Source: Acidithrix ferrooxidans
GTDB lineage: Bacteria; Actinomycetota; Acidimicrobiia; Acidimicrobiales; Acidimicrobiaceae
Assembly (NCBI RefSeq): GCF_000949295.1
Contig: NZ_JXYS01000001.1
Span: forward strand, 62,001 to 126,000
DNA: 64,000 bases
Direction of reading: 5' to 3'
The notes under the pieces were generated by a model. It did not search any database and was not told the DNA's origin. It saw only the letters and a program-made list of their open reading frames with translations. The translations under genes were made by a program, and so were the position numbers. Shown here piece by piece: positions 1 to 64,000 of this stretch. Position 1 is the stretch's first letter. Each line of letters opens with the position of its first letter.

Positions 1-2388
1 GACGCGAATCTTAATGTTGCTTGGTCTCCAAGCTTGCCTCCGCTTAAATGGCCTTTGCTTAGTGGCCTTAGTATTTCGAACTTTAATGGATTAGATGGTC
101 TTGCAATTCTTCAAAACAAGGAGATCTTTGTAAGCAATGTCCGATCTGACCCGGGATGGAGCGATCTTCGAGAAGCAGTTGAAATCCTTGGAATCTCAGC
201 CTGCTGGTCGGTTCCCCTGAGGGAGAACTCGGCCGATACTATTGGAGTACTCTCGGTTTTTATATTTAATGAGGGGATTGTTCGAGAGTTTGACTCGATG
301 TTGTTGCAGATGGTTGGTTCGATTATCTCTCTATGTTTGAAACTCAAGAAGGCCGATGAGATAGGTGCAAGTCGCCAGGAGTTTTTGTCGACGCTATTTG
401 AACTTCCAACTGCTTATAAGTTTTCAATAAGAGCTAGTGATGGCGGAATCGTCCAAGCTAATCGTGAAGCCATCGATCGTTTTGGTTATAAAGAAGATGT
501 AATAAGGACCCTTAGTGTCTTTGATTTAATCCCGGAGTTGGATAGAAGACGTTCGTTAGTCCTTCAATTTCGTTACGGCGTCACAAGTGAGTGGGCGGGA
601 GAGCTTGTCGTCCGTGATCATCTAGGTGGTAGCTTTCGCATGCATTACCATACGGCTCTCCATGGCGAGGGAGAGGATGCCGAGCTCTTTCTGGCACTTG
701 TTGAGTTTCGAGACGGGGATGAATTAGTCGCTCAATTTAGACATGAAAGAACTTTAAATGATCGAATTATGGCTTCGGTGGCTGCATCAGTTATGGTCTT
801 GGACAAAAGGGGCCAAATCAAACGATTTAATCGTGGGGCCGAACTTCTAACTGGCCGTAGTAGCCATGAAGTACTTGCGAACCCTGAATTATGGAGAAGC
901 TGGATCGACCCGAAGGACCAAACTCTAATTGAGGAGACCTTTCTTAGGGTTATGAAACATGGTGACTCCGGGGTAAACGAGGTGTGGCACCATCATCTAG
1001 ATGGGACGAAACGACTGGTGGAGATGCACTACACGTCGGTATTGCAGGAGCTTGGCGACTCCAATGCAGCCATTGTCATCTATGGCATTGACGTCACCGA
1101 AAGGAGTCGTAATGCCGCTCTGGTCCGCGACGACTTGGACTTTATCGCTCAGGTTATAGAGGCAATTCCCAAGCTGATCTTTGTCTTGGATCGCTCTGGT
1201 CGAGTTATACGTTGTAATCGCGTTGTCTTGGAGTTCACGGGGACTTCACTGGAGGAGATAATGCGAGAGCCATTTCGGATAGTCGAATACTTTTCTCCAG
1301 AGGCACAACCGGTGGTTCGAGCATGGTTTGTGGACGCATTGGCTGGCAACGTGAGCCAAAAAACTATATCAGCTTGGATTCGGGGAGACGGTGAGCGCCG
1401 GGTTATCGAGTGGATTAATAGTGCAATCTATGATCTTGATGGCCTGGCCTCGTCCTTTGTTATTGTAGGAACGGATATCACCGAGGCTCGGATCGCCGAG
1501 AAGCAACTTCAAAAGGCAGCAGTGGTCTTTGAACATACCTCCGAAGCCATTGTGATAGTTGACGCTGATTCCCGAATAATTGACATAAACCCTGCCTGCG
1601 TACGAATGACTGGTTTCCAACGTGAGGATTTAATTGGCCAGAGTTCTCGTTTTCTCGCTAGTGAGTCTGCGGACTTCACCTTTTATGATTACATGAACAC
1701 CCAATTGCGATCCGAGGGCCACTGGAGTGGATCGCTGGAGCAAAGGCGTAAGGATGGGTCAACTTTTTCGGCCTTTGTCAACATCTCCACCATATTTGGG
1801 AAACGAGGTGCGCCCGAACTTTATGTTGTGCTCTTTTCTGACATCTCGGATTTGATGGACTATCAAAGCCGACTGGCTAAATTGGCATATTTTGACCACC
1901 TAACCAATCTTCCAAATAGAAGTCTCGTCGGAGAAAAGATGGCCGACCAGTTAGCCCTTAATCGGCGCCTTGGCGGTATGACTGCATTGGCATTTTTGGA
2001 CCTTGATAACTTTAAGCCCGTCAATGACAGGTATGGCCATAGGACCGGGGATGAATTGCTGATTACATTGGCTAGGAGGATTGAGTCCGCAATTCGCGAG
2101 GTTGATACTGTAGCGCGAATCGGAGGGGACGAATTTGTATGCATTTTAGGGTCTATCGATGAAATAGAGGTTGCTAGTGAGATTATTGGCCGGATAATGC
2201 AGGCCATTGGAGCTCCAGTTGCAATCAATGAAGAGTGTACTGAGTGGGTGACGATAACCGCCTCTATGGGCGTTTCATTTTCTAAGACGGGTAACGATGA
2301 TCCTGATGCGCTATTGAGGCGTGCGGACCATTTGATGTATGAAGCAAAGCGCCGTGGGGGGAATTGCTATGTCTTTGAAGGTGAATGA
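1..2388 (+). CDS. GAF-PAS-GGDEF diguanylate cyclase, 5' truncated by window
   Basis: Predicted diguanylate cyclase that makes c-di-GMP from two GTP under control of sensory domains. The reading frame is open through base 1, so the N-terminus lies outside the window and the TTG at 34 need not be the start. Visible in order: the end of a GAF domain (about the first 110 residues), four PAS domains (about residues 120-240, 245-365, 370-490 and 495-615, counting from 34), then a GGDEF domain opening with DHLTNLPNR. The active-site GGDEF is intact near residue 697. An RxxD inhibitory site (REVD) sits exactly five residues before it, so product feedback inhibition is likely. There is no EAL domain and no membrane segment in the visible part. 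The specific signal cannot be told from sequence. Confidence 0.9.
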   Translation, partial: DANLNVAWSPSLPPLKWPLLSGLSISNFNGLDGLAILQNKEIFVSNVRSDPGWSDLREAVEILGISACWSVPLRENSADTIGVLSVFIFNEGIVREFDSMLLQMVGSIISLCLKLKKADEIGASRQEFLSTLFELPTAYKFSIRASDGGIVQANREAIDRFGYKEDVIRTLSVFDLIPELDRRRSLVLQFRYGVTSEWAGELVVRDHLGGSFRMHYHTALHGEGEDAELFLALVEFRDGDELVAQFRHERTLNDRIMASVAASVMVLDKRGQIKRFNRGAELLTGRSSHEVLANPELWRSWIDPKDQTLIEETFLRVMKHGDSGVNEVWHHHLDGTKRLVEMHYTSVLQELGDSNAAIVIYGIDVTERSRNAALVRDDLDFIAQVIEAIPKLIFVLDRSGRVIRCNRVVLEFTGTSLEEIMREPFRIVEYFSPEAQPVVRAWFVDALAGNVSQKTISAWIRGDGERRVIEWINSAIYDLDGLASSFVIVGTDITEARIAEKQLQKAAVVFEHTSEAIVIVDADSRIIDINPACVRMTGFQREDLIGQSSRFLASESADFTFYDYMNTQLRSEGHWSGSLEQRRKDGSTFSAFVNISTIFGKRGAPELYVVLFSDISDLMDYQSRLAKLAYFDHLTNLPNRSLVGEKMADQLALNRRLGGMTALAFLDLDNFKPVNDRYGHRTGDELLITLARRIESAIREVDTVARIGGDEFVCILGSIDEIEVASEIIGRIMQAIGAPVAINEECTEWVTITASMGVSFSKTGNDDPDALLRRADHLMYEAKRRGGNCYVFEGE

Positions 2389-2908
2389 CTCCAAGGAACT
2401 CTAAAGATATGATCCATCTTTAGTGACGTGGTCAAACAAAGTTGGATTTATGATCTTGGCCGAGATTCTTTGAATTAGGCAATCTCCCCACCCATGAGTG
2501 GTAATTGTCTAAAGTGCTGGCAGATTTGCTAAGGGTGATCAAGTGATAGTTTTTGGCTTCTTGGCTGGGAGACCTAGGTCCGATATCGATCAGCTAAGAA
2601 TATAGATCAAGCAACTACGCCAATCGAACGATGCATGCCTTTATGCCGCCGTCCAAAGGCCGCTTCCGAAAAGGTTATTGATCAAATCGCAAGACATGGC
2701 ATCATAACGGTAAGCAGCGTAGCATTTGATGTTTTTTCACCAGAGGATTACGCGTGAGAGGGTCAAAACTGAGAAATGGCTTGCTCGTGCACCCGCTTGG
2801 CTATTTTGTCACCTTTGGTTGCCAACGGCTGGGGGCGTTGATGAGGTGTGGCAAGATTTGAGCAACGAGAATGATCGCCGAGACCGATTTAAACAGAACT
2901 AGATGGAC
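2389..2908. other. Intergenic, no intact gene
   Basis: About 520 bases between the convergent ends of the cyclase and the phosphoesterase gene. Short open stretches occur at about 2638-2757 and 2770-2900 on the plus strand, but they carry stops and no start or family motif I recognise. They may be decayed coding sequence. I see no strong terminator. Confidence 0.4.
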
Positions 2909-4456
2909 CTAGTCGATGGCTCCAAACCATAGACGAACGTTTTGGTCCTCGGGGGCTCCTTCTAGGCATGAGCCGATTCCGATGTAGGGCGAGTTTGCTG
3001 CTATGAGCTGGTGCCAGCTTGCTAAGTCGTAGATGCTCGTTATCGTCTTTGGCTTAGCAGAATTGGAATGATGCATCGTAAGTTCTACCTCGATTTCGCC
3101 ATTCTCATAATCGTAGATCGAGGCTTCGCGGATAGAACAGGGCCAGTCCATCATTGAAGCGGAGGTGATCTGAAAGAGTCCAGTGCCAGCTCTATTTGGA
3201 TTAGGGATTGCTAGAATTCGGTTTTCATGGGTATGACCGCAGAACCAAAGGCGAATTTGGCGATAACTGTGAATAAGATCAACTAAGGATGACCTTGTTA
3301 CCTCCGGGTTGCCGTTGAAGTCGATCTCATCTAGGCCATGGTGAGAGACGATGATGCCAATGGGTGATGGGGATTGGATCTCATCGAAGCTTTGAGCAAG
3401 CGCTGATTTGAGCCATTCCAATTGCTCGTTGTCAATGCCTCCCCTGGCGCCACCAGATCGAACAGCGGTGTCCAAAAAGATATAAACGATTCCTTTGATC
3501 CGATCGAGATGGACGAAGTTGAAGTTGGCTTCGAGTCCGCCTTTATCTAGGAAGCCGTGGCCGCTAGGAAGGCCAGGAGTTTCTCTAATCATCTCTATGA
3601 ATTCGTGAGATTGAATTAGTCGGCGCTGGGAGCTTGGCTCGACTGGGCGTCTTTCCGCCTTTGAAAAGACCGTGGACGGATCGGCCTCGAACTTCCTTGA
3701 GGCCACAAGGTAGTCGATGTTGTCTCCAAAGTCAAATGCTTTTTGGCCTCCAACCGCGAAGGCATTTGAAGCCTCGGTGCAAGCTCCCATTCCTTGGATA
3801 AGAACTTCGTGATTTCCGTTGGAGAGCAGCCACGGTACCAATAGCCCTTGGTTTGGGTATTTGTCATTGATCGCTTTGAATAGGCCCTCTAGGGTGGGGT
3901 AGCCTAGTTCGGATTTAGGTTGGTCGTCGATAGAATCTGGGTGCCAGAAGAAGTCATCGTTCCACTCCGTTGACTGAACCCCAAAGTATTGACCGAAGGT
4001 CTTTTTGAGCTCCAATGCTTCACCACTAAGTAGACTGAGCAAAGTTTCGGCTTCGTTTGCTTGTGAGTTGTCGATGGTGTCGCCAGTTATCAAACACATA
4101 TCAATTGGACTCTTCGAAGAGAGTTCGTTGATGTATGCAATTGCTTGAGCGATCGCAAAGGGGATTAGGGTTTCTTGAGCCCTGTGACCCGGAAAGAGAT
4201 CTTTGGCACTGGCGATTCCAAATAGCTTATTGACAAATTCAAACCGTGTCGGGGAGGAGGGATCACAGAGTTGGAAGTCTGTGATGTGAACCAGCCGAGC
4301 GCGAGGCTCACTTGGCCTAGGTGAAGCGAACTTGCTATGGAGATCTTCGCGGTCGAGGTGAGGCTGGCCTTCGATGGCTCTAAGAGCCAGGAACTCCCGT
4401 GACCTGCCCTTTTGAATGACCTCTCCCTCGGATAGTCTCTCCAGCGAAGTGTCCAT
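2909..4456 (-). CDS. Calcineurin-like metallophosphoesterase
   Basis: Predicted dinuclear-metal phosphoesterase of the calcineurin-like superfamily; substrate unknown. The five metal-site blocks are all recognisable in order: HITDFQLCD (the usual DxH is DxQ here), GDTID, GNHE, VSHH and GHTHEN. No signal peptide is visible, so it is probably cytoplasmic. I chose the ATG at 4456 (515 aa) because AGGAG lies eight bases upstream. The frame stays open to an ATG at 4603 and TTG at 4606 (565 aa), but those have no ribosome binding site, and the extra 50 residues precede all conserved blocks. The gene is transcribed alone. The first-motif substitution could alter metal binding. Members of this superfamily range from nucleotidases to phosphodiesterases, so no narrower name is justified. 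Confidence 0.8.
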   Translation of the reverse strand: MDTSLERLSEGEVIQKGRSREFLALRAIEGQPHLDREDLHSKFASPRPSEPRARLVHITDFQLCDPSSPTRFEFVNKLFGIASAKDLFPGHRAQETLIPFAIAQAIAYINELSSKSPIDMCLITGDTIDNSQANEAETLLSLLSGEALELKKTFGQYFGVQSTEWNDDFFWHPDSIDDQPKSELGYPTLEGLFKAINDKYPNQGLLVPWLLSNGNHEVLIQGMGACTEASNAFAVGGQKAFDFGDNIDYLVASRKFEADPSTVFSKAERRPVEPSSQRRLIQSHEFIEMIRETPGLPSGHGFLDKGGLEANFNFVHLDRIKGIVYIFLDTAVRSGGARGGIDNEQLEWLKSALAQSFDEIQSPSPIGIIVSHHGLDEIDFNGNPEVTRSSLVDLIHSYRQIRLWFCGHTHENRILAIPNPNRAGTGLFQITSASMMDWPCSIREASIYDYENGEIEVELTMHHSNSAKPKTITSIYDLASWHQLIAANSPYIGIGSCLEGAPEDQNVRLWFGAID

Positions 4457-5106
4457 CTTTTTTACTCCTAGTTGTTTGGATCCTGATCCATAAAACTCTA
4501 AATCCGTTTTCAAGATAGCCTTTAGGTCGCTTGAAGGATATCTTTGGAGCTGTTCCCTATTAGAAGCAGAGGTTTTGGCTTTTCTTTGTCTCTTTTGATC
4601 CATCAAGAGTCACTAGAGCGTCTCGATCCGTATCTATCGATTCAACAAGTATCTCGATTTGAGAAGTATCTCTAGTTGATGAGACGCTCATAAAGTTTCT
4701 AAACCTGGAAAAGGCGCTTGGTATCTTAGCTGCATATATGAGATGGGGATCAACATAATAGCTGTGATACTTTCAAGATCAGGTTGACGATTGTACCTAA
4801 GCGGGGTGTGCCATGGGGGTGGTTCAATCTAACTCCTGAAGGTGAATCTCTAACGCCTTTCTCTAATGTAACATTCAATTATGTCTGGATTAATAAAAGG
4901 GTAAAGTTGCATTAAATTTAGATCAAATCTTTCATAAGATTAGCTGAACTATCGCGCCCAGTTCTTTCAAGGAGAAATCTGGACCTAATGATATTTTGGA
5001 GTCCGTCGACAATCTTCCAACCCGGTATTGCTTTCAATTGATCCTGGCTGTAATCGGTGACTTACGAGTACTCGTTGTAATATCATGAAGTAGTCGGTTC
5101 AAAGTT
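4457..5106. other. Divergent intergenic region
   Basis: About 650 AT-rich bases between the divergent phosphoesterase and dapF genes; they must hold both promoters. I could not single out a convincing -35/-10 pair. No gene or repeat is evident. Confidence 0.4.
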
Positions 5107-6012
5107 ATGCTTGTAGTGGTGAACAATTTGCGCTCCTTATATAAATTCGAAGGGCTCGGTAACGATTTTCTAGTCACCTTTATCGATTCAAATAATGATC
5201 TCCCAGATGACATCTCAAAGCGAGTTGTCTCACTTTTGGATCGCAGGCATGGAGTAGGCGCAGACGGGCTGATAGTCGGATTTGTTGACGAAAGCTCGCG
5301 TCTAAATATGAGACTTTTTAATGCCGATGGCTCGGAAGCAGAAATCAGCGGGAATGGTATTCGATGCTTGGCTCATGCAAGTAGGAAGTTTGCAATTCTG
5401 AACGATGATCACTTTGATATCTCTACCAAAGGAGGAGTTCGCTCAATCTCTGTGCTAGGGGATCCGAAAGATACGAGATGTGAATTTTCGGTTTCGATGG
5501 GCGAGGTATCCGTGGTGGGAGAGGTCTTTTCACGTTCCTACTCCTTTTTGGGAGTTGACTGGATGGGAACTGTGCTAAATGTGGGCAATCCCCATTTGGT
5601 ATTAGTCCCCAAACTAGAGTCAACTGGGTCGATATCACACAGCGGAGTTAGTAAAGAGATCTTTCATAACTTGGATATCCAAAGGTATGGTTTGGATCTT
5701 CAAGGCGAATTTGACGGTGGAATCAATGTAGAGTGGCTCAATCTTGCTCAAATTGGTGACACATTGTCAGATTTCGTCGATATGCGCGTCTTTGAACGCG
5801 GGGTAGGTGTAACTTTAGCTTGTGGATCAGGTTCGACGGCGAGCGCGTACTTGCTGATCTCTCAAGGTATGGTCCAAAATCCAGTCGAGGTAATAAATCC
5901 TGGTGGTCGTGTTGGTGTCTTCTATGATGAAAAAAGTGGCGAGACTATATTAAACGGGGAGAGCAATTTTATTGGTACAATCGAAACATCCCACGAGGTA
6001 TTTTCCTTGTGA
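5107..6012 (+). CDS. dapF: Diaminopimelate epimerase DapF
   Basis: Converts LL-diaminopimelate to meso-diaminopimelate, the penultimate lysine intermediate and the cross-linking residue of peptidoglycan. The two catalytic cysteines are in their family contexts: GNGIRCLAH in the first half and ACGSGSTAS in the second. The N-terminal substrate motif GLGNDF follows a short leader. Length (301 aa) is slightly above the usual 270-290. The ATG at 5107 has no clear ribosome binding site, so a start a few codons later is possible. It heads a dap cluster, with hflX 27 bp downstream and dapC-dapD-dapE following. Cytoplasmic and cofactor-independent. Confidence 0.95.
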   Translation: MLVVVNNLRSLYKFEGLGNDFLVTFIDSNNDLPDDISKRVVSLLDRRHGVGADGLIVGFVDESSRLNMRLFNADGSEAEISGNGIRCLAHASRKFAILNDDHFDISTKGGVRSISVLGDPKDTRCEFSVSMGEVSVVGEVFSRSYSFLGVDWMGTVLNVGNPHLVLVPKLESTGSISHSGVSKEIFHNLDIQRYGLDLQGEFDGGINVEWLNLAQIGDTLSDFVDMRVFERGVGVTLACGSGSTASAYLLISQGMVQNPVEVINPGGRVGVFYDEKSGETILNGESNFIGTIETSHEVFSL

Positions 6013-6039
6013 AGCCATTTCTTGGTTTGAAGTAGTCAA

Positions 6040-7305
6040 ATGACATTAATTGAACGTAGTTTTAGGGAGAAGATTGTGCTTGTCGGCGCAGTCTTCCCTG
6101 GGGATTCACCAATGGCAGTTGAGGAGTCGCTTACTGAGTTGGCACTTCTTGTCGATACTGCGGGGGCCGACGTAGTTGGCCGTCTTACTCAGCGCATGGC
6201 CGCTCGGGATCCAGGGTATTTCCTTGGAAAGGGAAAGGTTGAAGAACTCAAGGAGCTTTCATATGCAACTGATTGCGATACTGTTATCTTTGACGATGAG
6301 CTAACTCCGGCTCAACAGCGGAATCTTGAAAAGGTTCTTGGTAGGACTGCAATCGACAGAACCGCACTGATCTTGGATATCTTCGCACAAAATGCAAAGT
6401 CGATGGAGGGTAAAGCCCAAGTCGAATTGGCGCTTTTGAGTTATCGTCTTCCACGTCTACGGGGTAGAGGGATCTCGCTTTCCCAGCAGACCGGTAGGAT
6501 CGGAACGCGAGGACCAGGCGAGACCAAACTTGAAGAGGATCGCCGTAGAATTCAGGCCCGGATATCACGCCTCAAACATCAATTGGATGACTATGCAAAG
6601 AATAGGCGAGTCCAAGCATCTTCGCGGGTGGCATCAAGAACTCAGACTGCTTCTTTAGTTGGCTACACCAATGCAGGGAAGTCGTCATTGATAAATGCTC
6701 TGTGTGATTCGGATGTCTTTGTAGAGAACAAGTTGTTTGCAACGCTCGACACTCGAACCCGTAGGATGTTGCTCCCAGGTGGCGAGGGGTTTCTGCTCTC
6801 GGATACCGTCGGCTTTATAAAGAAGTTGCCACACCAATTAATCGAGTCCTTTAGGTCAACCCTCGAGGTCGTTCGTGAGTCAGACTTCTTGCTACATGTT
6901 GTAGATGCAACTTCACCGGATCCTCACGGTCAGATGCGTGCGGTTCGGGAGGTTCTGATTGAAATAGATGCTGAGAACGTTCGCGAATTATTGGTCTTTA
7001 ATAAGATTGACTTAGTCGAAGACCTATCGACTTTGCGGCTGGACTTTCCTCAAGCTGTATTTGTATCGGCGGTTCGTGGTGATGGCTTGGAGGAACTTCG
7101 TCTTCAAATTGCTGCATTGATAAGGGAACAGACCAAGATCTATTATCTCAAAATCGCCCTATCTAGAGGGGATATTTTAGCTCGACTCCATAGTGAGGGT
7201 GAGATTCTATCTATGACCTCAACCGACGAAGGCTATGAGATAACAGCACGTTTAGATAGTGGAAGTCTTGGTCTCTTTGAGGAGTTTGTCGTTCCGTCAC
7301 TTTGA
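6040..7305 (+). CDS. hflX: Ribosome-associated GTPase HflX
   Basis: HflX-family translational GTPase, which in characterised species binds the 50S subunit and rescues or splits stalled ribosomes. The N-terminal glycine-rich HflX domain (about residues 1-190, with the GPGETKLEEDRR stretch) is followed by a G domain. Its motifs are G1 GYTNAGKSS, G3 DTVGF followed by the KKLPHQL switch, and G4 NKIDL. Length (421 aa) is typical for actinobacteria. It sits 27 bp after dapF and 75 bp before dapC, so it is probably co-transcribed with the dap genes, although its role is unrelated to lysine synthesis. Confidence 0.95.
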   Translation: MTLIERSFREKIVLVGAVFPGDSPMAVEESLTELALLVDTAGADVVGRLTQRMAARDPGYFLGKGKVEELKELSYATDCDTVIFDDELTPAQQRNLEKVLGRTAIDRTALILDIFAQNAKSMEGKAQVELALLSYRLPRLRGRGISLSQQTGRIGTRGPGETKLEEDRRRIQARISRLKHQLDDYAKNRRVQASSRVASRTQTASLVGYTNAGKSSLINALCDSDVFVENKLFATLDTRTRRMLLPGGEGFLLSDTVGFIKKLPHQLIESFRSTLEVVRESDFLLHVVDATSPDPHGQMRAVREVLIEIDAENVRELLVFNKIDLVEDLSTLRLDFPQAVFVSAVRGDGLEELRLQIAALIREQTKIYYLKIALSRGDILARLHSEGEILSMTSTDEGYEITARLDSGSLGLFEEFVVPSL

Positions 7306-7379
7306 CTTCGGTCCAACTCTCAGTTTTGATGCCTCAACAACGTTTCATTCTATGGATATGAGGATCTATTGTCTTTAAT

Positions 7380-8489
7380 ATGACTAGTGGTTTTGTTCCT
7401 CCTCCATATCCTCATGATCGTCTCGGTGAGATTAAAAAACTGCCAATCGAAGCCGGTCTGGAGGTCGTTGATCTCTCGATCGGAACTCCGATCGACCCCC
7501 TTCCTGATTTTGTCGGTGAGCTCTCCTCTCAACTTGTGAGTGCGCGTGGTTATCCAAGTTCGATTGGATCGGCTGACCTTAGAGATGCCTGTTTAAAGTG
7601 GAATTATGAGCGACTCGGAGTTGAACTAGAGGCAAATCAGCTAGCGGCTTGTGTCGGACTCAAGGAGTTTGTGGCATCGACCCCTAATTATCTGCGGTTG
7701 CGAACCCCAGATCGCGATGTTGTGTTGTATCCCCAGGTGTCCTATCCTACCTATGCAATGGGGGCGCTTCTCGGTGGATGTACACCCATCGCAGTACCCC
7801 TCTTGCCCTCAGGTGAGCTTAACCTTGGAGCCATCGACGAGGCGATCTTGGAGAGGACTCTCTGTCTGTGGGTCAATTCGCCTTCGAATCCGGCTGGAGC
7901 GGTGAGCGATTTATCCCGCGCAGTTGCCATCGGGCGAAGATTTGGATTTGTGGTCATCTCTGATGAGTGTTACGTTGAATTCACTTGGGACGGTCCGCCT
8001 AGAACGATATTAGAGCACGGAACTCAAGATTTGCTAGCTATACACTCTCTCTCTAAGCGATCAAACTTTGCAGGTGGTCGAGTTGGCTTTTATGCTGGAG
8101 ATGCCACTCTGGTTGAATACCTAGCCGAGGTGAGAAAACATGGCGGCTTGATGATCCCTGGTCCGATGCAGGCTATTGCAACCAAGTTGCTTGGAGACCA
8201 AGTTCACGTAAACCACCAAGCAAACATATATCGAGAGAGATTGATGATCTTGCTAGAGATCGTTGAGAGGCTTGGCTATTTAGCGACATTTCCCCAAGGT
8301 GGTTTTTACATTTGGTTACATGGCCAGGACAACGAGGATGGTTTTGCCATCGCCGCCGCATTCGCCAAGGCGACAGGGATTATTGGCAGTCCAGGAGAGT
8401 TCTATGGTCAAAGTAGTCGTAACTATCTTCGCCTGGCAGCTGTGGCACCAACTCAAACACTCTTTGGGATCTTAGAGAGATTGCGCTAG
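7380..8489 (+). CDS. dapC: Succinyldiaminopimelate aminotransferase DapC
   Basis: PLP-dependent class I/II aminotransferase, assigned as N-succinyl-LL-2,6-diaminopimelate aminotransferase (succinylase branch of DAP/lysine synthesis). The PLP lysine is in HSLSKRSNFAG, the asparagine motif in WVNSPSNPAGA and the aspartate/tyrosine motif in VISDECYVEF. Length (369 aa) matches actinobacterial DapC. Fold alone cannot fix substrate in this superfamily. The assignment rests on the close match to DapC and on the location just before dapD and dapE, which encode the flanking steps. Starts at ATG 7380; the preceding 75 bp show no clear terminator. Confidence 0.88.
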   Translation: MTSGFVPPPYPHDRLGEIKKLPIEAGLEVVDLSIGTPIDPLPDFVGELSSQLVSARGYPSSIGSADLRDACLKWNYERLGVELEANQLAACVGLKEFVASTPNYLRLRTPDRDVVLYPQVSYPTYAMGALLGGCTPIAVPLLPSGELNLGAIDEAILERTLCLWVNSPSNPAGAVSDLSRAVAIGRRFGFVVISDECYVEFTWDGPPRTILEHGTQDLLAIHSLSKRSNFAGGRVGFYAGDATLVEYLAEVRKHGGLMIPGPMQAIATKLLGDQVHVNHQANIYRERLMILLEIVERLGYLATFPQGGFYIWLHGQDNEDGFAIAAAFAKATGIIGSPGEFYGQSSRNYLRLAAVAPTQTLFGILERLR

Positions 8490-8784
8490 CACGTGGACTT
8501 TTAGGGCTGCCGTTTGGAGCTGTCGAACCCAAAAAGGCTGTGGTCTTGTTTTGGAACTTCCCTTGAGATCTTACCAAGCAGCTCTACTAAGAGATTCTAG
8601 AAATTGGGGGCTGGCCTTTTTGCCTTAGCAATGGCCATGAGAATTATCCTATTTGTCGAATTGTAATTGTTTGGTTGGGCCCAAATGCGACTTGTGTGAC
8701 ATTGGCCTTGGTAGTGTGATAGTTCGATATTGAAATTGAAACTTTGTGTACCAAAATTTGTTTGACATTGGAAATGGAGGATTT
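8490..8784. other. dapC-dapD spacer
   Basis: About 295 bases between dapC and the preferred dapD start. No gene is evident. A run near 8600-8640 (GGCC, T-rich, GGCC) could form a weak hairpin. The spacing suggests that dapD-dapE may have their own promoter. Confidence 0.3.
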
Positions 8785-9603
8785 GTGCTCGAGTCGCAAA
8801 TCGAAGAATTATGGCAATCGCGTGATAAATTAAATCCGAATGATTTAGATGCCTATCGAACTATTGCTAAGGTTATCGATCAATTGGACTCTGGTGATCT
8901 GCGCGTCGCCTTTATTCAAGAAGATGGCAGTGTCTTTGTGAATGAATGGATCAAACGAGCAATCCTCTTGCTCTTTAGGGTCTCTCCTATGGAAACGACC
9001 AACTCCAACCCCTTTGAGTTTCGAGATAAGATTCCGCTCAAGTCTAACTATGAGGCCATAGGAGTTCGAGTGGTTCCAGGAGCCTCTGCGCGCTGGGGAT
9101 CATATCTCGCACCAGGAGTCACAATGATGCCAAGTTACGTCAATCTTGGCGCCCGTGTTGAGGAAGATACCATGGTGGACACTTGGGCGACCGTGGGTTC
9201 GTGTGCGCAGATTGGCAAGCGCGTTCATTTGGCAGGTGGGGTTGGAATCGGTGGAGTCCTTGAGCCTCCTCAAGCGGCACCTGTAATAATAGACGACGAG
9301 GCGTTCATTGGGTCCCGTGCGATGATCACCGAGGGGGCTCGAGTTGGTAAGGGTGCGGTCGTGGGCGCTGGAGTGATTTTGAATCCGTCGATTCCAGTCA
9401 TTGATACAGAATCTGGCGAGGAGATATCAAGGGGCCACATTCCTCCGTGGGCAGTCGCAGTAGCGGGTTCACGTCGTAAGCAATTTAGCGGTGGAGAGTT
9501 CTACCTACCCTGTGTCCTTGTGATAAAGCGACTAGACGAGGGGCAACGCCACGACAAGACCGCTCTAAATGATTTTCTACGCGAGAGTGGAGTTGCTCTT
9601 TAA
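8785..9603 (+). CDS. dapD: Tetrahydrodipicolinate N-succinyltransferase DapD (proteobacterial type)
   Basis: Transfers succinyl from succinyl-CoA to tetrahydrodipicolinate, the committed step of the succinylase DAP route. The protein has the left-handed beta-helix hexapeptide pattern and the near-invariant MVDTWATVGSCAQIGK and HLAGGVGIGGVLEP blocks of the Escherichia coli DapD type, rather than the longer actinobacterial DapD known from mycobacteria. I prefer the GTG at 8785, preceded by GGAGG. It gives 272 aa, and its N-terminus then aligns almost residue for residue with the 274-aa E. coli enzyme. An upstream in-frame GTG at 8746 has no ribosome binding site. dapE follows directly. Confidence 0.93.
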   Translation: MLESQIEELWQSRDKLNPNDLDAYRTIAKVIDQLDSGDLRVAFIQEDGSVFVNEWIKRAILLLFRVSPMETTNSNPFEFRDKIPLKSNYEAIGVRVVPGASARWGSYLAPGVTMMPSYVNLGARVEEDTMVDTWATVGSCAQIGKRVHLAGGVGIGGVLEPPQAAPVIIDDEAFIGSRAMITEGARVGKGAVVGAGVILNPSIPVIDTESGEEISRGHIPPWAVAVAGSRRKQFSGGEFYLPCVLVIKRLDEGQRHDKTALNDFLRESGVAL

Positions 9604-9604
9604 C

Positions 9605-10702
9605 ATGGAAAGTAGAGACCTTCTTGATCTGGCCTATGAGTTAGTCTGCATCGACTCTCTTTCAAGAAATGAACGAGAGATTGCTGATTTTATCGAGGGT
9701 CGACTGAGGGTCTCGGACTTCTATGATCTGGTTCGAATCGGCAACAATATAGTGGCGACCCCTAGCGGCTACATGGATGACCAAGGAATAATAATCGCTG
9801 GTCATATTGATACTGTCCCACCATCGCCTAACTTGAAGCCAAAGATTGTCGCAGATTCCCTATGTGGTTTAGGTGCTGTCGACATGAAGGGCGGCATTGC
9901 GGTAATGATGAAGCTACTTCTATCGCAAATTGGCGGCAAGTACGTTAGATATGTATTTTATGCCAGTGAAGAGATAAGCCGGAGCTTCTCTGGACTTCTT
10001 GAGATTGAAGCTTTTAACCGAGGGCTTTTGAGGGCATCGGGGGCAGTGCTCATGGAGCCAACCGGAGGATACATAGAGGCAGGTTGCCAGGGTACTGCTA
10101 AATTCAAAGTGACAATTGCCGGAGAGCGAGCTCATAGCGCTCGACCTTGGATGGGAGTCAATGCAATCCATCGTAGTTATGCACTTCTTGGAGCGCTCGA
10201 CAGCAATGTATCCAAAGCGGTTTCTATTGATAGCTGTGACTTCAAGGAGTCGCTTCTTGCTACCTCGATCAATGGGGGAATAGCCGGCAATGTTGTCCCG
10301 GATCGGGTCGAGATCGGCGTAAATTACCGATTTGCACCAGCGGGGAATGATTCGCAATCGCTTTTGGAGATCGAGGAGTTTCTAACTTCGAAAATTTCCA
10401 GTGATTACGGAGATAAGGTAGAGCTTGTTGACTGGGCTCCTTCGGCCCCACCCAATCTTGGAAATAGCCTTATCTCTAGCTTGTCAGATGTCGCTGGTGG
10501 GAAGGTAAGGGCCAAACTGGGCTGGACGGATGTTGCATTTTTTTGGGAGCGTCAAGTTTCAGCTTGTAACTTTGGACCTGGTGATCCAACTTTGGCCCAT
10601 ACCGATCAAGAGATTGTATCTATACAAGAGCTAGATTTCTGCTATTTGACTTTATCTCAAGTAATTGGATCTCAAGTAATTGGATTACGGTCGGAGAAAT
10701 AG
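9605..10702 (+). CDS. dapE: Succinyl-diaminopimelate desuccinylase DapE
   Basis: Zinc-dependent M20-family amidohydrolase that removes succinate from N-succinyl-LL-DAP to give LL-DAP, the substrate of DapF. The metal/catalytic motifs are visible: GHIDTVPP, GAVDMKGG, the SEEI glutamate pair, and a C-terminal histidine in LAHTDQEIVS. Start taken at ATG 9605, two bases after the dapD stop (365 aa). The frame is open further upstream into dapD, but that extension carries no family sequence. The last residues include a small internal duplication (QVIGSQVIG) encoded by a tandem DNA repeat near 10656-10683. It completes the dapC-D-E run. Confidence 0.93.
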   Translation: MESRDLLDLAYELVCIDSLSRNEREIADFIEGRLRVSDFYDLVRIGNNIVATPSGYMDDQGIIIAGHIDTVPPSPNLKPKIVADSLCGLGAVDMKGGIAVMMKLLLSQIGGKYVRYVFYASEEISRSFSGLLEIEAFNRGLLRASGAVLMEPTGGYIEAGCQGTAKFKVTIAGERAHSARPWMGVNAIHRSYALLGALDSNVSKAVSIDSCDFKESLLATSINGGIAGNVVPDRVEIGVNYRFAPAGNDSQSLLEIEEFLTSKISSDYGDKVELVDWAPSAPPNLGNSLISSLSDVAGGKVRAKLGWTDVAFFWERQVSACNFGPGDPTLAHTDQEIVSIQELDFCYLTLSQVIGSQVIGLRSEK

Positions 10703-10825
10703 CCCTTTCGTATCTTTTGCCCCTAACTATATCTCAACTTCGTTGAGAGTTGATTTTAACGAAGATGTCGACTTGGTTGTGAGCGTCACCTTTGGACAAT
10801 GGTGAAATACTAAGCTAGCAAATCT

Positions 10826-11482
10826 TTAAAATTGTCTTTGAAGAAAGACAACGCGGCCATAGATTGCTACTTGATCCATCGGATATTGCATTGGGCTATA
10901 GGCTGGGTTGGACGGCTTTAGGACGATTCTATTTTTTGCCCTATCGATCTCAATTCTCTTTACCGTAGCCTCGGTTTCGTCCCTTAGGCCGGCAATTACT
11001 AATTCACCAGTTGTAGCGGTGGACTGTTTTCGAGCGACGATGATGTCGCGCTCGAAGATTCCATCGCCAATCATTGAATCACCCTTTACTCTCAGGGCAA
11101 AGAGGGTCGTGGCATCCCCAAGAAAAGCCGGTATTAGTGCAACTTCATCGGTTGGATTTTCAAGGGCGAGGGCTCCTGATCCAGCTGCAATAAGTCCGAT
11201 TACGGGGATCGAAAGGGCATCGTCATTAGATGAGGATAAGGACCTCGATGACATGTTCACGGTTAGCGCGCGTGGCTTGGATAGGTCGCGCATGAGGAAT
11301 CCCTGTTTTTGGAGAACTTTCAGGTGAAACTGAACAGACGCTGGTGACGAGAGCGAACATGCTGTAGCGATCTCTCTTACAGATGGCGGATATCCACGCT
11401 CAATTTGAGTCCGCTCTATATACGTGAGGATCTCACGACGCTTGACGGTCAAAATCTCGTTATTTGGCGGCTCAGTTGTCAT
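10826..11482 (-). CDS. lexA: SOS repressor LexA
   Basis: LexA represses DNA-damage genes until RecA filaments trigger its self-cleavage. The N-terminal winged helix-turn-helix (REILTYIERTQIERGYPPS onward) is followed by the cleavage site within GLIAAGSGA (Ala-Gly bond) and the S24 protease domain. That domain has the catalytic serine in KGDSMIGDG and the lysine in the later EATVKRIE segment. Length (218 aa) is typical of actinobacteria. It is divergent from the LysM gene at 11604, and the 121-bp spacer contains LexA-box-like palindromes, so autoregulation is expected. Confidence 0.96.
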   Translation of the reverse strand: MTTEPPNNEILTVKRREILTYIERTQIERGYPPSVREIATACSLSSPASVQFHLKVLQKQGFLMRDLSKPRALTVNMSSRSLSSSNDDALSIPVIGLIAAGSGALALENPTDEVALIPAFLGDATTLFALRVKGDSMIGDGIFERDIIVARKQSTATTGELVIAGLRDETEATVKRIEIDRAKNRIVLKPSNPAYSPMQYPMDQVAIYGRVVFLQRQF

Positions 11483-11512
11483 AGTGACATGTTATCACTT
11501 TGTTCGAGGAAA

Positions 11513-11528
11513 TACAACATTTGTTCTA
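11513..11528. promoter_or_regulatory. Candidate LexA box (weak)
   Basis: TACAACATTTGTTCTA matches the actinobacterial SOS pattern TCGAAC-N4-GTTCGA at 9 of 12 defined positions. It lies 31 bp upstream of lexA, a natural place for autorepression. Confidence 0.5.
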
Positions 11529-11530
11529 TT

Positions 11531-11556
11531 TTATCGAACGTACATGTGTTCGATAA
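11531..11556. promoter_or_regulatory. SOS operator: 9-bp inverted repeat with LexA half-sites
   Basis: TTATCGAAC (11531-11539) and GTTCGATAA (11548-11556) are perfect inverted arms around an 8-bp spacer. Each arm ends in a LexA half-site (TCGAAC / GTTCGA), but the spacing is 8 instead of the usual 4. A near-canonical 4-spaced box (ACGTAC-ATGT-GTTCGA, 11538-11553) overlaps the right arm. It sits about 50 bp before the LysM gene start. Confidence 0.6.
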
Positions 11557-11603
11557 ACTAGTATCAGTGTTCGAGAGGTTATTGCGATTGGGGAGTAATT
11601 TCA

Positions 11604-12110
11604 ATGTTGTCTAGCGAAAATTCGGCGTCAGGTTATTTAGATACCACTAAGTATGGAATCGACAGATCAGCCATACCACCTCGGATTAGGTCCGACGTCT
11701 ATCTTTATGAAGGTGATAATACGAGCCACTCTCAAATGAGTTTTGGATCATATCTGAAAGATCGGCCAAATTATCGGGCAGTCTATGCCTCGAGCGCCGT
11801 GGCGTTACACGCTAAAACCAGGACCGCAAAGGATGATCGCCTTTCATTGTCGGAGACGATGAAAGGCGCGATCTTGGTAGGTTTTGTGTTGCTCTCTCTC
11901 TGCTTATCTCTCTATTTCAGCTCCATGGGAGTGCCATCAAAGATCGCTTTGGCTTCGGTTCGTCACTATGTGGTTCAACCCGGAGATACGGTATGGACGA
12001 TTTCGCAACGCTTTGCGAATGGTCAAAGCGTATTCTCGGTTGAAGAGCGTATCTTGGCTAAATTGGGTACGACGACGATCTATCCAGGCGAAGTTATTGC
12101 GATCCCCTAG
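11604..12110 (+). CDS. LysM-domain SOS cell-division suppressor (YneA/DivS/Rv2719c-like)
   Basis: Probable SOS-induced inhibitor of septation. In Bacillus (YneA), Corynebacterium (DivS) and Mycobacterium (Rv2719c), the gene divergent from lexA encodes a small membrane protein that delays division after DNA damage. Here a 168-aa protein has a cytoplasmic N-terminus of about 90 residues, one transmembrane helix (near GAILVGFVLLSLCLSLYF) and a C-terminal extracytoplasmic LysM domain starting HYVVQPGDTVWTISQRF. The ATG at 11604 has a GGGGAG ribosome binding site eight bases upstream. Divergent placement from lexA, nrdR downstream and palindromes in the spacer all fit. Family sequence conservation is low, so the role rests mainly on architecture and synteny. 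Confidence 0.8.
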   Translation: MLSSENSASGYLDTTKYGIDRSAIPPRIRSDVYLYEGDNTSHSQMSFGSYLKDRPNYRAVYASSAVALHAKTRTAKDDRLSLSETMKGAILVGFVLLSLCLSLYFSSMGVPSKIALASVRHYVVQPGDTVWTISQRFANGQSVFSVEERILAKLGTTTIYPGEVIAIP

Positions 12111-12412
12111 GAGGCTATCGAAGCGTTCAAGGATCCATAATTTTTGGTGACACCTTTTCTCTTTCGTTGTGGTTTCTTTGTTATGTGGTGCTTTAGTAAA
12201 GGACTTTAGAAGTCCAAAGGCCAATAGTCCAGTTTTTGATTGTCCCTCAGAGCCCTTTAGCATCGGGGACGGACCTTGTTTATCAGCTTTGTCTAGGCAT
12301 TTCTCTTTTGGTATCGTCCTATGGTAGTGTATTTTGGACTACGCTTAGTCTTTGGCTCCATATGATAGAATCAGGGTCAAGTTAACTAGGGGAAAGTGAC
12401 CAGGGAGAAATA
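12111..12412. other. Spacer between LysM gene and nrdR
   Basis: About 300 bases with no gene. It probably contains the nrdR promoter. A TATGAT/TAGAAT region occurs near 12360-12371, but no matching -35 at good spacing is clear. Confidence 0.3.
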
Positions 12413-12871
12413 GTGCGCTGTCCTACTTGTGGGAATCACGAAGACAAAGTTGTTGATTCCCGAGTGATTGAGGATGGTAGGACTATTCGTCGGCGCCGCG
12501 AATGTATCTCGTGCCAGCGCCGTTTTTCGACTTTCGAGAGGATTGAAGAAGTCCCCTTGGTGGTCATAAAGCGCTCGGGGATTCGCGAACCTTTTGACCG
12601 TGGAAAGCTTTTTGGCGGAATTGCGGCAGCTCTAAAGAATCGACCATTTGATTCGTCCTTTATAGAAGCAACTGTGGCCGACATAGAAGAGCGGTTTCGC
12701 TTAGCATCCTCCGACGTAAATTCCTCTGCGATTGGGATTGCGGTATTAGATGTCCTGCGCCAAATCGACAAGGTCGGTTATCTTAGGTTTGCCTCGGTCT
12801 ATAAGGATTTTGAAGACCCAGATGACTTTGAAAAAGAGGTAGCGAGCCTAAAGATCGATCTTGAACTCTGA
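12413..12871 (+). CDS. nrdR: Transcriptional repressor NrdR
   Basis: Zinc-ribbon and ATP-cone repressor of ribonucleotide reductase genes. Two CxxC pairs (MRCPTCG and CISCQ) form the zinc ribbon. The ATP-cone domain begins VVIKRSGIREPFDRGKL. Length (152 aa) is exactly typical. The start is GTG 12413 with AGGGAG a few bases upstream. It follows the lexA/LysM pair as in mycobacteria. Its target nrd genes are not in this window. Confidence 0.96.
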   Translation: MRCPTCGNHEDKVVDSRVIEDGRTIRRRRECISCQRRFSTFERIEEVPLVVIKRSGIREPFDRGKLFGGIAAALKNRPFDSSFIEATVADIEERFRLASSDVNSSAIGIAVLDVLRQIDKVGYLRFASVYKDFEDPDDFEKEVASLKIDLEL

Positions 12872-13081
12872 TCGATTGATTCATTGAAGTTCTAAGCTTT
12901 TTTGCCTACGGTGGTCCCCAAGCCTTGCGATGCTTATCTTACTCGCAGGGGCTATAAAGATTTCGCCAGATTTGACTTATTCTTTGGTTTTTGGTGATCT
13001 CGAAGTTATGAGTATCACGCATACCAGGTCAGCTCCGCGAATGCGAAATAGTCTATGGTCGGATTTGGCTTGATCGTGAAG

Positions 13082-13129
13082 ATAAGACAAGAGACAGCCT
13101 TAAGTGGGGGAAGCTGCCTCTTGTCTTAT
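13082..13129. terminator. Hairpin between convergent nrdR and xyl-type operon
   Basis: Arms 13082-13098 and 13113-13129 form a 17-bp stem with one mismatch and a 14-nt loop. It lies between nrdR (+) and the end of the ABC operon (-), so it could terminate both. No long T run follows on either strand. Confidence 0.65.
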
Positions 13130-13162
13130 TTGGTTGGGGGATCTTATAGCCCTGTGGGTTTA

Positions 13163-14488
13163 TTAGCGGGTGGTTTTTCCTCTACGTGCTAGTGCATCGA
13201 TAACTACAGCTGCTAGTAGAACTAGTCCAGTAACGATGAGTCGAAGCGCAGCGCTAATTCCAAGAAGGCCCATTCCATTGTCGATACCTGCGATGACAAT
13301 GCCACCAAGTACAGCATGTATTGGCTTGCCCTTGCCACCAAATAGGCTGGTTCCACCTATGACTGCCGCAGCTACCGCATAGAGCACCAAGGTGCCTCCG
13401 TCGAGGCTTGTTGAGACCGAACGAAGACGCGACGCATAGAGAATGCCCGCAGCTCCAGCGGTGAAGGATGCTAAGGCGAATGCGATTGTCTTGATAACGG
13501 CAAGATTGACGCCACCTCGACGCGCTGCTTCGCCGTTACCACCGACAGCATAGACGTAGCGACCATACTTTGTTCTTCCGAGAAGAAGGCTCCAAGCCGC
13601 TACAAAGGCTATGACGATGAGGACCACCCAGGGGAGTCCTTCGATCGGCACTAATACGCCACGGTTCGCATTGGATATCAAGACCAAGACCACACCCGCA
13701 ATTGCGGCTCCGGCGATCTTAAAATATACGAGAGAGGCTGGTGTATGGTGGAGTGAATTCTTGCGTTGTCTGAATTCACGAGCCAGCGTTATGGCGGCGT
13801 ATACCGCCACAAGCGCAATAATCACTATCCAACCTGCGGTCGGAGTAATACTCGCATTTGCTAGATCGTTGAGAACGTTCGAGCTTATTGGTAGAGTTCC
13901 ACCATTTCCAAGAATGAGGAGCATTACCCCTTGCCAGCCTAGAAGACCCGCAAGTGTCACGACAAAGGAGGGTAATCCTACTCGAGTGATGATGGTTCCC
14001 TGTATGGCTCCAATTGCTCCAGCTACCAAGAGTGCAACAATTATGGCTGCCCACCATGGCCAGTTGTGTTGTGCAGAGGCCAACTGCGCAGTTATGATTC
14101 CAGCAACGCCAGCTACATAGCCAATGGAGAGGTCGATCTCGCCCAGGAGCAATGCATAGATCTCTCCTAGTGCGAGCATGATATATACCGCACCTTGGGA
14201 GAGTAGGTTGACCAGGTTTCCAGCAGAGAGAAAGTTTGAATTCAGCGATTGGAAGATAATCGCGATGATTATGAGGCCAACCAGTACGGGAAGGATCCCT
14301 GAATCCCCATTTTTTACCTTGGAGATTGAACTAGAGATATATTCCGAAAGGGTGTTTACTTCGACGTAGTTTGCCCCAGCAGCGGCGGGAAGCGCGTCGT
14401 CTTCGGCCACTTTAGCGACGATATCGTCTTTTGGCTGGTTCTCATTGGTGTCGAGAGCCGATTCATAAGGTTGCATATTTGGAGCCAT
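13163..14488 (-). CDS. Sugar ABC transporter permease (XylH-like)
   Basis: Membrane component of a carbohydrate ABC importer of the ribose/xylose class (BPD_transp_2 family). An N-terminal cytoplasmic stretch of about 75 residues precedes many hydrophobic helices and the conserved ALGEIYALLLGEIDLSIG segment, plus the GGNGEAARRGG loop near the C-terminal third. I place the start at ATG 14488, five bases after the ATPase stop, because AAGGAG lies eight bases upstream. An in-frame TTG at 14494 is less likely. Length (441 aa) fits XylH. It is the last gene of a three-gene operon (binding protein, ATPase, permease). The actual sugar is not proven. Confidence 0.9.
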   Translation of the reverse strand: MAPNMQPYESALDTNENQPKDDIVAKVAEDDALPAAAGANYVEVNTLSEYISSSISKVKNGDSGILPVLVGLIIIAIIFQSLNSNFLSAGNLVNLLSQGAVYIMLALGEIYALLLGEIDLSIGYVAGVAGIITAQLASAQHNWPWWAAIIVALLVAGAIGAIQGTIITRVGLPSFVVTLAGLLGWQGVMLLILGNGGTLPISSNVLNDLANASITPTAGWIVIIALVAVYAAITLAREFRQRKNSLHHTPASLVYFKIAGAAIAGVVLVLISNANRGVLVPIEGLPWVVLIVIAFVAAWSLLLGRTKYGRYVYAVGGNGEAARRGGVNLAVIKTIAFALASFTAGAAGILYASRLRSVSTSLDGGTLVLYAVAAAVIGGTSLFGGKGKPIHAVLGGIVIAGIDNGMGLLGISAALRLIVTGLVLLAAVVIDALARRGKTTR

Positions 14489-14490
14489 CG

Positions 14491-15300
14491 TCAATTCTCC
14501 TTGCTTTCAATTCCATGCGAGTTGGCCTTGGCAGCTGTTCGCGTTGATGATCCAGTTGTCATAAGGTCAACTATGATTTGGCGATCAAATGCTTTTACAT
14601 CTTCTTGGGCGACCATTCGTCCCAATCGTAGTACCGCGATTCGATCTGCAACTTCGAAGACGTCATTCATATTGTGGGAGATGATTAGCACTCCAAGACC
14701 ACGTTCGGCTAATCGGCGTACTAAATCAAGTACCATTCTCGTCTGAGCTACGCCTAGTGCTGCGGTTGGTTCGTCCATGATGACCAACTTTGCATTCCAC
14801 ATCACGGCTTTGGCTACAGCGACAGCTTGACGTTGACCGCCAGACAGTGATGCTACTGGTTGGCGAATTGAACGAACTGTTGTCACTGACAGACTCGCGA
14901 GTGTCTCTTTGGCAGATTGTTCCATGGAGTCTTCGTCTAAGAGACCTTTTCTGGTTCGTTCGCGACCTAAAAACATGTTTTGTACGATGTCTAAGTTGTC
15001 ACAGAGCGCTAGATCTTGGTAAACAGTCTCGATGCCGAGATCCGCGGCATCCCTGGGACTCTTTAATTTGATGTGTTTTCCTTCAAAGACTATCTCGCCG
15101 CTATCAGCGCTATGAATGCCAGCTATGCACTTTACGAGACTAGATTTCCCAGCGCCGTTATCGCCAACGAGAGCAGTTACTTTGGCTAGGGGAATCGTTA
15201 GGTCTACATCCGCTAATGACTGAACTGGTCCGAAACTTTTCGATACTTTATAGAGTTCAAGTAATTCATGAGAGTTAGCCATAGTTTGACTTTCTGGCAT
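14491..15300 (-). CDS. Sugar ABC transporter ATP-binding protein, single domain
   Basis: ATPase subunit of the importer. It has Walker A GDNGAGKSS, the signature LSGGQRQA and Walker B LVIMDEPTAA. It holds one nucleotide-binding domain (269 aa), not the tandem pair of about 500 aa found in classical XylG/RbsA, so it presumably works as a homodimer, as in FrcA-type systems. I chose ATG 15300, with AAGGAAGG eight bases upstream. The frame opens further to 15345, but that extension has no conserved sequence. Its stop is five bases before the permease start, indicating translational coupling. Confidence 0.9.
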   Translation of the reverse strand: MPESQTMANSHELLELYKVSKSFGPVQSLADVDLTIPLAKVTALVGDNGAGKSSLVKCIAGIHSADSGEIVFEGKHIKLKSPRDAADLGIETVYQDLALCDNLDIVQNMFLGRERTRKGLLDEDSMEQSAKETLASLSVTTVRSIRQPVASLSGGQRQAVAVAKAVMWNAKLVIMDEPTAALGVAQTRMVLDLVRRLAERGLGVLIISHNMNDVFEVADRIAVLRLGRMVAQEDVKAFDRQIIVDLMTTGSSTRTAAKANSHGIESKEN

Positions 15301-15350
15301 CTCCACATCCTTCCTTCTTGATGCGTTGCATTGCAACATGAACAATACAA

Positions 15351-15388
15351 GAACCGGGATCCCAGCAGTTGCTTGGAGATCCCGGTTC
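15351..15388 (-). terminator. Intercistronic hairpin between binding-protein and ATPase genes
   Basis: GAACCGGGATC (15351-15361) and GATCCCGGTTC (15378-15388) are perfect 11-bp arms with a 16-nt loop, just after the binding-protein stop. Such hairpins commonly attenuate readthrough or protect upstream mRNA, so that the binding protein outnumbers the membrane subunits. Role inferred from position. Confidence 0.65.
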
Positions 15389-15446
15389 GGTTTTGTTAGT
15401 TGAAGGCTGTCCCCAATGGTGCAGTCAACTATTTAGTTTGATTGAC

Positions 15447-16718
15447 TTAGATGCCGTTCTTTGTACAAAGGGCGGCGACTGTTCCAACACAAAGTGCAGA
15501 CTTTTGGATGAATCCATCTTTGATAACAGTTGATGCCATGTTGCTAGCCGTAACCGTAATTGGAGTCAAGAGTACGGATGGAACATTGGTGGTTTGATTG
15601 TTGGTCGTGCCATTTACCAAGCCCGAAGGAGGCGTAATGCCAGCTCGGAGGTAGGTTGCCAAGGCTACAGTTGCCTGAGCCTCAAGGTAGATTGGCTTGT
15701 AGATCGAGGAGCACTGGTATCCTTGGAGGATATTTGTCATTCCTTGAAGGGTTGCATCCTGGCCTGTGGTAGGTACCGTAAATGGCTTGACATTTAGTGT
15801 CTTGAGGGCGGAAACGACAGCATTTCCGAGTCCGTCGTTAGCCGTTACAACCGCATTGATATTTGGATGTGCGGTATAGGCCTGCTGGAAGTCGGTCAAT
15901 GCGACTTGGTTGTCCCAGTTGGTAACAGCTTGCTCGCCGACTTTGGTGAGTTTACCTGAGGCGAACGCAGGAGCTAAGACTGAGTTGTAGCCCTGAGCGA
16001 AGAGGGTTGCGTTGTTGTCTGTTGGCGAACCATCAAGGATGTAAACCTGTGGATTCTTTACGTTCCATGCAGTTACGCAGCTCAAGAAGGATTGTCCAAT
16101 TAGCTTTCCTACCTGTACGTTGTTGAAGCTAACGTAATAGCTGGCGCTGCCCTTGAGGGTAATGCGGTCATAGTCGATGACTTTTACGCCGTGTGCTGCA
16201 GCGTATGACTCGATTGAGGCACCTACGCCGGAGTCGATCGGATCCACTGCCAAGACGCTAGCACCGTTGGTGATCGCAGCTTGTGCATCAGAGAGCTGTG
16301 TTGCGTCGCTGCCCTGTGCGTTTTCGATGATGTAGTTGCTCGATGAGTAACCAGCGTCTGCAAAGGCTTTGGCTAGATATGGAGCATCGAAGGCCACATA
16401 ACGAGCAGAAGACTGAGTGTCAGGAAGGATGACTGCAACTTTACCTTTTCCTTGGCTTACAAGTGGCTTGAGGCTAGACATAGCAGCGAATGTGCTGTCG
16501 AGCGATGAAGTTGTTACCTGAGGGACCGCCGCCGTTGTCGAGGTCGCAGCTGCAGCTGTTGTGCTTGACGAAGATGACGAAGATGAAGTGCTACCGCACG
16601 CTCCTGCGATCAATGCCAGAGCTGCCGCAGCAAGTGCGCCTCGGGCGATCCGGCTCCCATTGGAACTGTTGAACCCCGCTAGTCCTTTGAGTCTGGAATT
16701 TGTCCGGCTTGATTTCAT
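15447..16718 (-). CDS. Sugar ABC transporter substrate-binding lipoprotein (XylF-like)
   Basis: Extracytoplasmic sugar-binding protein that delivers substrate to the permease. A basic N-terminus and hydrophobic segment end in a lipobox (IAGACGS), so it should be lipid-anchored. A Ser/Thr/Ala-rich linker follows (eight serines in a row). The periplasmic-binding type I fold shows the XylF-like features DYDR, a DGSPTDNNA loop and a TGQDA motif. Length is 423 aa. It is the first gene of the operon, separated from the ATPase by 146 bp containing a strong hairpin. Xylose or a related sugar is likely but not shown. Confidence 0.9.
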   Translation of the reverse strand: MKSSRTNSRLKGLAGFNSSNGSRIARGALAAAALALIAGACGSTSSSSSSSSTTAAAATSTTAAVPQVTTSSLDSTFAAMSSLKPLVSQGKGKVAVILPDTQSSARYVAFDAPYLAKAFADAGYSSSNYIIENAQGSDATQLSDAQAAITNGASVLAVDPIDSGVGASIESYAAAHGVKVIDYDRITLKGSASYYVSFNNVQVGKLIGQSFLSCVTAWNVKNPQVYILDGSPTDNNATLFAQGYNSVLAPAFASGKLTKVGEQAVTNWDNQVALTDFQQAYTAHPNINAVVTANDGLGNAVVSALKTLNVKPFTVPTTGQDATLQGMTNILQGYQCSSIYKPIYLEAQATVALATYLRAGITPPSGLVNGTTNNQTTNVPSVLLTPITVTASNMASTVIKDGFIQKSALCVGTVAALCTKNGI

Positions 16719-17191
16719 TGTTATTTTACCCCCATCAAAGATGATGTTTTAGTTGCCCCAAGCACCCCGCTTAGAAGCTTTCTCGAATGACATTAGTCAC
16801 ATGATATTAATATTTCAATTCACCCCTGGACGTTTTTTTTCAAGTGAATTGAGTTTTGGGGCATTCTTATTTATTTTTTGATAATTGATTATCAAGATGA
16901 AATAGTTAGATTTCACTATTAGTAAAATCTATTTTGATTACCTAGCCAAGCCGTATGGTCGGTGCGATTTTGCATAGCAAATACTAGTTTTATGTCGTTT
17001 AATTTGCTAATTTACGCTGTATAGGTTTTAGTAGAAATGACTCTAATTGATCAAGAATACAGTTCTAATCCAGGGAGCTATTTTCGAGTCATAACCATTG
17101 AAATCTATTCTTGTTGGATAATTGGACATTTGTAACGAGCGAATAGATGTAGTATTTTGACTCGAAAAAGGTAGAAAAAAGGTAGAGATCG
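16719..17191. other. Upstream region of the ABC importer operon
   Basis: About 470 AT-rich bases between the suhB-like gene and the operon's first gene, both on the minus strand. It contains an 18-bp palindrome (listed separately) and presumably the operon promoter. No gene is evident. Confidence 0.5.
16878..16895. promoter_or_regulatory. Palindromic operator candidate upstream of ABC importer operon
   Basis: TTGATAAT and ATTATCAA are perfect 8-bp inverted arms around a central TG, about 160 bp upstream of the binding-protein start. Size and symmetry suit a dimeric repressor of the ROK, LacI or GntR kind. No regulator gene is adjacent. Confidence 0.45.
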
Positions 17192-17980
17192 TCACTTCTT
17201 GATCAGGGCTCGCAGCTCTTTGTGAATGAGTGAATTTGAGGCGACCATCATTTCATATGACGGTTCATCTAAATCTCCGCCGCTTATTTGTCCGCCGGCT
17301 TCAGTTACTATTAGGGCTCCTGCCATGTAGTCCCATGGCTGAAGGCCAATTTCGTAATAGCCATCAAGTTCGCCACATGCGACCATGCAAAGGTCAAGCG
17401 ATGCCGCGCCCATTCGTCGAATATCTCGGATTTTAGTTATGATCCTTGAAATTACCTCTCCCTGACGAATACGAATTGTGTCGGAATAGGAGAATCCCGT
17501 TCCGATGAGTGCTCCGGAGATCTCAGATAGGTCTGTGACCCTTATCTTTATCCCATCAAGCATGGCACCCTCACCAGCAATCGCTTCAAAAACACGCCTT
17601 CGGGGGATATCGCGTACCACGCCAGCAACTGCCTTTTTTGTATTGCGATCGCGGATCGCTATGGATATGGCGTATGCAGGAAATCCATAGACAAAGTTTG
17701 TGGTTCCATCGATCGGATCGACTACCCACTCGTAGTCACTGGTGCCGGTGATCGATCCATGTTCTTCTCCGAGGATGGAATCGTCTGGGAACCGAGTGAT
17801 GATCTCTTTTTGTATTAGGGACTCTACTCCTCCGTCGATCTGGGTAACCATGTCGGTTCGGGAGGATTTGGTGGTGACTGCGAGTTTGAATTCTGGTGCT
17901 GATATTGATTCGGTTATGAAGTTCGAGGCGATAAGCGCAATCTCGAGGGCGGCATTGTGGCGTAGTGTTATCTCGTTCAT
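17192..17980 (-). CDS. Inositol monophosphatase family protein (SuhB-like)
   Basis: Mg-dependent phosphatase of the IMPase superfamily (inositol, histidinol or fructose-1,6-bisphosphate phosphatases). Metal-binding blocks are present: GEEHG, VDPIDGTTNF and the C-terminal WDYMAGALIVTEAGG. Length (262 aa) is typical. ATG 17980 lacks an obvious ribosome binding site. Substrate cannot be assigned from sequence. It lies upstream of the importer operon on the same strand, but 470 bp away, so co-transcription is unlikely. Confidence 0.9.
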   Translation of the reverse strand: MNEITLRHNAALEIALIASNFITESISAPEFKLAVTTKSSRTDMVTQIDGGVESLIQKEIITRFPDDSILGEEHGSITGTSDYEWVVDPIDGTTNFVYGFPAYAISIAIRDRNTKKAVAGVVRDIPRRRVFEAIAGEGAMLDGIKIRVTDLSEISGALIGTGFSYSDTIRIRQGEVISRIITKIRDIRRMGAASLDLCMVACGELDGYYEIGLQPWDYMAGALIVTEAGGQISGGDLDEPSYEMMVASNSLIHKELRALIKK

Positions 17981-19206
17981 GACTATGAACTTAGTTCGAT
18001 TTGTCTCTGGGCGACTCTTTGGGGTCTTGCTAAAGGCTGTAAGACCTGCTTTTTGGATCGACTAAACGATAGCTTCTGGAAGTGGTTATTGCCTTTTACG
18101 GAGGTAGTTACTTGCCCGATGGCTATGAGTGAGTGGTTATGGTTGGGTAGTTAAGAGCGAGGTAGGTGCTTGAGGTCGTTGCCTTATTACACCCAAGATT
18201 TCATTACAGCCATGGTCTCATTGCGCTCATGTCTTAGTGATTGTTGCTTTTCGATCGCTGACGTGATTCTTCGTTAATACATTTTCGTAGCTTTGTTTGA
18301 GCGAACCTTGTCACCTTATCGCACCGCGGCATTATCTGAATTACACAAGATTGCCAAATGGATGTCAGTTATTTCTCATTCCTCACACATATCTCCAAAA
18401 GAGCTAATACGTCGATGACTCCGGTATGGCCATGTGACTTAGGGGGCGCTGGAGTTCATGGCGATTCCATGAGCCGTTGTTTGCTCTTATGAGAGTGTTG
18501 GTTAGGGATCGACCTTTCTAGATCGAACTTGCGATGGGCTTTAGGTTTGTTGTTTTACAATTTTTTGCTTTACCTGATAGTTGTTGACCACTTTGGATTT
18601 TATCGCCTTGCTTTTGCCCTTAATCGGAAGCTGGTCTCGGTAATTTAGGGTTAGTTTTTCATCTATTGGTTCCTATTTCGGTGTCGATAGAGTGCTGTTG
18701 ACATATAACGATGAAGGGTTGATCTATTTGTCATTACTGATAGGTATTTACTATATTGATTTGGATATTTTGCGCCCTTGTCAAAAGCACCTTCTTCTCG
18801 AAGAAATGTTTTTCAATTTATTTCAAAAAAATTCCAAACTTTAATTAAATTTTTACCTCTTTGGAGAGATTTTTGACCAAAGGTCTTCTTTTTGGCTTCA
18901 CACGGAGGAGAGGGAAAGGGAAAGGGATAATTGCATGAGCATCTTTGGTTACACTTTTCTCAGTCGATTTAGATAGGGTCGCCCTGTGATGTCGCCCTGT
19001 GATGTCGTACTGTGATGTTGCACTGTGATGTTGCACTGTGATGTTGCACTGTGATGGTTTGTTGAAAATATCTTGGGCTATGATAGCTCGCTGATGGATA
19101 GGGCTTGTGAGGTTGGTGACATAGACTTAATCATCCAATTTGTTTGTAGTTCGAACCACAAATGATAACTATCGTCTATTACAACGGTAGCTAAGCTTGA
19201 TTAATT
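17981..19206. other. 1.2 kb intergenic region
   Basis: Separates two divergent genes. Apart from the 13-bp tandem repeat (listed separately) and a short palindrome near 18790-18806, I see no gene. Reading frames are short and motif-free on both strands. Confidence 0.45.
18978..19055. repeat. 13-bp tandem repeat, 6 copies
   Basis: Six head-to-tail copies of a 13-bp unit: two GTCGCCCTGTGAT, one GTCGTACTGTGAT and three GTTGCACTGTGAT. The grading of variants along the array suggests stepwise duplication. It lies 150 bp upstream of the threonine aldolase gene. Confidence 0.95.
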
Positions 19207-20235
19207 ATGACAATAACTCAAGTTGACCTGAGATCCGATACAGTTACAAAGCCTACTCCTCAAATGCGTAACGCTATGGCCAATGCTGAGGTAGGGGACG
19301 ACCTGTACCGAGAAGATCCAACAGTAGCCAAGCTCGAAGCTATCTATGCCGAGCGAGTGGGTAAGGAGGCCGCGCTCTTTGTTCCATCTGGAGTGATGGC
19401 GAATCAGATCGCTATACGATGCCATGCCCAACCGGGAAGTTGGGTTGCCGCTGGGCGATATCAGCACGTTGTGGTCTTTGAGTACGGCGGTTCAGCTAGA
19501 AATGCAGGAACGACTTTCTATCTCTTGGATGACGAGTCGGGGTCATTTGGTGGCGAGGCGATCCAAGAGGCGACATCTTCTCAGGGTTATTGGGACGTCC
19601 AATTTTCTCTTATTTGCCTGGAAAATACCCACATGCCATCGGGAGGCCGTATCTGGCCCATCGAGCGCCTCGAAAGCGTCCGTCAAGCCGCTGGGGGCCT
19701 AGCGATTCATATGGATGGTGCACGGCTTTTCAATGCCGAGGTCGCCAGTGGAGTTGCAGCTGCAACATTTGCATCTTATGCCGATTCGGTAATGACATGT
19801 GTTTCTAAGGGTTTAGCTGCCCCGGTTGGTTCCTTATTGGCTGGTAGTAGTGAGTTTATAGAGCGTGCTCGCTATGAAAGAGGTGTGCTTGGTGGTCAGA
19901 TGCGACAAGTAGGGGTATTGGCAGCAGCGGGAATCGTAGCTTTGGAGACGATGGTGGACCGTCTAGCTGAGGATCATGCTCGAGCGCGTCATCTTTCAGA
20001 GGCGGTCAAAGCGCGTTTCGGTAGCTACGTTGGAGAAGATTATCTGCCTGAGACCAATATTATCGTCTTTGACCATCCTCAAGCAGATGCAATCTCAACC
20101 TACCTCAACTCTCAAGGTGTCTTGGTGAATCCAATTGGTCCCAGAAAGTTGCGCTTTGTTACTCACAAAGACGTAGATGACTCCCAATTGGACTATGCCT
20201 ATAAAGTCATTGTAGATATCCCAGATGATCTTTAA
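19207..20235 (+). CDS. Low-specificity L-threonine aldolase
   Basis: PLP enzyme of the beta-eliminating lyase/threonine aldolase family that cleaves L-threonine or allo-threonine to glycine and acetaldehyde. The N-terminal [15 protein letters not shown], the [15 protein letters not shown] block and the PLP lysine in [12 protein letters not shown] are all diagnostic. Length (342 aa) is normal. Start ATG 19207. The PIG-L gene follows 43 bp later, so they may share a transcript. Confidence 0.93.
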
Positions 20236-20278
20236 CTCTCTTAGCGAAGTTCTCTTTCATCACAGGGTGCATTATTAG

Positions 20279-20998
20279 ATGGCAATGCAATTGATCAAGC
20301 AAGTGCCCAAATCTGTGCTTTGTGTTTTTGCCCATCCAGATGATGCAGACATAGGGGCAGGCGGAACGATTGCGACATGGGCACAAAAAGGAGCGGCGGT
20401 AACGCTCATTATTGCATGCCTAGGGGAAAAGGGAACTACCGACTCTTTGATCTCGACCGAGCGTCTCTCTCAATTGAGAGTTAAGGAGATCTCTGAGGCT
20501 TCAAAATGCTTAGGAGTATCGTTGGTAGAGTCGTTTTCGATTCCTGATGGAGAGGTTGAAAATGATCTCGTACTGCGTGGTCGCATCGTTGAGAGGCTTC
20601 GTTCCTTGCAACCCCAGGTGGTTCTGACACACGATCCGACGGCGACCTTTTTTGGTTCTACCTACTTTAATCACAGGGACCATCGGGAACTCGGCTTTGC
20701 CGTTTTGGATTCAGTCTTTCCTGCTAGCCATCTTCCTCACTATTTCCCCGAAGCTGGAGCGCCCCATAGGGTGTCGACCGTCTTGCTCTCGGGAACCCAA
20801 GAGCCAAATGTGGCCATCGATATTTCGCTTGGTTTGGAATTAAAGACAAAGGCAGTCTTGAGCCATCGTACGCAAGTGGGGGGTCGTTTTGTCCGCCTTG
20901 GAGAGTCGATCGATACGACTGCTAAAACTTTGGGGCGACGTTTAGGCGTTCCGTATGCAGAGACGTTTCGACGTATTGTAAATCAGGTGGAGTCATAG
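20279..20998 (+). CDS. PIG-L/LmbE-family deacetylase
   Basis: Zinc-dependent N-acetylglucosamine-type deacetylase fold. It has the N-terminal metal motif AHPDDADIGAGG and a second histidine motif NHRDHRELG. In actinobacteria this family includes MshB and Mca of mycothiol metabolism as well as unrelated antibiotic and glycan deacetylases. At 239 aa this one is shorter than MshB and Mca (about 290), so I do not assign it to mycothiol. The next gene begins at the base after its stop codon, indicating coupling. Confidence 0.85.
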   Translation: MAMQLIKQVPKSVLCVFAHPDDADIGAGGTIATWAQKGAAVTLIIACLGEKGTTDSLISTERLSQLRVKEISEASKCLGVSLVESFSIPDGEVENDLVLRGRIVERLRSLQPQVVLTHDPTATFFGSTYFNHRDHRELGFAVLDSVFPASHLPHYFPEAGAPHRVSTVLLSGTQEPNVAIDISLGLELKTKAVLSHRTQVGGRFVRLGESIDTTAKTLGRRLGVPYAETFRRIVNQVES

Positions 20999-21367
20999 AT
21001 GAGAATTATTGAGGTGGAAGGCTCTTCATATCACGAGCGAAATTTATACTCTGTGGGTTTGATCGAGAGGCTTACCGAGGCCGGATATAAAGTTGTGGTT
21101 CATGCAACTCTTCGACCTAGGCTTAGCGACGATCTTTCAGAGTTGATAAGGGCGGGCGCTTCACAGGCGATCTTGTCGGGTTCGGGAGTTAAGGCGATCG
21201 TGACAGGATCGACTGAAGATGAAGTCCTACAGCACAACGTCGATGGGCCGGGGTTGGTGAATTTGACTCTGAGAGCTGGAAGCGATCCTGTCAAATCTCG
21301 AGTCATATCTTCGACAGATGAGCAAGAATTTCGTCATTTATCTGAGATCTGTCAAAATTTATCTTAA
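20999..21367 (+). CDS. MobB-like protein lacking a P-loop
   Basis: 122-aa protein starting immediately after the deacetylase stop. The N-terminal strand, turn and helix (MRIIEVEGSS..., ending LIERLTEAGYKVVV) and the later RAGASQAILSG...AIVTG stretch resemble MobB, the GTP-binding accessory protein of molybdopterin-guanine dinucleotide synthesis. Where MobB has GxSGSGKTT, this protein has GSSYHERNL, so nucleotide binding by a Walker A motif is not expected. It is also shorter than MobB. The relationship is inferred from pattern only; otherwise it is a hypothetical protein. The window encodes a molybdenum-cofactor CO dehydrogenase, but 23 kb away. Confidence 0.5.
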   Translation: MRIIEVEGSSYHERNLYSVGLIERLTEAGYKVVVHATLRPRLSDDLSELIRAGASQAILSGSGVKAIVTGSTEDEVLQHNVDGPGLVNLTLRAGSDPVKSRVISSTDEQEFRHLSEICQNLS

Positions 21368-21503
21368 TTGGCAAAAATATTCCGCAGCTAAAGGCATAAC
21401 TCTTGTTTGTCGACTTATTAAAGGAAGTTTTGGGTTGTAGCATTGTTATGAGATATTGTTGAATAACAGGTTAGTGTTATCACGAGCTTCAAAGGAGGAT
21501 ACC

Positions 21504-21881
21504 TTGCCTCTTTCAGAGCATGAGCAGAACATTCTGCGAGAGATAGAGAGAAATTTTTACGAGTCGGATCCGAATTTCGCGGCTCGCGTAAGAGAAGAGA
21601 CGGTTTATAGACACGCAGGCCGAAACTGCAAGTGGTCAACGTTGACCTTTGTAGTCGGATTGGTCGTGACGGTCTTGACCTTTTCCATCTCTGTTTTCCT
21701 TGGCATTTTTGGGTTTTTGATAATGTTGGCGTCAGCCGTAATATTTGAGCAAAATCTACGTCGCCTCGGAAAAGCGGGTTGGGCGGATTTGACAAGTGGG
21801 AGAAAACCATCTGGTTCCACAGTCAAGGCTAAAGATCTTGGTTCTAAGATCAAGAATAAGTTTGGAAAGAAGGACAAGTAG
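21504..21881 (+). CDS. DUF3040 membrane protein
   Basis: Small actinobacterial membrane protein of unknown function. The N-terminus PLSEHEQNILREIERNFYE is the DUF3040 signature. Two adjacent hydrophobic segments follow (about residues 40-80), then a basic tail. I chose TTG 21504 because AAAGGAGG lies five bases upstream and because it places the start directly before PLSEHEQ, as in the family. The frame stays open to 21456, but that leader is not conserved. Length 125 aa. Confidence 0.88.
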   Translation: MPLSEHEQNILREIERNFYESDPNFAARVREETVYRHAGRNCKWSTLTFVVGLVVTVLTFSISVFLGIFGFLIMLASAVIFEQNLRRLGKAGWADLTSGRKPSGSTVKAKDLGSKIKNKFGKKDK

Positions 21882-22030
21882 TCCATACTTGACCTTCTAG
21901 TTTTGCTAGATGATGGCAAGGTTAGATCGGCCTTGGAGGGAAAGACTCTTTGATATTGCTCAGAGAGTCTTTTGTGTGGCAAATTGATTTTGGTTCGTTT
22001 TCACTCCTATTTTGCGATAACGTTTGAGCT

Positions 22031-23287
22031 ATGGAGATTAGTTACCCACCACAAGCTCAGGAATTTCGTAGAAGCGTTCAGGAATTTTTACAATCGAATT
22101 TGCCCTCAGGATGGGCCGGAATCGGCGCACTCCCATCGGAAGATGTCCCCGAATTCACCAACAAGTGGCGCAAAACGCTCTTTCAAGCGAACTACCTTGC
22201 CCTTGCATGGCCCAAGGAATACGGCGGTGCTGGTCTAAGCGCAATGGAACAGGTCGTCCTAGCCGAGGAGTTTGCCAAAGCTGGAGCTCCCATGGGTGGC
22301 CCTAATGATACCTTTGGAATTCAAATGGTTGGAAACACCATTATTCGTTGGGGTACTGAAGAGCAAAAGCGATACTTTCTTCCTCGAATCCTCTCTGGAG
22401 AGGACCTTTGGTGCCAAGGGTATAGCGAGCCCAATGCAGGATCTGACCTTGCCAACCTTGGAACGCGTGCTTACCTTGATGGGGATGAGTGGGTCATAAA
22501 TGGCCAAAAGATTTGGACTTCCGCCGGTCACTTGGCTAACTGGATCTTTGTTCTGACACGCACCGATCCTGATGCTCCAAAGCATAAGGGAATCACATTC
22601 TTGCTAGTTCCTATGAGTCAGCCTGGTGTTGAGGTGCGTCCAATTCGGATGCTATCGGGTGAGTCAGAGTTCAACGAAGTCTTTTTCACCGATGCTCGAA
22701 CCGCAGCTGGCAATGTGGTTGGGTCGGTTGGCCAAGGATGGTCAGTCGCTATGACACTTCTGGGCTACGAGCGCGGTGAGGCAGCAGCTACCTTGCCCAT
22801 TCGTTTCCGAATTGAACTTGACCGCTTAATTGCTCTTGCTAAGGAGACCGGAGCTAACAACGATCCAATTATTTGCCAACGTATCGCATGGTGCTTTTCC
22901 CGTGTGGAAGTTATGCGCTACCTGGGCCTTAGGACTTTGAGCGGTTTTCTTGCGGGTCAACATCCCGGTCCTGAAGGATCGATCTCTAAGCTTTATTGGA
23001 GTGAATACCATCAGGTTGTCACTGAGTTGGCCGTGGACATTCTTGGAAGTCGAGCCCTAGAAGTTACAGGGCGAAAGCCTACCTCTGCTTTCCAAACCGA
23101 CGATCCAGGCTCCCCGAACTCCTCAGGTTCGTGGGATACCACCTTTTTGAATGCCAGGGCAGGTACTATATACGCTGGAACATCTCAGGTTCAGCGAAAT
23201 ATCTTGGGTGAAATGGTCCTCGGGCTTCCTAAAGAGCCTCGCATGGATGAGGGTCCTTGGTCGAAGATCCCGCAGTCTGTGAATTAA
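22031..23287 (+). CDS. Acyl-CoA dehydrogenase
   Basis: FAD-dependent acyl-CoA dehydrogenase (FadE-like). It has an N-terminal helical domain, a middle beta domain with the WCQGYSEPNAGSDLA signature, NGQKIWTSAGH, and a C-terminal helical domain ending with the GTSQVQRNILGE motif. Length (418 aa) is typical. The substrate class (fatty acyl, steroid side chain or other) is not deducible. It stands alone with a strong hairpin just downstream. Confidence 0.93.
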   Translation: MEISYPPQAQEFRRSVQEFLQSNLPSGWAGIGALPSEDVPEFTNKWRKTLFQANYLALAWPKEYGGAGLSAMEQVVLAEEFAKAGAPMGGPNDTFGIQMVGNTIIRWGTEEQKRYFLPRILSGEDLWCQGYSEPNAGSDLANLGTRAYLDGDEWVINGQKIWTSAGHLANWIFVLTRTDPDAPKHKGITFLLVPMSQPGVEVRPIRMLSGESEFNEVFFTDARTAAGNVVGSVGQGWSVAMTLLGYERGEAAATLPIRFRIELDRLIALAKETGANNDPIICQRIAWCFSRVEVMRYLGLRTLSGFLAGQHPGPEGSISKLYWSEYHQVVTELAVDILGSRALEVTGRKPTSAFQTDDPGSPNSSGSWDTTFLNARAGTIYAGTSQVQRNILGEMVLGLPKEPRMDEGPWSKIPQSVN

Positions 23288-23296
23288 GGCAAAACG

Positions 23297-23337
23297 ATAG
23301 CTCTAACTATTGGTTTATTCTCAATGGTTAGAGCTAT
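23297..23337. terminator. Hairpin after acyl-CoA dehydrogenase
   Basis: Arms 23297-23311 and 23323-23337 pair over 15 bp (one G-U) with an 11-nt loop, ten bases after the stop codon. No T run follows, so termination efficiency is uncertain. Confidence 0.65.
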
Positions 23338-23390
23338 TGCTATTAGGGTAGATACCTAGGGATCTATTTAAAGACGGTGGCTAATCGACG

Positions 23391-23675
23391 ATGTTTAGAA
23401 GGTTTAAAGCGACTATTCGATTGCTTATATGGACGACCGTCGCTATCGTAGCAGTTTTGGGCCATCCCAATTTGTATGTTATTGCCATAAGACAAAGCCT
23501 TGCCTATATCAGGCGCGATTGGTATCGGGCTTTCCCGTATTTGCCAATACCAGACTTGAATTATTTGAGATTTCGGATGGAGACGGTCTATGGGACCCCC
23601 GATGCTCTGCCGGCAAGCAAGGACCTTTTAGAATATCTTCGATGGTGTCGCACACAACGAAGTCTATGGGTATAA
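23391..23675 (+). CDS. Small membrane-anchored hypothetical protein
   Basis: 94-aa protein with a basic N-terminus and one hydrophobic helix (about residues 10-32), then a conserved-looking tail containing PIPDLNYLRFRMETVYG and LEYLRWCRT. The tail pattern resembles small uncharacterised actinobacterial proteins; function unknown. It is followed by a terminator and then the HNH gene. Confidence 0.7.
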   Translation: MFRRFKATIRLLIWTTVAIVAVLGHPNLYVIAIRQSLAYIRRDWYRAFPYLPIPDLNYLRFRMETVYGTPDALPASKDLLEYLRWCRTQRSLWV

Positions 23676-23746
23676 GATAAAAGTCAAGATTTCTTTGCGA
23701 GGCTGGTATGACGGCGATGCATTCATACAAAAGAGATGATGGCTTT

Positions 23747-23773
23747 CGACGGGGTATAGCCGTCGCTCTTTTT
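23747..23773 (+). terminator. Rho-independent terminator
   Basis: CGACGG (23747-23752) pairs with CCGTCG (23760-23765) and is followed by CTCTTTTTT. It is placed after the small membrane protein gene and before the HNH gene. Confidence 0.7.
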
Positions 23774-23808
23774 TACCTCAGTCCGATCCGATTTGATGAA
23801 TTGAGTCG

Positions 23809-24315
23809 ATGATGAGTCGGGCTCTCGTACTTAATGCAAGTTACGAAGCCCTTGCCATCGTGTCGTCTCGGCGGGCAATTTCATTGGTCCTTTGCAATAA
23901 GGCTGAGATATTGCACGAGACCGGCGACTACTTTCACTCGGAGCGCTGTGTTTTCCCTGAACCATCGGTTATTCGCCTCAAGTACTACGTAAAGGTTCCA
24001 TTCCCAAAACGGGTGGCTCTAACCCGTCGTGCTGTCTTTGCTCGCGACAACTATAGGTGCCAATATTGTGGTGCACCAGCTGAAAATATCGACCACGTAG
24101 TTCCTAAATCCAGAGGTGGTGGCCACTCTTGGGATAATGTGGTGGCTTCGTGCAAACCGTGCAACTCCAGAAAGGAAGACCGGTTTCTACACGAGACTAA
24201 TTTTGTCCTTCGCCGAGCTCCTATGCAACCACGTGCAAAAGCGTGGATCTGGCTTTTGGGCAATCCTAGAGACGAATGGCTTCCCTATATAGGCGAACCT
24301 TCAATTTCCGCCTGA
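23809..24315 (+). CDS. HNH endonuclease family protein
   Basis: 168-aa protein common in actinobacteria. It has an HNH nuclease core with zinc-binding cysteine pairs: CQYCG, then [12 protein letters not shown] with the catalytic histidine, then [11 protein letters not shown]. The N-terminal half ([20 protein letters not shown]) is the standard partner domain of this cellular HNH family. It is not linked to a phage or restriction cluster here. The start could be either of the tandem ATGs at 23809 and 23812. Confidence 0.92.
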
Positions 24316-24699
24316 GGAGCCTCTTGTGAATGGTCCGACTTTGGTTTGAATTATGGACCACCGTCGCCGGGGTAGTCACAACCAAATAGCCAGAGCGGGA
24401 GACCCTGTTGGCCATTTGGTTGTTATAACGATGATGTGTTCGACCACCGTCGCTTTCCAAAAGCGCTTTGGAGGACATGGAATCAACGGGAGCTGATGGC
24501 AAGCACCACCAGCTCCAATGCTACTGAAATCCCCTGGGATCAAAGTTCCGAAGTTAGATGCGTTGGAGTTGCGTATTTTTAGATTTTCGAACTCAGTGAC
24601 AGTTCTTCCAAGTTCCTCTCTACTCATTCCTTGGCATCGTCTCTGACTCAGACTTGTTTTTCGCGCCGAGACCCAGTTGTTGCAGTCGTGCACCTTTGT
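24316..24699. other. Intergenic with nested hairpin flanked by direct repeats
   Basis: No convincing gene. ACAACCAAATAGCC (24378-24391) pairs with GGCCATTTGGTTGT (24410-24423) over 14 bp with one mismatch, and the loop contains a smaller GGG/CCC hairpin. The structure lies between two direct copies of GACCACCGTCGC (24356-24367 and 24442-24453). It could be a small palindromic mobile element remnant or a terminator region for the HNH gene. Confidence 0.5.
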
Positions 24700-25715
24700 T
24701 TACCGCCTGTTTACCGCCGCTGTCGCCACCAATTCGCGTATCTTTGGTGTCGGATCGTCTCCAAAGCGAGCCACCATCTCGTCATAGACTTCGAGTGCGT
24801 CCACGGGGTAACCGATTTATTCTAGAGATTCACTCATGTACTCTGCCGCTGTCGCCACCAATTCGCGTATCTTTGGTGTCGGATCGTCTCCAAAGCGAGC
24901 CACCACTTCGTCGTAGAGTTCGGCTGCATCTTCGATCTGACTAAGTTCGCCCAGTGTTATGCATCTAGTCACCATCGCCATGGCGACCAATTCGCGTATC
25001 TCTGGCGTCGGATCGTCTCCAAAGCGAGCCACCACTTCGTCGTAGAGTTCGGCTGCCTCGTCTAGCTGATCAGTTTGACTTAGCATTAAGCCCTTGGACA
25101 ATAGCGCCGAGGCGACTAATTCGCGTATCTCTGGTGTCGGATCATCTCCAAAGCGGTCCATCACCTCGTCGTATGCCTCTACTGCCTCGTCGAACTGATC
25201 CATTTGACCTAGGGTGTACCTTTTGAGAGCAGCGCATCAAAAACCACCTCGCGTATTTCTGGCGTCGGATCGTCTCCATGGCGAGCCACCACTTCGTTGA
25301 AGACCGCGATCGCATCTTCGTGCTGATCGTTTAGAGTTAGCGTTACTCCCCTGGAGTACATCGTCCTAACAACCAATTCATGTATCTCTGGCGTCGGATC
25401 ATCTCCAAAGTTAGTATCCACTTCATTGAAGACCGCAGTTGCATCTTCGGGCTGACCATTTTGACCTAGTAGTATGCCCATGGATAGTAGTGCTGTCGCT
25501 ACCAATTCGCGTATCTTTGGTGTCGGATCGTTTCCAAAGCGATTAACTACTGAATTAAATACCGTGACCGCATCTCGGGGTCGACTCGATTCCTTTAATA
25601 CCACGGCCTTGGCCATCAGCGCATGCACAACCAATTCATGTATCTCTGGCGTCGGATCATCTCCAAAGCGATTAACTACTGCATTGAAGACCGTGACCGC
25701 ATCTCGGAGCCGACC
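24700..25715 (-). pseudogene. Severed 3' part of the protease-NTPase-TPR gene
   Basis: Distal part of the repeat array cut off from its gene by the IS630-type element. It encodes eight 43-residue TPR-like units with the core RFGDDPTPEIRELV. The first frame runs from the IS junction to a TAG at 25209. A single missing base there shifts the frame into the next three units (to the TAA at 24817), and an eleventh unit lies in frame beyond that stop, ending at TAA 24700. None of these pieces has its own convincing start, so it is treated as decayed. Restoring the base and removing the IS gives one continuous array with the upstream gene. Confidence 0.85.
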
Positions 25716-25717
25716 TA

Positions 25718-26821
25718 TAGAGCTCACACTCTGACTTGCTCCTTGAAATCAAGCAAAGAGTATGGGAATGTCGTCGTGTTGAGATAGTCGACTAATTCCT
25801 TTGTGACTGGTTCAATCTTGGGAATGAAGCGATTGTGGGTTACAGCAGAGCGCCCTTGCTTCCAAACGTGTTCCTGGGGATTGAGTTGCGGAGAATACGG
25901 AGGGAAATGGACTGCTTCGATGTGATGCTCCCTAATTGCCTCTTGAGCGACGCTCCCTCTGTGCCATCCTGCCCCATCCCATATAAGCAGAATCTTCTCT
26001 CTTGGGTAAATCTTGCGGATCGCCAGCAGTATGGCCGCTGTTTCATGCATAGTCTGGCGCTCTGTTGCAAATGCATGCTCCTTGCCTGTCTTGAGGTTCA
26101 AAAACCCATAGATGCTCCGGTTCTTTCTGGTTCCATTGGTCTCAATTACAGCTGGTGTGGTTCCTTTCGGTATCCACACTTTCTGAGTAGTTGTCGCCTG
26201 AGTGAGAACCATCTCGTCTTCACAGAGAATCACCGTATCTGGATCAGAGAATGCCTCTTTCAGACGTTCTTGCTGCTCGTCTTTCCATTCAGCTACCGCT
26301 TGTGGATCAGCCTTCTCGTACTGTTTGCCCGGCAGATGGAAGCTGAACTTACTTTCCCGAAACAGAACGTAATAGCTAGTCCTAGAGGCATAGAGAACAC
26401 CGTATCTGCGCTTGAGTACTGTAGCCAGGATCCGTGTTGACCAAAACGGGGAACTGCTATAGCCGTGGTCATTGGGAGTTGTAGTCGTGAGCATGATTGC
26501 CACTTCATCTCTTTGAGACTTTGAGAGAAGTACCAGAGCGTTGTTATGGCGCTTGTCCTTGAATGCCTCAGTGCCAACGCTGCGGAATGACCGTCGAATT
26601 CGCTGTACATGCTTGACAGAGAGGCCTGTCCTGTTGAGGGGACTCCCATCTTCAAGGGTGAGAACTGCCAGCGCCCGCTTATATTCGTCGATGTTTTCAG
26701 TCTTCGCCATGAATGCTTCAATAGTGGCGAGTTCCTCGGGTGTAAGCATGTCATGAGAAGATTAACACACCCCACAAGAAATTAAAAGGGCTCATTGGAG
26801 CATTTCAGAGTGTTATGCGAT
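25718..26821 (-). mobile_element. IS630-family insertion sequence, complete
   Basis: 1104-bp element with imperfect terminal inverted repeats. Both ends have an 8-nt unmatched tip followed by ACACTCTGAMWTGCTCC. It is flanked by the TA target duplication typical of IS630/Tc1-mariner elements (25716-25717 and 26822-26823). Removing one TA plus the element joins the flanking reading frames into an unbroken repeat unit (Glu-Leu-Gly-Arg-Leu-Arg), which fixes the boundaries. Confidence 0.9.
25724..26749 (-). CDS. IS630-family transposase
   Basis: 341-aa DDE transposase. An N-terminal helix-turn-helix region (LNRTGLSVKHVQRIRRSF) and a winkled insertion precede the catalytic core. The core aspartate is in LCEDEM, the second in LIWDGAGWH, and the final acidic residue in YSPQLNPQEHVWKQGR. 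The frame is intact, with ATG at 26749 and the stop inside the terminal repeat, so the element may still be active. It reads in the same direction as the gene it interrupts. Confidence 0.93.
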   Translation of the reverse strand: MLTPEELATIEAFMAKTENIDEYKRALAVLTLEDGSPLNRTGLSVKHVQRIRRSFRSVGTEAFKDKRHNNALVLLSKSQRDEVAIMLTTTTPNDHGYSSSPFWSTRILATVLKRRYGVLYASRTSYYVLFRESKFSFHLPGKQYEKADPQAVAEWKDEQQERLKEAFSDPDTVILCEDEMVLTQATTTQKVWIPKGTTPAVIETNGTRKNRSIYGFLNLKTGKEHAFATERQTMHETAAILLAIRKIYPREKILLIWDGAGWHRGSVAQEAIREHHIEAVHFPPYSPQLNPQEHVWKQGRSAVTHNRFIPKIEPVTKELVDYLNTTTFPYSLLDFKEQVRV

Positions 26822-26823
26822 TA

Positions 26824-29128
26824 ATTCCTCTAGTGCAATACCCTTGGCTAACAGCGCCTTGACAACCAATTCGCGTATCTCCGGCGTCCGATCGTCTCCA
26901 AAGCGATTAACTACTGCATTAAATATTGGGACCGCATCTCGGAACCGACCCAATTCCCCGAGTGTCGCGCCTTTGGATGATAGCGCCCCGACGGCCACCT
27001 CGTGTGTCTCTGGTGTTGGATCATCTCCAAAGCGAGCTATCACCTCGTCATAGACCTCGGCTGCAGCTTCGTGCTGACCGTATTGACCTAGCGCTGCACC
27101 TTTTGAGAAAAGTGCCCTGACAACCATTTCATGTATCTCTGGCGTCGGATCGTCTCCAAAGCGAGGTATCGCCTCGTCATAGATCGCAATTGCATCTTTG
27201 TGGCGGCCCTGTTCGCTACATAACATTCCCATAGCGAGCATTGCCCTAGAGTTGCCACCATCGGAGAGGGGACGCCAGGCCGATTCAGCCCACTTGGAAT
27301 TCGACTGATTGTAGGCAAATAGTCCAATTGTAAATCTTTCGTCATCTGAGCCCACAGCATCTAGTGTGGCACGCCAAATCGCATCGGGAACTTCGGCGGT
27401 TATGCTTTTTGCATCTTCATCCTGGAGGTAGTTATGGACTTTTAGATAGGTATCATCTACCTTGGATAGAAGTGACTGGCTTGACATGCGGCCTTTGCCA
27501 ACGACTGGTTCCGTTGCCCAAGTAAGTGCATCACTTACTTCTTGTTCGTCAGGGGCTAGAGAAAGTGCGATCGACTCAGTGAGCAAGGAAGTGGCTGTGG
27601 CAATTGCAATTGGCCTAGCATTGCCGGTACGGTACCAATCCAACACGGTACGCACTAGTTGATAACGATAAGGTTTGTCATCATTTGATTTTGCTATCCT
27701 GAGTTTGTCTGCTAGTTCCGTTCCAGCTGCACACCAAACACTTGGGGAGTTGTTCTTCTTGACCCACTGGCGGAGAGCTTTATTTTTGACATGATTTTGG
27801 AGTTCTGATCGCTCTTTTTTGCTCCAGCTGTTTGACCATTCTTTCTGTAATACTAAAGTTTTGTGCATCTTGGCATCACCGAAGGGTTTATGCATCTCTA
27901 GTTGATTTTGTCGAATGGTGCCAATTACTACTAAGCCTTCGCTAAGCAGCTCGCTGATTGTGCCTTTGAAATTTAACCCCACATAGTTCTCTACATCCTC
28001 TAGCCAGACCACTGCTGGTTTGATTGAATCTAGAGGCAACTCTAAAAGCTGACTGAACAAAGTAGCCTTTGGGCATAGGAGATGGTAGTTAGCAAGCTTG
28101 GCTTTGGCTAGTTCTGCCATTGAGCGTGATTTGCCGGAAGCAGAACTACCAACGATTAATAACATGCGGTGACTAGATATGGCTTCATCGAGAGCTTTTG
28201 TTAGTTCACCATCTTGGTCTCGTTTGGTATAGTCCAAATAGGCAGGCTCACCAATGATATTTGCACGCTTCACCCCGAAGGCCTCTAATTCGGCTTCACC
28301 AAGAGTAATAGGTAGTCCGCTAGCACCGAGACAGACACCTTGGAGGAGTTCTTCGATAAGTGGTGCAGCCTCTATTTCGACTGGTATTGGGTGTCCCAAC
28401 AACTTCGTGAAGCCTTCGGCTAGGCCAGGCGAGTCACTTATAGCATCAGCTAATGGAGTTACAAAAAGACGATGAGTATCCCGCTCTTGATCGACAGAAG
28501 CTACAACACCTACCAATCGTCCAGCGGACAAGACGACTCCACTACCCGACATCTCCTGCCAACCTTTACTTGTTTTGGGGTGAGATCTATCAACATCCAA
28601 GAGAAAGGTACGCTTGGGCAAGGTCTTTTTATTGGTCTGGGCAGGCTTTGCTTGGTTTGTAAGAAGTAATGTCCCTAGAGCTTGTTCGCTCTGGTAAATA
28701 TCCTCAGATGGAAGGCCCGATTCACTAGGTTGGATAGCGGTCTCAGGGAAACCCAAAACTTCGCAATTATGTTCGGCATCCCCATCTAGCATTACGACTT
28801 GTGGCGATGGAGAATTGGGTTTTTGCCATTGATTGTCACTTTTTGGGTCATCAACTTGTAACAGCGCAAGGTCCCAATCTAAGTCGTGACTTATAACTTT
28901 CATGGTCGCCCAAGAAGATGTTGTCGCACCTTGTTTGACCATCCGAGCCAGAATCGTACCCCCATTTAGTGCACCTGCAATAACGTGACGGGCAGTTAGT
29001 ACTCCATCATCTCCAATGATCACTCCCGTTCCAGCTTGACTCTGGGGTTCATCGGCTAATACTTTTGCTCGAGGCTTATGGGAGCCTGCCCAAACTTGGG
29101 CTAAACGATCATTCCAAGGGCTTGTCAT
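26824..29128 (-). pseudogene. Trypsin-like protease / P-loop NTPase / TPR protein, interrupted by IS
   Basis: 5' part of a large predicted conflict-system protein. Residues 1-230 form a trypsin-like serine protease with a complete triad: His48 in LTARHV, Asp86 in DLDWDLALL and Ser194 in EMSGSG. Residues about 295-600 hold a P-loop NTPase with Walker A GSSASGKS (327-334) and Walker B VVWLED (373-378), resembling STAND-type ATPases. From about residue 645, 43-residue TPR-like repeats begin. Three are present before the frame runs into the IS and stops at 26813 after two foreign codons. The 771-aa product might still fold as protease plus NTPase, but it lacks most of the repeat array. Proteins of this architecture are predicted to sense invaders and activate a protease; that role is inferred here. 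Confidence 0.8.
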
Positions 29129-29195
29129 ATCTATTCCTATCTACATGACTTAACTTGATTGGCAGCGACATTCAATGGGGAGGATTTGCTGTTTT

Positions 29196-29458
29196 TTATA
29201 GAGGCCGGGTTTGAACGTCAGCAAAACGCTCTGTGTTTGAGGATTGAGTACCTCTGGCATTTAGTGCGTACTAGGGAACTGCACCAGAGACGTCGTTGGC
29301 GGACTTGATTGCAGCCTGAAAAGCTATTGTAAGCCCTGACAGCTCCAAGCAAATGGGTTTGCTCGCACTGTTTGCCCAAGCCGTCTCAAGTTCGTTCCGA
29401 AGTGCTCTATTGCAACAGCTAATTCCACCTCATCTTCTACCTTAGCGATCTCTTTCAT
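29196..29458 (-). pseudogene. Trypco2-like small protein gene, frameshifted
   Basis: Remnant of a small gene ending 67 bp before the protease-NTPase gene, same strand. From ATG 29458 the frame reads to ELAVAIE. Restoring one base near 29405 continues into ALRNELETAW and then ICLELSGLTIAFQAAI, giving the pattern ELxxAIxxLRxELxxA plus beta strands that I associate with the trypsin-co-occurring domain Trypco2. An in-frame TAG at 29271 then precedes a plausible C-terminus ending at TAA 29196. Repaired length is about 87 aa, close to that family. Recognition is from memory of the pattern, not a search. Confidence 0.6.
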
Positions 29459-30034
29459 CAAAATTACTACTTAGTCAGTCCCATCAAATCCATCTAATAA
29501 ACCCTAAGCAATGCTACCGCTATAAATAATGCTCCTTCATATCCAGCAGGAGATCTTGCTTATATCGGTTTTTGTACCGGCTATTTATTTGTGGTCTGCT
29601 GTTGATCTGGGACGTCTCTTTTTCTATGGGTGATTTTGAGCCCTATTCGCCATGGCGTCTAGGGTCATTATAAAAGTTGAAAATATGATATCCAACTTCA
29701 TATTTCGATTCTTCAGTTAATTCTTTGTTTTCAAATTAGATAAATGAGCAACCATATCGTCGAAATGTGCTCTGAATAATCGACGGAATTAAGTTACTAT
29801 TCGATGAGCAGCTTTCAAGGTGCTTCGAGACCCTCGCTAAGGATTCGTTGAACTTTTGAAAGTGGAACCCTTGGTCGTTACCACAGGTCACAAAGAGACG
29901 TTCTTCCAACCAGCCGGAGAATTCTGGGCATTTTGGCCTTATTCGTTACATTCGTTGGCATTTGTAACGTTAGAGTTTTAAGGTGAAAGGCTTCTAAAAA
30001 CCATACTAAGGTGTCTGTGCTGGAGTGGCTATAG
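29459..30034. other. Intergenic region upstream of lipoate ligase gene
   Basis: About 575 bases, AT-rich, between the divergent Trypco2-like remnant and the ligase gene. No gene, tRNA or clear promoter was found. Confidence 0.4.
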
Positions 30035-30727
30035 GTGAAGGGTGGCCCCTTGGTGGGATTTGAATTGCATGTCGTCGAAGGTGGTGCCGCAGACTTTCAC
30101 CGAGACCATATCATACCACCGCTCACGCGCAGCGTGTTTGTGTCTCGCCTTCAACGGCCAGCTATCATACTTGGTTCAACCCAAAAACTGTCCGATGATA
30201 TGGTATCAAAAGCCAAGGAAATCGACTTTGAACTGGTTCGACGATCTTCGGGCGGCACAGGTGTCATTGCGCTTCCTCACGAATGTGTCTGGATCGATAT
30301 CTCTTTTCCTGTAGATGATCCTCTAATTGAGGCAAATGTGAGTAGATCGTTTGACCTGGTTGCGCGAGGGTGGTTCGACGCACTTTCTTTTTTGGGTGTT
30401 TCTGGCCTTGAGGTCAAAGGTCGACCGATCGTGATGGACCCATTGGCTTCACAAGTCTGCTTTACCAGCAAAGCTCCGGGTGAGATCTTGGTCGGCGGCA
30501 GGAAGCTAGTAGGAATGGCGCAACGACGAAGTCGCCACGCGTGTTTTATTCACACGATGTGTTACATAAAATTTCCTTACGATCTAACATCGCAACTCCT
30601 ATTGGGAGAGATTGATAGTGTAGATCACCTACGTCAGATGGTAACAGATCTCATCGATGTAGCGCCTTGGGTTGCCCAAAGCGATGATCTTACGATTGGC
30701 AATCTTATCGGAGAGGCAATCTTTTAG
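30035..30727 (+). CDS. Lipoate-protein ligase A family protein
   Basis: Member of the biotin/lipoate ligase fold. The adenylate-binding block RRSSGGTGV (usually RRxSGGG) and the lysine motif in ILVGGRKLVGMAQ are present. Members attach lipoate or octanoate to the E2 and GcvH proteins, or act as amidotransferases; which one applies here cannot be told. At 230 aa it is shorter than two-domain LplA. Start GTG 30035 is preceded by GGAG at nine bases. It stands alone upstream of the dcw cluster. Confidence 0.82.
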   Translation: MKGGPLVGFELHVVEGGAADFHRDHIIPPLTRSVFVSRLQRPAIILGSTQKLSDDMVSKAKEIDFELVRRSSGGTGVIALPHECVWIDISFPVDDPLIEANVSRSFDLVARGWFDALSFLGVSGLEVKGRPIVMDPLASQVCFTSKAPGEILVGGRKLVGMAQRRSRHACFIHTMCYIKFPYDLTSQLLLGEIDSVDHLRQMVTDLIDVAPWVAQSDDLTIGNLIGEAIF

Positions 30728-30730
30728 CAC

Positions 30731-30946
30731 TTAGATCCAGGTTGAAGGATCTCTAACCTTTTGTCGCCTAAACGTGGCGCTGCCTTGCTTTTGAGCCTTT
30801 TCCTGGCTAAGGGCATCTTGTTGCAAATAGGACTTAGATTTTGCTGGAGCAAACTGTGCTAATTGATCTTCGATAGTTGTGGCTTTCATTCGTTGAGATC
30901 TGGCGCAATTGACAAAATCACCTTTTGAATGATCGTATCGACTCAT
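30731..30946 (-). CDS. Possible small hypothetical protein
   Basis: 71-codon frame convergent with the ligase gene, only 3 bp from its stop. It is hydrophilic, rich in Gln/Lys/Ser, and ends RRQKVRDPSTWI. No ribosome binding site is evident at ATG 30946 and I recognise no family. It may be spurious, but no better reading of the stretch was seen. Confidence 0.25.
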   Translation of the reverse strand: MSRYDHSKGDFVNCARSQRMKATTIEDQLAQFAPAKSKSYLQQDALSQEKAQKQGSATFRRQKVRDPSTWI

Positions 30947-31185
30947 TAGTGGGGGCTTGTTTCCCTAAAGCGTCCTTTGGGGGACGTGGGCAATCGTTCC
31001 CCGTCCCCCCCCCGATTTTATATTCCTAATCTAATCGTTACTTTCGTGCTCATTTGCGCGACAAGTTGTACTTCGAGATGGGAGATTTTCTACCAATTGC
31101 ATCCTAAATCGCCCCTATGAATTCACGCCGGGCATTTGGTCACCCACAATTTGTGATATTGCGAGGTCAAGTGCTTGAAAATTGC
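30947..31185. other. Intergenic upstream of dcw promoter
   Basis: Contains overlapping G/C-rich palindromes (GGGGGAC at 30979-30985 pairing with GTCCCCC from 31003) and a run of nine C at 31005-31013. This is probably a terminator region between the ligase gene and the mraZ promoter. Confidence 0.5.
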
Positions 31186-31213
31186 TTGACAGTGGGTGAA
31201 TATGGTGTAGAGT
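31186..31213 (+). promoter_or_regulatory. mraZ (dcw) promoter
   Basis: TTGACA (31186-31191) and TAGAGT (31208-31213) are separated by 16 bp, a sigma-70-type promoter 48 bp upstream of the mraZ start. It overlaps the first MraZ boxes. Confidence 0.65.
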
Positions 31214-31240
31214 GGGTCATTAGGGATGATTGTGGGGCAA
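31191..31240 (+). promoter_or_regulatory. Five 10-bp-spaced MraZ boxes
   Basis: TGGG-type cores recur at exact 10-bp steps: TGGG 31193, TGGT 31203, TGGG 31213, GGGA 31223 and TGGG 31233. Three are perfect and two degenerate. MraZ is known to bind TGGG-type direct repeats at 10-bp spacing in front of its own gene. The array overlaps the promoter, which predicts autorepression of the dcw cluster. Confidence 0.75.
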
Positions 31241-31260
31241 ATGTTCGAAAGGGGGTACTG

Positions 31261-31677
31261 ATGGCAGGCACGTTGAGCCATTTCATTGGTACTCATGAAC
31301 ATTCGCTCGATGCGAAGGGACGTATCACGCTCCCGTCACGCTTCCGCAGCAATCTTGGCGACGCCTGTGTAATTTCAGTTTCCCAATATGGAGATAAGTG
31401 TCTAGTTCTTTGGCGCATGAGCGATTTTGACGACTATTGCGCTATTCAACGAGCGAAAGATATTAGCGATATCGACGTAAGACGACCTGTCAAGGTCTGG
31501 CTGGCGGATACGTTTGACCAGGAGATAGATGCCAGCGGTCGTCTAGCCATCCCGCAGCGATTGCGAAATATGGCAGATTTGACCCGTGAGGTCGTCGTCA
31601 TAGGTGCGCTCGACACCATTGAGCTGTGGTCTCCATCCAACTGGGATGAATTTAGGGGTGTTAATGCAGCATCCTAA
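31261..31677 (+). CDS. mraZ: Transcriptional regulator MraZ
   Basis: AbrB-like DNA-binding regulator of the dcw cluster. It has two SpoVT/AbrB-like halves, with the family sequence HSLDAKGRITLPSRFR in the first and QEIDASGRLAIPQRLR in the second. Start placed at ATG 31261 (138 aa), directly before the conserved N-terminus. The frame is open further upstream, but that part contains the promoter and MraZ boxes. Overlaps rsmH by 14 bp. Confidence 0.95.
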   Translation: MAGTLSHFIGTHEHSLDAKGRITLPSRFRSNLGDACVISVSQYGDKCLVLWRMSDFDDYCAIQRAKDISDIDVRRPVKVWLADTFDQEIDASGRLAIPQRLRNMADLTREVVVIGALDTIELWSPSNWDEFRGVNAAS

Positions 31678-32683
31678 CTTTGAATTTGCTCCTGGAGAGT
31701 TTTCATCTTCATATCACGCGCCAGTTATGTGGCGCGAAGTGGTGGAGATCTTCGGCGATCTTGGCGGAACTGTTCTGGATGGGACGCTTGGCGGAGGGGG
31801 TCATAGCCATTCCATTTTGGCCAACCTAGCTGCCATGCGAGTTATTGGGATAGATCGAGACCAAGACGCGATTGACTTTTCGATTGCGCGTCTCTCGGCC
31901 TTTGAAGGACGGTTCTTGAGCTTCAAGGCGCCTTTTTCAAAGCTCGCCGATCTACTTCGCGGTGCTGAAGCAGAGAGTTTTATGGCAGAATCACCGCTAG
32001 TGGGCGGTCTCTTTGACTTTGGTGTGAGTTCACATCAATTCGATAGTGCCGAGCGAGGGTTTTCCTTGCGTTTGGATGGTGCTTTAGATATGAGGATGGA
32101 CAGGGATTCCCAATTGGATGCGATTGGGGTTTTGTCAAATATCTCCGAAAACCAACTAGCCGATGCAATACGTGCAAATGGCGAAGGTCGATATGCCAAG
32201 GCTTTGGCTAGGGCGATAAAGATGGAGATTCGCGCTGGCTTGTCGAGCACCTTTGAACTAAGTGAATTGATAGACCGAGTTCTTCCTAAGGGATATACCA
32301 AGGGAAGACGTGATTCTCAGGCGCGGGTGTTTCAAGCTATACGGGTTTTGGTGAATGTTGAGATGGAGGAGCTTTCCTCTCTTCTTGAAAATATCCCTGA
32401 GGTTTTTCCTGTTGGTTCGCACGTCGTTTTTATCTCTTATCATTCCGGGGAAGATGCAAAGGTCAAATCCTTTATCTCTTTGATGCTAAAGGGAGATTGT
32501 CACTGTCTGGCCCAGCTTGGATGTGTCTGTGGAGCAGTAGCCCGAGCGCGGTCAATTGTTCGATTGGCAACCGCTAAAGAAGATGAAGTCGCTATAAATC
32601 CCAGGAGTCGCTCGGCCAAGATGCGAGCGATTGAGTTCATCGAGCCGATCGCTATTTCAACGATAAAAGGACGGTCAAAATGA
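31664..32683 (+). CDS. rsmH: 16S rRNA m4C1402 methyltransferase RsmH
   Basis: SAM-dependent methylation of 16S rRNA C1402 (older name MraW). It shows the N-terminal HxPVM motif (YHAPVM), the SAM-binding DGTLGGGGHS, GLFDFGVSSHQ, and the C-terminal ARSAKMRAIE stretch (here SRSAKMRAIE). Start ATG 31664 overlaps the mraZ end and has AGGGG upstream. Length is 339 aa. The ftsL-like gene overlaps its stop by ATGA. Confidence 0.95.
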   Translation: MQHPNFEFAPGEFSSSYHAPVMWREVVEIFGDLGGTVLDGTLGGGGHSHSILANLAAMRVIGIDRDQDAIDFSIARLSAFEGRFLSFKAPFSKLADLLRGAEAESFMAESPLVGGLFDFGVSSHQFDSAERGFSLRLDGALDMRMDRDSQLDAIGVLSNISENQLADAIRANGEGRYAKALARAIKMEIRAGLSSTFELSELIDRVLPKGYTKGRRDSQARVFQAIRVLVNVEMEELSSLLENIPEVFPVGSHVVFISYHSGEDAKVKSFISLMLKGDCHCLAQLGCVCGAVARARSIVRLATAKEDEVAINPRSRSAKMRAIEFIEPIAISTIKGRSK

Positions 32684-33609
32684 GCCAGATCGAGCATTTA
32701 GACGACTTTGAAAGTGCAAGGCTAAGCTCATTCGAGGAGTGGCTCTCGGGTCGCAGCTTTCGTGAAAGTCCGTCTTTGACTAGAACCGCTACAGATCAGG
32801 TTCCACTCGTTCACGGGCTTCCAACTGTTCCCAAGGAGAGCTCCACCGAAGGCTCGCCTTCACATCTGCGAACTTCCTCGGGTGGTGGCAGGGCCCGCCG
32901 AACAAGATTTAGCGGGGTTGCCATAAACGCACCTATCGAAAGAGTTGATTCGCCGCCGACTCCGCAACCTCTAACACATGCGCCTCGCCACTTAAAGTCA
33001 CTTCCAACAGGTAAGACATTTAGGAATTCGCGGCGGAATGTGCTTTTGCGACGTGTCTATCTAGGCATCGCGATAGTAGTTTTGTTTGGCGGTATCTTCG
33101 TCTCGGTCATGGCTAGGGCAGAGATTGCAAAGATGCAGTTAGAGGTAAACACTATCGCACCAGAGATTGCATCTTTGACTACGACAAATAATGAGCTAGC
33201 CCTTCGCAGCGAGGCCCTTTCTGCGCCAGCTCGGATTGCGCAATATGCCCAGACTAAGTTGCATATGGTCTTTTCATCTGGACCTGGAACCACTTCGACC
33301 TATACGAATAGTTCCGGAATTTCCCCCACCTCGACCCCTCTTTCTCTCTATTACACTCCTGGCGGAAGTGCTCCAGTTACCACGAATGTCTCTGGATCCA
33401 AGGTTGTGAAGACAGCTGCTCCTTCAAGTGCGTCGTCATCTGCCACTGCTGCTACACAGGTTGCATCTGGTAGCTCTTCGTCTTCGGTTTCAGCGAGCTC
33501 GTCGGCGTCGGCGACCACCCAGCCGTCAGCTGCTTCGACTACTACTACTTCGGCGCCTATTCGTACGATTACAATGCAGAGCTCAAAGACGGCCCGCAAT
33601 GGAGGTTGA
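32680..33609 (+). CDS. FtsL-like division protein
   Basis: Single-pass membrane protein in the ftsL position between rsmH and ftsI. A cytoplasmic N-terminus of about 120 residues precedes one transmembrane helix (near VYLGIAIVVLFGGIFVSV), then a short coiled coil (AKMQLEVNTIAPEIASL) as in FtsL/DivIC, and a long Ser/Thr/Ala-rich low-complexity tail. At 309 aa it is much longer than classical FtsL; the long tail and N-terminus are the extra parts. Sequence identity in this family is low, so the name rests on position and topology. Overlaps rsmH (ATGA). Confidence 0.75.
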   Translation: MSQIEHLDDFESARLSSFEEWLSGRSFRESPSLTRTATDQVPLVHGLPTVPKESSTEGSPSHLRTSSGGGRARRTRFSGVAINAPIERVDSPPTPQPLTHAPRHLKSLPTGKTFRNSRRNVLLRRVYLGIAIVVLFGGIFVSVMARAEIAKMQLEVNTIAPEIASLTTTNNELALRSEALSAPARIAQYAQTKLHMVFSSGPGTTSTYTNSSGISPTSTPLSLYYTPGGSAPVTTNVSGSKVVKTAAPSSASSSATAATQVASGSSSSSVSASSSASATTQPSAASTTTTSAPIRTITMQSSKTARNGG

Positions 33610-33611
33610 CT

Positions 33612-35669
33612 GTGGCCAGATTTCCACGTTTAGGTAAAGATAACACTTTAGGTAAAGATAACAAGGGTGGGGGCGGTAGGCCAGCTTCACCATCGCCAAA
33701 GTCGCGCTCGTATCAGCGCGACTTTGAGCCTAGCGCTTTTAAAGAGGCTGGCCCAAAGGGTCATAGAGGCCTTTCATGGCTTCCAGTCTCTCGTTCGCGC
33801 GTCGGCTTTATTAAGGTAGTTTCACTCTTGGTCTTAGGCGCCCTTATCGTTCGCCTTAGCGTAGTTAGTCTTGCACCATCTACGAATTACCGACTATTGG
33901 CAGCTGGAGAGGGCTACTCAATCTTTAAAATCACTCCGTCAAGAGGAACTATTTTTGATTCGTCAGGTAACGTTTTGGCCGTATCAGAGCCTCGTTATAC
34001 TGTTGTCGCGGACCCCTTACAAGTTAAGAATCCAATTGCGGAGTCGCAGATTCTTTCTTCTATTTTGGCGATTTCACCATCGGTTATTCGTGCTCATTTG
34101 GTGGCCAGTGGCCAGTTTCAATATATCGCCCATCAGATAACTCAAAGTCAGACCGCAAAGATAAATAAAGAGCTTTCGTCACTGGCGGGGATCGCTTTAA
34201 TCCAAGAGCCTCTTCGAGTGCGTCCTAATCAGGCGATGGCGGCATCGGTTATCGGTGGTGTCTCAACGTTCAACGGGGGAGTGGGCGGGATTGAACAGAG
34301 TTACAACTCTCTGCTCACTGGAACTCCAGGAACCGAATTAGTCAATACTGCTCCTTCGGGGGGTGCACTTCCGGGTGGAACCAAGATCTTGACTCCATCG
34401 CGACAGGGAAAGAATCTCACAACTACCTTAAATACTGCTATTCAACTTCAGACTGAAACGGCTCTTTCGAATGAGATGGTGGCCACTCAGGCACGGGCTG
34501 GCGTTGCAATAGTTATGAATCCGACAAATGGCAATATTTTGGCGATGGCTAATCTGGTAGCTGGCGCACCTCCCACCTCAAGTGCGTTGACTGGCGAAGC
34601 TCCAATAAACCTTCCTCAGCCTAAATTTACCTTTACTCAACAGTCTTCGATCAATATGGCTGTTGACTACGTCTATGAGCCAGGTTCGGTCGCCAAGATT
34701 GCCACCTTTGCGGCCGCCCTCTCTAGGGGGATAATCACCCCTGGAACAGAGATGGTTGTTCCAGATCAAATAATTGTTGGTGGTACTAACTTCCACGACG
34801 CTGAAGTTCATCCGCCTACAATTATGACCCCTAAGGATATCTTGGCGCAATCCTCTAATGTCGGCACAATCACCATCGCTTCGCATCTCACTCCCCATGA
34901 GATCAATGCATCGTTTCGCAATTTTGGGTGGGGTGTGGCATCGGGATTGAATCTTCCTGGAGAGTCTTTGGGGTTTTTGGATCCGTCTAAGAAGTGGTCA
35001 GGAACAGCTCCTGGCTCAGCGCCAATTGGCCAGGATGAAGCAGTGACCCCTCTGCAAGTTATTGACTCCTATAACGCTATTGCCAACGGGGGCGTCATGG
35101 CAACTCCTCGACTTGTACAAGCAGTGGGAACCACACCAGCAAAGGTAATAAAGCGCAGGGTAATATCGAAACCCCTAGCATCGGTGATGACTGGACTTCT
35201 AAGTGGTGTAACTGGTGCTAACGGGACAGCGCCAGCCGCGACGGTATCAGGTTTTTCGATATCGGGTAAGACCGGAACTGCATCGATTGCCTATCCGAAC
35301 GGAAGAGCTGGCTACATTCCCCATCAATACATGGCTACCTTTGTTGGATTTACGACCGATTCTTCGGTTCCCCTATCGGAGATGGTAGTCCTGACTGAGC
35401 CGAATCAACTCTATGGTGGCCTTACCGCGGCAAAAGTCTTTTCATCAAGCATGACATATGCCCTATACCATCTTGGCGCTAAGGTTGTAGCCCCTTCGAC
35501 TCCTCCTTCCTCGTCAATAGTGACTAGGCCAACGGTAAATTCGAAAGTTCCTGGGACGGCCATTTCAACCTGCTCGCTTCCGCTTGCTCGTTTTGGTGCT
35601 AGTTTGATCGCCACAAAGTGCCTAGGAACCACTCAGGCTCCACTAATATCTCGTATTCGGCTTGATTAG
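33612..35669 (+). CDS. ftsI: Septal transpeptidase FtsI (PBP class B)
   Basis: Cell-division penicillin-binding protein that cross-links septal peptidoglycan. A basic, glycine-rich N-terminus precedes one transmembrane segment (near KVVSLLVLGALIVRLSVV), the pedestal domain and the transpeptidase domain with SxxK in GSVAK, SxN in QSSNVG and KTG in SGKTGTAS. The GTG start at 33612 is chosen for GGAGG six bases upstream (685 aa). The N-terminus carries a duplicated LGKDN unit encoded by a 16-bp tandem DNA repeat (about 33631-33662). Confidence 0.93.
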   Translation: MARFPRLGKDNTLGKDNKGGGGRPASPSPKSRSYQRDFEPSAFKEAGPKGHRGLSWLPVSRSRVGFIKVVSLLVLGALIVRLSVVSLAPSTNYRLLAAGEGYSIFKITPSRGTIFDSSGNVLAVSEPRYTVVADPLQVKNPIAESQILSSILAISPSVIRAHLVASGQFQYIAHQITQSQTAKINKELSSLAGIALIQEPLRVRPNQAMAASVIGGVSTFNGGVGGIEQSYNSLLTGTPGTELVNTAPSGGALPGGTKILTPSRQGKNLTTTLNTAIQLQTETALSNEMVATQARAGVAIVMNPTNGNILAMANLVAGAPPTSSALTGEAPINLPQPKFTFTQQSSINMAVDYVYEPGSVAKIATFAAALSRGIITPGTEMVVPDQIIVGGTNFHDAEVHPPTIMTPKDILAQSSNVGTITIASHLTPHEINASFRNFGWGVASGLNLPGESLGFLDPSKKWSGTAPGSAPIGQDEAVTPLQVIDSYNAIANGGVMATPRLVQAVGTTPAKVIKRRVISKPLASVMTGLLSGVTGANGTAPAATVSGFSISGKTGTASIAYPNGRAGYIPHQYMATFVGFTTDSSVPLSEMVVLTEPNQLYGGLTAAKVFSSSMTYALYHLGAKVVAPSTPPSSSIVTRPTVNSKVPGTAISTCSLPLARFGASLIATKCLGTTQAPLISRIRLD

Positions 35670-35680
35670 GTAGCGGTATC

Positions 35681-37195
35681 ATGGATCACTGTGAGTTGTT
35701 AGACTGGGCAAGCCGGGAACTAAAAAATGCATTTCTCTTTGAGGAGGATCTCATTCGATTATCGAGGCTACTCATGGCTGCAGGGATCGGTGATTTTGCT
35801 CACCACTGCCCAGATCGCGAAGTTACCGGGATTACCATCGATTCTCGAAAGGTGACCCCTGGTAATCTTTTTGTTGGTCTTCCAGGAAGAAGTTATGATG
35901 GCGCCACATTTGCGAGGGATGCCTTAAGTCGTGGTGCCTGTAGTGCGATTATCAGTGATTATCACAAAGACGATCTAGAGGCTGAACTGGAGGGTCTGTT
36001 AGTCATTGAAAGGCTGGATCGTAAAGTTTTAGCTGATCTTGTCTATGCGTTCTATGGTGATATCTCAGAAAAAATTAGACTTATAGGTGTAACTGGAACC
36101 AACGGCAAGACAACTATCACCCATATGGTTGCACACGTCTTAAATGTGCTTGGTTCACCATCTCGAGTGATTGGTACCTTAAATGGTGAGCTCACGACCC
36201 CCGAGTCGCCTGAACTGTTTAGCAGGATCGCAAGTGCCATCTCAGATGGTGCCTCCAACCTGGCGATGGAGGCGTCCTCGATCGCGATCGATCAGGGGCG
36301 AATCAATAACCTCACCTTTTTCGTCTCGGTCTTTACTAATCTCACTCCAGATCACCTTGACTATCATGGCGACATAGAGAGCTATTTTTTAGCCAAAACC
36401 AAGCTCTTCCAGGGCGGTCGAAGCCGTTTTTGTGTGATCAACAGAGATACTCCATATGGACTTAGACTGCTTTTGTCTGGCAACATTTCGGGCACTAGCT
36501 ATAGCATAAGTGACGCGACAGATCTTTCCTTGAAGATGAGTGAGATCACCTTCACCTACTGCGGTCGTGGCTTTATGGTTCCATTGACCGGAGAACATAA
36601 CCTTTCAAATTCGCTTGGGGCAATCGAGGTCCTTCGATTGATGGGTTTTGGACTTGGGGAGATCTCTAGCGCCCTATCCACCTTTAGTGGGGTTCCAGGA
36701 CGGCTAGAGCTAGTTAGTGGTGACGATCCAACCCGGGTCTTTGTTGACTATGCGCACTCTCCCGATGCTCTAGAGCATGTTCTTTCCTCGCTAAAGAATC
36801 TTTTAGAGGATGAGGGCCGTCTTATTTTGGTCTTCGGAGCTGGTGGTAATCGCGACTCTATCAAGCGTTCACTGATGGGTGAGGTAGCTGGCAGGTACGC
36901 AGATATGGTCGTTGTGACCAATGACAATCCTCGAAATGAGGATCCCAAAGCGATAGCTATGGCGATATTGGCCGGTTTGAGCGATTCTAAAAGAGACGTT
37001 CCCAGCGTCGTTATCTACGATCGTCGTAGCGCAATTGAGCATGCGATTATGGCTGCGGGCGATAAGGACGTTGTTTTGATTGCAGGCAAGGGCCATGAAC
37101 GCTATCAATTGATTGGACCTAATCGTTTTGAATTTATCGATGGTGACGTGGCTCGATTGGTTTTGAATTTAAAGAGGCAGGAGCTGATAACGTGA
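35681..37195 (+). CDS. murE: UDP-MurNAc-Ala-Glu:meso-DAP ligase MurE
   Basis: Adds the third amino acid to the UDP-MurNAc peptide. It has the ATP-binding motif GVTGTNGKTT and the meso-DAP specificity motif DNPR in VVTNDNPRNEDP, matching the complete DAP pathway in the same window. Length (504 aa) is normal. It ends overlapping mraY (GTGA). No murF lies between them, unlike the standard dcw order. Confidence 0.95.
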   Translation: MDHCELLDWASRELKNAFLFEEDLIRLSRLLMAAGIGDFAHHCPDREVTGITIDSRKVTPGNLFVGLPGRSYDGATFARDALSRGACSAIISDYHKDDLEAELEGLLVIERLDRKVLADLVYAFYGDISEKIRLIGVTGTNGKTTITHMVAHVLNVLGSPSRVIGTLNGELTTPESPELFSRIASAISDGASNLAMEASSIAIDQGRINNLTFFVSVFTNLTPDHLDYHGDIESYFLAKTKLFQGGRSRFCVINRDTPYGLRLLLSGNISGTSYSISDATDLSLKMSEITFTYCGRGFMVPLTGEHNLSNSLGAIEVLRLMGFGLGEISSALSTFSGVPGRLELVSGDDPTRVFVDYAHSPDALEHVLSSLKNLLEDEGRLILVFGAGGNRDSIKRSLMGEVAGRYADMVVVTNDNPRNEDPKAIAMAILAGLSDSKRDVPSVVIYDRRSAIEHAIMAAGDKDVVLIAGKGHERYQLIGPNRFEFIDGDVARLVLNLKRQELIT

Positions 37196-38232
37196 TCGCG
37201 ATTCTTGTCTCGTCGGCACTTGCATTTTTGGTTGCTGTCCTGGCAACCAGTTATCTGATTAAGTTTTTACGGGCCTATAAGATTGGCCAGCAGATCAGAG
37301 AAGATGGGCCAAAGCGTCACGTCTCTAAGGCTGGAACCCCAACGATGGGTGGCATTGTAATTTTACTGGGAGTTCTAGTCGGATATTTGGGAGCTCATGC
37401 CAACTTGGGAATTCCAATCTCCTCTGGTGGCTTGCTCGTTCTGTTTGCTGCTCTTGGAGCGGGGTTGGTTGGCTTCTTGGACGACTTTATCAAGATCAGG
37501 AAGGCTCGTTCCCTTGGTCTTACAAAGTCGGCTAAGATCCTTGGTCAGATTATTGTGGCAGGCCTCTTCGCCTTTGGCGCCCACTTTTGGGCACATGTGC
37601 CATCGTCGATCGACTTTGTGCGTTTCAGTGGTTTTGCTTTCCACGTTCCCGTCTGGGCTTGGATAGTCTTTGCGACCTTGGTAGTCATAGGTTCTTCAAA
37701 TGCCGTCAATCTGACTGATGGATTGGATGGATTGGCCGCAGGATCGGCGATCTTTGCCTTTGGGTGCTTGACGATTATTGGATATTGGCAATTCCGTCAC
37801 GAATCTGTCTATCACGTCTCTAGTGCTATCGATATAGGAATAATAACCGTAGCGATGTGTGGGGCTTTAGCTGGATTTCTATGGTGGAATGCTGCGCCCG
37901 CAAAGATATTTATGGGAGATACGGGCTCCTTAGCGATTGGGGCGGCCTTAGGAGCTACCACACTGATCATGGGGCTAGACCTTTGGCTGGCTATTCTTGC
38001 GGGGCTATTTGTTATCGTAACATTGAGCGTGGTTATTCAGGTCATCTCATTTAGAGTATTTCATCGTCGTGTCTTTAGGATGGCACCACTTCACCATCAC
38101 TTTGAATTGATTGGATGGCCCGAAACGACAGTTATCGTCCGTTTTTGGATGATGGCCGGAATCTTTACAGCGATCGCGCTTGGCCTTTTCTATGCTGACT
38201 TTCTCTCTATTGGAAATCTGATCAAACAATGA
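37192..38232 (+). CDS. mraY: Phospho-MurNAc-pentapeptide translocase MraY
   Basis: Integral membrane enzyme that makes lipid I from UDP-MurNAc-pentapeptide and undecaprenyl phosphate. About ten hydrophobic helices carry the conserved KAGTPTMGG, FLDDFIK, NLTDGLDGLAAG and MGDTGSLAIG motifs and the late HHHFEL. Length is 346 aa. Start GTG 37192 overlaps the murE stop. Confidence 0.95.
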   Translation: MIAILVSSALAFLVAVLATSYLIKFLRAYKIGQQIREDGPKRHVSKAGTPTMGGIVILLGVLVGYLGAHANLGIPISSGGLLVLFAALGAGLVGFLDDFIKIRKARSLGLTKSAKILGQIIVAGLFAFGAHFWAHVPSSIDFVRFSGFAFHVPVWAWIVFATLVVIGSSNAVNLTDGLDGLAAGSAIFAFGCLTIIGYWQFRHESVYHVSSAIDIGIITVAMCGALAGFLWWNAAPAKIFMGDTGSLAIGAALGATTLIMGLDLWLAILAGLFVIVTLSVVIQVISFRVFHRRVFRMAPLHHHFELIGWPETTVIVRFWMMAGIFTAIALGLFYADFLSIGNLIKQ

Positions 38233-38323
38233 TTGAGCCTACGACCCCATCTTTAGCAGAGGGCATATCCATGGATCGTTGTGGTTGGTTGCGGCACGCT
38301 ACCTTGGGATCTCGAGGTGGCCG

Positions 38324-39661
38324 ATGAAGCCTTTGACCCAGGAGAACCAAGGTGATTCAGCGACTGGACACTCTAGCCAATCAATTCTGGTGGGAGGCTA
38401 CGGACGCGCGGGTAAGAGCGCGGTAAGGCTAGCAAGACAACTTGGATGCAACGTGATAGTCTTTGAGTCGAATTTGGCTATCGATCTTCCTGGAGATCTG
38501 AGCGTGATTCGAGATGAAAATGAACTTGCGGATCTGATCGTCGATGTTGATAAGGTCATCGTCTCCCCGGGTATAGAACCAACCCATGGTCTCTTTGGCG
38601 ATCCATCAAAGGTCCAAAGTGAGATGGCTTTCGCCAGAGAGCGCATTACTTCACCGATTATCGCTATTACGGGGACGAACGGAAAGACGACTGTATCAAC
38701 CCTATTGGCTGAGATGGCTGAGCGATCGGGGAGCAGCGTTAGGGCTCTTGGAAATATCGGAACGCCCCTAAGTGAGGCTGTTGGTTCTAATCTTGACCTT
38801 ATAGTACTTGAAGCCTCCTCTTTTCAATTGGCCAATACCTCTAACCTTGCACCTATTCAGGCGGCGATTTTAAACTTTGCCCCTGACCACCTGGATTGGC
38901 ATGGCTCTATTGAGCACTATCTAGCTTCGAAGATGCGAATCGTTGAGGGGATGGATGACGATGCGCAGGTTTGGATTTCGAACTTCTCACCCGAAGTATC
39001 TGGCTCCTTGGACGCTATCGGGCGTTCCTACAGGCAGATTTTAGGCGAGGGTGGCGACATCTTTGAGAACGAGTTGATAGTTCTAGGGCGATCGATCGGG
39101 CCGATCTCTGACCTCAAGAGACAGTTCAACCACGATTTGACGAACTTTCTATTTGCAGGTGCGATGGCAGCCTCCTTTGGTTGTGACTACGATGCAATTC
39201 GTTCAACGTGCCTTGAATTTGAGGGGTTGGCCCATCGTATGCAATACGTTGGCTCCTTTGGGGGGTATCAGGTCTTTGATGACTCCAAGGCAACCACTCC
39301 GGATGCTGTTATCTGTGACATGGAGTCTCTGCAGGACGTGGTCTTGATTGCAGGTGGCAAGAACAAGGGGTTGGACCTATCGGTTTTGGCGATTTTGGCA
39401 CCAAAGTTACGTGGTGTAGTTGCAATCGGAGAGTCCGCAAGTGATATTGAAGGTGCCTTTGTGGGTCACGACCTTTCTGTCGTGCGAGCTTTCTCTATGG
39501 CTGATGCGGTCGAAGGTGCCTTTGGTATGGCTCAAATGGGTGATTCCATCGTTCTTTCACCTGGTTGTACCTCCTGGGATTGGTACTCTTCCTACGTTGA
39601 GCGAGGCTTGGACTTTCAGAGTTCAATTAAAAAAAGTGCTCGGTTGCGTGGGCTGATATGA
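38324..39661 (+). CDS. murD: UDP-MurNAc-Ala:D-glutamate ligase MurD
   Basis: Adds D-glutamate to UDP-MurNAc-L-Ala. The N-terminal Rossmann-like domain (VGGYGRAGKSAV) is followed by ATP-binding ITGTNGKTT and the C-terminal domain with VFDDSKATTPDA. I prefer ATG 38324 (445 aa) with GAGGTGG just upstream, 91 bp after mraY. The frame is open to a TTG at 38279 that lacks support. A separate 35-codon frame overlapping the mraY stop is probably noise. Confidence 0.94.
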   Translation: MKPLTQENQGDSATGHSSQSILVGGYGRAGKSAVRLARQLGCNVIVFESNLAIDLPGDLSVIRDENELADLIVDVDKVIVSPGIEPTHGLFGDPSKVQSEMAFARERITSPIIAITGTNGKTTVSTLLAEMAERSGSSVRALGNIGTPLSEAVGSNLDLIVLEASSFQLANTSNLAPIQAAILNFAPDHLDWHGSIEHYLASKMRIVEGMDDDAQVWISNFSPEVSGSLDAIGRSYRQILGEGGDIFENELIVLGRSIGPISDLKRQFNHDLTNFLFAGAMAASFGCDYDAIRSTCLEFEGLAHRMQYVGSFGGYQVFDDSKATTPDAVICDMESLQDVVLIAGGKNKGLDLSVLAILAPKLRGVVAIGESASDIEGAFVGHDLSVVRAFSMADAVEGAFGMAQMGDSIVLSPGCTSWDWYSSYVERGLDFQSSIKKSARLRGLI

Positions 39662-39733
39662 GAGTTTTTGGTTCATGATGTTAGGTCGTTGTATCTTATC
39701 CCATGATTTGAGTGGGGTTTCGGAGGAACTGGT

Positions 39734-41101
39734 ATGAATTTGGATTCAAAGGCAAAGCCGGATCGAAGATTTCATCTGATCAGCGGTGGCAACTCCAACG
39801 TCTCGACAGCGGAATCGAATTTGGAGACTGATCAGGAAGATCTACCTGGCGAGGTATCTGGTTCGGAGTCCGATTCGGGCCATGGCATTTTTTCTCGCAG
39901 GCGCACTAGTGGGCGTTTAGGGACTCTATCTCTCGATGGAATGGGCTATGACGAACTAGAGGATGAGTTAAGTCAGAGCGATCGCATCTATGAGCGAAGC
40001 TCGCTTAGTTTTTCATTAATCGCTCTGGTTTTGGTCCTTCTCTTGGTTGGCTCTGCCATGGTCCTATCAACGTCATTCGTCCCTTCACTTGGTTTAAAGG
40101 GTTCGGGCTCTCCCTTTTCGATCTTTGAACGCCAGGCGATCTGGATCGTGATGGGCTTGTTTCTATTCTTTGGTATCGCTCGAATCAACCCCAAGCGAAT
40201 TGCACCATTTGCTCGATTGGGAATTGTTCCAGCCATAGTATTTCTAATAATTGTGCTTGTGCCAGGCGTGGGACTTGCTGTAGGTGGAGCCAAGCGATGG
40301 CTTGGGATCTCCTTCTTACGTTTTCAGCCCTCTGAATTTGCGAAGTTAGCTGTCATCTTGTACCTGGCCGGCTTCTTTACGCCGGCGGTTCCTATTCGTT
40401 TGCAACGATTTTCAAAGGCTCTTCCGGCTATATTGCTGGTTGGATTGATCTGTGGTCAGGTTCTGCTTGAGCCCGATATGGGTACCGCCATGGTGGTCGG
40501 ATCGATTCTGATTGGGATGCTCTTTCTAGCGGGTATGCGTATGAGGGTCTTTGCACCATTTGCCTTCGCAACTATTTGCCTTGCCACAGTGGCAGCGCTT
40601 GCTCGAAGTTATCGACGCCAGAGACTCCTCTCATTTCTTCATCCTTGGCAGAATCGGTTGAGCTACTCCTATCAGGAGGTACAGGGGCTTGTTGCATTTG
40701 CTACAGGTGGAGTTCATGGTGTTGGAATCGGCGCCGGTTCAGCAAAGTGGGGGTACCTGCCCAACAGCCAGACGGACTTTATTTTCGCTGTAATTGGCCA
40801 AGAAGCCGGTGTAATCGGCGGTCTTTTTGTGCTTGGACTATTGGCAGGTTTGACCTATGCCATCTTTAGGGTGGGGCTGAGAGCGCCAAGTCGGTTTGAG
40901 TTTTTGGTCTGTATAGGCATGGCTCTTTGGGTGGGGAGCCAAACACTGCTAAATATTGGCGCTGTTTTGGGTCTCTTGCCCGTGACCGGGGTTCCCTTGC
41001 CGTTGATCTCTGCCGGAGGCTCCTCGCTCCTCTTTATGATGGCTGGCCTTGGAATAGTTCTAGGGGTTGCTCGTCATAGTGATCCATCTCTGCGACGTTA
41101 A
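39734..41101 (+). CDS. ftsW: SEDS peptidoglycan glycosyltransferase FtsW
   Basis: Septal glycosyltransferase partner of FtsI. A hydrophilic N-terminal extension of about 90 residues precedes the multi-helix SEDS core with GGAKRWLG, FQPSEFAKL, LEPDMGTA and the late VTGVPLPLISAGGSS. Length is 455 aa. It is the last dcw gene before the 14.4-kb interruption; murG would normally follow. Confidence 0.93.
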   Translation: MNLDSKAKPDRRFHLISGGNSNVSTAESNLETDQEDLPGEVSGSESDSGHGIFSRRRTSGRLGTLSLDGMGYDELEDELSQSDRIYERSSLSFSLIALVLVLLLVGSAMVLSTSFVPSLGLKGSGSPFSIFERQAIWIVMGLFLFFGIARINPKRIAPFARLGIVPAIVFLIIVLVPGVGLAVGGAKRWLGISFLRFQPSEFAKLAVILYLAGFFTPAVPIRLQRFSKALPAILLVGLICGQVLLEPDMGTAMVVGSILIGMLFLAGMRMRVFAPFAFATICLATVAALARSYRRQRLLSFLHPWQNRLSYSYQEVQGLVAFATGGVHGVGIGAGSAKWGYLPNSQTDFIFAVIGQEAGVIGGLFVLGLLAGLTYAIFRVGLRAPSRFEFLVCIGMALWVGSQTLLNIGAVLGLLPVTGVPLPLISAGGSSLLFMMAGLGIVLGVARHSDPSLRR

Positions 41102-41707
41102 TACCAACATCTGATTGATACGGAGCTGATTAATACAGAGCGAAATAGCCGACTTTTGGTTATTCCCAGCGGGTGATTATAATGTTGAACCCAGTTGAAT
41201 CGTGGTTTAGCTTTGTCTGTGGCTTTGTCTTGCGATTTGAAGATAAAAGGTAGCTCTTTTGTTTTTATCAAAGCGCGCCGGAAAACCCCGTCCGTAAGGG
41301 CGGGGATGATGTCACGGAGATATAAGGATGCGCCATTTAGGATTGCATGATCTCTGTGTCGAAAAAGGGTTGAACTCTACCCACTTTAGGTGCTTTTTGG
41401 GCTGGATGGTAGATGGACGCGGCCAAAGGTAATTTTTGCTTCTTATGGGGATTTATCCGGCGGAGATCTCTTCTTCTAAGTTGACAGCTGTCCATTTCTA
41501 TTGCCATGTCATTGCCACTTTGTGGATCTTTCAGGGCTGGTTCGATTCAGGACATTTGCTCCAGAGGCGCCATGGTTGTTGCACCTCTGGATTTTTGCAC
41601 CTAGGACGGTGATTGTGATGGTGATGGCTATGGATCGATCATGGGAAATCAAAAGGTAAACGAAGTAGTCGGTTGAAAACTTTTACTTTAGGTCTTTGAT
41701 TTTAGGG
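41102..41707. other. Intergenic after ftsW, with IS605/TnpB-like 3' hairpin
   Basis: No gene. It contains a compact hairpin at 41286-41305 (listed separately). Other frames are short and stop-rich. Confidence 0.4.
41286..41305 (+). ncRNA. Possible orphan IS200/IS605 right-end / omegaRNA-like hairpin
   Basis: CCCCGTCC and GGGCGGGG form an 8-bp stem (one G-T wobble) around a GTAA loop, preceded by AAAA and followed by ATGATGTCA. This resembles the hairpin at the 3' end of tnpB-bearing IS605-type elements. No tnpB-like reading frame is present upstream. It could equally be an ordinary terminator, although no T run follows. Confidence 0.35.
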
Positions 41708-43084
41708 TTAATTGAGTCTTTCAAATTCCGCGGTAAAGTGCCTCAGAAATTGCGGAGCTTTAGTTATCTTGTACCCCTTTAAACCCTTGGCATCCTCAGC
41801 TACCTTTTTTGCGACCTCTATAACATAGTCAATGTGGCTTTGGGTGTAGGTTCGCCTTGGGATCGCAAGGCGAACTAGATCCATAGTGGCTGGAACTTCA
41901 GTTCCCTGCGGAGTCATCCCAAACATGACAGTACCGATCTCGCATCCGCGAATTCCGCCCATCTCATAGAGGGCAACGGCTAGAGCTTGTCCAGGGTATT
42001 GTAGCGGTGGAATGTGGGATAGAAAAGCACGGGCATCTATGTAGATTGCGTGGCCGCCGTAGGGCTTTACTACAGGAATGCCCGCCTTGTCGAGTGCATC
42101 GCCTAGGTAGGAGGTGGATGTGATTCGATATTGGAGGTAGTCGTGTGAGATCGCCTCCTTGAGCCCTACTGCGATTGCCTCTAGGTCTCTTCCGGCAAGG
42201 CCCCCGTAGGTTGGAAAGCCCTCGGTGAGAATGAGCATGTTTCGTGCTTTTTCGGCTAGAAGGTCGTCGTTACAGGCGAGCCATCCGCCGATATTTGCCA
42301 GAGGATCCTTCTTGGCGCTCATGGTCATTCCATCAGCGTAGGATATCATCTTTTTTACTATTTCTTTTACATCCATATTCTCATAGCCGGCTTCTCGAAG
42401 ACGTATGAACCAGGCGTTTTCTGCAAATCGACAGGCATCCAAGAAGAACGCTATGTTGAATTCATGTGCAATCTTAGAGACCTCTTCAATGTTGGCCATC
42501 GAAACGGGTTGGCCCCCACCTGAGTTGTTTGTTATCGTCAGCATGATAATTGGGATATTTTGAGGACCAACTCGGTCGATCAACTCTCTTAGAGCGTCAG
42601 TATTCATATTTCCCTTAAAGGGATGAATAGTTGCTGGGTCTTTTCCCTCTTCGATGACCAGATCTACCCCTTGAGCTCCAACAAATTCAATGTTGGCTCG
42701 GGTTGTATCAAAGTGTGTATTGGAGGGGATGACCATGCCATCTCCAGCGATAGATGAAAAGAGAATCTTCTCTGCCGCTCGACCCTGATGGGTTGGAATT
42801 ATGTGCTTGAAGTCGAATAAATCAACGACTGCTTCACGAAAGATCTCCCAGGATGGTGAGCCAGCATAGGATTCATCCCCATGTTGAATTGCCGCCCATT
42901 GGTCCCTGCTCATCGCTCCGGTTCCAGAATCGGTGAGCAGATCTATTAGGACGTCTTTGGCGGGAATATTAAAGACGTTGTACTTTGCTTTTTCGATAGC
43001 ACTCTTTCGTTCATCCCGGCTCATTAGCTTGATCGGCTCCACGGAATGAATTCGAAATGGTTCTATTATTGTGTTGAACTCCAT
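41708..43084 (-). CDS. tnaA: Tryptophanase
   Basis: PLP-dependent beta-eliminating lyase converting tryptophan to indole, pyruvate and ammonia. It shows the family blocks DLLTDSGTGAMS, IPTHQGRAAE, FFLDACRFAENA and the PLP lysine in MTMSAKKDPLANIGG. Near the C-terminus the sequence is CEIG, as in tryptophanase (VEIG), whereas tyrosine phenol-lyase has an arginine there; this favours tryptophanase. Length is 458 aa. It is the only minus-strand gene in the interruption and has no leader peptide or permease gene nearby. Confidence 0.85.
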   Translation of the reverse strand: MEFNTIIEPFRIHSVEPIKLMSRDERKSAIEKAKYNVFNIPAKDVLIDLLTDSGTGAMSRDQWAAIQHGDESYAGSPSWEIFREAVVDLFDFKHIIPTHQGRAAEKILFSSIAGDGMVIPSNTHFDTTRANIEFVGAQGVDLVIEEGKDPATIHPFKGNMNTDALRELIDRVGPQNIPIIMLTITNNSGGGQPVSMANIEEVSKIAHEFNIAFFLDACRFAENAWFIRLREAGYENMDVKEIVKKMISYADGMTMSAKKDPLANIGGWLACNDDLLAEKARNMLILTEGFPTYGGLAGRDLEAIAVGLKEAISHDYLQYRITSTSYLGDALDKAGIPVVKPYGGHAIYIDARAFLSHIPPLQYPGQALAVALYEMGGIRGCEIGTVMFGMTPQGTEVPATMDLVRLAIPRRTYTQSHIDYVIEVAKKVAEDAKGLKGYKITKAPQFLRHFTAEFERLN

Positions 43085-43959
43085 GGCTCGATGTTACATT
43101 GTAGCGTTACCAGATTCCGTAGTTAGATTTTAAATCTGCAGCTCACAGGTATATTTTAGGGTCAGAAAATGGTGCATGTTTTTTTTGGAACAGACACTTT
43201 GTTGACTAAGGTTTGCGGTTCGTGCCGAAGTTGCTCTAATAGCTAGTCAAATTGTTCGGCGATCGGTGAGCTTCTTTCACAAGAGAAAGTGACACCTTTG
43301 TGCCTCACTATTTGGTTTTTCTTGGGTAAGTGCGTGATTCGTTGTCTCTAAGGAAGATATTGGTTACCCGGTCCTTTCTATAGGCTGTTTTTGAAAACCG
43401 TTGTTATTGATTTTTATGAAAGTTGAACCTCTTGCTTGCTGGGTAATTAGATAGCAATTAGTTCGTGAAATGGCATCTATTACTTTGAATGATCTTTGGT
43501 GAATTAATTTTTATATTTCTTCATTGCAATATAATTTTGGAATTTCTGGATCACTCTGAGATTATCCCACGCCGAACAAGGGCTATTTCTTGTATTTCTT
43601 GAATCAACGCCTCTTTGAAATGAGGATCTACGAAAGCACCTTGCTGAGGACACGACCTCTGGTTCGTACCTCCAAAGATCCGTAGTGACTCAAAGATCCG
43701 TAGTGACTCAAAGATCCGTAGTGACTCAAAGAGACCTCTTCTTGATCGTTCTTTTTGTTGACGGTAGATCGGTGATTCGTAGCCAGTTTGCTCTTCTTTT
43801 TGGTGGCTTTGGAAAATTTCATATCACTTTGACATTTGAAGTTAAATTCCGATTCGCCAATTAAATGTGGTGTAATATCGCTTAGCTACAAGATGTACTT
43901 ATGTGGTTGCCTGGGTTTGCTTCTGAAGCTTAGGCGCACTATGAAGTTGGGGGATATGC
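43085..43959. other. Divergent intergenic region tnaA / coxM
   Basis: About 875 AT-rich bases holding the promoters of both genes and an 18-bp tandem repeat. A 64-codon frame over the repeat (43628-43822, minus) merely encodes it and is not called. Confidence 0.45.
43674..43727. repeat. 18-bp tandem repeat, 3 copies
   Basis: Three perfect head-to-tail copies of AAAGATCCGTAGTGACTC, followed by a partial AAAGA. Confidence 0.95.
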
Positions 43960-44835
43960 ATGCAGGTGCCAGCACCGGTGGAATATGAACGCGCTCTGAG
44001 TGTAGATGACGCTATCGAGCGTCTCACTCGCTTAGGGCCCGAGGCTCGATTGGTAGCGGGAGGACACAGCCTATTACCAATGATGAAGCTGAGACTAGCT
44101 AGACCCGAATGTCTGATCGATATAAATGGATTGGCAGATCTCTCTTTCATAAGACGTGACGGGAATGTGCTTCGGATTGGTGCTATGACGCGCCATAGCG
44201 AGCTTTTGGCTTCTCAGGTCATTTCCGAAGTTGCGAAGATAATCCCAGACGCTGAAGCTGTCATTGCGGATCCGATTGTAAGGAATCGTGGAACTGTAGG
44301 TGGTTCCATGTGTCAAGCAGATCCCGCTGAAGACCTCTCTGCAGTCTTTGCCGCCCTAGATGCCATGGTTGAGATTCGAGGGCCACGAGGGACCAGAGTT
44401 GTCTCAGTAAATGGTTTTCATACGGGCCCCTATTCTACGGTTGTGGAGCCCGATGAGATCTTGACTGAAGTCTCATTTGTAACACAAAAGAATTTAGGTA
44501 GTGCCTATGAAAAGGTTGAGCGCCGCGTTGGCGATTGGGCTATTGCAGCTGCGGGTGCCGTTATCGCTCTCCAAGATGGAAAGATTCAAAGAGTAGGAAT
44601 CGGCTTGGCCGCTGTTGGTGCTCCTGATTTTCGCGCCAGTCGCGCGGAGGCATATCTATTGGGTAAGGATGCCACCCCCGACCTATTTGATGAGGCAGCA
44701 AGAATGGCTAGTGCGGAGTGTAATCCTAACTCTGACCAGCGTGGACCAAGCGCATATAAGCGACATTTGGTGGAGGTATTAACCAGGAGGGCTCTCGATG
44801 GGGCACTAAGTAATTCCAAGGGAAAGGCAAACTAG
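43960..44835 (+). CDS. coxM: CO dehydrogenase medium (FAD) subunit CoxM
   Basis: Flavoprotein subunit passing electrons from the iron-sulfur subunit towards the respiratory chain. The FAD-binding motifs AGGHSLLPMMKLR and TVGGSMCQADP of the xanthine-dehydrogenase family are present. Length (291 aa) matches CoxM. First gene of coxM-coxS-coxL-xdhC, the standard order of form I CO dehydrogenases. coxS begins two bases after its stop. Confidence 0.92.
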   Translation: MQVPAPVEYERALSVDDAIERLTRLGPEARLVAGGHSLLPMMKLRLARPECLIDINGLADLSFIRRDGNVLRIGAMTRHSELLASQVISEVAKIIPDAEAVIADPIVRNRGTVGGSMCQADPAEDLSAVFAALDAMVEIRGPRGTRVVSVNGFHTGPYSTVVEPDEILTEVSFVTQKNLGSAYEKVERRVGDWAIAAAGAVIALQDGKIQRVGIGLAAVGAPDFRASRAEAYLLGKDATPDLFDEAARMASAECNPNSDQRGPSAYKRHLVEVLTRRALDGALSNSKGKAN

Positions 44836-44837
44836 CA

Positions 44838-45335
44838 GTGCGTGTGAATATTGAGGTAAATGGAGTCAACTATTCTGAGGAGATAGAGCCTAGACTTCTG
44901 TTGGTTCACTTTATAAGAGATCAAATCGGGCTAACCGGAACGCATTGGGGCTGTGACACATCCAACTGCGGTACGTGTGTCTTGTGGTTGGATGATCTTC
45001 CAGTTAAGTCCTGTACTGTCTTGACGGCAATGGCAGATGGCCACAGAGTGCGAACAGTAGAGGATCTTGAACAAGGTGGGGAACTGGACCCAGTGCAGAA
45101 GGGCTTCATGCAAGAACACGGCCTTCAGTGTGGCTTTTGCACCCCAGGAATGCTGATGACCGCTCGTGCCCTTTTGGATAGAAATCCCAATCCAAGCGAC
45201 CTTGAGATTCGAGAGGCGATCTCAGGACAGATCTGTAGATGTACGGGTTATGAAAATATTGTTAGAGCGATTCGATGGGCGGCTGCAAACTCTTCTTCGA
45301 ATGGCGCTTTGGATGTAGCGGAGGTTGCGCAATGA
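44838..45335 (+). CDS. coxS: CO dehydrogenase small (2Fe-2S) subunit CoxS
   Basis: Carries two [2Fe-2S] clusters. The plant-type ferredoxin cysteines are in GCDTSNCGTC with a fourth downstream (KSCTV). The second cluster cysteines are in CGFCTPGM and CRCTGYENI. GTG start at 44838. Length (165 aa) is typical. Its stop overlaps the coxL ATG. Confidence 0.94.
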   Translation: MRVNIEVNGVNYSEEIEPRLLLVHFIRDQIGLTGTHWGCDTSNCGTCVLWLDDLPVKSCTVLTAMADGHRVRTVEDLEQGGELDPVQKGFMQEHGLQCGFCTPGMLMTARALLDRNPNPSDLEIREAISGQICRCTGYENIVRAIRWAAANSSSNGALDVAEVAQ

Positions 45336-47710
45336 CGACCACAGAAAATCAAGCAAATCCGATTGGCTTTGGAAGAATGTTGCGCAAAGAAGACGCACGT
45401 TTTCTTCGGGGCAAGGGAAACTATGTAGATGACCTCAATTTGCCTGGGATGTTGCACGGTGCGGTTCTGCGATCTCCCTATGCCCATGCTCGCATCAAGT
45501 CAATTGATATCTCCGCAGCTCAAGCTCATCCTAAAGTAAAAGCGGTTATCACTGGGGAAATCCTTGAGACGCTGAATCTGGCTTGGATCCCATCACTCTC
45601 TCATGACGTGGTAGCTGTTTTAGCGACCGATAAAGTTCGCTTTCAAGGTCAAGAGGTTGCCTTTGTGGTTGCTGAGGATCGTTATTCCGCAAGAGATGCG
45701 CTGGAACTTATTGAGGTTGACTACGAAGTTTTACCACCGGTGGTGGATGCCAAAAAAGCACTTGATAAAGATGCGCCGGTGATTCGAGATGACATCGCTG
45801 GCAAGGTTGATAACTTTATTTTCGATTGGGAGTCGGGTGACAAAGCTGCTACAGATGAGGTCTTTGCGAACGCTGCCATCGTAGTCAACCAAGATATGTT
45901 ATATCCTCGAGTCCATCCTGCACCGATGGAGACTTGCGGGGCTGTTGCCTATATGGATCCGATAGATCAAAAACTTACGATCTATTCCACAACTCAAGCT
46001 CCACATGCACACAGAACCCTATATGCCCTAGTGGCGGGATTGCCAGAGCATAAGTTGAGGGTGGTCTCCCCTGATATTGGTGGCGGCTTTGGAAACAAGG
46101 TTGGAATCTATCCGGGTTATGTGCTGGCTATAGTTGGATCGATCCTTACCAAGCGACCAGTCAAGTGGATGGAGGATCGCTCTGAGAATTTGATGAGCAC
46201 CTCTTTCGCACGTGACTACCACATGAAGGGTTCGATTGCAGCTAGCGCCGATGGAAAGATTTTGGGTCTAAGGGTAGATGTCTTAGCCGACCACGGTGCC
46301 TTCAATAATACCGCTCAGCCGACCAAGTTTCCCGCAGGGTTCTTCCACGTCTTTACGGGTTCATACGATCTTATGGCTGCACATTGTTCTGTTCGGGGTG
46401 TCTATACCAATAAAGCACCAGGGGGCGTCGCCTACGCATGTTCGTTTAGGGTTACTGAGGCTGTCTATCTCGTTGAACGAATGGTTGATCGTTTGGCTCA
46501 AGAGCTAAAAATGGACCCTGCAGAACTGAGAATGAAGAACCTCCTTCGCCCAGAGCAATTCCCATATACATCTCCGACGGGTTGGGAGTACGACTCCGGT
46601 GAATATCCTCGGGCCCTTCGCTTAGCAATGGATATAGCTGGTTATGAGGAGCTTCGAAAGGAGCAGGCACAAAAACGGGCCAAAGGCGAGCTAATGGGAA
46701 TAGGCATTAGCTTTTTTACCGAGACGGTTGGCGCTGGTCCTAAGCGCCATATGGATATTTTAGGGCTCGGAATGGCTGACGGCTGTGAAGTTCGTGTTCA
46801 TCCTACCGGTAAGGCGGTTGTTCGGCTATCGGTTCAGAGTCAAGGACAGGGCCATGAAACTACATTTGCTCAGATCGTCTCTGAGGTAACTGGTATTCCA
46901 CCAGAAGATATTGACGTGGTACACGGTGACACCGACAATACCCCATTTGGCCTTGGCACCTATGGATCTCGTTCGACCCCGGTATCTGGCGCAGCCGCAG
47001 CTATAGCTGCACGACGTGTGGTTGATAAAGCACGAATTGTGGCTAGTGCCATGCTGGAGTGCGCACCTGAAGACCTGGAATGGGAGAAGGGCCGCTTCAA
47101 CATCAAAGGTGATAAGTCAGTGGGCAAAACCATGGCCGAGATAGCACTTGGTGCTCACGGAACGGTAGAGCTACCAGAAGGGGTAGAAGGTCACCTAAAT
47201 GCTGAGTGTGTCTATGATCCGCCGAATTTGACTTATCCATTCGGAGCCTATATTTGTGTTGTTGATGTGGATCCTGCAACTGCCAAGGTTTCGGTACGGC
47301 GATTCATTGCTGTCGATGACTGTGGTCCAAGAATCAATCCGATGATCGTTGAAGGTCAGGTACATGGTGGTCTTGCAGACGGAGTGGGAATGGCCCTCAT
47401 GGAAGTTATTGCCTTTGATGAAGATGGCAATAACCTTGGTGCGTCGTTTATGGACTACCTTATTCCTACTTCCTTAGAATGTCCTTCTTGGGAGACCGGT
47501 GCCACTGTAACGCCGTCCCCACATCATCCTCTTGGGCTAAAGGGGGTTGGTGAATCGGCTACAGTAGGATCACCGCCGGCGGTTGTCAATGCAGTCATTG
47601 ATGCGCTAGCTCCGTATGGCGTCAAGCACGCAGATATGCCGCTTACGCCAGCTCAAGTCTGGCAGGCAATGCAAGGTGCGCCCTATAGGACGGATTTGGC
47701 AATCCAGTGA
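45332..47710 (+). CDS. coxL: CO dehydrogenase large (Mo) subunit CoxL, form I
   Basis: Molybdopterin-cytosine-dinucleotide catalytic subunit. It carries the form I active-site signature AYACSFR (AYxCSFR; cysteine at about residue 370), which marks true aerobic CO dehydrogenases and separates them from form II homologues. The catalytic glutamate is in GVGESATVGSP near the C-terminus. Start ATG 45332 overlaps the coxS stop (792 aa). An upstream in-frame start at 45275 lies inside coxS. CO oxidation would supply electrons for respiration. Enzyme maturation needs genes not seen here. Confidence 0.93.
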   Translation: MTTTENQANPIGFGRMLRKEDARFLRGKGNYVDDLNLPGMLHGAVLRSPYAHARIKSIDISAAQAHPKVKAVITGEILETLNLAWIPSLSHDVVAVLATDKVRFQGQEVAFVVAEDRYSARDALELIEVDYEVLPPVVDAKKALDKDAPVIRDDIAGKVDNFIFDWESGDKAATDEVFANAAIVVNQDMLYPRVHPAPMETCGAVAYMDPIDQKLTIYSTTQAPHAHRTLYALVAGLPEHKLRVVSPDIGGGFGNKVGIYPGYVLAIVGSILTKRPVKWMEDRSENLMSTSFARDYHMKGSIAASADGKILGLRVDVLADHGAFNNTAQPTKFPAGFFHVFTGSYDLMAAHCSVRGVYTNKAPGGVAYACSFRVTEAVYLVERMVDRLAQELKMDPAELRMKNLLRPEQFPYTSPTGWEYDSGEYPRALRLAMDIAGYEELRKEQAQKRAKGELMGIGISFFTETVGAGPKRHMDILGLGMADGCEVRVHPTGKAVVRLSVQSQGQGHETTFAQIVSEVTGIPPEDIDVVHGDTDNTPFGLGTYGSRSTPVSGAAAAIAARRVVDKARIVASAMLECAPEDLEWEKGRFNIKGDKSVGKTMAEIALGAHGTVELPEGVEGHLNAECVYDPPNLTYPFGAYICVVDVDPATAKVSVRRFIAVDDCGPRINPMIVEGQVHGGLADGVGMALMEVIAFDEDGNNLGASFMDYLIPTSLECPSWETGATVTPSPHHPLGLKGVGESATVGSPPAVVNAVIDALAPYGVKHADMPLTPAQVWQAMQGAPYRTDLAIQ

Positions 47711-48600
47711 CACGAATCGATGTAATGGATAGAGCAGCGGAGTTGCGACGACAGAGGGTTCCCTTTGTCTTGGCAACTGTAGTGCGGGCCCAATCGCCAA
47801 CGAGTGCAAGGCCAGGAGACTGTGCGGTGATTCTTTCGGATGGGACGATCGAAGGTTTTGTTGGTGGCTCTTGTGCCTTGACTACAGTTAAGGCTGAGTC
47901 GCTGCGGGTTCTCTCAAGAGAGTTCTCGGCACTTTTGATCATCTCGCCCCATAGTACTCAAAGCGATGAAAATGACTCAGATGGCGAGGTGATAAGGGCC
48001 TTCAACCCTTGCCTTTCAGGCGGGACCTTGGAGATGTTTTTAGAACCTTCACTTCCTGAGCCGACGATTGTGATCTATGGTGACTCTCCAATTGCTCAGG
48101 CACTTTTAGATGCAGCGGCAGTTGTTGGCTTTAGGCCACTTGAGGGCACTTTCATGGGATCTAAGGAGCTTGAAAGTGACTTCGTCGTCATCGCTACCCA
48201 TGGGATCGACGAAGAGCCGGCGCTTATTGAGGCCTTGGAGTCAAAGGCAAGTTATATCGGCCTTGTGGCTTCAAGAAGGCGGGGAGCTGGCGTTCTAAGT
48301 CTTCTAGAGGATAAGGGCTATGACCTAAGTAGGATAAAGTCTCCAGCTGGACTAGACATCGGTGGGCGGACTCCTGGTGAGATTGCAATATCCATCTTGG
48401 CAGAGATAGTTACCCGAAGAAATTCAAGGTCGCACCGAGCTGAAACTTTGGCGCCCAACTATCCACAGATTGGGATTGACCCAATCTGTGGGATGGATGT
48501 AGTGATCGACGCCAGCGCCATTACTGTCAATTTAGGTGGCATCGACTACTACTTTTGTTGTAATGGTTGCAGAGTTAACTTCCAAAAGCAACATAGCTGA
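47707..48600 (+). CDS. XdhC/CoxF-like maturation protein fused to a YHS domain
   Basis: Predicted accessory protein for molybdenum-cofactor insertion. The N-terminal XdhC domain (VLATVVRAQSPTSARPGD, FVGGSCAL) precedes a Rossmann-like domain with YGDSP, GLVASRRR and IGGRTPGEIA. A C-terminal YHS metal-binding domain (DPICGMDV ... YYFCCNGC) is appended over the last 40 or so residues. It starts at GTG 47707, overlapping the coxL stop, so it is co-translated with the enzyme. The YHS fusion suggests copper or other metal handling, perhaps for the Mo-S-Cu site; that is inference. Confidence 0.87.
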   Translation: MTRIDVMDRAAELRRQRVPFVLATVVRAQSPTSARPGDCAVILSDGTIEGFVGGSCALTTVKAESLRVLSREFSALLIISPHSTQSDENDSDGEVIRAFNPCLSGGTLEMFLEPSLPEPTIVIYGDSPIAQALLDAAAVVGFRPLEGTFMGSKELESDFVVIATHGIDEEPALIEALESKASYIGLVASRRRGAGVLSLLEDKGYDLSRIKSPAGLDIGGRTPGEIAISILAEIVTRRNSRSHRAETLAPNYPQIGIDPICGMDVVIDASAITVNLGGIDYYFCCNGCRVNFQKQHS

Positions 48601-50456
48601 TCGAGGCGGAATCCTTACCTCCGCATGGAGCATCGTGCTGTTGATGCGGTTTTTTCAACCACACTCGGATTAGCGAAACAGAGATTAGCAATACCGTGAT
48701 AACCAAGTGCTAAGGCGACCCCTTCGATCAGTCGATATTATTGATTTGGCCAGGAGATCGCGCTTTTCTTGGCCAAACCTTTTTGGAAAAGTACTTGAGG
48801 GTTGCATGGAGAAGCTGTGTTGCGCTGTGGTACAAGACTTTCGGTCCATCTTTTTCGACTCTAATCTCATCGATGATTAGGAAAGATGATTTGTTTGTGG
48901 GCTTAGAGGTAGATGGTCTCAAAAATCTAAATCTTCCCAGGGAAAGGAGAATAGGTTGTCTCGAACTCCTAGTTGAGGTACCGATTATCCCCACGAATAA
49001 TTCAGTTTGAGATACGACTAACGGTACAAGAATGGAGGTGGCTTAGATCTTATAAAAGTTACAAAGCTATTGCAGGCTCCGAAGGAGATTGCCAGGAGAG
49101 GGTAACTACCTAGGCAACCCAAGAATATATATTAGATTGGCGAGTGAGCGAGATCTACTGGTTGATATTTGCTCCTAGGATCGATTGATCTACTTAGGCG
49201 CGGGTAATATGAGCATCGGGCCGGTCGAAAGTCTTTTGGGTTTTGTTTTTTTGGAATACTAGATTGTTTCTCGAGCGCGACACTCTATTGCATCAATTGA
49301 CTAGCATGTGTCAATAGAGGGTGTTTTCACCCCTAATTCTGGGCTGTGATGATTCGAGACCGCGCTCATCAAGGTGAGTTTCTAAAAGCTCGAGTCAGAG
49401 TGAACACTGGTCTTTCTGAGGCTTGGCTAGATTCGTTTATAGTTGTCGATTGGACACCCTAAGGCATTGACTGAATGCCAAAGGAGTTTTGGGGTGACCA
49501 AGATTACGACTCTTGGGTCTATTACCAGTGGATATAGATATCTAAAGTTGACCGTTTGAAATGCTTAGGCAAGTTTATGAACCATGGAATTGATCGATTT
49601 TCTATCCGTCGTGCCGTGCAGTGTTAGATCGATATCAAGGCAAAGGCAAAATTGTCGAACGCTCTTTCTTTGGTGCCAGATCATGATACGCCTTAGGGAA
49701 TCCCTCATGGCTGATATCCTATCGAGCATTCACATTACAATATCTGGGATGAGATGACGATAGTGGATCAGTGCAGATATTACCAAGAGATCAATTCGCA
49801 CTAGATTGCTGGTGAGTAGTTCATGATTTTTATGCAATTGGGAGCTTTTGCTTTTCCAAATGGTCAATTTGTGTGATAAGTTTCGGTTCATTGTATAGCC
49901 TTTTGTCCGCCGTCTATGAGATCGCTCTTTTCTAACTGGGGCGGCACGAGGCCAGATAGGCGAAATTAAAAGTTTGATTTATAGTTTGATGAAATTATAA
50001 ATTACTATAATTATTTAAGTTCAACTAATGCGAATCGACTATAGGTCGATATCCATTGATAGGTTTTCTAGGAGCGGAACGCCTAAATTGGGGCAAGACT
50101 GTGGTTATGCGTAGGTGAGCTTCAGCTCCGATGAGCTTTGAAAGTAGAGTTTCGAGAGATCAAATGGATCAAGGAAGCTCTATTACAAGACGGTTTTTTG
50201 TGGCATCAGGTGAATAAAGATGAGGCTCATGGGATTGAGTTGCGCATCGCTTATGAGTTTGGGGTCTCTATTGGCCATATCACTGAGAGATAATTCGTAT
50301 TGCTAAAAGGACGATCCGAATTTGAGATTCTAAATGAGAGATTCAGGCGTTTATGAGGGGTGTATTGATTGCTTTATTTTCACTCGCTGGGTAGTTTTGG
50401 ATAGATCATTGCCAGAGGTAAGCCCGGAGTCAGTTTTGGATAGACGGAGGAGCTAA
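48601..50456. other. 1.9 kb region without convincing genes
   Basis: Both strands show only short, interrupted frames. Some stretches near 49330-49450 and 50138-50293 look coding-like for 30-50 codons, suggesting decayed genes, but I recognise no family. A GGCATT/AATGCC hairpin lies at about 49463-49479. Confidence 0.4.
50138..50293 (+). CDS. Possible 51-aa protein or gene fragment
   Basis: TTG-initiated frame encoding a 51-residue, mostly helical, charged peptide (KVEFREIKWIKEALL ... SIGHITER). There is no ribosome binding site or known motif. It may be the tail of a decayed gene. Confidence 0.2.
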   Translation: MKVEFREIKWIKEALLQDGFLWHQVNKDEAHGIELRIAYEFGVSIGHITER

Positions 50457-53447
50457 ATGGACGAGAAGTTCGAGAAGATGTCACGTCTTTATCAGGCCCT
50501 CTATGAGATCAATGAAGCTATTTTGCGTCTCGAAGATGAAAGCCACCTCTTTCCGCTGATCTGCGACATTGCGGTTTCTCTTGGTGGAATGAGACTTGCT
50601 TGGATTGGGCGCCCGGATCTCGAATCAGGAAGTATGACTCGCCTAGTCTCTTCTGGGGCTACTGCGTATTTAGATGGAATTGAGATCTTCGTCGATCCAT
50701 CTTCTGACTTCGGACAAGGCCCAACTGGACACGTTTGGCGTGAAGGTCAAAATGTCATAATCAATGATTTTCACTCTTCTGAAATGACAGATCCATGGAA
50801 AGAGCGTGCTGTTACCAATAGAATTAATTCATGTGGATCTTTCCCAATCTTTCGTGGCGGTGAGATCTTTGCGATCTTTACGGCCTATCACGAACAGATA
50901 GGTGCTTTCGATAGCGATGTTGTTGCGCTCTTGGACGAGCTATCTCGTGATGTAACTTTTGCTCTTGAAAACTTTGACCGAAACGCGGAAATCGAGAGAA
51001 GTTCCTCTGAGCTCGCTGCTAAGGAGCGCCACTTCCGCGCCTATTTCGAGCATTCGATGGTTGGAATGATAGCATTAACCAAGGATGGGATGATCCTAGA
51101 GGCGAATAGTCGCTTTTGTGAGATGCTCGGTTACAAACAAGATGAGCTCCCCAGAAATATCGTATATGGCCTCTCGCACCCCGATGACATTGAGCTGAGT
51201 AAGGCGTTTTTAGCTAGAGCTTCTCAGGCGACTGGTGGTTATTTTGTCCTAGATAAGCGTTACATCCATAAGGATGGCTCAACTATTCGTGTTCATAATA
51301 CCGTAGGGGTGGTCACTGATGCTTTGGGTAACTTCGACTATTTAGTCGCTGCAGTTGAAAATGTAAATGAGCGTGACGAACGGCGCAATCGAATAGAGTT
51401 ACTCGGTCGAATTATCGATAATTCTCTCAACGAAGTGCTAATCTATGAAGCCAAGTCGCTGCGCTTTACATGGGCCAACCGTGGATCATTGATTAACCTT
51501 GGTTATAGCGCTTTAGAGCTAAATGAGATGGATGCTCTGGCGATTAAGCCTGATTTTGATTTGGCCAGCTTCATGGAGCTGGCCTCACCGCTATTGGATA
51601 AGACTAAGGAGATATTGGTCTTTGAGTCGGTCCGTCAACGCAAAGATGGGTCAAGATATCCAGTAGAAGTTCACCTTCAGATTGCCGAAGTGGGCGAGGA
51701 GCGTTTCTTCGTCGCTGTTGTATTGGATATTACCGCTCGGATTGAGAGTCGAGATCGTCTTCTTACTGCGGCGAGTCTCTTTACTAACAGTAGAGAAGGC
51801 ATAGCGATTGCTGACGCCGACTTTAGGGTCACTGCTATCAACTCCTCTTTTACTAGGATTACCGGCTATAGCGAAGAAGATGCAATCGATACTTATGTAG
51901 CACCGACTGATTCACCGATGGTCTTTGATGGTGGTTTCGGCGAGGATTGGTCGAAGCTGTTGCGGAACGGTGAGTTTGACGGCGACCTATGGAGCCATCG
52001 CAAGGATGGATTCGGGTATTTGAATCGATTTTCAATTCGCCACATTCGTGACGATCGAGAGATGGTGGTGGGCTACGCCGGATTTTATAAGGATGTCACC
52101 CAGGAGAGATCAAACGAGGAACGCCTTCGTAACGCCGAGATGACTGACTCTTTGACCGGTCTTATGAACCGCAACTCCTTCATGGTGGCCACGGTTGAAC
52201 TCTTTGAGTCAGAGTCAAAGGCAATGGGTGGCGTTGCTCTTTTGCTTGTCAACCTCGATCACTTTAAAGCTGTCAATGAGGCCTATGGCTATTCGATAGG
52301 CGACGTCGCATTGCAGAGGCTTGGTAGTCGGTTTGAAGCTATGATAGATCCAAAGAGGCCGATCTGTCGCTTGGGCGGCGATGAATTTGCGATGGCCGTT
52401 GCCACGAAGGATCCACTCGATGCGCTGGATTTCGCACAGTCTGTTTTGGGATTGATAAATCAGCCAATTGAGACGGAAGCCGGTGAAGTTCACTTAGGAG
52501 CTTTCATTGGCATCTCGCTTTACCCGGATGATTCTAGTGACTTTGAGTCACTCTTTATCTTGGCTAATTCGGCTCTAGAACGCGCTCGTCATGGTGGTTC
52601 AAATAAGATCCTTCTTTTCGACTCCTCGAATATTGGGGCCTATACTCGATCCCTCGAGATCCAGAAGTCTTTCCGAAGGGCGCTTTCCAATGATGAGCTG
52701 TACTTGGTTTATCAGCCGATAGTTTCGCTCAGGGATGGGTCAATTCGAAGTTTTGAGGCTCTCTTGCGTTGGAATCATCCTAAATTGGGTGAGGTCCCGC
52801 CATCCGAAATAATCCGAATCGCTGAGCGATCTGGGTTTATAATTCCACTGGGAAATTGGATAATTAGTCGAGCCCTCGCGCAGTTGGCTAGCTGGCATCG
52901 TGATGGGGTCGATGTGGCGATGCTCTCGATCAATGTATCAGCGATTCAGTTTTTAGACGGCAGCTTGGTCTCGATCTTGGGAGACAAGCTACGCCAATAT
53001 GGTCTTGGAAATGGCGTGGTAGAGGTGGAGATTACTGAAACTATCGCTATGACAAATGTTGATGAGTCACAGGCACAGATCGAAAAGCTAAAAGATTTAG
53101 GCGTGGGCATCTCCATCGACGATTTTGGCACAGGCTATTCGTCTCTCAGCTATCTTCGTAAATTTCCCGCCACAACGATCAAGATCGACCAAAGCTTTAC
53201 GAGTGAATTGGTTGAGAACGTTGAAGTTAGCACCATAGTAGAGTCGGTCATAAGGATTGCAGATGCTCTGGGCGCTGAGATCGTGGCGGAGGGGGTCGAA
53301 ACTATAGCACAATTTGAGGTTCTGCAACGTATGGGTTGTGCAAACGTGCAGGGATATCTTATTGCCAGGCCAATGTTGCCGGAAAAGGTGGCACCTTTTA
53401 TTGAAAAAGTAGCGCAAGATCCGTGGTATTTTTTATGCCAGGAGTGA
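50457..53447 (+). CDS. GAF-PAS-GGDEF-EAL c-di-GMP enzyme
   Basis: 996-aa soluble regulator. A GAF domain (about residues 15-175) and three PAS domains (about 190-305, 315-430, 438-555) precede a GGDEF domain with intact RLGGDEF and an EAL domain with EALLRWNHP, NVSAIQF, EITET, DDFGTGYSS, KIDQSF and EGVET. Both catalytic halves look competent, so it could make and degrade c-di-GMP. Unlike the cyclase at the left end, it lacks the RxxD inhibitory site (DPKR stands there). ATG 50457 follows GGAGG. It is monocistronic inside the dcw interruption. Confidence 0.93.
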   Translation: MDEKFEKMSRLYQALYEINEAILRLEDESHLFPLICDIAVSLGGMRLAWIGRPDLESGSMTRLVSSGATAYLDGIEIFVDPSSDFGQGPTGHVWREGQNVIINDFHSSEMTDPWKERAVTNRINSCGSFPIFRGGEIFAIFTAYHEQIGAFDSDVVALLDELSRDVTFALENFDRNAEIERSSSELAAKERHFRAYFEHSMVGMIALTKDGMILEANSRFCEMLGYKQDELPRNIVYGLSHPDDIELSKAFLARASQATGGYFVLDKRYIHKDGSTIRVHNTVGVVTDALGNFDYLVAAVENVNERDERRNRIELLGRIIDNSLNEVLIYEAKSLRFTWANRGSLINLGYSALELNEMDALAIKPDFDLASFMELASPLLDKTKEILVFESVRQRKDGSRYPVEVHLQIAEVGEERFFVAVVLDITARIESRDRLLTAASLFTNSREGIAIADADFRVTAINSSFTRITGYSEEDAIDTYVAPTDSPMVFDGGFGEDWSKLLRNGEFDGDLWSHRKDGFGYLNRFSIRHIRDDREMVVGYAGFYKDVTQERSNEERLRNAEMTDSLTGLMNRNSFMVATVELFESESKAMGGVALLLVNLDHFKAVNEAYGYSIGDVALQRLGSRFEAMIDPKRPICRLGGDEFAMAVATKDPLDALDFAQSVLGLINQPIETEAGEVHLGAFIGISLYPDDSSDFESLFILANSALERARHGGSNKILLFDSSNIGAYTRSLEIQKSFRRALSNDELYLVYQPIVSLRDGSIRSFEALLRWNHPKLGEVPPSEIIRIAERSGFIIPLGNWIISRALAQLASWHRDGVDVAMLSINVSAIQFLDGSLVSILGDKLRQYGLGNGVVEVEITETIAMTNVDESQAQIEKLKDLGVGISIDDFGTGYSSLSYLRKFPATTIKIDQSFTSELVENVEVSTIVESVIRIADALGAEIVAEGVETIAQFEVLQRMGCANVQGYLIARPMLPEKVAPFIEKVAQDPWYFLCQE

Positions 53448-53893
53448 AGCTAGTTCCCCTTGGGACTTTCCTTTTTGCGACTAACTACGCTTTTCTAATC
53501 GATTTTGAATCAAATGTTGATTCAAATTCTTGCCCTTCGGGTTTGTTTATTAAGTAACTTTGGGTTGTTACTGCTTCGATTCGATGCGGATGGTAATGAA
53601 GTTAATGGCAGGTTTTGGGCGATAGCGAAATCAAAAAAAAGTAGTTACGGTCGAAAATTATCAGGAACAATAGCGCCGACTTATCGTAATATTTGGAGTT
53701 TACCATTAGTGTGATGACACTAGTCTCCGGAACGCTCCAGTCCATAACAAGCGGTATTCCAATTCTGAAGGTCATCATCGCCTTGGATCTGTGATTTTGC
53801 TATTTTGGGACGGCCTTGGCTTTTTTGGCTTCCCCAATCATCATTTGGATCATCAAGACCTCATAACCGGTGCCTTCTCCCTGTGGTCGTGAG

Positions 53894-53917
53894 AGTGCTC
53901 CTCGAAGTGCTCCTCGA
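53894..53917. repeat. 12-bp tandem repeat, 2 copies
   Basis: Two perfect copies of AGTGCTCCTCGA followed by AGTG. Confidence 0.85.
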
Positions 53918-54379
53918 AGTGGTCGCGATTTGTATTTCATAGAGATGTAATTAGCTGCTGTTGAGCAGCCATCGACAATTGGTCGTCTTTGACTTGGTCG
54001 ATGGCTCTTGATAATTGTCGCGTAATGAGTCCTATAATTTGCGGTGATTGGTTAGGAGATAGGTGGTTTGATGACCCATCTTGAATTGATAAAGATGGCA
54101 GTAAATGAATATGTTGCTACTTTTTGGCTGACTAAATGGCGGTCATTGCAAATAATTACCATGGTTTATTAAAGTTGAAGATTTGATTCCAGTGACTTAT
54201 CTATAGGGGCAACTAGAAATCATTTAAAGTTTTTCATGGCTGTGATTAATATCTTAGTATTGTCGCGTTTTGAACTTGGTATTTTATAAGGGTTATTTTA
54301 ATCGTTGAGAGGTTGGATCTCGCTAGTGAAGGGTGAATTTATTTTTAGTATAAAACCTTTTGCCGAAATAGTCTGTGCG

Positions 54380-54467
54380 TTGATCTGGCTTTGATCTGGC
54401 TTTGATCTGGCTTTGATCTGGCTTTGATCTGGCTTTGATCTGGCTTTGATCTGGCTTTGATCTGGCT
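54380..54467. repeat. 11-bp tandem repeat, 8 copies
   Basis: Eight perfect copies of TTGATCTGGCT plus a partial ninth. The period equals about one helical turn, so all copies face the same side of the DNA. No spacers, so it is not a CRISPR. Confidence 0.97.
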
Positions 54468-54504
54468 TTGATTTACATGGTAGGGGTTTCGGCAGGTGGT
54501 TCTT

Positions 54505-54536
54505 GGCTGTCTGCGAGTAAGGCTGTCTGCGAGTAA
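54505..54536. repeat. 16-bp tandem repeat, 2 copies
   Basis: Two perfect copies of GGCTGTCTGCGAGTAA. Confidence 0.9.
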
Positions 54537-54864
54537 GAAAGTGACTCCTTGAGGGTTGCTTGTCCATGTGACTACAGTCTCAATAGACCTGTAGCTTCAA
54601 TCGAACTGCCAAGGAGAAAGCTGTTGGATGGAAGATCATCGTCGTTTCTCTTCCTCAGGTCTCTATATCAGCTATCGCGTCGATTTCTTAGCGGCAAGAG
54701 ACGATCGACAGAGCTGATCGGCAGAGATTAAAAAGCTTGGCAACGAATCCTCCCATAGAGCGAGTTGGGTCATGCATATGAGGTGGATATGCTAGTTGAC
54801 CCTATCTGTTGAGGCAATTGTGCTACTGCGATTAGAAGATTCAAACAGTGCTAGGGCTTGATTT

Positions 54865-54898
54865 TTGAAGGTGACTTTGAAGGTGACTTTGAAGGTGA
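54865..54898. repeat. 12-bp tandem repeat, 2.8 copies
   Basis: TTGAAGGTGACT repeated head to tail, with the last copy missing two bases. Confidence 0.9.
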
Positions 54899-55028
54899 AA
54901 ATTGTCCCATTGCTATCAACCTTGGAATTTGGACTTTCTTGTTGAGCGAGTAATCACACTTTGTTTTTGATTTGCCTTAGCGCTAGGGCATGTGATTGCT
55001 ATCTCGTTAGTACGTATTCATATTTTAT

Positions 55029-55074
55029 GTTGCTAACAGTGTTGCTAACAGTGTTGCTAACAGTGTTGCTAACA
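55029..55074. repeat. 12-bp tandem repeat, 3.8 copies
   Basis: GTTGCTAACAGT repeated head to tail, with the last copy missing two bases. Confidence 0.95.
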
Positions 55075-55474
55075 AAGGTCTTTGAATGCCCTTGATTAAT
55101 TGGCCTGGGTAAAGCTGAGGCCTTTGGATCTTATTTGAGCGGACTTGGACGCATTGGTTTGGCCTTTATTGTCGCCATTAAATCTTAGTGGATGAACCGT
55201 TGAGTGATCGATTACATTACGACCATGGATGCGAAAACCTAACTCAGGGCGCAAGCCCGCCAAGGCATTAGGCGCTAGGGTTATTCTTCAAAAGGAAATC
55301 GTCGCTGGCTGTAGTGTGCGCCGGATGCATCTATTGAATAGATGTCCGAGCGCGCAACGAGGCGGCCATAGCGTCGCTTGGTGCGTGCGATGATGGTCCA
55401 AAGATGGTGAAATTTTCAAACTCGATTCTCGAGAGTTGCAACTCGAAGTCTTAAAGTTAAAAAGTAGGTACGAT

Positions 55475-56623
55475 ATGAAGGTTGTCATAGGTGCGGCAGG
55501 CACCGGCGGTCATATCTATCCAGCGGTGGCAGTAGCGCAGTGTCTTGAGGATAGATCGATTTCGGCGAGCGAAATCTGTTTTGTGACCTCTAGTAGGCCG
55601 GTCGAGGATGCTATTTTTTCGCAATTGCCCTATGGTAGAGAAAGACTTGATGTAAGGGGAATTACCGCTAGCTCAACAGTACTATCCAAAGTACGAGGCG
55701 TTGCCTCCCTTGTATCTGCATCTTTTGCGATAAGGGCTTTGCTCAAGGTGCAGAGGCCGAAGGTCGCCATCGTCTTTGGGGGCTACATCTCAGTCGTTGT
55801 TGCACTGGCTAGTTATAGCTTGGGGATTCCGGTTTTAGTAGTGGAGACAAACTCTGTTATGGGGCGAGCCAACCGGTTGATCTCCAAACTAGCCAAGGAG
55901 ATCTTTTTAAGTTTTGAAGAGTCAAAGATCCATCGGGGCAAGATCGATCCCAATGGTTTTGCGAACCGCTCGGGAGTCCCTCTAAGAAGAGAGATAATGG
56001 CTGTCGATGTCTCCAAAGAGGCAAGGCGGGATCTCTTTTCGAAAGCGGGCTTCGAGGTTGATGAGATAGATAGCTTTGTTGTTATCTTTGGCGGTTCGCT
56101 AGGTTCAAGAAGAATAAATGATGCAATTATTGCTACCTTATCTAACTTCCCAAATCGCTTCCCAAAGGTGGGCTTTTTTGTTATTACAGGAGAGCGTGAC
56201 TTCGGGGAGGTTCGACAAGAACTCACAGAAGTATCAAAGGTGTCATCGGCGCAGGTCGTCTTTGAAAACTATAGTGACGAGCTCTATTCATATATGGGAA
56301 ATGCGGATCTTGTGATCTCGCGCGCAGGTTCGAATACGGTGGCTGAGCTCGACTACTTTGGAGTGCCAGCTATTTTGATTCCGCTTCCGAACTCCCCAGG
56401 CGACCACCAGACAAAGAATGCTCGTTGGTATTGCGAGAGAAGCGAGGCAGTCTTTGTAAGAGAAGGCGACTTTTCCCCGGCACTTCTTGGCGACATGATC
56501 GAGAAATTGATCAGCTCGCCAACCAAAGTTTTTCACCAAAGTTTTCCCAATAAGCCAAGTGACGACGAAGTTGGCGATGCTGCAATACGGATCGCGAAAA
56601 GAGCCATTGATTATGCTCTTTAA
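55475..56623 (+). CDS. murG: MurG N-acetylglucosaminyltransferase
   Basis: Membrane-associated GT-B glycosyltransferase converting lipid I to lipid II. It shows the N-terminal GAAGTGGHIYPAVA loop, VFGGYIS, VVETNSVMGRANR (usually HExNxxxGxxNR) and the C-terminal SRAGSNTVAELDYFGVPAILIP donor-binding region. Start ATG 55475 (382 aa) directly precedes the conserved fold; the upstream TTG 55436 is not supported. It reopens the dcw order after the interruption. murC follows 52 bp later. Confidence 0.94.
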   Translation: MKVVIGAAGTGGHIYPAVAVAQCLEDRSISASEICFVTSSRPVEDAIFSQLPYGRERLDVRGITASSTVLSKVRGVASLVSASFAIRALLKVQRPKVAIVFGGYISVVVALASYSLGIPVLVVETNSVMGRANRLISKLAKEIFLSFEESKIHRGKIDPNGFANRSGVPLRREIMAVDVSKEARRDLFSKAGFEVDEIDSFVVIFGGSLGSRRINDAIIATLSNFPNRFPKVGFFVITGERDFGEVRQELTEVSKVSSAQVVFENYSDELYSYMGNADLVISRAGSNTVAELDYFGVPAILIPLPNSPGDHQTKNARWYCERSEAVFVREGDFSPALLGDMIEKLISSPTKVFHQSFPNKPSDDEVGDAAIRIAKRAIDYAL

Positions 56624-56675
56624 TAAAGGTTTGTCCGCATAGATCTCTAGGGATACTTCCATGAAAGGAGTCGCC

Positions 56676-58070
56676 ATGAAAGACCTTGTTATGCCGGAAC
56701 GAGTCCATATAGTTGGCATTGGCGGAGCTGGAATGTCAGCAATAGCTATGGTTCTATCTGAGCGTGGTGTAGAAGTTAGTGGCTCAGATTTGAAGGCGTC
56801 GTCCTCCTTTGAGCGGCTCAGGGGCTATGGGGTCGAACTGTATCTAGGCCACCAATCCTCAAACGTTAGAGATGCACAAGTGGTAGTTATCTCATCTGCG
56901 ATTCGACAGAGTAATCCAGAGGTGCTGGCGGCACTTCAAAAGGGAATACCCGTTTTGGATAGATCTGAGTTTTTCCCGATTCTCCTAGGCGATAGCAAGG
57001 TGATTGGCGTGGCGGGAACACATGGTAAAACCACAACTACATCGATGCTGACGCTTTGCCTGTTGGCTGGGGGCCTTTCTCCATCTTACATTATCGGTGG
57101 CGAACTGAACGAGACGGGAACCTCTGCAGCTAAGGGTGCCGGGGACTATTTTGTGATCGAGGCCGACGAGAGCGATAAGAGCTTTATGGCGCTAGGTGCT
57201 TATGGTGTAGTTGTTGGAAACTTAGAACCCGACCATATTGAAAATTACAACGGCTATGAAGACCTAAAAGACCACTTCTTTAGATTTGTCAAGAACGCCG
57301 AGGGGCCTAAGTTGATTGGCTCCTATCTTGGAGATGTAGGTGACCTTCTTTCGATAGAGGGCGTTAAAACCTTTGGAGTCCGCGAGACCGATGACTTCTG
57401 TATCTCTAATGTCTCTTTTGGGGAGTATCAGACGCACTTTGACCTGAACCAGAGAGGTTCAGTGTCCCAGAGGGTTGAATTAGTGGTACCGGGGATGCAT
57501 AACGCATTGAACGCTGCTGGAGCGATCGCAATGGCGGTTTCATTAGGTGTCGGGATTGAAGTGGCGGCTAATTCGCTTTTGGAATTTACCGGGGTTTCTC
57601 GCAGATATCAGCGAAAAGGGGAGGTTCGAGGAGTTCAATTTATCGATGACTATGCCCATTTGCCTTCAGAGATTCGTGCGGTGATTGAGGCTACGAGGGC
57701 TCAATGGCCACATAGTCGCATAGTTGTGGCTTTTCAGCCACATCGTTACAGCCGGACTGCGAGATTGGCTGACGAATTTGGAGACGCGTTAGCCGGCGGT
57801 GACTTAGTCATTATAGGCGACGTATATTCCGCAGGTGAGGATCAAATTCCTGGAGTATCTGGTGAGCTGATTGCTGTACATATGAATACCAACCATCCGA
57901 ATGTTGAGGTTTTGTATCACCCTAGTCGCAGCGATATGGCTGACTTTTCCTTGGCCCTTATTTCAGAGGGCGATATCTTTTTAACACTTGGCGCGGGAGA
58001 CATCACATCTTTGGCCCAAGAGATGATCGATCGTGCAGGGCTGCGACGGGATGGAGCACAAAGAGGCTGA
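56676..58070 (+). CDS. murC: UDP-MurNAc:L-alanine ligase MurC
   Basis: Adds L-alanine to UDP-MurNAc, the first peptide-stem step. It has N-terminal HIVGIGGAGMSAIA, ATP-binding VAGTHGKTTTTS and the EADESDKSF block. I prefer ATG 56676 (464 aa) because AAAGGAG lies five bases upstream; ATG 56661 would contain that site. Overlaps murB by one base (TGATG). Confidence 0.95.
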   Translation: MKDLVMPERVHIVGIGGAGMSAIAMVLSERGVEVSGSDLKASSSFERLRGYGVELYLGHQSSNVRDAQVVVISSAIRQSNPEVLAALQKGIPVLDRSEFFPILLGDSKVIGVAGTHGKTTTTSMLTLCLLAGGLSPSYIIGGELNETGTSAAKGAGDYFVIEADESDKSFMALGAYGVVVGNLEPDHIENYNGYEDLKDHFFRFVKNAEGPKLIGSYLGDVGDLLSIEGVKTFGVRETDDFCISNVSFGEYQTHFDLNQRGSVSQRVELVVPGMHNALNAAGAIAMAVSLGVGIEVAANSLLEFTGVSRRYQRKGEVRGVQFIDDYAHLPSEIRAVIEATRAQWPHSRIVVAFQPHRYSRTARLADEFGDALAGGDLVIIGDVYSAGEDQIPGVSGELIAVHMNTNHPNVEVLYHPSRSDMADFSLALISEGDIFLTLGAGDITSLAQEMIDRAGLRRDGAQRG

Positions 58071-59035
58071 TGGATCACCACTGGAATTTCAATGGTTTGA
58101 GAGATGCCCTAGCGCTGGCTGGTTTGTCGATCTGGTCTGATCCATCTCTAGCTTCTCGTACTACTTATCGAGTGGGCGGCTCTACTGCAATTGGTGTAAC
58201 TATTGGGACTAAAGAGCACCTTTTGACCTTCTATGAGCTGATCAGAAATGAGGGTGAGATACCGATTTTTGTGATCGGTAATGGTTCGAATTTGTTGGTC
58301 TCTGACTCTGGTTTTTCTGGGGTTGCACTTTGCTTAGGGGGTGACTTTGACCGCATTGACTTTGAAGGTTTGTCCGCTAGGGCAGGATCTTCTGTGCATT
58401 TACCCATTCTTGCTCGACGGTCGGGCGGCATCGGGTTGAGTGGCTTTGAGTGGGCAGTAGGGGTGCCAGGGTCGATTGGTGGTGCTATTCGTATGAATGC
58501 AGGTGGCCATGGTTCGACTATGGCGGATTCGGTTGAATCGATCGAGATCTATGATCCAAATGAGCCTTTGGGCTACAAAAGTTTGAGCGTTAGTCAATGC
58601 GGATTTGGATATCGAAGTTCGGGACTGTCACCCACAGCGGTAGTTTTAGGTGCGACGATTCGAATGGTGGAGGGGGATCCGCAGCTGTCCAAAGCCAGAA
58701 TTAGCGAGATTGTGACATGGCGTCGGAACAATCAGCCAGGTGGGCAAAATGCTGGAAGTGTCTTCGTTAATCCTCCTTCAATAAGCGCCGGTAGCCTCAT
58801 TGAACAAGCGGGCCTAAAGGGATTTACCTATCGCGGTGCCAGTGTTTCACAAAAGCATGCGAATTTTATTCAGGCAGAGCCCGGAGCTTCGGCCCTTGAC
58901 GTCATAACTCTTATGGCTAAAGTTCGTGATATTGTCGATGCTAAGTTCTCGATACGACTTCATAGCGAGATTCGATTTTTAGGATTCGACGAGACCTACG
59001 GATTGGAAGGGTTAAACACCGTCAAATCTCACTAG
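58070..59035 (+). CDS. murB: UDP-N-acetylenolpyruvoylglucosamine reductase MurB
   Basis: FAD/NADPH enzyme making UDP-MurNAc from the enolpyruvyl intermediate. It shows TTYRVGGST, the GNGSNLLVSDSGF FAD loop, AVGVPGSIGGA and the catalytic serine in NAGSVFVNP, and ends with a conserved glutamate in HSEIRFLG. Length is 321 aa. Translationally coupled to murC. Confidence 0.95.
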   Translation: MDHHWNFNGLRDALALAGLSIWSDPSLASRTTYRVGGSTAIGVTIGTKEHLLTFYELIRNEGEIPIFVIGNGSNLLVSDSGFSGVALCLGGDFDRIDFEGLSARAGSSVHLPILARRSGGIGLSGFEWAVGVPGSIGGAIRMNAGGHGSTMADSVESIEIYDPNEPLGYKSLSVSQCGFGYRSSGLSPTAVVLGATIRMVEGDPQLSKARISEIVTWRRNNQPGGQNAGSVFVNPPSISAGSLIEQAGLKGFTYRGASVSQKHANFIQAEPGASALDVITLMAKVRDIVDAKFSIRLHSEIRFLGFDETYGLEGLNTVKSH

Positions 59036-59196
59036 GTTGGAGCTCTCTTTGGTGACGATCTCGCCTTAGATTTTCCGAACTCTATGGTTGCTGGATATGG
59101 GTGGCGTGTTATCTTTGTTTTGTCGATGGATCGTTCCACGACCGATTCGGTCGAATCTCCATAGTACTTTTTGACTAGAAAGCGTTTTTTATAAAA

Positions 59197-60009
59197 TTGG
59201 ATGATAAGAGTGGAATTGACCCGCGGATAAAGCGTCGAAGGAACCAGATTGCGAAGCGATTTCTCCGGCGCAGAGTTGCTCTCGCTCTGGCTTCACTTGG
59301 CCTCTTTGGCCTAGGCTACTTGGGGGTCATCTCCTCTCTTTCTATCTTTAAGATTACAAAGACGAATATTGTCATAAAAGGCACTTTGGCAAGTTCTTCT
59401 TTTGTCAGCGGGATCGTCTCGAAGTATCTTCACATTAGCTATTTTTCTGTCCCCACAAGTACGATCCAAGCTTTATTGCTCAAAAATCCAAAGATCAATT
59501 CGGCCTTAGTTGAGAAGAAGTTTCCAAATACTTTGGATGTGCTAGTCACCTCTGCCCAGGCAACTTTTGTCGTAGCCACAGACTCACTCTCCATTCATCG
59601 CATAGTGATAGGTCAAAGAGGACAAGTCCTCCCGGGCGTTACGCCCCCAGTCGCCATGCCAGCAATCTGTAAGGCAACCGACCCCTATGGCGGAGTGATA
59701 GTGGACTTTAACTGCGCCACATACACCTCGGTTTCGATGGTGAAACCAGCATTTTCAAGGATTGCATATATCGAGGGGCACCTTGGTGGTCTATTGAATC
59801 TGCCGATTGAATATTTCGTCTTTCCGGGAACAGGTGTGGGGTTTGAGGATTCAAACCATACATTTGTCTACATCTCCAATCAAGATAAGATCAGTGCTAC
59901 CGTTGCTGAACTTGGACTTTTAGAGAAGGCGACTCCACTTGCCCCAGGAAGCATCTTGGACTTGACCGATATCTCTCATCCGTCGTTGATACCGCCATCT
60001 TCTTCCTAG
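59197..60009 (+). CDS. ftsQ: Division protein FtsQ/DivIB
   Basis: Bitopic divisome protein. A very basic N-terminus (RIKRRRNQIAKRFLRRR) precedes one transmembrane helix, a POTRA domain (KITKTNIVIKGTLASSSF onward) and the FtsQ domain. TTG 59197 is the only plausible in-frame start. Length is 270 aa. Lies 161 bp after murB in the standard order. No ftsA follows, as is normal for actinobacteria. Confidence 0.85.
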   Translation: MDDKSGIDPRIKRRRNQIAKRFLRRRVALALASLGLFGLGYLGVISSLSIFKITKTNIVIKGTLASSSFVSGIVSKYLHISYFSVPTSTIQALLLKNPKINSALVEKKFPNTLDVLVTSAQATFVVATDSLSIHRIVIGQRGQVLPGVTPPVAMPAICKATDPYGGVIVDFNCATYTSVSMVKPAFSRIAYIEGHLGGLLNLPIEYFVFPGTGVGFEDSNHTFVYISNQDKISATVAELGLLEKATPLAPGSILDLTDISHPSLIPPSSS

Positions 60010-61353
60010 AGGGCCAGGGTAATCTTGGTCAGGTCGCTTATGCCAAAAGTTACCAAAAGTTAACTATGTGATTCTGCTGTGTGAAGTTTGAATGGGCAAG
60101 CGCAATAGATGGATCGAAAGTGGCCTATCGCCTATTGACTCTGGGTTACTCTCTTTCTGGTCTATTTTCTCTGGGTTTTGCATCTTATTCGGCGACGGGT
60201 TGGGTGAAGAACGGCCCTTTGTGTCGTTGATTTTGCCGGGGCTGATTCGTTGATAGTGGCCAAGTCAAAAGGGCAGAGGTGCCTTTTGGGGAGCTCTGGA
60301 CTTATCTAACTCTGAAACTGTCATAAGGGCTCGTCGTTTGATTGACCCTTCAAGATATTCCTTTTCCCAAGCGATGAGCTTGGAATTTGAATTTAAGCGA
60401 ATTGTTTACCTTCGGGAGAGTGCGATGTTGTCTTGATTATTTTGGAATGGTTTTGGCGTGTAATTGCGGTTTGTGGTTTGGATCGATTCGCTGCGAAAAG
60501 GGGCTATTTATTTTTGTGGTAATTGATCTAGGGGCGGTGAATTGGGATTTTGCTCCTAGGAGTTGTGAAAGACGGAAAATGAGAAGGTCCTTATTTGAGG
60601 TTGTTTGAGTATGTTGCGATAAAAGAAACCCCATAAATAGCTTTTGAGGATTTTTAAATTGTGCATGGTAGATATCATTATTATGTGTAATTATTTGATT
60701 GATATGCAATTGAATTGTGGCTTTGAAAGATCTCTTGGGCCGATGTTGATGAATTGATCATGACGGTCACTTTTAGTCGCATCGATAGAACATCCAGAGT
60801 TGGCGATCTGGTGGCTGGATGGACTTTTCGACTTCGGCGCTAGGTTGATTGTTTCTTGAAATTTATTAAGTATCCATGTCGTAGCTAGAGAATGTTCTGA
60901 TTTGCGCTTTGAGTGCTCACTTAGTCCACCCAATTACAATGGATACGAAATCATGGAAATACGATCATATTGATGCGATGGTTGGGCCGCCGGCAATTAG
61001 ATGGCGCAATTACCAAAGTCGCTAGTCGCTATTTTATAAATAATTATCTCTTGAAAGTTCCTCAAAGTACTGAGAGAATTACATACTCAGCGTTATTAGT
61101 GCGTGCAGAGAAGTACTTCCAAGAATGCTTAATTCCTTTAGTGTTCTATCGGTTGGTGGAGAGTTAAAACCGCTAGAATAATCCGCACGGACTTGCGATA
61201 TCGGCCGCTATGTGTCGAGCCGTAAAAGTTGGAGATTACATCTAGGCATGAACTTACGAGATGGCACGTTCTACGTGGCTATGTTGGGGGGACCTGGTTT
61301 GATTCAAAGACTCGGTGCAATTGTCTAAGAGATTTCTGATGGGGTGAATATCG
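60010..61353. other. 1.3 kb intergenic between ftsQ and ftsZ
   Basis: No convincing gene. A 65-codon frame at 60970-61167 has no ribosome binding site or motif. Two copies of CCAAAAGTTA lie at 60043-60062. ftsZ therefore must use its own promoter, which I could not pin down. Confidence 0.45.
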
Positions 61354-62541
61354 ATGATCAATGTCGATTCGCATAATTATGTGGCGATGATTCGAGTGGT
61401 GGGTATCGGTGGTGGCGGTAGTAATGCCGTCAATCGAATGATCGACGCTGGGCTTCGTGGAGTTGAATTTATAGTTATCAACACGGATGCACAGGCATTG
61501 GTTGGCTCGGATGCAGATATTCAGTTGCAGATCGGTAAGGACACAACCAGAGGTTTGGGTGCAGGCAGTGATCCAGAGGTTGGCAAATTGGCCGCTGAAG
61601 ATCACCGTGAGGAGATTGAAGAGGCGCTCCGAGGGGCGGACATGGTCTTCATAGCAGCTGGAGAAGGCGGCGGTACTGGTACTGGTGGCGCACCTGTAGT
61701 AGCACAGATTGCAAGATCCCTAGGAGCGCTTACCATCGGCGTTGTTACACGTCCGTTTGCATTTGAAGGACGTAATCGCTCAAGACAGGCAGAGGCGGGT
61801 ATTCTACGCCTTCGCGAAGAGGTCGATACCCTTATTGTGATACCGAACGATAGGATTATCTCAGCTGCAACCGATCGGACCACTCTTGAGGATGGCTTCA
61901 AGATGGCAGATGAAGTGTTGATGCAGGGCGTTCAAGGTATCACCGATCTTATAACCAAGCCAGGATTGGTCAATACTGACTTTGCCGATCTTCGAAAGAT
62001 AATGGAAAATGCCGGAACTGCGATCATGGGCGTGGCCACCGCTACGGGTGAGGATCGAGCAGTCACGGCCGTCAAGCTAGCAACTACCTCGCATCTCCTT
62101 GAATCTTCAATGGAAGGTGCTCGGGGTGTTCTGATAAATATCGCGGGAAGTCACGATATCAAGGTTCTAGAGGTGAATCGTGCGGCGCAAGTCGTCCAAG
62201 AGTTGGCGCATGAAGATGCTAATATCATCTTTGGAAATGTGATTGATGAGAGTCTCGGGGATTCGATAAGGGTTACCGTTATCGCCACCGGTTTTGGACT
62301 CAATGACGCTAAGAGCCAAACAGTCGAATCGATTATGAAGAAAATCGATATTTCTTCAATCGATAAGTTTAATAACGAGGCTAATAGCGCGAGTGTTCGT
62401 GGCGGCGCAACTGAAGGGTTGAATGGCGATCACGATTCGTTAGTATCTAAGAAGTCAAGCAATGGCTCCAATCATAAAGCTAACTTTGACGAGGATGACA
62501 ATGGAGATATCGACGTTCCGTCTTTTTTAAAGAACCTCTAA
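61354..62541 (+). CDS. ftsZ: Tubulin-like division GTPase FtsZ
   Basis: Polymerises at midcell to form the Z ring. It has [13 protein letters not shown] at the N-terminus, the GTP signature [15 protein letters not shown], and NTDAQAL with the T7-loop region DFADLR. A charged linker leads to the conserved C-terminal peptide [11 protein letters not shown], the docking site for partners such as SepF. Length (395 aa) is normal. Start ATG 61354 is preceded by GGGG. Confidence 0.97.
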
Positions 62542-63113
62542 CTTGAAGACCTTCCCCAAATGGGATTAAATTTTACTTTTAGGTAGATCTCTCTGGTCTG
62601 TTTTTACCGTTGTTTTGATCGATGGCCTCACTAACGCGCATTGCCGTCTAAGTAATTTATTTACATCTTAATAATTAGGACAATGCTGAGCTAAGAGATC
62701 AGACCAAGAAATCGAGTTTTGAATTCAAGGTGGAGATATTTCGCCAACGATGGATAAGGTTTTACGACGAGGATGATCCAGAGCAGTACTTAACGATACC
62801 GGGAGAGGATACTAGGACAAGACAAGACTCAAAAGTCACCTGGGTAGGCATGTGATCCAATCGGTCTATCGGATGTTTTTGTTTTTTGCTTTTTAGCAAT
62901 CGTCTAGCCGAGGGATCGAATCGAACCTTTCGATCGAGTATTTTGGCAGATGGACCTGAGATATGCCCGACAGCGACAGCGACAGCGATAGTGCTATTTG
63001 CTCTTGGTTTCTATTTGGGCATTATCTAACTGTTTGGTCTTGTCCTTGTTTGCGTGAAGGAAGGTACCGCTAGTGACATTAGGCGTTCTTCATATATTGA
63101 TTGGGGTCTTTTG
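62542..63113. other. Intergenic between ftsZ and pgeF
   Basis: About 570 bases with no convincing gene. A short GACAGC repeat (three to four copies, about 62970-62990) is the only structure noted. Confidence 0.4.
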
Positions 63114-63815
63114 ATGGAGCTTCTTTATCGCCATGCAGATGGAAGGTCCGCCTTTTTCTCGAATCGAAGCGATGGCAACGCTAGGAATAGCGAAGTGGCC
63201 GAAAAGCTGATTGTCGCGGCAGGCGGCAGATACCAAAGTCGAGCTTTACTACGTCAGACCCACTCCAGCATCATAAGAGATAGTGCAGAGCTTTCTCAAG
63301 ACGGTGAAATTGGCAAGGGGCAACTGAGAGAACCTCTAGAGGGAGATGCGATTTTTGTTGATGAACCCCGCTCCGTCCCAATAATCTTGGTGGCAGATTG
63401 TGCCCCTGTTGTTATCTTTGATTCTTCCTCATTGTGCTATGTCGCTATTCATGCGGGCTGGCGTGGAATCTATGGCGGCATTATTCAAGGGGCTATCGAT
63501 CGCTTAAGGGCAGCCGGATCTGGTGAACTGATTGGCGTGGTTGGTCCTCATGCGGGGATTTGTTGTTATGAATTCTCCAGCGGTGACGCCGATATCTTCT
63601 CCCAAAAGGTTGGAACCAATGCCAGCGTCCCGCTTGAGGGCGGAGCTGTTGCGCTTGACATCTATGGATCAATTTCGCATCTCTTTCAAAAAAGTGGCGT
63701 CCTTCTGCAAAGTACGCGGCCGCCTTGCACGATCTGTGATGAGAGGTATTTTTCATATAGAGGTGGAGATCTTGCCTCTAGAATGGCCTTGTTTGTCGTA
63801 GGCTCGGATTCATAA
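63114..63815 (+). CDS. pgeF: PgeF/YfiH-family protein (peptidoglycan editing factor, laccase-domain)
   Basis: Member of the YfiH/CNF1 family, known as a purine nucleoside phosphorylase/oxidase-like enzyme and, in E. coli, as an editor of mis-incorporated L-Ser in peptidoglycan precursors. It shows LRQTHSS, VADCAPVVIFD, AIHAGWRGI and GPHAGICCYEF with the metal-site His and Cys residues. ATG 63114 (233 aa) has GGGG seven bases upstream. GTG 63054 (253 aa) is the alternative and lacks a binding site. Location after ftsZ and before a YggS-family gene is the standard one. Confidence 0.88.
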   Translation: MELLYRHADGRSAFFSNRSDGNARNSEVAEKLIVAAGGRYQSRALLRQTHSSIIRDSAELSQDGEIGKGQLREPLEGDAIFVDEPRSVPIILVADCAPVVIFDSSSLCYVAIHAGWRGIYGGIIQGAIDRLRAAGSGELIGVVGPHAGICCYEFSSGDADIFSQKVGTNASVPLEGGAVALDIYGSISHLFQKSGVLLQSTRPPCTICDERYFSYRGGDLASRMALFVVGSDS

Positions 63816-63865
63816 CTGTGGAAGTAGGGATAATTCTCGAGTTGATCTGCATATCGAACTAGGAG

Positions 63866-64000
63866 ATGGCACCTTTGGAAGACAGATCTGAACTTATCTA
63901 TGAAAACTACCAAAAGGTAAAAGACAGGGTCCTTCGTGCTGGTGGGTCTCACGTTAGTGTCGTGGCTGTTTCAAAGCGAATTGACGTTGATGTGATTTCA
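63866..64000 (+). CDS. YggS-family PLP-binding protein, 3' truncated by window
   Basis: First 45 codons of a PLP-homeostasis protein. The N-terminal helix (ELIYENYQKVKDRVLRAG) and the PLP lysine motif VAVSKRI are recognisable. It follows pgeF by 50 bp, the usual actinobacterial order, with sepF expected beyond. ATG 63866 touches an AGGAG; TTG 63875 with that site nine bases upstream is also possible. Confidence 0.8.
   Translation, partial: MAPLEDRSELIYENYQKVKDRVLRAGGSHVSVVAVSKRIDVDVIS

Follow-up and report, generated by a model that had tools for sequence, protein, structure and literature searches.

The dcw cluster is counted among the most stable gene clusters of bacteria, and dispersed or sub-clustered dcw genes are described for Cyanobacteria and other phyla (PMC8871954, in the part of the article available). 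For the fragmented cluster of Neisseriaceae, the authors do not see cell form affected by fragmentation (PMC9395523, likewise in the available part). Because fragmented dcw clusters are already known, the split in Acidithrix represents a further form of a known phenomenon. An account of ftsW and murG being split by tnaA-cox genes was not found in the literature on dcw, Acidithrix and Acidimicrobiia, as judged from titles and abstract openings.

Organization of the split cluster

The window, i.e. the whole stretch of 64,000 nucleotides that was analysed, originates from Acidithrix ferrooxidans. It contains the following dcw genes:

32680..33609, + strand, ftsL-like gene of the upstream half (TIGR02209 34.0 bits, below the cut-off of 42.45)
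33606..35669, + strand, ftsI (PF00905, PF03717)
35681..37195, + strand, murE (Mur ligase domains and cluster position)
37192..38232, + strand, mraY (PF00953, PF10555)
38279..39661, + strand, murD (Mur ligase domains and cluster position)
39734..41101, + strand, ftsW, the final gene ahead of the breach (PF01098)
55475 (ATG) or 55436 (TTG, alternative start)..56623, + strand, murG (PF03033, PF04101)
56661..58070, + strand, murC (Mur ligase domains and position)
58070..59035, + strand, murB (PF02873, PF01565)
59197..60009, + strand, ftsQ (PF08478)
61354..62541, + strand, ftsZ (PF00091, PF12327)

The order ftsI-murE-mraY-murD-ftsW-murG-murC-murB-ftsQ-ftsZ is kept on one strand, corresponds to the actinobacterial type and is the same in the relatives. 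The contiguity of ftsW and murG is lost, as 14.4 kb lie between the two genes. The split at this junction, which had been claimed in an earlier note on this DNA, was thus confirmed, and so were the gene names given there by domain matches, for the tryptophanase at the family level. The breach is a real yet modest deviation from a very conserved gene order. The top NCBIfam model for the murG product is murG, with 206 bits below the cut-off of 250, and this gene gave the single MurG match genome-wide.

Genes and non-coding DNA of the insert

Between ftsW and murG, the following features were identified:

41708..43084, - strand, tnaA, tryptophanase family, presumably the oldest layer of the insert (PF01212; PRK13238 above cut-off)
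43960..44835, + strand, coxM, FAD subunit (PF00941, PF03450)
44838..45335, + strand, coxS, iron-sulphur subunit (PF01799)
45275..47710, + strand, coxL, predicted form I aerobic CO dehydrogenase large subunit (TIGR02416 above cut-off; AYACSFR); 45275 is the ORF start and the real start may be further in
47707..48600, + strand, xdhC/coxF-like gene (PF13478 and PF02625 above cut-off) with a C-terminal YHS-type match (PF04945, below cut-off)
48601..50456, gap between the xdhC-like and GGDEF-EAL genes, free of ORFs of at least 90 aa
50457..53447, + strand, GAF-PAS-GGDEF-EAL protein of 996 aa (Pfam)
53448..55474, gap ahead of murG with tandem arrays at 53894, 54380, 54505, 54864 and 55028

CoxL carries AYACSFR at residue 386, which fits the motif AYxCSFR that we take to be the signature of form I aerobic CO dehydrogenase, and scored 1347 bits with TIGR02416 (cut-off 991). 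By motif and equivalog model, coxMSL is predicted to encode this enzyme and may confer CO oxidation. The product of tnaA reached 678 bits with PRK13238 (tryptophanase subfamily; cut-off 285), while its scores with the equivalog models for tryptophanase (532 and 495 bits) and tyrosine phenol-lyase (516 bits) all fell below the cut-offs. It possesses Ile in CEIG like the best solved tryptophanase, where tyrosine phenol-lyase has Arg in MERG. This position presumably tells the two enzymes apart, and the Ile favours a tryptophanase.

Transposase or integrase domains were detected neither in the six insert ORFs (Pfam) nor in nine of twelve gap frames, and tRNA genes were absent from the window. Judged by its ORFs of at least 90 aa, the insert lacks the marks of a mobile element or genomic island, namely an integrase or transposase and a tRNA gene at the edge.

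The insert had also been described as gene-poor and repeat-rich. The former holds, since 37% of the 14.4 kb falls outside ORFs of at least 90 aa, compared to a mean of 20-21% in windows of 14.4 kb that cover 182 of the contig's 188 kb and, as they overlap, are not independent. Among the 279 windows without contact to the insert, 37% was reached by one (overlap tolerance 100 nt) or none (150 nt). The latter shrinks to a modest excess, as six rows of tandem arrays lie in the 5.3 kb of non-coding insert DNA (no ORF of at least 90 aa) and 15 in the 34.9 kb elsewhere on the contig. This DNA is distributed over four gaps of 606, 875, 1856 and 1988 bp, the last one measuring 2027 bp up to the murG ATG. 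The opening 188 bp of the gap at 48601..50456 were found again elsewhere in the genome (82%). Decayed genes in the two large gaps were considered and rejected, as no Pfam match emerged at E 0.1 in nine of twelve frames (both strands of the first gap and the forward strand of the second), stops being translated as X.

Spacing of ftsW and murG in relatives

Outside the genus, 42 of 48 sampled relatives have the two genes side by side; inside it, none of 11 does, the genus being taken as grouped in the genome set used. Three of these 11 genomes have both genes on one contig, five have them on different contigs (G002, G004, G009, G010, G011) and three lack one gene. Hence, of the two findings that the earlier note had named as speaking against it, adjacency in close relatives together with signs of misassembly, the first applies to other genera but not to the genus, and the second did not appear. 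The split is a genus trait, apparently built in layers, and not peculiar to this genome.

In the deep relatives G001, G007 and G008, an antisense tnaA alone lies between ftsW and murG, head to head with murG, and the breach amounts to 1.8-1.9 kb. The ftsW-tnaA junction recurs in G002, G004, G010 and G011; altogether, tnaA adjoins ftsW in 8 of 12 genus genomes including A. ferrooxidans. The tnaA-coxM junction is present in G002, G004, G005 and G011. In the sister clade, the order is ftsW-tnaA-cox, and murG is situated on another contig without ftsW, where it follows an AMP-binding gene in all five genomes (G002, G003, G004, G010, G011) and, in G004, a long series of unrelated genes. Since the deep relatives possess tnaA only and the sister clade ftsW-tnaA-cox, the gap looks layered with tnaA coming first. 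In G009, neither tnaA nor, at E 1e-100, CoxL was matched, and a glutamine-synthetase-like gene follows ftsW, for which reason a loss or rearrangement has to be assumed for this genome. The junction of the GGDEF-EAL gene and murG occurs in this one assembly only, while murG-murC-murB-ftsQ-ftsZ stay together in all nine genus relatives whose murG contig extends to ftsZ.

Outside the genus, 13 genomes gave a tnaA match; at the six loci examined, no dcw gene was detected on the stretch (E 1e-10, 35% identity). Unrooted trees separated the TnaA and CoxL sequences of the genus from those outside with UFBoot values of 89 and 88, respectively. In the dcw tree, support at the decisive nodes was weak (77 and 82). 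Four sampled members of the order outside the genus have a moved (G038, G039, G045) or an inverted (G048, in place) murG. Together with the published fragmented clusters (PMC9395523, available part), they weaken the premise that dcw contiguity is under strong selection.

Transcription of murG

As murG is the sole MurG match in the genome, it must be transcribed. The claim that the downstream genes necessarily depend on a promoter within the insert is plausible, but murG may also be transcribed by read-through from the co-directional GGDEF-EAL gene. If a murG promoter exists, the gap 53448..55474 should contain it. The block GACCTAATAGGATG before murG is identical in all three tnaA-only genomes, and TTTAGGCTG is identical in all six others. 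These conserved -10-like blocks support a putative own promoter in the relatives, not in A. ferrooxidans. For the latter, the only TAGRNT hexamer within the last 601 bp is a candidate at chance level, since by our own estimate about one is expected in 600 bp:

55276..55281, + strand, TAGGGT, candidate -10

Scans of A. ferrooxidans showed no excess of promoters (16 sites, 19.1 expected from shuffles) or terminators (16, 15.0 expected). A structured RNA leader of murG was also considered (55290-55480, z -3.0, equalled by 0 of 200 shuffles) and dropped after a fold scan of the contig's non-coding DNA (1048 windows of 120 nt, both strands), in which the two plus-strand windows at the leader reached -1.1 and -2.1 and at least 25 windows were at -3.95 or lower. 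Rfam gave no match above the gathering score in 38000-64000 or 55100-55600.

Discussion

The gene orders observed in the genus are best explained by a stepwise insertion that left two dcw half-units, the downstream one with its own promoter, and passenger genes between them. We assign a probability of roughly 0.78 to this explanation as a whole. The ancestor would have had a contiguous actinobacterial dcw cluster, which was probably broken once, in the ancestor of the genus, by an antisense tryptophanase-family gene between ftsW and murG. The coxMSL-xdhC genes would form the second layer; the additions appear to be ordinary chromosomal genes. Later layers would be lineage-specific: in A. ferrooxidans the GGDEF-EAL gene together with some 3.9 kb of non-coding DNA, and in the sister clade genes of the two-component, enoyl-CoA hydratase, Liv-transporter and AMP-binding types. 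The upstream half-unit would thereby stop at ftsW, while murG-murC-murB-ftsQ-ftsZ remained joined and most likely start from their own promoter a short way before murG. The genes in between are probably passengers, and their presence would have been tolerable since this promoter already belonged to, or was acquired by, the downstream half.

Since ftsW and murG are located on different contigs in five genomes, relocation of one half has to be considered instead of insertion. Accordingly, the murG-ftsZ half would have been translocated or inverted, in the sister clade and G009 at any rate, and the flanking genes would be new neighbours. The AMP-binding gene ahead of murG in the sister clade, the long gene series in G004, the glutamine-synthetase-like gene in G009 and the movement of murG by itself in G038, G039 and G045 fit such an event. 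On the other hand, it is not needed for A. ferrooxidans, G001, G007 and G008, where a single contig carries both halves, equally oriented and in their original order, and we regard it as unlikely. Far less probable, and the least of all, is a false join of two unrelated chromosome pieces near 41.1 or 55.4 kb. The draft comprises 183 contigs, the GGDEF-EAL/murG junction lacks a counterpart in the relatives and the gap there contains tandem arrays. A left-hand misassembly was rejected, however, because the ftsW-tnaA and tnaA-coxM junctions were found again in relatives. On the right-hand side it is unlikely, though the junction occurs in no second genome, since the 2027 bp leading up to murG occur only once in the genome and offer no repeat to cause a false join. 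The 18-fold 454 and 203-fold Illumina coverage (PMC4417699) also counts against it.

A functional tie between the inserted genes and division would be hypothetical. In the strongest form, the insert would be a selected regulatory module coupling amino-acid breakdown, c-di-GMP and division. The position of tnaA beside ftsW in 8 of 12 genomes, and its head-to-head placement to murG in three of the genomes, is compatible with that, as is the report that indole, a tryptophanase product, blocks division of E. coli (PMC3793866, available part). By contrast, tnaA is missing in G009, not all members share the GGDEF-EAL and cox layers, a common regulatory site was not found and indole production by TnaA is only putative, so that such a module appears very improbable. 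It would be equally far-fetched to see the breach as a selected control point of a filamentous acidophile, at which tnaA, retained next to ftsW ever since the ancestor of the genus and facing murG head to head in the deepest lineage, would link amino-acid breakdown, perhaps via indole, to septation and the synthesis of lipid II, the c-di-GMP enzyme of A. ferrooxidans being a later addition to the switch.

Arranged by the width of the breach, the genomes form a natural gradient that runs from contiguous clusters (other genera) via a one-gene breach (1.8-1.9 kb) and the 14.4-kb breach to separate contigs. It allows one to ask where the cut-off half obtained its promoter, whether expression of murG to ftsZ is uncoupled from that of ftsW and what follows for cell form. 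These questions are testable, as one member is cultured and filamentous (PMC4417699). A link between split and cell form, considered for the type strain only, was rejected, as the available part of the Neisseriaceae paper (PMC9395523) speaks against it.

The insert's coxMSL genes resemble a form I operon in subunit order, the AYACSFR signature and a CoxL above the TIGR02416 cut-off, but are not followed by AAA and VWA_CoxE genes as in G013; the VWA_CoxE matches of A. ferrooxidans are located on contigs C31 and C4. With G038, G039, G045 and G048 of the same order, Acidithrix shares the broken ftsW-murG neighbourhood. There, however, murG left, with ftsW now directly ahead of murC (G038, G039, G045; only murG is gone), or was inverted, whereas in Acidithrix it still heads the downstream block. 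Cyanobacteria and other phyla likewise show loss of contiguity as a lineage trait (PMC8871954, available part), whereas Acidithrix opens a single junction and leaves the inner order of the halves unchanged. As in Neisseriaceae, a conserved cluster is split into sub-clusters of intact inner order; in that family, however, ftsW-murG is among the retained sub-clusters (PMC9395523, available part), while in Acidithrix exactly these genes are parted and the filler appears layered.

Split of the dcw cluster in A. ferrooxidans

As the earlier note had claimed, the division and cell wall (dcw) cluster was found to be split between ftsW and murG, while the gene order within both halves is complete. The features concerned are:

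end 41101, + strand: upstream dcw half, ftsI-murE-mraY-murD-ftsW (gene calls, domains)
insert, - strand: tryptophanase-family gene tnaA (domain match)
insert: coxM-coxS-coxL, an XdhC-like gene and a GAF-PAS-GGDEF-EAL gene (domain matches)
start 55475 (or 55436), + strand: downstream dcw half, murG-murC-murB-ftsQ-ftsZ (gene calls, domains)

The contig holding this region measures 188.3 kb in a genome of 4,019,867 bases and 183 contigs; the published draft of strain Py-F3 is given as 4.02 Mb, 183 contigs and 47.8% GC (PMC4417699). GC within the window is 42-52% per kb. Of the insert, 37% lies outside ORFs of at least 90 aa, compared to a contig mean of 20-21%, a share reached by one or none of the 279 windows lying fully outside the insert, depending on the gene overlap allowed. 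Tandem-array rows are in modest excess (6 per 5.3 kb of non-coding DNA versus 15 per 34.9 kb elsewhere on the contig), and the 2027 bp upstream of murG are single-copy in the genome. The 188 bp directly after the xdhC-like gene (48601-48788) have an 82%-identical copy between ORFs of another contig (C81; L055:5203-5398), and one 52-bp piece of this gap is also present on contig C91. Imperfect direct repeats with a period of 129 bp, a multiple of three, occupy 24728-25704 and perhaps encode a repeat-domain protein. The ftsQ-ftsZ gap (60010-61353) spans 1.3 kb versus about 0.24 kb between the matched parts in the genus relative G004, so that the dcw region of A. ferrooxidans is loosened at a second place.

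CoxL scored over the cut-off of the aerobic CO dehydrogenase model TIGR02416 and contains AYACSFR. In G013, a genome outside the genus, the cox operon is followed by AAA and VWA_CoxE genes; that of A. ferrooxidans (43960-48600) has neither. VWA_CoxE matches were located on contigs C31 and C4, the former also carrying a second CoxL-like gene. TnaA exceeded the cut-off of the tryptophanase subfamily model and of no equivalog model. One position, which we take to be diagnostic, favours a putative tryptophanase rather than a tyrosine phenol-lyase. MurG, the single match in the genome, passed both Pfam domain cut-offs and reached 206 bits with NCBIfam murG, under the cut-off of 250. Its identity within the genus (55475-56623; 40-46%) is far below that of FtsZ (59-87%) or MraY (75-79%).

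ftsW-murG spacing in relatives

MurG and FtsW were searched in 60 genomes, A. ferrooxidans and 59 relatives. Genes were called adjacent if the matched parts lay on the same contig and strand with less than 500 nt between them. The best FtsW matches of G003, G006, G027 and G036 were excluded as presumed paralogs (30-33% identity among those listed; E 8.5e-25 in G006), and this search gave no MurG match in G005 and G027. The adjacency regarded as normal in the earlier note is indeed usual outside the genus, with 42 of 48 relatives (in G053 the adjacent murG is a fragment at the end of its contig, and in G056 one of two copies is the adjacent one), but it was seen in none of the 11 genomes inside. 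Among the six exceptions outside, G038, G039 and G045 have ftsW directly before murC and murG on another contig, murG is inverted in place in G048, and one of the two genes was not found in G027 and G036. In G048, G038, G039 and G045 (L061, L062, L064 and L066) the rest of the dcw cluster stays, and within this bacterial order murG seems to be the most loosely held gene of the cluster.

Inside the genus, the matched parts are 1.8-1.9 kb apart in G001, G007 and G008, where the order is ftsW, antisense tnaA, murG. The two genes lie on separate contigs in G002, G004, G009, G010 and G011, and the assemblies of G003, G005 and G006 are without one of them. Most of these genomes are drafts of 65-95% completeness. 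In G002, G004 and G011, ftsW is followed by antisense tnaA and then by coxM onward; in G010, tnaA runs to the contig end. A G005 contig beginning inside tnaA holds tnaA-coxMSL, ftsW ending another. Downstream of the xdhC-like gene, G004 carries a sensor kinase, a response regulator, an enoyl-CoA hydratase and an AMP-binding gene. Another AMP-binding gene precedes murG in the same direction throughout the sister clade (G002, G003, G004, G010, G011), closing in G004 a run with CoA-transferase, Liv-type transporter and baeRF genes; if its two contigs are neighbours, ftsW and murG are at least 26.7 kb apart there. G009 has a glutamine-synthetase-like gene after ftsW in the same direction, and neither a tnaA match nor, at E 1e-100, a CoxL match. 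The GGDEF-EAL protein has its closest relatives in G009 (47%) and G005 (45%, part). Since no dcw gene was found on the stretches encoding them, its position in A. ferrooxidans is common to no relative seen.

Order of events

In the simplest reading, tnaA would have been the first layer between ftsW and murG and cox the next, later additions would differ between lineages, and G009 would have undergone loss or rearrangement. A tree built on nine dcw proteins of 16 genomes (with incomplete sets for G003, G005, G006 and some others) groups A. ferrooxidans with G009, G005, G006, G002-G004, G010 and G011 and leaves the tnaA-only genomes G001, G007 and G008 outside; its two deciding nodes are weakly supported (77 and 82). 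In the trees of TnaA and of CoxL, the genus separates from the other genomes (support 89 and 88; the short G005 CoxL piece excluded), which fits one origin in the genus. The reverse course, in which the dcw genes moved to tnaA, is opposed by the tnaA stretches of 4.8-14 kb fetched from 6 of 13 tnaA-bearing genomes outside the genus. No dcw gene was found on them at 35% identity or more and E 1e-10 or less, which argues that tnaA moved to the dcw cluster.

Transcription of the downstream half

The genes from murG to ftsZ are together in all nine relatives of the genus in which the contig with murG extends as far as ftsZ. We infer that this half is transcribed from a promoter of its own. With a lone antisense tnaA in between, a common operon with ftsW is difficult to imagine. 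Upstream of murG, GACCTAATAGGATG is identical in the three genomes with tnaA alone and TTTAGGCTG in six others, G006 differing from the rest further upstream. Both contain a TAGGNT hexamer, resembling the -10 boxes of actinobacteria. The sole TAGRNT hexamer within the last 601 bp before murG of A. ferrooxidans (at 55276) is no better than chance, and transcription may also read through from the GGDEF-EAL gene into murG. A structured leader of murG was tested and rejected.

Comparison with known dcw clusters

Searches of an open-access library brought up no report of this split in titles or abstract beginnings. Fragmented dcw clusters as such are already known (PMC9395523, PMC8871954). For the Neisseriaceae, the former paper names ftsW-murG among the sub-clusters that are kept, whereas in the Acidithrix genus the cluster is broken exactly there. 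Because of this, the break, kept across the genus and filled in layers, is unusual, though not a new kind of system.
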